DNA of 20,859 nt from a virus. This document shows positions 1-20,859 of the stretch, one piece after another (within the stretch, counting starts at the first letter, position 1; the number at the start of each line of letters is the position of its first letter). The DNA lies in IMG/VR virus record IMGVR_UViG_3300025769_001043, positions 1 to 20,859 of that record; one strand, 5' to 3'. The translations under genes and the position numbers were made by a program. Below the pieces are notes generated by a model. It was not told the DNA's origin. It saw nothing but the letters and a program-made list of their open reading frames with translations, and did no database searches.

Positions 1-81
1 GGGGCCGCCGCCCCTCCCAAAAAAACGGGCAAATTATTGAAAAGTTAATATGACGCTTCACTTGACTTTTTGCCCTTTCGA

Positions 82-837
82 ATGGATATTCTTACAGATG
101 ATTTGGCTGCGGCGGGGATTCGCATTTCTCCCAGTGGCCGGGTTACCTATCCCGATTCTTACGTCGTATATGGCGAGCGATTCGGGAAAAAGCCCAGGGC
201 GATCCGAGAATGGGTCGCGACGGGCAAAAGTAAAGGGGAGTTGCCGCCGCTCCACGATCCGGCCCAGCTGGTGACCTGGTGGCGGCGCTGTAAGAAAACC
301 AGGGTGCCCCCTGAAATTCTGGCAATGGTTTCTGAGGAATCCGAACCGGAGGCAAAAAGCGGTTTAGCGCCAGAAAAATTTTCGGAAGAAGTAGACGAAA
401 ATGGGCGTGCCACGCCGGGAGACGATTTAGAATTAGAAGGGGCGGAGGAATCGCTTCGGCAGGCGCGTGAGTTGGCTAATGAAGCGTATAAAAAGCTGAA
501 ACATGCGTTGGCGAGCGGCGATCCGGGCGGGGCTGAGATGTGGCGAAAGGATTGGACTAGCGCGGTTGAAACCCAACGGAAATGGGAAAAGGACTTTAAT
601 AAGATTCAGGAAGACCGTGGGCTATTGGTTCGTAAATCGATGATCCAGGTGGAAATAGCAGCGGTGGCGAATGTCCTGCAACGCGGGTTTCTCGCCACCA
701 TGGAGGATCTGCTTAAAAACCACGCGCCCGAGTTGCCGAATGATGATCGGCGAATGGCGGCAGTAGCGGCGCGTGATAAATGTTTTGAGGTGCTGCGCTC
801 CGGCTACTTCGGCGAAAACCTTTTCGAAGCATCATGA
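82..837 (+). CDS. Terminase small subunit (Nu1-like DNA-packaging protein)
   Basis: Likely recognises the packaging site and recruits the large terminase that follows. The N-terminal 70 residues read as a winged-helix DNA-binding unit: an Arg-Glu-Trp helix (residues 42-44), a Gly-rich turn, then HDPAQLVTWW at 58-67, which resembles the Nu1 pattern of recognition helix, wing and 'YD-A-V--W' helix. Residues 118-180 are highly charged and probably helical, as expected for oligomerisation, and the C-terminus (190-251) would contact the large subunit. I chose ATG 82; a TTG at 70 would add four residues. Neither start has a clear Shine-Dalgarno. The stop overlaps the terL start (ATGA), so translation is probably coupled. 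At 251 aa it is longer than lambda Nu1 (181 aa). The assignment rests on position plus the N-terminal pattern. Confidence 0.75.
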   Translation: MDILTDDLAAAGIRISPSGRVTYPDSYVVYGERFGKKPRAIREWVATGKSKGELPPLHDPAQLVTWWRRCKKTRVPPEILAMVSEESEPEAKSGLAPEKFSEEVDENGRATPGDDLELEGAEESLRQARELANEAYKKLKHALASGDPGGAEMWRKDWTSAVETQRKWEKDFNKIQEDRGLLVRKSMIQVEIAAVANVLQRGFLATMEDLLKNHAPELPNDDRRMAAVAARDKCFEVLRSGYFGENLFEAS

Positions 838-2774
838 TAGAAGAGAAAACATTGGTTCGCGATATTTTCTCATCCATCTTTATGGGGTCGCCCGAAACGC
901 CGGTATGGAAATGGGCAGACGAACGGGTTTACCTGGATGAAATCCAATCGTCCGACCTGCCGCGCTACGACTCCAGCCAAACGCCCTGGAATCGTGAAAT
1001 TCAAGACGCGCTGCGCGATCCGAAAACCAATGAGATTTCAGTAATGAAATCCAGCCGAACCGGCGTAACCGAGGGCGCTTTAAATGTGCTGCGCTATATG
1101 CCGACGAATTACCCCGGCAATGCGCTCTATTGCATCAATTCCCGCGAAAAAGCCATCGATGTTTTTAAAGGCCGCGTGGCTCCACAAATCCGGGTATTAG
1201 CCAAGGAACAGGTAAGCGATGATCCGAATGATTTTTCCACCCTTACCATCCGGCTGAAAAACATGATTATCAAGGGCACTGGCTCCGGCTCGCCCTCGCC
1301 GTTTCGTGAAACCTGGTATCGAGTCGCCATTCTCGACGAACCCGAAGATCATGAAGAACTGCCGGATGGCACCACCTACGACCTGGTGAAAAGCCGATTT
1401 ACGACGGTGAACGAATACACCCTTTATATGATCGGCAAGCCGCAAGCCGAGGGCGGCATTATCCACGATTGCTTCCTGCGCGGCTCACAAGAAAAATGGT
1501 TGGTTCCCTGCCCGCGTTGCGGCGAAAAAATCGAGCTGGTTTGGGATCAGGTGCGCTATTCGCATTGTAAAGACGAGGTGACCGGTGATTGGGACTTCGA
1601 AAAAGTCGTAAATGATTCGTTTTACCAGTGCCAGGCGTGCGATGGCCGGATTGATGAGTGGGAAAAATACGCCATGGTGAAGGCTGGCGCGTGGTGCAAG
1701 ACACCCAAAAACGAGCGAATGATGCTTAAAAACACGCCCATTTCACCCGAGCCCGGCGTGCGTAGCTTTCATATTTCCGATCTTTACTCGCCGTTTCCGC
1801 AAGTTACTTGGGGAAAGCTGGCGAAAAAATGGATTTCCTGCGCGATTATTAACCTTTCCGAAGCAAAAAAGGAAGATTTTCGCAAAAACTTCCTTGGGCT
1901 GCCGGTTGAGGCGAAAGAACTGCATGTTGTAGACGAAACTATTTTAGCCCTCCGGGGCGGGGTTACCGAAACCGTTTGGTATGATGCCCTGGACGAAAAC
2001 GGCGAAAAAGAGAAGCGATCACGCACCGAGAAACACGGCGAGCGCTTCGGCCTGTGCTACGATCGCAACGGAAAAGAAATTGCGCCGCTACCGTGCGATC
2101 CGATCCTGCTCACCATCTCGATTGATAAGCAAAAACATTGCTACAAGTGGACCGTGTTTGCCTGGCAACTCGATGGCCAGGCTTGGCTGATCGATTACGG
2201 CATATCCAACACCAAGCAGGAACTGCTCAGTCTCCAGGGCCGGGGCTACCACTGGGAGGATCCCGAAACCGGCGAACGCCACAAACATACCATTTACGGC
2301 GGCGGTATCGACCGGGGCGACAGCGTGAAAGAAGTCTATCGAATCGCTCGCACCGCGCAAAAACGCAACTGGCGCTTGTATCCCTTGCTCGGTTGGGGCG
2401 GCCCTAACGAGCGCTATATGTCCGATGCCCTATCTGAAAAAGAGGATATCCTCGACGGCGGCGTGCGGATGCGTTATTACAAATTCCACGATCACTCGAT
2501 CAAAGTCGATTTCTATTTTCAGACCGTACAAAACCGAAGCCAGCCGCGCCTATGGCTGCCCGATCCAGTGCCGCAAGACATTGTGACCGAATTAACCAGT
2601 GAATACTGGGATTTTGAAACCCAGCGTTTTGTGCATCCAGACGGAGCCCCGCCGAACGACTACGGCGACACCTGCAAAATGCAAATCGGCGTGATTTGGC
2701 CAATCCTCTCCGGCGCTTTCCAACGCCAGCAAAAAGAAAACCAACGGGAAACCTTACATTATGACCGACCATAA
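834..2774 (+). CDS. Terminase large subunit, lambda gpA family
   Basis: The packaging motor: an ATPase that pumps DNA into the procapsid and a nuclease that cuts the concatemer. Its 646 aa are almost exactly the size of lambda gpA (641 aa). The Walker-A-like motif is KSSRTGVTE (72-80), typical of the GpA family, and the Walker B with catalytic Glu is AILDEPEDH (165-173). Two CxxC pairs (Cys226/229 and Cys266/269) form the usual family zinc site between the ATPase and nuclease domains. Nuclease acidic residues are visible at Asp431 (ISIDKQ), Asp493 (GGGIDRGD) and Asp609/Asp612 (NDYGD). All motifs look intact, so the motor is probably functional. It overlaps the upstream terS stop and the downstream gene by a few bases. 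GpA-type terminases belong to cos-packaging phages, but I could not identify a cos site. Confidence 0.97.
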   Translation: MIEEKTLVRDIFSSIFMGSPETPVWKWADERVYLDEIQSSDLPRYDSSQTPWNREIQDALRDPKTNEISVMKSSRTGVTEGALNVLRYMPTNYPGNALYCINSREKAIDVFKGRVAPQIRVLAKEQVSDDPNDFSTLTIRLKNMIIKGTGSGSPSPFRETWYRVAILDEPEDHEELPDGTTYDLVKSRFTTVNEYTLYMIGKPQAEGGIIHDCFLRGSQEKWLVPCPRCGEKIELVWDQVRYSHCKDEVTGDWDFEKVVNDSFYQCQACDGRIDEWEKYAMVKAGAWCKTPKNERMMLKNTPISPEPGVRSFHISDLYSPFPQVTWGKLAKKWISCAIINLSEAKKEDFRKNFLGLPVEAKELHVVDETILALRGGVTETVWYDALDENGEKEKRSRTEKHGERFGLCYDRNGKEIAPLPCDPILLTISIDKQKHCYKWTVFAWQLDGQAWLIDYGISNTKQELLSLQGRGYHWEDPETGERHKHTIYGGGIDRGDSVKEVYRIARTAQKRNWRLYPLLGWGGPNERYMSDALSEKEDILDGGVRMRYYKFHDHSIKVDFYFQTVQNRSQPRLWLPDPVPQDIVTELTSEYWDFETQRFVHPDGAPPNDYGDTCKMQIGVIWPILSGAFQRQQKENQRETLHYDRP

Positions 2775-3570
2775 CAACCAACGAGAATGTCAGACGTTCC
2801 TGCCAGGCATGGAGCCGCCGCGTATATCCGGGGCCGGCGGCGTCTCGGTGATCGATATCGATCAATTCGATGGCAACCTGCCCGAAATTCCGAACACCAA
2901 TTGGACCACCGATAACGAAATAGAGATCCCGCGCCTGTTGCCGAGTCTACAGGGCGATCTGATCGATGAGCCGATCATGCCATGGGGCGGCATGACTCGC
3001 GCCAAACGCATGGAAGATTACGTGGTTGGGAAAAAGGGCCAGCCATTCAACGGGACGTTTGTTTTCTACGTTGAGGATTACCGATTCACAGCCCTCGAGA
3101 AATACCCAAACCGCCCGCTGGTAACCTCCGCGCCCACCCTGGCAGAGTTGAATTTTACCATTATCAACCGGACCCCGCTCTGGAAGGTCCACCAGCTGAT
3201 CGGTTTAAAACGCTGGATCTCCCGTTACTGGCAGCATAACAACCGCCGTATCCTGGTCGATCTCTACGTTCCCGAGAAATACATGCCCGAAAACCTGCTC
3301 GGCGTGCCGCGTGGTTGGCGCGCTTATGCCACGCGGGGCGCGGATTGCTCGATCGACCATCTAAAATACGCCCATAGCGTAGCCGTCGAACATGCCGAAA
3401 CCGACGAACTGGTGTTCCTGGTTTACGGCGGTGGTAAACAGGTAAAACAGTTTTGTCTCGATTACGGTCTGACCCATTGCGAAAACGAGCGCACCCGCAT
3501 AGCGCGGGGCGAGCAGCTCAGTTACGGCGAGCTGGAGCCCGCCGATGACGAAACTGCCGCCGGGGATTGA
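2761..3570 (+). CDS. DUF4417-like phage accessory protein
   Basis: A 269-aa protein overlapping the end of terL by 14 bases. The central part has the pattern I associate with DUF4417: a beta strand leading to a VEDYRF box (104-109), a Pro-rich segment, then a helix ending in SRYWQ (154-158), a strand RILVDLYVPE (163-172), and a GVPRGWRAYATRG box (181-193). The first 60 residues are low-complexity and acidic, with no signal peptide or membrane segment. The biochemical role of DUF4417 is unknown to me. The family occurs in phage and plasmid genomes. In lambda the connector gene W directly follows A, so this gene and the next look like insertions between terL and the connector. The family call is pattern memory, not a search. 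Confidence 0.55.
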   Translation: MTDHNNQRECQTFLPGMEPPRISGAGGVSVIDIDQFDGNLPEIPNTNWTTDNEIEIPRLLPSLQGDLIDEPIMPWGGMTRAKRMEDYVVGKKGQPFNGTFVFYVEDYRFTALEKYPNRPLVTSAPTLAELNFTIINRTPLWKVHQLIGLKRWISRYWQHNNRRILVDLYVPEKYMPENLLGVPRGWRAYATRGADCSIDHLKYAHSVAVEHAETDELVFLVYGGGKQVKQFCLDYGLTHCENERTRIARGEQLSYGELEPADDETAAGD

Positions 3571-3593
3571 TCCTTTAACAACCCGCGCCAATC

Positions 3594-4295
3594 ATGGCAA
3601 CGGCGAAAGATCATCGAGGTAAAACAGCCGTCGGCGGTGCTGGCGGCGGGCGCGGCACCACACCCGCCAGCGGTCCCGGTTACGAAAACGCGACCTTTAA
3701 CGTTGTTGGCAATGAATCGCCATGGGGGTACACCGAGCTAGCCGAGATGGCCGGTATCCCGCCCGAGTTCAGCGGCGAGATTACCATTGTGCCGGTATCC
3801 GGCGGCATCGGCGGGCCGTCTACGCTCGTGGTTGCCGATGGCCAGGGTCTCACGATAGAAACCACCATGCGCAGCGATGGTGTGGCCGAGATTGCCCGCT
3901 TCCAAACCGATCCCGGCGGCACCTACGCCGGCCGGGGAGCCGGGTTGCTATCCCAACAAGCCGCCGCCCTGCGCGGCCGTGGCTTCGTGGAAATGACCGT
4001 TACCACCGAGGGCCAGGGCAACGGCTCGCTGCGCCCACCCGCTCCAGGCGAGGTAAAGAGCTATTACAATTTCGCCCGTGCCGGGTTTGTTCCCAACGCA
4101 GCCCAGGCTGCCCAGTTTACCACCCGTTACAACCAGGCGACCGGCAGCGATGCCAAATCATTCCGCCAGCTGATGAATACAGCCCAGGGCCGCCAGTGGT
4201 TTTACCGGTTTGGTTCCGGCTATTCCGGGACGTTTGATCTGCGTCCATCCAGCTATTCCAGCATGACGCTAAAGAAAGCGGTTAAAGGGGAGTAG
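3594..4295 (+). CDS. Small GNAT-fold-like protein between terminase and connector
   Basis: A 233-aa protein. The first 35 residues are Gly/Ala/Thr-rich and probably disordered. Residues about 85-170 follow the order of a GNAT acyltransferase: a strand with a series of charged residues, then GRGAGLLSQQAAALRGRGF (113-131), resembling the acetyl-CoA pyrophosphate loop and following helix, then a strand (EMTVTT), and YYNFARAGFVPN (157-168), resembling the 'YYR-GF-P' motif near the GNAT C-terminus. The loop is not a canonical Q/R-x-x-G-x-G/A, so activity is uncertain. The tail (180-233) is Ser/Arg/Phe-rich. It starts 24 bases after the DUF4417-like gene, suggesting co-transcription. It could instead be a structural protein that only resembles GNAT by chance. 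Confidence 0.4.
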   Translation: MATAKDHRGKTAVGGAGGGRGTTPASGPGYENATFNVVGNESPWGYTELAEMAGIPPEFSGEITIVPVSGGIGGPSTLVVADGQGLTIETTMRSDGVAEIARFQTDPGGTYAGRGAGLLSQQAAALRGRGFVEMTVTTEGQGNGSLRPPAPGEVKSYYNFARAGFVPNAAQAAQFTTRYNQATGSDAKSFRQLMNTAQGRQWFYRFGSGYSGTFDLRPSSYSSMTLKKAVKGE

Positions 4296-4305
4296 CAGAA
4301 AAAAA

Positions 4306-4470
4306 TTACTTTTCGGTATCCTGCCCGGTTTTCGGTTCCGTTTCCTCCTCTTCGGTTTCGGCTTTCGGCTTTCGGGTTGTTTCGGATTTTTCATTTCTCC
4401 CGATCTCCAATAAATCACCAAATGGTGGCTCGCCATCGATGGGGTCGAGTCCCTTAATGCTGCTGCTCAT
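4306..4470 (-). CDS. Possible small minus-strand ORF, acidic/Lys-rich tail
   Basis: An open frame of 54 codons on the minus strand, starting at the ATG at 4470. It fills the gap between the GNAT-like gene and the connector. The N-terminal half looks protein-like (MSSSIKGLDPIDGEPPFGD). The C-terminal half is a run of Lys, Glu and Thr encoded by degenerate TTTCGG-type repeats with a 7-bp period on the + strand. A 7-bp period does not keep the reading frame, which argues against coding. It would be the only gene on this strand. I list it because the gap is otherwise empty. Confidence 0.2.
   Translation of the reverse strand: MSSSIKGLDPIDGEPPFGDLLEIGRNEKSETTRKPKAETEEEETEPKTGQDTEK
4351..4385. repeat. 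Heptamer repeat block (TTTCGGC family)
   Basis: Five imperfect 7-bp units of the type TCGGCTT / TTTCGGC lie in tandem in the gap between the GNAT-like gene and the connector; further TTTCGG words are scattered at 4311-4345. They resemble in period, but not in sequence, the heptamer blocks near 10254, 10868, 13447 and 14210. Confidence 0.55.
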
Positions 4471-4524
4471 ATGCCGGAGAGCATAGCCCAGCCGCCCGCA
4501 ATTAACAACCTTTCGTTTGTTAGT

Positions 4525-4809
4525 ATGCCAGCCCATTCAATCCTCGCCACGGCTCTATCCGAGTCCTACACCCTAGCCGAGTTGAAAACCTTTCGCCGCG
4601 CCCTGCTCGAAGCCGCCCTCGCCCCCGATGCACTCACCGGCGAACAGCTCGACGGCGTTTCATTCCAATTCGCGCCGCGCTCGCTGCCCGAGATCAACCA
4701 GGCGCTGGAAAATATCGCCGCCGCCATTTCCAAGCTGGAGGATGCAGCAGACGGCCCCGGCACCGTGCGCTCGCGCTTTTTCAATTTCAACGCCCGGCCG
4801 ATAGAATAG
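4525..4809 (+). CDS. gpW-like head-tail connector (head completion) protein
   Basis: A 94-aa protein in the slot between large terminase and portal where lambda encodes gpW (68 aa). The order of elements matches gpW: a helix with RRALLEAA (24-31), a beta hairpin around QLDGVSFQFAP (41-51), a second helix LPEINQALENIAAAISKLE (54-72), and a basic C-terminus ending in an aromatic/Arg segment. gpW plugs the portal after packaging and is needed for tail joining. I prefer ATG 4525, preceded by an A/T-rich leader like other genes here; an in-frame ATG at 4471 would add 18 residues of non-conserved character. The call rests on position and secondary-structure pattern. Confidence 0.65.
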   Translation: MPAHSILATALSESYTLAELKTFRRALLEAALAPDALTGEQLDGVSFQFAPRSLPEINQALENIAAAISKLEDAADGPGTVRSRFFNFNARPIE

Positions 4810-4815
4810 GCATGG

Positions 4816-5286
4816 ATGGAAATAACAACTTTCGACCTGATTCTAAAAACAGCCGGATGGATATCGGCAGTAGCTGGCGCACTAATTGTACTATGGCGGT
4901 ATTTATTGAATCCGTTGCTGACGGTCATGCGGAGTTTAAGAAAGCACTCCGAGCAGATATCGGCCGCCTTACCGTTGCTGGCCGAGCTGCTCGAAAAGTG
5001 GCCGTCAGTATCGGGGCGGGAGTCCTTTTTTTACTATCTCGCGGATCTGGATAAAACCGTACGCCACAACGATGCGTGCATCCACGCGCTGCTGACGCGC
5101 ATGGGGATCGACGACACCACCCAGCGACCGCCGCCGCGCTCCATCCTGCTAACCGAGCAAGTTGGCGAAAAAATCCATTTAACGCTCGACTGCGCCCACG
5201 TGTTCGCGCTGCCGGATACGCCCCAGTCTCGCGAATACCTGGCCAGCCGCCCGCGCATTTTGTGTACCCAATGCCGCAAAGTCTAG
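4816..5286 (+). CDS. Membrane-anchored protein with C-terminal CxH/CxxC motif, unknown function
   Basis: A 156-aa protein starting 7 bases after the connector gene. Residues about 7-29 (LILKTAGWISAVAGALIVLW) form one strong transmembrane helix followed by basic residues at 39-44, predicting a cytoplasmic C-terminus. Residues 45-62 are an amphipathic, possibly coiled helix. The C-terminal part carries Cys126-x-His128 and Cys150-x-x-Cys153, which could bind one zinc ion. I do not recognise the family. The single membrane span recalls phage holins or anchors, but the soluble zinc-like tail is not typical of a holin, and lambda has no membrane protein between W and B. It is tightly packed in the head operon and so is expressed with the head genes. 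Confidence 0.6.
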   Translation: MEITTFDLILKTAGWISAVAGALIVLWRYLLNPLLTVMRSLRKHSEQISAALPLLAELLEKWPSVSGRESFFYYLADLDKTVRHNDACIHALLTRMGIDDTTQRPPPRSILLTEQVGEKIHLTLDCAHVFALPDTPQSREYLASRPRILCTQCRKV

Positions 5287-5288
5287 CG

Positions 5289-5327
5289 ACTGTACACTGT
5301 ACAGTCACCCTTTGTACAGTGTACAGT
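5289..5327. promoter_or_regulatory. 15-bp perfect inverted repeat / tandem operator-like dyads before the portal gene
   Basis: ACTGTACACTGTACA at 5289-5303 is perfectly repeated in inverted orientation at 5313-5327, with a 9-base loop. The left part is itself a dyad, ACTGTAC-ACT-GTACAGT (5289-5305). The right part is a weaker dyad, TTTGTAC-AGT-GTACAGT (5311-5327). Their centres are 22 bp apart, about two helical turns, as for two protein dimers bound on one DNA face. In RNA the whole forms a strong hairpin without a U tract, just upstream of the likely portal start (GTG 5351). Function unknown: repressor operator, translational hairpin or processing site are all possible. Confidence 0.55.
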
Positions 5328-5350
5328 TGTTTGACGTTGCGCCCATCGGC

Positions 5351-7087
5351 GTGACTGCACAGCAACCATTTCCAACCTTGCCCGCCACCCGGCCCGATCT
5401 CTCCGCGCTCGGCAAGCCACGTCGGGGCATACCGGCCACGGCGATCCCGCGCCCCGGCAAGCCTAATAAAAAGAAGGCAGCAACCGAGCCCGAGTCGGTT
5501 ATTTACCTACCCGATGGCTCCGGCCTATCGATGGAGAATTTCAGCAATTACGCGAATAATGGATTCAGCGGGGCGCAAAATTCTTATAATCGTGGCTACG
5601 TGGTTTTTCCTCAATTGGATACCCGCAAGGAAATCACCAGCTATTCCCGCACCGAGATGTTGCGCCGCTCCCGTTGGCTTTACGATAACGTCGGCTATGC
5701 CAAGCGACTGGTGTGCGGCATTTCCCGCATGATGGGCGCTCTCCACCCGGACCCGATCACCCGCGACACCGAGTGGAAGCAGGAGGCGCTCGCCGCATTC
5801 TGGCGCGTGGCAAAATCGCCGCTGCTATTCGAGCGCTCCGGCAAATTCAACTTCCTCACTTACCAGCGCTTTCTCACCCGGCGCTGGTTGATCGACGGCG
5901 ATATCTGCTCGATCTTTTCCGAAAGCTTCGGCGGCTCCACCATGGTCGCGCCGTTTGAGGCGCACCAGATCAAAGACCCGCGCGGCGGCGACCATTTAAG
6001 CGGTTGGTTCGATGGCGTGCAAGTCGATAAGGGCAACCGCTTAAAAAAGGTCCGCATCATCAACCCCGATTACCCGGATAAATACAAGGATTACCGGGCC
6101 GATGTCGCCCACCTATCCGCGTTTTGGGAGCGGGCCGGCCAACCACGCGGCGTGACACCGTTTCACGCCTGCATCACTCGGATGCTCGATGTGCGCGAAG
6201 TCACCGGCGATATGATGGGCAACATCAAGCGATCCGGCCTGGTCGGTTTCTACCTGCACAGCCCCAACCAAAACAATTTTTTGGGCGACGATGGCCTGGC
6301 CGGCGGAATCCGCGATTACATCGATTCGCACAGCCGCGACGTGGCCAACGCTGCCGAGGATGGCAACGAATTAGTAACCGCAAAAACCAAGCTCCGCATT
6401 GAAGACTTGATGCCTGGCATGGACGGCGCAATACCTGAATTGCAGGACATTGAACCTAAAGTCCTACACGATGCACGCCCGGCAGCCGAGCAGATGAACC
6501 TGCTCAACTGGTTTATTCGCGAGTGCTCGCTCTCATTCGACTACTCGCCCGAAGTCCTCTGGGACCTGGCCAACCTCAACGGCAACACATCCAGGCTGAT
6601 CAAAGAACACTCCGAGCAAACCAGCCGCAACTACCGTTCCGAAATTTTACAACCGTTTTGCCAGCGCTATTGGTTCCACCTGATCGGCAACGAGATTGCC
6701 GCCGGTCGCCTGCGCGAACCCGATCAAGGCAACTGGTGGGATGTGGAATGGATCCACCCCAAGAAAATGACCATCGATCGCGGCAACGAAGGACATCTCA
6801 ATCTTGAAGAGCGCCGCCAGCCCGGTATGCGAACCCTGGCCAGCCACTACGGCGAGCTACAGGAAAATTGGGAGCCGCATATTGACCAATGGCTGCGCGA
6901 AATCGCCTACACCATCGAGCGCGCCGAAAGCATGGAGCAATTTTCGCCCGAGATGGTCGCCGCCGTGCAAGCCATGTTGCTCTCACCGCCTCCAGGGGCC
7001 GCCGTGGCAGCCATGGCACCCGGAGCCGAAGACCTGCCGCCGCAACCCAACCCGCAGCCCGGAATGGGTCAAAGCTTAAATTTATAA
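5351..7087 (+). CDS. Portal protein, lambda gpB family
   Basis: Forms the dodecameric ring at one capsid vertex through which DNA enters and to which the tail attaches. About 578 aa from GTG 5351, compared with 533 aa for lambda gpB. Features of the family: an N-terminal basic, Pro-rich arm; RSRWLYDNVGYAKRLVCGI (the 'N-x-x-A-R' helix that opens the portal domain); GDICSIFSE, a core strand motif; a helix with RVTGDMMGN-type character (DVREVTGDMMGNIKRSGL); and EQMNLLNWFIRECSLSFDY followed by NTSRLIKEH, the stem/clip region typical of lambda portals. The C-terminus is Ala/Pro-rich. The frame is open upstream to TTG 5312, inside the inverted repeat; TTG 5327 or GTG 5351 are more plausible starts. 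No Shine-Dalgarno is clear. Confidence 0.93.
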   Translation: MTAQQPFPTLPATRPDLSALGKPRRGIPATAIPRPGKPNKKKAATEPESVIYLPDGSGLSMENFSNYANNGFSGAQNSYNRGYVVFPQLDTRKEITSYSRTEMLRRSRWLYDNVGYAKRLVCGISRMMGALHPDPITRDTEWKQEALAAFWRVAKSPLLFERSGKFNFLTYQRFLTRRWLIDGDICSIFSESFGGSTMVAPFEAHQIKDPRGGDHLSGWFDGVQVDKGNRLKKVRIINPDYPDKYKDYRADVAHLSAFWERAGQPRGVTPFHACITRMLDVREVTGDMMGNIKRSGLVGFYLHSPNQNNFLGDDGLAGGIRDYIDSHSRDVANAAEDGNELVTAKTKLRIEDLMPGMDGAIPELQDIEPKVLHDARPAAEQMNLLNWFIRECSLSFDYSPEVLWDLANLNGNTSRLIKEHSEQTSRNYRSEILQPFCQRYWFHLIGNEIAAGRLREPDQGNWWDVEWIHPKKMTIDRGNEGHLNLEERRQPGMRTLASHYGELQENWEPHIDQWLREIAYTIERAESMEQFSPEMVAAVQAMLLSPPPGAAVAAMAPGAEDLPPQPNPQPGMGQSLNL

Positions 7088-7147
7088 TAAAAACAATAAT
7101 AACCATAAGTGGCCATGTGGCCACACCCACTAAAAACACTATAAACC

Positions 7148-8023
7148 ATGGCCGCTGCAACACCTTATCCGCGCATCATTAGCCAAGTTTTTACATCGCC
7201 CTGGCAGATTTTGCCCGAGCATCACGCCGCGATTTCCGCCGCGCTCCTGGCGCACGTGGATGGCAAGGGGCAGAATATACCCGATTTTTCCGAGAATAAT
7301 TTCGCCACCCGGCCGATGAATCGCGACCGCTTCCTTAACCCGGTGGAGATATCCGACGACGGCAGTATAGCCGTAATGACCATCGAAGGCACGCTGGGCA
7401 AAAAGCTTTCCATGCTCGAAACCTTTTGCGGCGGGGTCGATCTCCAGCACATCGATAAAGACATCGAAGAGCTCGCCCGCGACGATCGCATCCAAACCGT
7501 CATCTTTAATATAGATTCGCCGGGCGGCATGGCTCGCCCATCCAGCGACACCGCGCAGCGCATCCTCGAACTAAGCAAAGCTAAACGCACCATTGCCTAT
7601 ACTGACGGCACCATGGCCAGCGCCGGATACAAGCTGGCTTCCGCGTGCGGTAAAATCTACGCCAGCAATTCGGCGGATGTCGGTTGTGTCGGTACCTATA
7701 TCGCTCTTTACGACCAGAGCGAGGCGCTGAAGAAACGCGGCATCGAGCTGAAGCTATTTCGCGACGGTAAATATAAAGCCCTGGGCTATCCCGGCAAAGC
7801 GATGACCGAAGAGGAGAGCAACTACCTAACCAGCGAAGTCTCCGGCCTGAGTGCCAAGTTTAAAGACTTCGTACGCAAGCAACGCCCCGGAATCGATGAG
7901 AGCGCCCTCGAAGGCCAATGCTTATCCGGCAAGCGGGCGCAGGATGCCGGTTTAATCGATGGTGTTTACCAGGATCTGGGCTCGCTGGTGGCAGCGGAGA
8001 TCAAGCGCCCCTTGACATTTTAA
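7148..8023 (+). CDS. Head maturation protease, S49 (SppA/gpC-like) family
   Basis: A Ser-Lys peptidase of the ClpP/crotonase-like fold that cleaves scaffold and/or portal during capsid maturation, the role of lambda gpC. Over its 291 aa: VMTIEGTLG strand (76-84), DSPGG oxyanion loop (123-127), nucleophile Ser158 in GTMASAGYKLAS, and general base Lys210 in RDGKYKALGYPG. The Ser-Lys spacing (52) equals that of Bacillus SppA (Ser147/Lys199), which supports the assignment of both residues. The C-terminal GKRAQDAGLID motif is also typical of the family. Unlike lambda C, which contains the nested scaffold Nu3, this protein ends soon after the protease domain and the scaffold is a separate downstream gene. 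The start is ATG 7148 after an A/T-rich leader. Confidence 0.93.
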   Translation: MAAATPYPRIISQVFTSPWQILPEHHAAISAALLAHVDGKGQNIPDFSENNFATRPMNRDRFLNPVEISDDGSIAVMTIEGTLGKKLSMLETFCGGVDLQHIDKDIEELARDDRIQTVIFNIDSPGGMARPSSDTAQRILELSKAKRTIAYTDGTMASAGYKLASACGKIYASNSADVGCVGTYIALYDQSEALKKRGIELKLFRDGKYKALGYPGKAMTEEESNYLTSEVSGLSAKFKDFVRKQRPGIDESALEGQCLSGKRAQDAGLIDGVYQDLGSLVAAEIKRPLTF

Positions 8024-8063
8024 ACCCCTTCGAACGTTCACAGTAATTTTCATAAAAAAAGAC

Positions 8064-8552
8064 ATGTCCGAGAATATCGACCAACCAATAGCAGGCGAAA
8101 GCACCGAGGAGCCCAAAAAGGGCGGTATTCTCGGCATCTTCGAGAGCGCGAAAGCAAAAGACGCCCAGAAAGTCGTCGCCCTTACCGAGCAAGTCACCGA
8201 GCTTGACGCGGAGAACACCGCCCTACATGAAGCGGTAGCCAAGCTGCAAAGCAGTGAAGCCAAACTCCAGAGCGAACTCGAAGGGCTGCAAAGCGATTAC
8301 GATGCCAAGCTGGCCGAGATCGAAGAGCTGGAAGGCGCGGTAAAATCCGCCACCGCCTCCGCCGGCCAACAAGCCGCGCAGATCGCCGCTCAAAGTCACG
8401 TGGCCCCCGAGGATCTGCCCGCCGCAGCATCCAGCGAAACCGAAAACGCCCCGGCTAACGAAGCCGAACTCGAAGAAGCCCTGGCCGGATGCGAATCGCA
8501 CGCCGAGCGCTCCGAATTGGTTAAGCAGTATCGCAACCGCTCGAATAACTAA
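8064..8552 (+). CDS. Coiled-coil scaffolding-like protein
   Basis: A 162-aa, very acidic protein between head protease and capsid gene, exactly where a scaffold is expected. Residues 35-93 form a long heptad-patterned coiled coil (VVALTEQVTELDAENTALHE and onward). Residues 94-135 are Ala/Ser/Pro/Glu-rich and flexible. The C-terminus ends in a short basic helix (LVKQYRNRS), like the capsid-binding tails of P22-type and Nu3-type scaffolds. It probably nucleates capsid assembly and is then removed by the upstream S49 protease. No sequence similarity to Nu3 is evident by eye; the call rests on position and architecture. The leader before ATG 8064 is A-rich with no clear Shine-Dalgarno. Confidence 0.75.
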   Translation: MSENIDQPIAGESTEEPKKGGILGIFESAKAKDAQKVVALTEQVTELDAENTALHEAVAKLQSSEAKLQSELEGLQSDYDAKLAEIEELEGAVKSATASAGQQAAQIAAQSHVAPEDLPAAASSETENAPANEAELEEALAGCESHAERSELVKQYRNRSNN

Positions 8553-8584
8553 GTAACAATTTTTTAACGAAAGAATAAAATAAT

Positions 8585-9739
8585 ATGGCAAATACCATCG
8601 ACTCGCAATTGCAGCTGACGGAGATCTTGGATAGCGCTCTAACAGCGTTTAAAAGATCAGTCGTTAGCCTGAATGCATTCTCAACCGTTTATCGCGATGT
8701 CTCCCTCAAGGGTGACGATACCGTGGACGTACCTTATTACCCTTTGGCCACCGATGCTTCCGCTTCGCGTGATGCTGCCGGATCCTATAAGGCGCTCGTA
8801 ACCGATACCGATACGCAGACCAAAACGATCACGATCAACAAAAACAAGGTCCAAGGGCTTTCGTTCACCGGTCGCGAAGTAAGCCGCCAGCCGGTTTTCG
8901 ACCCGGTTAAGCACGGCCAGATCAAAGGCGAAAAACTGGGATACGATATCGTGGCCGATGTTTTGAGCGTTGTCACGAAAGCAAACTTTTCCGGCAACAC
9001 GATCGCAGCGACTACAGCCGCTAACTTCGACGAGGAAGACGTTGCCGATTTGGCGCAGGATTGCGAAGAGGCTGAGTGGCCCAAGACTCCACGCAGCTTG
9101 ATTCTCAACCCGGCGTTTCACTATAATTTGGTCAAACAACCCGCGCTGATTGATCTTTCGCAGAGCGGATCGAACGTTTTGAATACTGGTATGCTTCCCA
9201 ACATTATGGGCTTCGATACCTATTGCAGCAACGGCGTCCCAACCAACAACGGCACCGCCACCGCTTGCACCTTCGCTAATGCGAGTGATGTATTTACCGA
9301 CGTGGCCCACGGTCTAACTAATAACGATATTGTTCAGCTCGCCGGTACAGCCGTTCCAACTGGTTTCTCTACATCAACCGATTACTACGTAATCTCCGCC
9401 ACCGACGACACCTTCCAGCTTTCGGCTACCGAAGGCGGCGCAGCAGTGGATGCGAGCGACGATGGCACGGATGTTACCTACCAGCTCTTCGAGCGCCTGG
9501 CAGGTTTCGCAGTAGGACCGAGCGCAGTATTATGTGCGTTCGCTCCGGTCCCACCAACCGCAGGCGTTCGCCAGTTGCTGGTTGATTACCAGCAGGTTAC
9601 CGACAGCGACACAGGCGCAACTCTTGAGTACAAGCGCATCGCGTACCCTGATACTGACGAAGAAGCTCAGTTCATCGAGGCGCACTACGGTTATGTGACT
9701 GGCGAGGCAGCAGCCCTCAAGCGAATCATTACATCCTAA
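8585..9739 (+). CDS. Major capsid protein (HK97-fold expected) with inserted beta-rich domain
   Basis: Main shell subunit, 384 aa, placed after scaffold and before the small head-tail genes. The N-terminal arm (1-60) and a long middle helix region (GQIKGEKLGYDIVADVLSVV, 111-130) are followed by DLAQDCEEAEWPKTPRSLIL (155-174), the usual 'helix then PxxRxLil' capsid pattern. The C-terminal part (303-384) has RLAGFAVGPSAV, VDYQQVTDSDTGATLEYK and HYGYVTGEAAALKRI, all typical of capsid P/A-domain ends. Residues about 224-300 interrupt this: FTDVAHGLTNNDIVQLAGTA ... YYVISATDDTFQLSAT, a module I know as a stand-alone repeat in many phage tail proteins (often matched to an FCCH-like beta barrel). No separate gpD-like decoration gene is found in the head cluster. 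The A/T-rich leader ending AAATAAT before ATG suits high expression. Confidence 0.88.
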   Translation: MANTIDSQLQLTEILDSALTAFKRSVVSLNAFSTVYRDVSLKGDDTVDVPYYPLATDASASRDAAGSYKALVTDTDTQTKTITINKNKVQGLSFTGREVSRQPVFDPVKHGQIKGEKLGYDIVADVLSVVTKANFSGNTIAATTAANFDEEDVADLAQDCEEAEWPKTPRSLILNPAFHYNLVKQPALIDLSQSGSNVLNTGMLPNIMGFDTYCSNGVPTNNGTATACTFANASDVFTDVAHGLTNNDIVQLAGTAVPTGFSTSTDYYVISATDDTFQLSATEGGAAVDASDDGTDVTYQLFERLAGFAVGPSAVLCAFAPVPPTAGVRQLLVDYQQVTDSDTGATLEYKRIAYPDTDEEAQFIEAHYGYVTGEAAALKRIITS

Positions 9740-9751
9740 TAATATACCTAT

Positions 9752-10066
9752 ATGAAAATCGGCATTATTGTAGCGGAATTACCAGGGGATGACCCGGCTG
9801 GCCTGGAGGTCATTGGGCAACCCGCACCCTATCGGGCGGCGCTGGATACCTACGGAGAGTTAATCAACGATCCCGAGGTAGCCGCGAAATATACCGGTAT
9901 TTCACTCTGGACCCGGCACGGCGTAGCGAAAAAGCGCAAACTCAAAGGCGCGGCATCAGTAGCAGCCGCCGCCGAGCCCGCTCCGGCCCCGGAGAAAAAG
10001 GAAAGGGAAAAGACTTCAAAAAAAGCGGCACCCAAAAAACGGGCCGCACCAAAAAACAACGACTAA
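9752..10066 (+). CDS. Small head protein with Lys/Ala/Pro-rich tail, unknown
   Basis: A 104-aa protein directly after the capsid gene, in the lambda FI region. Residues 1-65 look folded (MKIGIIVAELPGDDPAGLEV, then a Tyr-rich helix and LWTRHGVAKKRKLKG). Residues 66-104 are a low-complexity Ala, Pro, Glu and Lys tail that is strongly basic at its end (KKAAPKKRAAPKN) and could bind DNA or terminase. No family is recognised. It is the last gene before two terminators, so it closes the head transcription unit. It may be an FI-like packaging accessory by position, but this is only inference. Confidence 0.65.
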   Translation: MKIGIIVAELPGDDPAGLEVIGQPAPYRAALDTYGELINDPEVAAKYTGISLWTRHGVAKKRKLKGAASVAAAAEPAPAPEKKEREKTSKKAAPKKRAAPKNND

Positions 10067-10082
10067 CAGCAGCCGCAATTTA

Positions 10083-10125
10083 GGGGCCATCTGCTAAAAC
10101 AACACGGCCCCGAATTTTTTATATT
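10083..10125 (+). terminator. Intrinsic terminator 1 after the head operon
   Basis: GGGGCC (10083-10088) pairs with GGCCCC (10106-10111) across a 17-base loop, followed by GAATTTTTTATATTTT. The 6-bp all-GC stem plus the T-rich tract fits a rho-independent terminator, although the loop is long. Confidence 0.55.
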
Positions 10126-10133
10126 TTATTGAG

Positions 10134-10150
10134 TGAGTGGATACCACTCA
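10134..10150. promoter_or_regulatory. Perfect 7-bp hairpin/dyad in the head-tail gap
   Basis: TGAGTGG, a 3-base ATA centre and CCACTCA form a perfect 17-base dyad between the two terminators. It has no T tract after it. It could be a small operator or RNA hairpin; no partner is known. Confidence 0.3.
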
Positions 10151-10213
10151 GTGAGGTCAAAGAAAAGTGAGAGGCGGTTTTTGTTTCCCATCAATCGCAA
10201 CAAGCAAGAGAAG

Positions 10214-10248
10214 CCCAGCCGGTTAGTCATTTCCGGCTGGGTTTTTTT
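10214..10248 (+). terminator. Strong intrinsic terminator 2 between head and tail genes
   Basis: CCCAGCCGG (10214-10222) pairs perfectly with CCGGCTGGG (10233-10241) across a 10-base loop, followed at once by seven T residues. Two upstream A residues can extend the stem. This is a textbook rho-independent terminator. Since tail genes continue on the same strand, they must have their own promoter or depend on antitermination or read-through. Confidence 0.9.
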
Positions 10249-10253
10249 AGCAG

Positions 10254-10281
10254 TTAGCTATTAGCGGTTAGCTTTTAGACA
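10254..10281. repeat. Heptamer repeat block (TTAGCNN), copy 1
   Basis: Tandem 7-bp units TTAGCTA, TTAGCGG, TTAGCTT and a partial TTAGAC, directly after terminator 2 and before the first tail-side gene. The same family recurs in inverted orientation at 10868-10893 and in direct orientation at 14210-14237. Confidence 0.75.
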
Positions 10282-10294
10282 TTACAAATTAGGC

Positions 10295-10639
10295 ATGCCT
10301 AGACGACATATAAATTCTGGACGGAATCGGGCTTTTAAACGGATGCTTGCCGATTTTCCCGGTACCATCACGTTTACCGACGACAACAGTACAGCGCTAC
10401 CGTGCGCCCTGGTGATTGGTATCGAGGAACGGGAGACGGTCGAGGGCGGCTTTAGCCGCGTGCGCTCCGCTACTGTATACATAGCCAAAGAAACCCTGGC
10501 CACGCTGCCCAACCTGGAAACCCGCCCGGCGGTTACGCTGGTGCAAGAGGACGGCGAAACCGAAACCATGCGGGTGTACGAAAACCACGCACAAAGCGAA
10601 AGCCATTGGTTGCTGCGCTGCGGCCAGATTAATCAGTAA
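10295..10639 (+). CDS. Head-tail joining / tail attachment-like protein
   Basis: A 114-aa protein, close in size to lambda gpFII (117 aa) and in the same map position, first gene after the head unit. The N-terminus is basic (PRRHINSGRNRAFKRM). Residues 20-114 are predicted mostly beta: ITFTDDNSTALPCALVIGIE, SATVYIAKETLATLP, and a C-terminal strand ending in HWLLRCGQI. This 'short helix then beta sandwich' layout suits head-tail stoppers. It follows strong terminators, and I see no convincing promoter in the 45 bases before ATG 10295. The role is inferred from place and size. Confidence 0.5.
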   Translation: MPRRHINSGRNRAFKRMLADFPGTITFTDDNSTALPCALVIGIEERETVEGGFSRVRSATVYIAKETLATLPNLETRPAVTLVQEDGETETMRVYENHAQSESHWLLRCGQINQ

Positions 10640-10648
10640 AAGAAAACC

Positions 10649-10870
10649 ATGATTCATACGATCCAGTTTACAGCCGCCGAGTTGGAGGAAGTCGCCAGCG
10701 GGCTCCGGGTTATGCGTGCCACCCCTGCGGTAAAAAAGATGGTCGCGGCTATTGAGTTGGAGCTAGGTAACCGTGATTACGAGCGATTGCCGGCCGATCA
10801 TCCGGCGCGAATCGATCCCGATTACCCGCCGAATAGCTACATCAGCGAAGCCTACAGCGAAACCACCTAA
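10649..10870 (+). CDS. Small protein of unknown function in head-tail region
   Basis: A 73-aa protein starting 10 bases after the previous gene. Residues 8-40 form two predicted helices (FTAAELEEVASGLRVMRATP and a following basic helix). The end is Pro/Asp/Tyr-rich and likely extended. No family is recognised. The spacing implies co-transcription with the tail attachment-like gene. Its TAA stop is the first three bases of a heptamer repeat block, which suggests that the repeats invaded right up to the coding end. Confidence 0.6.
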   Translation: MIHTIQFTAAELEEVASGLRVMRATPAVKKMVAAIELELGNRDYERLPADHPARIDPDYPPNSYISEAYSETT

Positions 10871-10893
10871 CCGCTAACCGCTAAAAGCTAACA
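10868..10893. repeat. Heptamer repeat block (TTAGCNN), copy 2, inverted
   Basis: On the + strand the units read TAACCGC, TAACCGC, TAAAAGC, TAACA, which is the reverse complement of the TTAGCGG/TTAGCTT family at 10254. It fills the whole 23-base gap and ends immediately before ATG 10894. Confidence 0.75.
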
Positions 10894-11397
10894 ATGAAAA
10901 ACGAGATCGAGAACGGGGTAAAGAATTTTATCGAGGCGGCGTTTCGCGATCGCGACGGGCTCGATCCCGAGGATGATTTGCCGGTAGCGGTGCATGCTGC
11001 TAGCGGGGATGAGACGATTAATGAGACGCTGCCGTATATCGTCGCGCAAGTGACCGAAAGTCCGCACCTGGTTGGCGGCATCGGCCACGCCCGGCTGATG
11101 GTCGTGGCCAGCAGCCCGCACAAAACCGGCTACGAAACCGACCACCAGAGTAATGTGCGTTTCCTGCGTGCGGTATTTTCCGCCGCCGTGCCGCCCAAGC
11201 TGCCGGTTAATGCCGCGCATTTGAGCGAGGAAGTATGGACAGCCAGCGGTGACGAGATATCGGTTCAGGGGTTCCATGTTAACGGCTACATCGGAACAAC
11301 AGGCGATCCGCAGCAGGACGGCATCGAGCTAACATTGGGGGTATATAAGGGCGCGAGCGCCTCGCTGGTATCGAGCGGCGATATTTACACGGGGTAA
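10894..11397 (+). CDS. Tail terminator / minor tail protein-like (gpU position)
   Basis: A 167-aa protein after the small head-tail genes and before the probable tube gene, the place of tail terminators such as lambda gpU (131 aa). The N-terminal helix (IENGVKNFIEAAFRDRDG) is followed by PVAVHAASGDETINETLPYI, a strand LMVVASSP, a helix NVRFLRAVFSAAVP, and a C-terminal strand ISVQGFHVNGYIG and IELTLGVYKG. That alpha-beta order (helix, strand, strand, helix, strands) is compatible with the tail-terminator fold. No diagnostic motif is visible, and the product could be another tail-completion protein. Confidence 0.5.
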   Translation: MKNEIENGVKNFIEAAFRDRDGLDPEDDLPVAVHAASGDETINETLPYIVAQVTESPHLVGGIGHARLMVVASSPHKTGYETDHQSNVRFLRAVFSAAVPPKLPVNAAHLSEEVWTASGDEISVQGFHVNGYIGTTGDPQQDGIELTLGVYKGASASLVSSGDIYTG

Positions 11398-11423
11398 AAA
11401 ACCTTTGACGCGTTGCAAATTGC

Positions 11424-12122
11424 ATGGCTTTTGGCGTACAGGATTTATTTTCTCTATCGGCCCCAACGGTGGGCTATGTAAACGAGTCTACCGAGACTAA
11501 GACGATTGAGGCGGCTACGCTGCGCGATCAGGACGGTGTGACCCAGTGTGTGGCGGCGAAACCGCTGATTACCATCGAGGTGACTCACAAAGGGATGGGC
11601 GGTGATGCCCTGGGAACCCTGGCGGCCGGCACGCTCTCCAGCACGGGCACGCTACAGATAACCTCGCAGAAACGCACTGAAACCAATTCAGAATATCCCG
11701 AATTTGATGTAAGCGCCAAAGGTTACGATGACCTGGGATCGATTGCAGACCCAACAGGACCGAGCGCCCCGACACCAGACGCTAGCTCCGATCCGGCCTG
11801 TCCGCTACTCGGCCTTACATCGGTTGGCTACTCCGGCTGTGAATCGTTTGAGCTGGAGGAGGTTATTGATGAGGCCCCGGTTGGCCTGGATGCGGATGGA
11901 TCGTTTGATCATCAATACTTTTTTGATCCGACCTTTAACTGGACAGTTAAGGGGATCGGCTCGATGCCAGCCACGCTGACACTTGGCAGCGATGGCGGTT
12001 TGCCGGATACAGTCAGCGAATTTTCCACCGGGGTGACGATGTTACTCAGTCTCAAGGAAGAGCAAAAACTGGAAAACCCTAGCTGGGAAGCCAGCGGGCA
12101 ACACTGGCCGAGTGCAGCGTAA
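11424..12122 (+). CDS. Probable major tail tube protein
   Basis: A 232-aa protein in the position of lambda gpV. Sequence is Thr/Ser/Gly-rich with alternating beta strands, for example KPLITIEVTHKGMGGDALG, GTLQITSQKRTETNSEYP and FDVSAKGYDDLGS; tube proteins show this kind of long beta barrel with a 'K/E-rich strand then V-x-A/G-x-G' region. A middle Pro/Asp-rich loop (residues 110-125) is followed by an acidic ELEEVIDEAP segment and a strand FNWTVKGIGSMPATLTLG. It is a single-copy gene with no C-terminal Ig-like extension. The role rests on order (before the frameshifted chaperone) rather than a motif. Confidence 0.55.
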   Translation: MAFGVQDLFSLSAPTVGYVNESTETKTIEAATLRDQDGVTQCVAAKPLITIEVTHKGMGGDALGTLAAGTLSSTGTLQITSQKRTETNSEYPEFDVSAKGYDDLGSIADPTGPSAPTPDASSDPACPLLGLTSVGYSGCESFELEEVIDEAPVGLDADGSFDHQYFFDPTFNWTVKGIGSMPATLTLGSDGGLPDTVSEFSTGVTMLLSLKEEQKLENPSWEASGQHWPSAA

Positions 12123-12150
12123 TTAGTTAGTTCAGCGAATAGCCGTAAAA

Positions 12151-12723
12151 ATGGATGTGGGGAAAGTTTACCCGGTTGGCGCGACAGGTTCGCCGTTGCG
12201 CTCGAAATCCCTTATCTTAATAACGCTACTGCTCGAAGCCGGTTACCCACTCGCGACCACACAAACCAATTTTGAAGATTCGGTGGACCTGGCAACCGGC
12301 GAACGCAAATGGGTTTTTTTGTTCGATGGCTCGCACGCCCGCAAATGGGGCGAACTGGTTGATTTACTGCCGAAGCAAGCTGCTGATTATTTTCTCAACC
12401 GCACCCGCACAGCGCCGCCCTGCGAGGCACTCGCCCATCGGGCGGCGCTGTGTAACGCCTATGGCGAAACTTGCCACCAGCTGGCCAGCTCGCCGCCGCA
12501 TATCATACTGGAAACGGCCCTGGTAGACGTTGGCGGGCTCGACCATGCCGCCGCGCAGCGCATAGCGGACCAGCATTTGATTGTTTGTGATGCGGTAAAA
12601 AACGCTCCGAAACACGTGATTGCTCACCGGGGCCGGGCTCGCTACTGGATACCGGCGGAGTTGAGCGAGACGGAGCGCGAAACTGCAATCGATCGGCTTG
12701 CGCGGGAGTATCGCCCGGTTTAG
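12151..12723 (+). CDS. Hypothetical tail-region protein
   Basis: A 190-aa protein between the probable tube gene and the frameshifted chaperone. I do not recognise it. It starts with a short hydrophobic stretch (SLILITLLLEAGYPLA, 19-34) that looks buried rather than membrane-spanning. The middle has a Trp-rich segment (KWVFLFDGSHARKWGELVDL), and four cysteines lie at 94-133 and beyond without a clear metal-site spacing. The C-terminus is charged and helical. Spacing to the next gene's ATG is 10 bases, so the two are probably co-translated. There is no equivalent in the lambda map. Confidence 0.6.
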   Translation: MDVGKVYPVGATGSPLRSKSLILITLLLEAGYPLATTQTNFEDSVDLATGERKWVFLFDGSHARKWGELVDLLPKQAADYFLNRTRTAPPCEALAHRAALCNAYGETCHQLASSPPHIILETALVDVGGLDHAAAQRIADQHLIVCDAVKNAPKHVIAHRGRARYWIPAELSETERETAIDRLAREYRPV

Positions 12724-12733
12724 AATCCCAGGA

Positions 12734-13183
12734 ATGACGCGTGAAAAAGCCAGCCGAGCCGCCTTTTACGAGGGGGAGTTTACCCTGGAAGATCTTACGT
12801 TCCGGCCGTTTTCGGCGGCGACGAAGTTGCACCTGGAATCGTTGGGGATCGGTGAGGAGTTGCCGGATGATGACGACGATGAGGGTTGGGCGGATATGAT
12901 CGTGGCGATGGCTTATTGCCAGTGGGCTCCGTTGGAGGAAATTAATGATCTATGTTTCGAGATCGACGAGGCTGAGAATGAGGCGGCGGCTGCGATCCAT
13001 CGGAAAAAATTTCGGCGCGGGTTGCTGACGTTTAAAAGCCGTCTTACCGGAGATATGATGATCGAGCTGGCCAAACGCATGACGGCTATTATCAGCAATC
13101 AGCAGCGGATCAATTACGACCTGGCCGAGAAACCGGCCGAGGATATCCCAGGCGACGAAAGCCCGCCGCCGGGAAACGAGTAA
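12734..13183 (+). CDS. Tail assembly chaperone, G-like (zero-frame product)
   Basis: A 149-aa acidic protein upstream of the tape measure, equivalent in position and expression to lambda gpG (140 aa). These chaperones coat the tape measure while the tube polymerises. The N-terminal part contains LEDLTFRPFSAATKLHLESL, then an Asp-rich segment (DDDDDE), helices to residue 130, and a Pro/Glu/Asp-rich end. I chose ATG 12734, preceded by CCAGGA, a partial Shine-Dalgarno; the frame is open upstream but overlaps the previous gene. The last five codons contain a -1 slippery heptamer, so a fraction of ribosomes should produce a longer G-T fusion of about 232 aa. Confidence 0.75.
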   Translation: MTREKASRAAFYEGEFTLEDLTFRPFSAATKLHLESLGIGEELPDDDDDEGWADMIVAMAYCQWAPLEEINDLCFEIDEAENEAAAAIHRKKFRRGLLTFKSRLTGDMMIELAKRMTAIISNQQRINYDLAEKPAEDIPGDESPPPGNE

Positions 13184-13220
13184 CGCCGGGCTGGGTGTTT
13201 TCGTTAATCGCCAGCCTGGC
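13171..13220 (+). promoter_or_regulatory. Programmed -1 ribosomal frameshift signal (G GGA AAC + stem-loop)
   Basis: The heptamer GGGAAAC (13171-13177) is phased as G GGA AAC in the G-like frame, matching X XXY YYZ; lambda's own G/T site is G GGA AAG. The zero-frame stop follows two codons later (TAA 13181-13183). Seven bases downstream of the heptamer begins a 10-bp stem: 13185-13194 (GCCGGGCTGG) pairs with 13211-13220 (CCAGCCTGGC), with one G-U wobble and a 16-base loop. Spacer and stem are in the range of known stimulators. Confidence 0.85.
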
Positions 13221-13431
13221 CAGCACTTACGGCTGGAGCGAACGCTATTGTTTGTATGATCTGCCGTTTTCGCGGGCGATCGGTTATCTGCATTGCATCG
13301 AGCTGGGCAGTTTAACCCACTGGACGGTTGACCCGTTTGCGAGTGCTTCTAATTCGGCTGATGGTTCCGTTTCTGGTGCGGTAATTTCCGAGGAACGTTT
13401 GCGGGAGATTTTCGCGGAGGATGAGTTTTAG
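13177..13431 (+). CDS. T-like extension of the tail assembly chaperone (-1 frame)
   Basis: Reading frame entered by -1 frameshifting after AAC 13175-13177. From 13177 it is open to TAG 13429-13431 without a stop, adding 84 residues to the 148 read in the zero frame. The extension (for example SLIASLASTYGWSERYCLYD, then LPFSRAIGYLHCIELG) is helical and aromatic, like the T domains that bind tail tube subunits and are made only as a G-T fusion. A GTG at 13195 could be annotated as a free start for 78 aa, but it has no ribosome-binding site and sits inside the loop of the frameshift stem. I regard independent translation as unlikely. Confidence 0.8.
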   Translation, partial: RVTPGWVFSLIASLASTYGWSERYCLYDLPFSRAIGYLHCIELGSLTHWTVDPFASASNSADGSVSGAVISEERLREIFAEDEF

Positions 13432-13444
13432 AGCCTTCGGCTCT
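13430..13444 (+). other. Short perfect hairpin at the end of the chaperone gene
   Basis: AGAGCC, a TTC loop and GGCTCT form a 6-bp hairpin overlapping the TAG stop; a T run (TTTTTT) follows ten bases later at 13453-13458. It could act as a weak terminator or RNA-stabilising hairpin, but the T tract is too far away for a canonical intrinsic terminator. Confidence 0.3.
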
Positions 13445-13446
13445 GT

Positions 13447-13530
13447 GCTTCGTTTTTTAGTTCTTCGTGCTTCGTTAACATGCCCGGCAACGAAGAACGA
13501 AGAACCGAGAACCAGGAACGAAGAGAGAGC
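13447..13530. repeat. Heptamer repeat pair forming a long inverted repeat (TTCTTCG / AACGAAG)
   Basis: Seven-bp units GCTTCGT, TTTTTAG, TTCTTCG, TGCTTCG (13447-13474) face units AACGAAG, AACGAAG, AACCGAG, AACCAGG, AACGAAG (13489-13523). Sixteen bases at 13461-13476 pair with 13489-13504 with one mismatch over a 12-base loop. The block fills the gap between the chaperone extension and ATG 13532. The frame of the next gene is open through it, but a 7-bp period and the biased composition argue that it is not translated. Confidence 0.75.
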
Positions 13531-13531
13531 G

Positions 13532-14206
13532 ATGTCCGACGATTTGCAAATAGAGTTTGATACCCGGCGCTTTAACCATGCGCTTTCTGTTTGGTTTGCG
13601 AAATCGAAAAAGACCAACCAGGAAATACTGGAGCAGCAGGCCAAGTTGTTTGTGAAAGAGGTGGTGCAAATGACCCCGCCGCACAAGCCAGGAAAAAACA
13701 CCAACGCCAGCGGCAACCACTCAACGAAGCTCGCCCAAAAAGCCGGTGAAGGATCGGTAGAAAGCGATTTGAACCGGTTGTTTTTTCCGGTCAAGAAAAG
13801 CGAGGCCCAGTACAGCAATCTAATCTCGATCCATAATCAGCACAGGAACCCCCGGGGCCGGGTAAAGAAAGGCATCGGCAAGAAACACAAGGTTTGGAAG
13901 ACCGATTTTACCAGGTATTTGAAATCCCAAAAGGATCAGGTTGGCCGCCTGGCCGCTGGCTGGAACGAAGCCGCCCGCAAATTCGGCTGGAATCCCCCCG
14001 TCTGGATATCCCGCCACAACAGCCCCGGCTCCGCCAAGGTCTCCATCAGTGACGACTCGCTAAAAGTCGAAATGACCAATGCAGTCAGTTACGCCAGCGG
14101 CCAGAAAGGCTTGGAATCGCGCATGAGGCGGGCACTAAAAGCCAAGGAGCGCGATCTAATCAAGCAGATCAAGCATCGGATGGGCGAGGATAGTCCGTTT
14201 CGGTAG
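13532..14206 (+). CDS. Basic tail-region protein, possibly tail completion (Z / gp10-like)
   Basis: A 224-aa, strongly basic protein. The N-terminal part fits the layout of HK97 gp10-like and lambda Z tail-completion proteins: an early helix, then EILEQQAKLFVKEVVQMTPP (31-50), compare their 'A---v---v---tPv-tG' pattern. The middle is Lys/Asn/Gly-rich (HKPGKNTNASGNHS, RGRVKKGIGKKHKVWKT). The C-terminal half has a Trp-rich helix (RLAAGWNEAARKFGW) and ends in a Lys/Arg helix. I chose ATG 13532 over the ATG at 13421, whose first 37 codons run through the heptamer repeats and overlap the previous gene. In lambda such a gene lies before the tube gene, so this position is unusual, and the function is uncertain. 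Confidence 0.55.
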   Translation: MSDDLQIEFDTRRFNHALSVWFAKSKKTNQEILEQQAKLFVKEVVQMTPPHKPGKNTNASGNHSTKLAQKAGEGSVESDLNRLFFPVKKSEAQYSNLISIHNQHRNPRGRVKKGIGKKHKVWKTDFTRYLKSQKDQVGRLAAGWNEAARKFGWNPPVWISRHNSPGSAKVSISDDSLKVEMTNAVSYASGQKGLESRMRRALKAKERDLIKQIKHRMGEDSPFR

Positions 14207-14209
14207 TTG

Positions 14210-14237
14210 TTAGCGGTTAGCGGTTAGCTGTTAGCGG
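14210..14237. repeat. Heptamer repeat block (TTAGCNN), copy 3
   Basis: Four tandem units TTAGCGG, TTAGCGG, TTAGCTG, TTAGCGG begin three bases after the stop of the upstream gene. This is the cleanest block of the family and has the same orientation as the 10254 copy. The remainder of the gap to 14351 has no gene: it holds a TATAAT hexamer at 14274-14279 without a matching -35, and three imperfect 10-bp units at 14285-14314 (CCTCTGATTA, CCTCTGAATA, CCTATAAGTT). Confidence 0.8.
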
Positions 14238-14351
14238 TTTTCGTGATGGCGTATCCGCGTTATGTATAGAATTTATAATGAGTGCCTCTGATTACCTCTG
14301 AATACCTATAAGTTGTCTATAGTGTCGATGGTGTATGCTCGGGCAGCTTGA

Positions 14352-14423
14352 GAAAGATTTTGGAAGGATCAGGTGACGCCGCGCGTTTGGCTTGCACAGA
14401 TGCGACCATAATCGCGCTATATC
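14352..14423 (+). repeat. 72-bp direct repeat R1 upstream of the PP-loop gene
   Basis: Begins GAAAGATTTTGGAAGGATC and ends ATCGCGCTATATC. It is identical to 15303-15374 except at one base (A at 14405, C at 15356). The repeat starts are 951 bp apart and enclose one gene. No terminal inverted repeats and no transposase are present. Both copies can be read as an open frame containing KILEGSGDAARLACTD. Confidence 0.95.
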
Positions 14424-14455
14424 GCAAAAGGTGACTCAGGAACACCGAACGAACG

Positions 14456-15277
14456 ATGATGAATACACAAAAAAAAGATAAAGAGGTGGTCCTTGAGTCC
14501 ACCGTCTTGTTAGGCTCGTCGGTTTCGCCGTCTGGCCGTGTTGTGAGTCACTTCTCTTGTGGTGCTGCATCGGCAGTGGCGACAAAGATCGCTATGGAAA
14601 CGTATGGGACAGTCGAAATCGTGTATTGCGACACTGGAAGCGAGCATGAAGATAATAAAAGGTTCATAAAGGATTGTGAATCATGGTTCGGGCAAAGCGT
14701 GAAAGTCCTCAAGAGCAAGAAATTCGATAATATATATGAGGTGTTCGAGGCTCGAAGATTCCTCGTATCTCATCAGGGAGCACCCTGCACAGGTGAACTG
14801 AAAAAGAAACCCGGAGATGAAATCTGGCAACTGGGCGATACCGAAATATTCGGCTATACGGCAGACGAAAGCCACCGTCTTGAACGATGGCGACGCGACA
14901 ATCAGGAAAGAATAATCGAATGTCCTCTGATAGACCGATGCATCACTAAAGACGATTGCTTCGGTATGCTGGATCGAGTCGGCATCGAACTGCCTGAAAT
15001 GTATAAACTGGGATTCCGAAATAATAACTGTATCGGTTGCGTGAAAGCACGGGATTCAATCGACTACTGGAAACGGGTTAGAAAGCACTTCCCCGAACAA
15101 TTCGACCGCACAGCGAAGCTGGAGCGGGAACTAAAAATAACAATCAACCGAGTAACCAAGGACGGAGAACGAAATCCAATTTATTTGGATGAGATCGAGG
15201 ACGGCGACCCTAAAGGGAAAGATCCGAATATCCAATGCGGATTGTTCTGCATGGCCGAAGCCGATCAGTTTTCCTAG
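14456..15277 (+). CDS. PP-loop PAPS-reductase-like protein (phage type)
   Basis: A 273-aa cytosolic protein of the adenine nucleotide alpha-hydrolase (PP-loop) superfamily, to which PAPS reductases, DndC and tRNA thiolases belong. The PP-loop is SHFSCGAASAVATK (31-44) with the S-x-G-x-x-S signature; VEIVYCDTGSEHEDN (53-67) is the following strand-helix. GAPCTGELKKKP (109-120) and NNCIGCVKARDSIDYW (190-205) are the two conserved segments; Cys111, Cys192, Cys195 and possibly Cys261/Cys265 could hold an iron-sulfur cluster or zinc. The substrate is unknown; nucleic-acid modification or anti-defence are the usual guesses for phage members. ATG 14456 is immediately followed by ATG 14459. By eye it is more A/T-rich, with more ATA and AAA codons, than its neighbours. 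It lies between two 72-bp direct repeats and interrupts the tail operon, so it looks like an acquired cassette. Confidence 0.85.
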   Translation: MMNTQKKDKEVVLESTVLLGSSVSPSGRVVSHFSCGAASAVATKIAMETYGTVEIVYCDTGSEHEDNKRFIKDCESWFGQSVKVLKSKKFDNIYEVFEARRFLVSHQGAPCTGELKKKPGDEIWQLGDTEIFGYTADESHRLERWRRDNQERIIECPLIDRCITKDDCFGMLDRVGIELPEMYKLGFRNNNCIGCVKARDSIDYWKRVRKHFPEQFDRTAKLERELKITINRVTKDGERNPIYLDEIEDGDPKGKDPNIQCGLFCMAEADQFS

Positions 15278-15282
15278 CCTAA

Positions 15283-15302
15283 CAGAGACTGTCAGAAGTG
15301 TG
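15283..15302 (+). repeat. 20-bp direct repeat S1, left of R2
   Basis: CAGAGACTGTCAGAAGTGTG directly abuts the left end of R2. The same 20 bases, with A changed to T once, abut the right end of R2 at 15374-15393, so R2 sits between two copies of S. R1 has no S copy. Confidence 0.85.
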
Positions 15303-15374
15303 GAAAGATTTTGGAAGGATCAGGTGACGCCGCGCGTTTGGCTTGCACAGATGCGCCCATAATCGCGCTATATC
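15303..15374 (+). repeat. 72-bp direct repeat R2 downstream of the PP-loop gene
   Basis: Second copy of the 72-bp repeat (71/72 identical to 14352-14423), 25 bases after the stop of the PP-loop gene. It is in the same reading frame as that gene: after the TAG stop the frame stays open from 15278 to TAA 15407-15409, giving 43 codons that include DCQKCGKILEGSG. Confidence 0.95.
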
Positions 15375-15393
15375 AGAGACTGTCAGTAGTGTG
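15374..15393 (+). repeat. 20-bp direct repeat S2, right of R2
   Basis: CAGAGACTGTCAGTAGTGTG, 19 of 20 bases identical to S1 at 15283-15302; its first base is shared with the last base of R2. The S1-R2-S2 layout suggests a local duplication or target-site event at the right edge of the cassette. Confidence 0.85.
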
Positions 15394-15418
15394 CAATAGA
15401 GTGCATTAAGGCGCATGG

Positions 15419-15922
15419 GTGGGTTCCACGCCATTTGGTGAAATGATAGTAGCAACCAATGGGGCCGTAATCGTGATGATTGACCCTGCCGAGGTGCCGG
15501 AGAAAACTCGAACAGTGATTAAAAACACTATTAATCTTAATGAAGATCGCCCGGCGGTAATGGCGGTATTTGAGCCGTTGACCCGCCCTGGCGCACTGGT
15601 TGATTTTCCCGATGGTATTTCGTTTAAAACCGTAGTCTCCGAATGCAAGCGATGCAAAGGGCACCCGTTAAACAGGATCCTTTGCAGGGAGTGTTTTGGC
15701 GCGGGTAAAAATAAAGAATTAAAGCCAAAGGCGGTGAAGATGTTTGAAAACCGTTACTTCGCCAGCGAACATCTAAAACCTATATTGGCGTTGGCTGATC
15801 TGCAACGTTACAAATACCAGGGCGAGCAGCGCGATTCGCCATTGGCGTTTCGATTTAAAGCTACGGGGCGTGGATTAATCATGCCTTGCCGGGATGAGAC
15901 TTCGACACGCGTGAAGGCTTAA
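15419..15922 (+). CDS. DnaJ-type zinc-motif protein before the tape measure
   Basis: Up to 167 aa from GTG 15419; ATG 15443 (159 aa) is the more likely start because the first residues have no character and the region just upstream is repeat sequence. The core has CKRCKGHP (Cys76, Cys79) and CRECFGAGK (Cys89, Cys92), two CxxCxGxG-like units as in the DnaJ zinc domain, 9 residues apart, so one zinc site is likely. The N-terminal half is beta-rich (GAVIVMIDP, PAVMAVFEPL), and the C-terminus is charged. Its TAA overlaps the tape-measure ATG by one base, implying coupled translation. Such a protein could help fold or load the tape measure, but that is inference from position. Confidence 0.6.
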   Translation: MGSTPFGEMIVATNGAVIVMIDPAEVPEKTRTVIKNTINLNEDRPAVMAVFEPLTRPGALVDFPDGISFKTVVSECKRCKGHPLNRILCRECFGAGKNKELKPKAVKMFENRYFASEHLKPILALADLQRYKYQGEQRDSPLAFRFKATGRGLIMPCRDETSTRVKA

Positions 15923-17685
15923 TGGCCGCCATCACTGCCCAGCTGAAGCTGGAGATTAAACAATTTAAATCTGCGATTAAAACCGTTAAGACGGCTACCA
16001 CGGGCATGAGTCGCAACGCGGCCCGCTCGGGGAAAAGCCTGGCTAAAGGGTTGTTTGGCGGATTGGCTTCGGCGGCACGGCGGGCGGTTTCGGGTGCTAC
16101 GACGGCACTGCGTAAGCTCGGCTCCGGGTTGGGTTTGGCGATCGGGTTTCAGTTAGCCAACAGTCTCGGTGGTGCCGTGAAAAATGCCTTTAGTGGGGTG
16201 CTGGAGGCGGGTATGGAGAAGGAAAACCTAACGATTGCGTTCGATGCCTTATCTGCTGACGGGAAAGGCGGCGAGCGCATTTTTCGCTCGCTCCAGGAAG
16301 ATTCGTTGAAAACGGGTGCCTCGATTGCGTCGATGGCCGGTAACGTCCGTAAATTTATGGCTCAATCTATGGATGAAACCCAGGCGCTTAAATTAAACAA
16401 GGCTTTGCTGGATATTGGCGGCGCAACCGGGTTAACGAACGCGGAGATTTCCCTGCTGGGTAATGCGTTGGGCCAGGTTAAAGGTAAAGGCGTAGCGATG
16501 ATGGAGGAACTGCGCGGGCAGATTGCGGAGAAGGGCGTACCGATCTTTGAGGCGTTGCGCCAATCGATGGAGTTTGATACCACACAGGATTTGTTTAAGG
16601 CGGTTCAGAAGGGCAAGGTTTCGGCGGAGGATGTGATTAGCGTTTTTCGCGATATGAAAGGGCCGTTTGAGAAATTCGCCGGCGGGGCGCAGATGGTTGG
16701 GAGCACGCTCTCGGGGATGTTCGCCCGGTTGAAAAACGAGATGCTCGAATTCAAGCGGATCATTGGTACGGAGTTGATCCCGGTTTTAAAGCCCCACATC
16801 CAGGCAGCGCTCGATCGAATGAAGGCTTTACGGGAGACGACTCGAGATATTGTACATTTGATCAAGGACGGCTTTGCTGATCTCGGTAAGGCAGGGATGC
16901 TGGACCTGTTGCGCGATGGGCTCACCCTGGCTTTTCAATATGCGCTAAATCAGTTAGTCAAGGGGCTTTTCGGAGTGGCTTCGGCGTTGGGCACTTACAT
17001 CGGTGAGGCATTTAAGAACAGCCTGACGATCTTCCAGATACTCACCCGAGCCGATTTCTGGAAGGGTATGAAAGATGGCTTGGAATGGGCAGCGCGGGGC
17101 TTTGGCAACGTGATGTATGAGGTGCTGGCTAACTTGATGGAATCGCTTTCTGGTTTGCGGGTGATCGGTAAGGACTTCGCCGAGGCGGGTGCCAATATTC
17201 GGCAGAATAAGCGAGACAGTTTAAGCACGCAGGCGGACCAGGAAAAATCGATTCGCGACTTGCTGGTGAACCGGATCGGCGAGACGTCGCGCAATGTCGT
17301 CGATTCGTTCAAGGATGGCGTCGCCAATGCGCCAGAGGTGTTCGAAAACCTGGAGGAATATCTGAAAGACTTAGAACAGCGGTTCGCGAATATCAAAAGA
17401 ACCGAGCGCGAGCGGTTGACCCCCGCCCCTGCGGTAAAAAATGCGCCCGGTGCGGGTAAGCCGGGGGATTCGCCGGAGGTTGCGACCGTTTCGCCGCCGG
17501 AAAAGCTGGCTGCGGCGGGGATCGTGGCCTCGAGCATGGCGCGGATCGGCGGCGGCGGCCGGGTGGCTGGGTTGGACACTCAAACCAAGATCGCCCAAAA
17601 CCAGCTGGATACCCAAAAGAATATTTTAAAGCTGATCGATGCGAACGCCCGGAAAACCTACCCCGGCGGCGCTGTATTGGTGTGA
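15922..17685 (+). CDS. Tail tape measure protein
   Basis: Sets tail length and is ejected ahead of the DNA. The 587 aa begin with a basic, helical Ala/Ser/Gly-rich arm (1-100, LAKGLFGGLASAARRAVSG). Residues about 102-250 match the tape-measure N-terminal domain: LTIAFDALSADGKGGERIF, a helix with MAGNVRKFMAQSMDE, then NALGQVKGKGVAMMEELRGQ, EKGVPIFEALRQSM and GKVSAEDVISVFRDM. A long helical region with hydrophobic segments (about 325-400) follows, then a Pro/Ala linker and a C-terminal end with RIGGGGRVAG and QKNILKLIDANA. By the usual 0.15 nm per residue a tail of roughly 90 nm is expected, shorter than lambda (853-aa gpH). No zinc-peptidase or lysozyme domain is visible. Confidence 0.95.
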   Translation: MAAITAQLKLEIKQFKSAIKTVKTATTGMSRNAARSGKSLAKGLFGGLASAARRAVSGATTALRKLGSGLGLAIGFQLANSLGGAVKNAFSGVLEAGMEKENLTIAFDALSADGKGGERIFRSLQEDSLKTGASIASMAGNVRKFMAQSMDETQALKLNKALLDIGGATGLTNAEISLLGNALGQVKGKGVAMMEELRGQIAEKGVPIFEALRQSMEFDTTQDLFKAVQKGKVSAEDVISVFRDMKGPFEKFAGGAQMVGSTLSGMFARLKNEMLEFKRIIGTELIPVLKPHIQAALDRMKALRETTRDIVHLIKDGFADLGKAGMLDLLRDGLTLAFQYALNQLVKGLFGVASALGTYIGEAFKNSLTIFQILTRADFWKGMKDGLEWAARGFGNVMYEVLANLMESLSGLRVIGKDFAEAGANIRQNKRDSLSTQADQEKSIRDLLVNRIGETSRNVVDSFKDGVANAPEVFENLEEYLKDLEQRFANIKRTERERLTPAPAVKNAPGAGKPGDSPEVATVSPPEKLAAAGIVASSMARIGGGGRVAGLDTQTKIAQNQLDTQKNILKLIDANARKTYPGGAVLV

Positions 17686-17697
17686 TAACAACAACAG

Positions 17698-18462
17698 ATG
17701 AGTACAGAAGTAACATTGGGCGGGAAAACCTTTATCATCAATTCCTGCAATACCTCGATTTCCGATAGTGGCCTGGTGACGGGTCGCGTGGTGTATCTGC
17801 CGAAGCCAGCGGAGTATATCAAGATTGGCGAGGAAGGGCCAATCAAGGGGAGCGCTCACCCATGGGATAACCGGTTAACGCTGGAGAAAGCAGAAATGGA
17901 CTACACCGAGGGCGAAGGTTCGGTGGTGGCTACCTATACAGGCATGGACACGGCCAACCTGGATCCATCAGCAGACGGTACGCAAACCGTGCCGGTGTAT
18001 AGTTTTGATTATGGATTGAGCGAGGAACCCATCGAGACGCACCCGAAATTTGCAGCCACGGCGGGCACGCCCGATGCACCCACTAATGGTGCGGTATTTA
18101 TGAAAAGCGACAGCAAGCTGGCGACCGAAGATAAACCGGAGGCAGACGCAAATAATAATGATCTGTATGCGTTTGCTAGGTGGGAATCCGGCTCAGATCA
18201 CGAGGGGGTTTCGCATTACTTGAGCCCTTCGACTGCCACGTTTACGGAGCGATTCACGACCAATGAGCGCCCGGTTGCCGAGCGGGCCGGGGCATCGCTC
18301 GGTAAAATAGATACTCCCTTTTATGGACCGACGTTTTTCAGCGATCATAACTGGATTTATATGGGGTTCAGCTATGAGGAGCGGGGCGAGGTGTTCGATG
18401 TGACTCATATATGGAAGCTATCCGACGAAAACGGATGGAATACGACCTGGTATGAAGCGTAA
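17698..18462 (+). CDS. Tail-tip region protein, unknown
   Basis: A 254-aa beta-rich, acidic protein directly after the tape measure, where distal tail or tip proteins lie. It begins with a strand pair (EVTLGGKTFIINSCNTSISD, LVTGRVVYLP), contains a Thr/Pro/Asp-rich middle (FAATAGTPDAPTNGAVF), and ends with an aromatic region (NWIYMGFSYEERGEVFDVTH, WNTTWYEA). I do not recognise the family. Its stop overlaps the next gene's start by 11 bases. Since neither a Dit-like nor a gpJ-like protein is obvious in the window, this may be a divergent tip protein. Confidence 0.6.
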   Translation: MSTEVTLGGKTFIINSCNTSISDSGLVTGRVVYLPKPAEYIKIGEEGPIKGSAHPWDNRLTLEKAEMDYTEGEGSVVATYTGMDTANLDPSADGTQTVPVYSFDYGLSEEPIETHPKFAATAGTPDAPTNGAVFMKSDSKLATEDKPEADANNNDLYAFARWESGSDHEGVSHYLSPSTATFTERFTTNERPVAERAGASLGKIDTPFYGPTFFSDHNWIYMGFSYEERGEVFDVTHIWKLSDENGWNTTWYEA

Positions 18463-19087
18463 TAAACCGCTCAAGGATTTTAATAAAGGGGATGTTTTGC
18501 GGGCGGAGGATCTGCAAAACCTGGTGGAGCATATACGTGCGCTGGAGAATGGGGAAAACCTGACGGTAGCGAAACCGTTGATTAAAAGCCAATCGGCGGG
18601 CAGGGTGAGTTTAAAAATGCATCAAAAGCCGGATGTGATCGCCGGTGGCGGTGAGTATACTTGCGCCGGGTTTATCGTTGAGTGCGACGGGAGCGGTAAT
18701 ATCTCGGTAACGGATAGCTCGGTTTCCTACGGTGGTACGGTGGATAGTGGGTTCGCGGTTACGGATTCGACCACAACGGCCCCGATATCGGGAACAAGAT
18801 ACGTATGGGTGAAAGTGGACTATAGCGCGGAGGATACGAATAACTATGGTACAGCGTGGCAGCTTGACGATATCACTTTCGAATCGGGCGCGAGTATGAC
18901 GGCATCATCTAAACCGGTTTGGGATGATTCGGGCGAGACGTGGAGCACATCGAGTGGCACGCATTACTCGGCTTGGGGCACGATTGTAAATCGGACGGTA
19001 ACGGCGAGTTTTGGCGGCGGGATCGTGCTGGTTATTTGCTCGATCGATGATATTCGCGTGATTCACGGCTGCGCGGCTAACCTGTAG
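18452..19087 (+). CDS. Tail fibre / tip-associated protein
   Basis: A 211-aa protein. Residues 9-32 (DFNKGDVLRAEDLQNLVEHI) match the short 'G-x-x-L-x-A-x-x-L-N-x-L' helix found at the start of many phage tail and receptor-binding proteins. The rest is Ser/Thr/Gly-rich beta sequence (ECDGSGNISVTDSSVSYGGT, ISGTRYVWVKVDYS), ending in a hydrophobic strand GGGIVLVICSIDD. It overlaps the preceding gene by 11 bases and so is translated with it. The host-binding partner is unknown. No catalytic motif is visible. Confidence 0.55.
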   Translation: MKRNKPLKDFNKGDVLRAEDLQNLVEHIRALENGENLTVAKPLIKSQSAGRVSLKMHQKPDVIAGGGEYTCAGFIVECDGSGNISVTDSSVSYGGTVDSGFAVTDSTTTAPISGTRYVWVKVDYSAEDTNNYGTAWQLDDITFESGASMTASSKPVWDDSGETWSTSSGTHYSAWGTIVNRTVTASFGGGIVLVICSIDDIRVIHGCAANL

Positions 19088-19105
19088 AGCCTTGCTGTAA
19101 AATTT

Positions 19106-19573
19106 ATGAGTAGTGAGCTTTTATACGACTTCACCAGGGCTTGCGGCTGTTGTGTTCGCGGTTGCTCGGTTTCGTATTTGAAGTTGCAAGCGGCCTGGTA
19201 TATCCCGATACCCGACACGCTGACGGATACGCTGTACAAAGCGTCTCATATGATCATCAATGATATGTATTCGGATTGGCTGGGTACTGGTTATTTCGAT
19301 TCGATTGAAACGGAATTCGATGCGTGTACGTGGTTTAATGTGCCGGCTAACAATGCTTATAATGAATTCTGGTGGTTGGCGTGGGATGAGAGTACATCGA
19401 CGGCGATTTTCGAGGGAGCGGATGAGTTTGGATCGCCGCTGACTCCGGTGGGCGGATTGCAGGGGCCGTGGAATCAGTTGGATGAATACTACATCCTGGG
19501 CGAGTACGCCGATGTGGCAGAGATCGATTATGATGCGGATTATGATGACCTGGTTACGATATCGATCGCCTAA
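19106..19573 (+). CDS. Hypothetical tail-tip region protein, aromatic and Cys-rich N-terminus
   Basis: A 155-aa protein, very acidic and rich in Trp, Tyr and Asp. It carries a Cys cluster ACGCCVRGC near residues 12-20 that could form disulfides or bind metal. The middle has aromatic strands (AAWYIPIPDTLTD, DACTWFNVP, EFWWLAWDE), and the end is a run of Asp/Tyr (EIDYDADYDD) that could bind calcium. No family is recognised. It lies between two fibre-like genes, so a virion surface role is likely by position only. Confidence 0.55.
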   Translation: MSSELLYDFTRACGCCVRGCSVSYLKLQAAWYIPIPDTLTDTLYKASHMIINDMYSDWLGTGYFDSIETEFDACTWFNVPANNAYNEFWWLAWDESTSTAIFEGADEFGSPLTPVGGLQGPWNQLDEYYILGEYADVAEIDYDADYDDLVTISIA

Positions 19574-19608
19574 ACGGTGTGCGGTAAAATTGACTACGGC
19601 GGAAAAAC

Positions 19609-20022
19609 ATGGCTGATTTATCAATTACGGCAACCTCTGTTGTCCCAAGTGTTTCCAATTTCTATAAGGTAATCGCGGCTGAAGCGATCGACGCAGGCGA
19701 AACGGTCTGTAAAGATTCCGATGGCGATTTGATTTTAACTGATGCCACGGACTCGACGAAAATCGATTGCGTGGGGATCGCGGTTTGCTCGGCGGCAGCC
19801 GGGCAACCCTGCATGTACGTGGACTTGGACCCGGCTTTGGTTACCGATGCCAGCCCGACCAATGGCGCGGCGTTGCTGCTTTCGGAAACTCCGGGCAAGC
19901 TGACGGTGACAATCGCGGATATTACCACGGGATCGACTCCGGTTTCGGTGGGAATGGGCAAAGGAACCACGACGATGAGTTTTGATGCCAAGACCAAGCA
20001 CACCGGCACGGAAGTAGCGTAA
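19609..20022 (+). CDS. Decoration-protein-like small beta protein in the tail module
   Basis: A 137-aa protein. The opening MADLSITATSVVPS and the core AAEAIDAGETVCKDSDGDLI, then VGIAVCSAAAGQPCMYV, follow the pattern 'A-x-x-I-x-A-G-x-x-V-y-x-d' and 'G-I-A-x-x-x-A-x-x-G-Q-x-x' that I associate with DUF2190-type capsid decoration proteins. Such proteins form trimers on the shell. In most phages the gene lies in the head cluster, but here it lies among fibre genes about 10 kb from the capsid gene. The alternative is that it is a fibre-associated beta protein of the same fold. The leader before ATG is A-rich. Confidence 0.5.
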   Translation: MADLSITATSVVPSVSNFYKVIAAEAIDAGETVCKDSDGDLILTDATDSTKIDCVGIAVCSAAAGQPCMYVDLDPALVTDASPTNGAALLLSETPGKLTVTIADITTGSTPVSVGMGKGTTTMSFDAKTKHTGTEVA

Positions 20023-20044
20023 AAAACGGTTTTAACTTTTAACC

Positions 20045-20428
20045 ATGGCGACAACAGCACCCAAAGCCGCCTCGGCCGGCACGATAAATTACGCGCCGGA
20101 TACGCGGCTGGATATGACGATCACGGTGCCGGTGGCCTATGATCTCTCGACGGTTACGGCGGTGTTTGAGCTGGAGTCGCGCAATACGACGGTTTTTCGG
20201 TATGACTCCGACCAGGATTCGAATATCTCGATCTCCGGGCAGGTTATTACTTTTGCGGTGGCTCCCTCCACCGATTCGCTGGATTCGCTGGATAACACCC
20301 TGGCAGATGTGCTGACTGAAGGTGTTGCGGTAAAATATAATATCGACCTTGGCCAAACCGGCTCGGATGTGGTGGATTATCGGATTCAGGGAATTTTAAA
20401 CGTGCTGGCGACCCACGGCGATTTTTAA
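20045..20428 (+). CDS. Probable tail fibre / baseplate N-terminal-domain protein
   Basis: A 127-aa protein with a Gly/Ala/Thr arm followed by a beta sandwich: LDMTITVPVAYDLSTVTAVF (23-42), then strands VFRYDSD, ISISGQVITFAVAPS, a helix with LDNTLADVLTEG and a final strand pair YNIDLGQTGSDVV and GILNVLA. This order resembles N-terminal fibre or BppU-like domains that attach receptor-binding proteins to the tail tip. It precedes the collagen-like fibre by 17 bases, so it is probably the fibre adaptor. No catalytic motif is visible. Confidence 0.5.
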   Translation: MATTAPKAASAGTINYAPDTRLDMTITVPVAYDLSTVTAVFELESRNTTVFRYDSDQDSNISISGQVITFAVAPSTDSLDSLDNTLADVLTEGVAVKYNIDLGQTGSDVVDYRIQGILNVLATHGDF

Positions 20429-20445
20429 CACAGAATCTTCAATAT

Positions 20446-20859
20446 ATGGCCGATATCGATCTGACATTTTCCGCCCCGGTGCTCGACCTGAGTTTCTCCG
20501 CGACGGGGGATCCGTCGATCGATATCGATTTTGCGGGCCCGACAGGCCCGACAGGCCCGCCAGGCCCGACGGGTGCCACCGGAGCGGATGGAACCTCTTT
20601 CACCTGGAGCAACGCTTGGGCCACTGCCACCGCCTTTTCGGAGAATGATGTGGTGGAGAACGATGGTTCAAGCTATATATGTATTTCAGGTCATACCTCC
20701 AGCGCAAGCGATGAGCCCGGGGTGGGAGGATCTTGGGCCACCTATTGGGACCTGATGGCTCAGATGGCTCAGAAAGGGGCCGCCGGCGATGGTGAGGGCT
20801 CATCTATGGTTTGGAAAAATGCATGGGCCACTGCCACCTCCTATTCCGCGGATGATGCG
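20446..20859 (+). CDS. Collagen-like tail fibre with carbohydrate-binding-like repeats (runs off window)
   Basis: Open from ATG 20446 to the window edge (138 codons seen; C-terminus missing). Residues 1-29 are a short beta N-terminus (LTFSAPVLDLSFSATGD). Residues 31-49 are Gly-x-y collagen-like repeats (GPTGPTGPPGPTGATGADG) that would form a triple helix. Residues 52-106 (WSNAWATATAFSENDVVEND and GSSYICISGHTSS, ending WATYWDLMAQ) resemble a small chitin/carbohydrate-binding module of the CBM5/12 kind. After a second short Gly-rich linker the module starts again at residue 121 (VWKNAWATATSYSADDA). The two TGG codons are 207 bp apart, so the unit is 69 aa. It is the likely receptor-binding fibre; the number of repeats is unknown. 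Confidence 0.85.
   Translation, partial: MADIDLTFSAPVLDLSFSATGDPSIDIDFAGPTGPTGPPGPTGATGADGTSFTWSNAWATATAFSENDVVENDGSSYICISGHTSSASDEPGVGGSWATYWDLMAQMAQKGAAGDGEGSSMVWKNAWATATSYSADDA
20617..20859 (+). repeat. Repeated fibre module, 207-bp period (second copy truncated by window)
   Basis: TGGGCCACTGCCACC at 20617 recurs at 20824, with the same protein motif AWATAT and similar flanks. The second copy is cut by the window end. The repeat unit combines a short Gly-rich collagen-like spacer with one carbohydrate-binding-like module. Confidence 0.8.

Follow-up and report, generated by a model that had tools for sequence, protein, structure and literature searches.

The virus contig analyzed here very probably carries an accessory gene at an exchange hotspot in its tail cluster: a block that contains a single PP-loop gene, and whose ends resemble DNA of a distantly related phage (L005), appears to have replaced a segment holding a gene with a DGQHR motif. 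Genes of this kind, inserted between genes that are neighbors in relatives, are known as morons. In this instance, a single-gene exchange has been caught in the act, as two phages are alike but for one gene and the junctions can be placed at the level of the base. Distant relatives supply the ends of the block, and a damaged neighboring gene shows the direction of the change.

The whole stretch of DNA that was analyzed, termed “the window,” comprises a single virus record from IMG/VR, 20,859 bases in length; coordinates given without a locus name are window positions. Its genes, according to profile matches, include those for the terminase large subunit, the portal, the major capsid protein, and the tape measure. 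All contigs in this study are metagenomic and probably partial.

A repeat-flanked PP-loop gene in the tail cluster

The features of the region are given below. Comparisons are to a 99% identical sister contig (locus L010), to two distant relatives (L004 and L005), and to a locus that encodes a homolog of the PP-loop protein (L006).

13421–14206, + strand: intact gene of 261 aa in the tail region, preceding the cassette and retaining its native 3' end; it shares 41% identity with the L005 gene that ends in R
14336–14376, + strand: foreign remnant, comprising the last 13 codons and stop of an L005-like tail gene (ending in LGQLEKDFGRIR), joined to native spacer
14352–14423, + strand: R1, from a direct-repeat search; R is present as a single copy in L004 and L005
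14423–14511, + strand: upstream leader plus initial codons of the PP-loop gene; 73% identical to the 5' part of another L006 gene (16149–16237)
14456–15277, + strand: PP-loop gene (PAPS-reductase-like, phrog_424), 273 aa; assigned from Pfam, phrog, and a structure model
15280–15305, + strand: S1, an imperfect copy of the spacer located after R in L005
15303–15374, + strand: R2, one base different from R1 and from L005
15371–15396, + strand: S2; the order R2-S2 equals the order R-S in L005
15414–15416, + strand: right-hand outer join, where L005-like DNA meets the native backbone at CAT, a 3-bp microhomology
15419–15922, + strand: gene 3' of the cassette, 5'-truncated, 167 aa; the sister version has 190 aa (L010 9932–10504)

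The original prediction for this region held that 72-bp direct repeats surround one gene, and these repeats are real: R1 and R2 are equal at 71 of 72 bases, have the same orientation, are spaced 951 bp apart, and enclose the PP-loop gene. The 20-bp repeats said to lie beside R2 were also found. S1 and S2, one on either side of R2, are 88% identical over 26 nt, and 19 of 20 positions match in their core. The rest of the window contains no comparable direct-repeat pair, the closest contenders spanning at most 46 nt (at 80% identity). The prediction that transposases and terminal inverted repeats are absent was also correct: the ORF list includes no transposase ORF and no recombinase in the interval, and a repeat search of the window detected no inverted repeats bracketing the gene.

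The PP-loop gene had been described as more A/T-rich than its neighbors, and a comparison of GC content and codon usage corroborates this. Its GC fraction (0.470) is the lowest among the 26 window genes, the others having values of about 0.49–0.62, and its codon-usage z score (-7.3) is likewise the lowest, i.e., the most deviant. The gene thus displays one of the marks of a phage moron, a base composition that differs from that of the phage. A scan for promoters and terminators around the gene gave results near chance.

A sister contig has a different gene at the same site

The sister contig, IMGVR_UViG_3300007344_000447 (locus L010; whole record L018), aligns to window positions 2–14338 over 14,337 bp at 99.1% identity and to positions 15414–17552 over 2,139 bp at 99.5%, both without gaps. 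The sole structural difference across this shared 16.5 kb is a break in the sister alignment at 14339–15413. At the break, the sister has no R, and the PP-loop gene is absent from its whole record. Its gene at this position (L010 9088–9936; phrog_5931) encodes a 278-aa protein that has a DGQHR motif, such that a segment of ~985 bp in the sister is swapped for one of ~1075 bp in the window. The notion of a foreign, exchangeable single-gene cassette is thus borne out, as a 99% identical contig has another gene in this position.

The stop of the sister’s DGQHR gene abuts the start of the following gene directly. In the window, 23 N-terminal codons have been lost from this following gene at the right join; the sister and L005 show partial conservation of these codons. 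Because of that loss, the window arrangement is most likely the derived state, with the sister type being ancestral.

We also observed that the window and L018, though separate records, begin at the same base. This common start may reflect either a physical terminus of the phage DNA or an assembly break that occurred in both.

Distant relatives and the origin of R

L004 and L005 are 99.6% identical to one another and have ~65–75% nucleotide identity to the window where alignable. Each contains exactly one R, and the PP-loop gene is absent from the whole record of both; they were also the only IMG/VR matches to an exact 25-bp R query. The original prediction had anticipated such empty sites, and here they are: the search for the repeat yielded one-copy phages without the gene.

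In L005, a tail-region gene (11020–11682) terminates inside R: the repeat starts within the last codons of this gene, which ends in LGQLEKDFGRIR and a stop, and continues into the spacer S. From this comparison, we read R as a duplicated 3' end of a tail gene plus spacer, and not as a dedicated mobility repeat or self-standing element. R was also considered as an RNA element. This idea is unsupported, because the stability of its RNA fold is not greater than that of shuffled sequences (z = -0.7) and an Rfam search returned no matches.

A DGQHR gene is located shortly after S in L004 and L005 (L005 11847–12695). It is 96.5–96.7% identical to that of the sister over 849 ungapped bp, while the alignable flanks are only 65–75% identical. 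Given this identity of 97% against much lower values outside the gene, the sequences argue that the DGQHR gene has also moved between the two lineages, nearly gene-precisely, in a second exchange at one site. The PP-loop gene was said to split a module that is normally contiguous; this proved incorrect, as the sister, L004, and L005 already have another accessory gene there. Neither is the upstream gene a recognizable chaperone: profile searches found no family match for this tail-region gene (13421–14206). A second mark of a phage moron, absence from the same place in close relatives, is evident from L018, L004, and L005, none of which has the PP-loop gene. No support was found for a partnership between the PP-loop and DGQHR proteins, as both occurred together in none of the phage records among the matches listed (for the PP-loop protein, the best 60 of 83).

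Anatomy and junctions of the inserted block

From left to right, the region runs from native spacer through the L005 tail-gene end with R1, the PP-loop gene, S1, R2, and S2 to the native next gene. Positions 14336–14423 (88 bp) are 100% identical to L005 11642–11729, and positions 15303–15421 are 97.5% identical to L005 11658–11778. The ends of the block therefore match phages of the L004/L005 type; the PP-loop middle is found in neither. The left outer join is TGC (14336–14338), a 3-bp microhomology between native spacer and L005-like DNA. As judged from the alignments, this junction and its counterpart on the right are both non-homologous, joined through 3 bp of microhomology.

A proposed route for the exchange and its alternatives

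We favor a gene swap at the tail-cluster hotspot. The ancestral phage would have been of the sister type, with the DGQHR gene at the site. In a donor, the PP-loop gene would have been inserted between R and S with duplication of both, giving R1-gene-S1-R2-S2. This step could have occurred through single-crossover integration of an R'-gene-S' circle or, alternatively, through an unequal exchange that joined R-gene-S with R-S. The finished block would then have entered the window phage by microhomology-mediated illegitimate recombination; this final transfer needed no R, because the sister has none. We infer the donor, as no phage with an R-PP-loop-S arrangement in an L005 backbone was found. 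Recombination between R1 and R2 could possibly delete 951 bp, and L004 and L005 may be either pre-insertion sites or products of such an excision. The swap supports the view that spacers and gene ends in phage structural clusters are docking places for accessory genes.

Could R instead be the device that mobilizes the gene? On this account, R serves as a recognition site or homology arm in a dedicated mobile cassette, and the gene enters and leaves by homologous recombination between R copies. The order R1-gene-S1-R2-S2 would be expected if a circle had integrated at R-S by a single crossover, phages with one R and without the gene exist, and the layout is like that of phage LRRHood (see below). 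However, R is made up of the 3'-terminal codons of a relative’s ordinary tail gene and the spacer behind it, it matches only L004 and L005 in IMG/VR by the exact 25-bp query, and the interval lacks a recombinase. Moreover, the sister has no R and the outer joins are non-homologous, sharing 3 bp, which argues that the last transfer did not use R. These observations speak against the proposed role of R as a dedicated mobility repeat as well as the proposed entry of the gene through R-R homologous recombination, and we judge this account to be improbable.

An assembly artifact, in which an L005-like piece and a third contig were misjoined to a sister-type backbone, was also weighed. One sample could hold phages of both the L005 and the window type, and this single contig contains two junctions and a truncated next gene. 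Yet the 3 bp common to each join are far under any assembler overlap, the 72-bp repeat by itself could not produce both outer joins, and the inserted ORF is intact, with its closest homologs in other phages. A chimera is therefore very improbable. A transposon, group I/II intron, or homing element can be practically dismissed: HNH endonuclease genes do occur near some phage PP-loop genes, but the interval, having neither a transposase ORF nor bracketing inverted repeats, does not classify as an insertion sequence, Rfam gave no intron match, and the product of the PP-loop gene is not an endonuclease.

The PP-loop protein

The PP-loop protein scored 34.4 bits against the Pfam profile PAPS_reduct (PF01507; cut-off 22.5), placing it in this superfamily, and it matched phrog_424 with an E-value of 3e-52. 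With 20.5 bits, it did not reach the cut-off of 154 for the CysH-type equivalog (phosphoadenylyl-sulfate reductase, NCBIfam). Residues 34–226 matched the PADLOC profile of SspD, from the SspABCD system of DNA phosphorothioation (E = 3.5e-18). The likeness to SspD is one of profile, and the context in the window is that of phage structural genes; no SspB or SspC partner was recognized there, with two proteins scanned against PADLOC on a partial contig. The closest solved protein is PptA (PDB 21fy chain C), with an E-value of 1.5e-58 for the sequence alone and 2.3e-98 as a profile. PptA and the phrog_424 phage proteins belong to the same protein family as the window protein; we found no relevant literature on PptA in a phage context.

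A structure model built with 72 homologs had a pLDDT of 90, compared with 47 for one built with four sequences. In fold, the model was closest to PAPS/APS reductases (for 7rge, Z = 12.8 and an rmsd of 4.0 across 173 residues). Next, at Z = 9–10, came GMP synthetases along with three [4Fe-4S] sulfur transferases, NcsA, TtuA, and LarE. Cysteines 111, 192, 195, 261, and 265 are invariant in the 72 sequences. The protein probably performs sulfur or nucleotide chemistry, with DNA, tRNA, or a nucleotide as its target, and it may plausibly serve to modify nucleic acid or nucleotide with sulfur. The window protein and its L006 homolog have 87% amino-acid identity and 74% nucleotide identity (dN 0.09, dS saturated), a comparison that indicates strong purifying selection.

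The N-terminus of the protein is probably a graft, because homology to other PP-loop proteins begins only at about residue 23–28, model confidence is low before that point, and the 5' end of the gene resembles that of the different L006 gene listed above. By eye, this L006 gene is methyltransferase-like.

Distribution, flanking repeats, and host

Relatives of the PP-loop protein numbered 442 in IMG/VR and were also present in isolates of several host phyla. The nameable neighbors of the phage homologs were mostly replication and HNH genes. A genome scan for PP-loop relatives gave three loci, and one for major-capsid relatives gave none. Among Verrucomicrobiota genomes, 1 of 388 had a close PP-loop homolog.

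We surveyed 68 PP-loop ORFs from distinct loci for flanking repeats that scored at least 20 and lay no more than 130 bp from both gene ends. Four of these ORFs passed, the window’s included, vs. none of 593 non-PP-loop ORFs from these loci; with the window left out, the counts were 3 of 67 and 0 of 593 (p = 0.001, with thresholds that were set after seeing the data). Unrelated phages in which direct repeats of locally derived sequence lie close beside the PP-loop gene are as follows.

L084 5001–5717: repeat of 51 bp
L089 5001–5723: repeat of 27 bp
L035 5001–5759: repeat of 21 bp
L056 1366–2142: repeat of 33 bp (3 mismatches)

These repeats differ in sequence from each other and from the 72-bp repeat of the window. 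In L084 and L035, the repeat includes the 3' end of the upstream gene, i.e., a duplicated gene end. The flanking repeats of L058, L037, L082, and perhaps L089 are more reminiscent of shared translation-start regions than of scars left by insertion; that of L056 resembles a repeated hairpin. It could be imagined that the PP-loop genes of phages travel singly, as bare cassettes, and duplicate 20–70 bp of host gene boundary with each move; because several of the repeats look like translation-start regions or a hairpin, we consider this generalization unlikely. If the recurrence of repeats beside PP-loop genes holds in a larger set, a route of moron entry into phage genomes would become directly testable.

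There are weak signs that the host belongs to the Verrucomicrobiota: the capsid protein of the window matches that of phage P8625, the terminase has a 38% match in a Verrucomicrobiota genome, and the PP-loop protein has a 73% match in a Verrucomicrobiaceae MAG. In P8625 and several of the surveyed loci, the PP-loop homolog lies outside a tail cluster, unlike the window gene, and has replication, recombination, or HNH genes nearby. In the Verrucomicrobiaceae MAG L029, a PP-loop gene is located near an ORF that is Zot-like by eye (5854–6867 and 7471–8700), which suggests that filamentous phages also carry the gene.

Known parallels

The window insertion adds to an already described kind of single-gene trading and is resolved in unusual detail. 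In the mycobacteriophage LRRHood (subcluster C1), ~1.35 kb of extra DNA lies between 29-bp direct repeats in the region of genes 43–46; its relatives have one copy of the repeat, placed at the far 3' terminus of a gene, and the authors prefer acquisition from another phage (PMC3029335). The two cases are alike in that an insert lies between short direct repeats, relatives without it have a single copy, and that copy coincides with the 3' terminus of an ordinary gene, here the L005 tail-region gene. In contrast to LRRHood, the window has a 72-bp repeat, a single inserted gene, and microhomologous outer junctions, and its R was brought with the donor DNA and is not native to the recipient.

In the Burkholderia siphoviruses phiE125, phi644-2, and PI-E264-3, a PAPS-reductase moron is located between two conserved genes at a hotspot; a figure legend of the source lists the morons at this hotspot as a DNA methylase, a PAPS reductase, and a chromosome-partitioning factor (PMC2920897). 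Morons alternate at that site, just as the PP-loop and DGQHR-motif genes do in our phages, though the two sites are likened by content, not by position. The phages are different, and flanking repeats are not described in the excerpted part of the source (PMC2920897).

Other repeated sequences

Three phages have the palindrome-like sequence ACTGTACACTGTACA close to the start of a gene: in the window it precedes the portal gene (5275–5341), in L005 it precedes the tail-region gene (11014–11028), and in L006 it lies within the start of the methyltransferase-like gene (16276–16290). Its chance expectation in the window is about 0, and it is possibly a shared spacer or regulatory element. Tandem GTTAGCGGTTAGC-like repeats were found in three spacers of the structural region of the window (10227–10292, 10858–10901, and 14197–14248). 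The exact 13-mer is absent from L004 and L005, and the repeats at 14197–14248 are also present in the sister.
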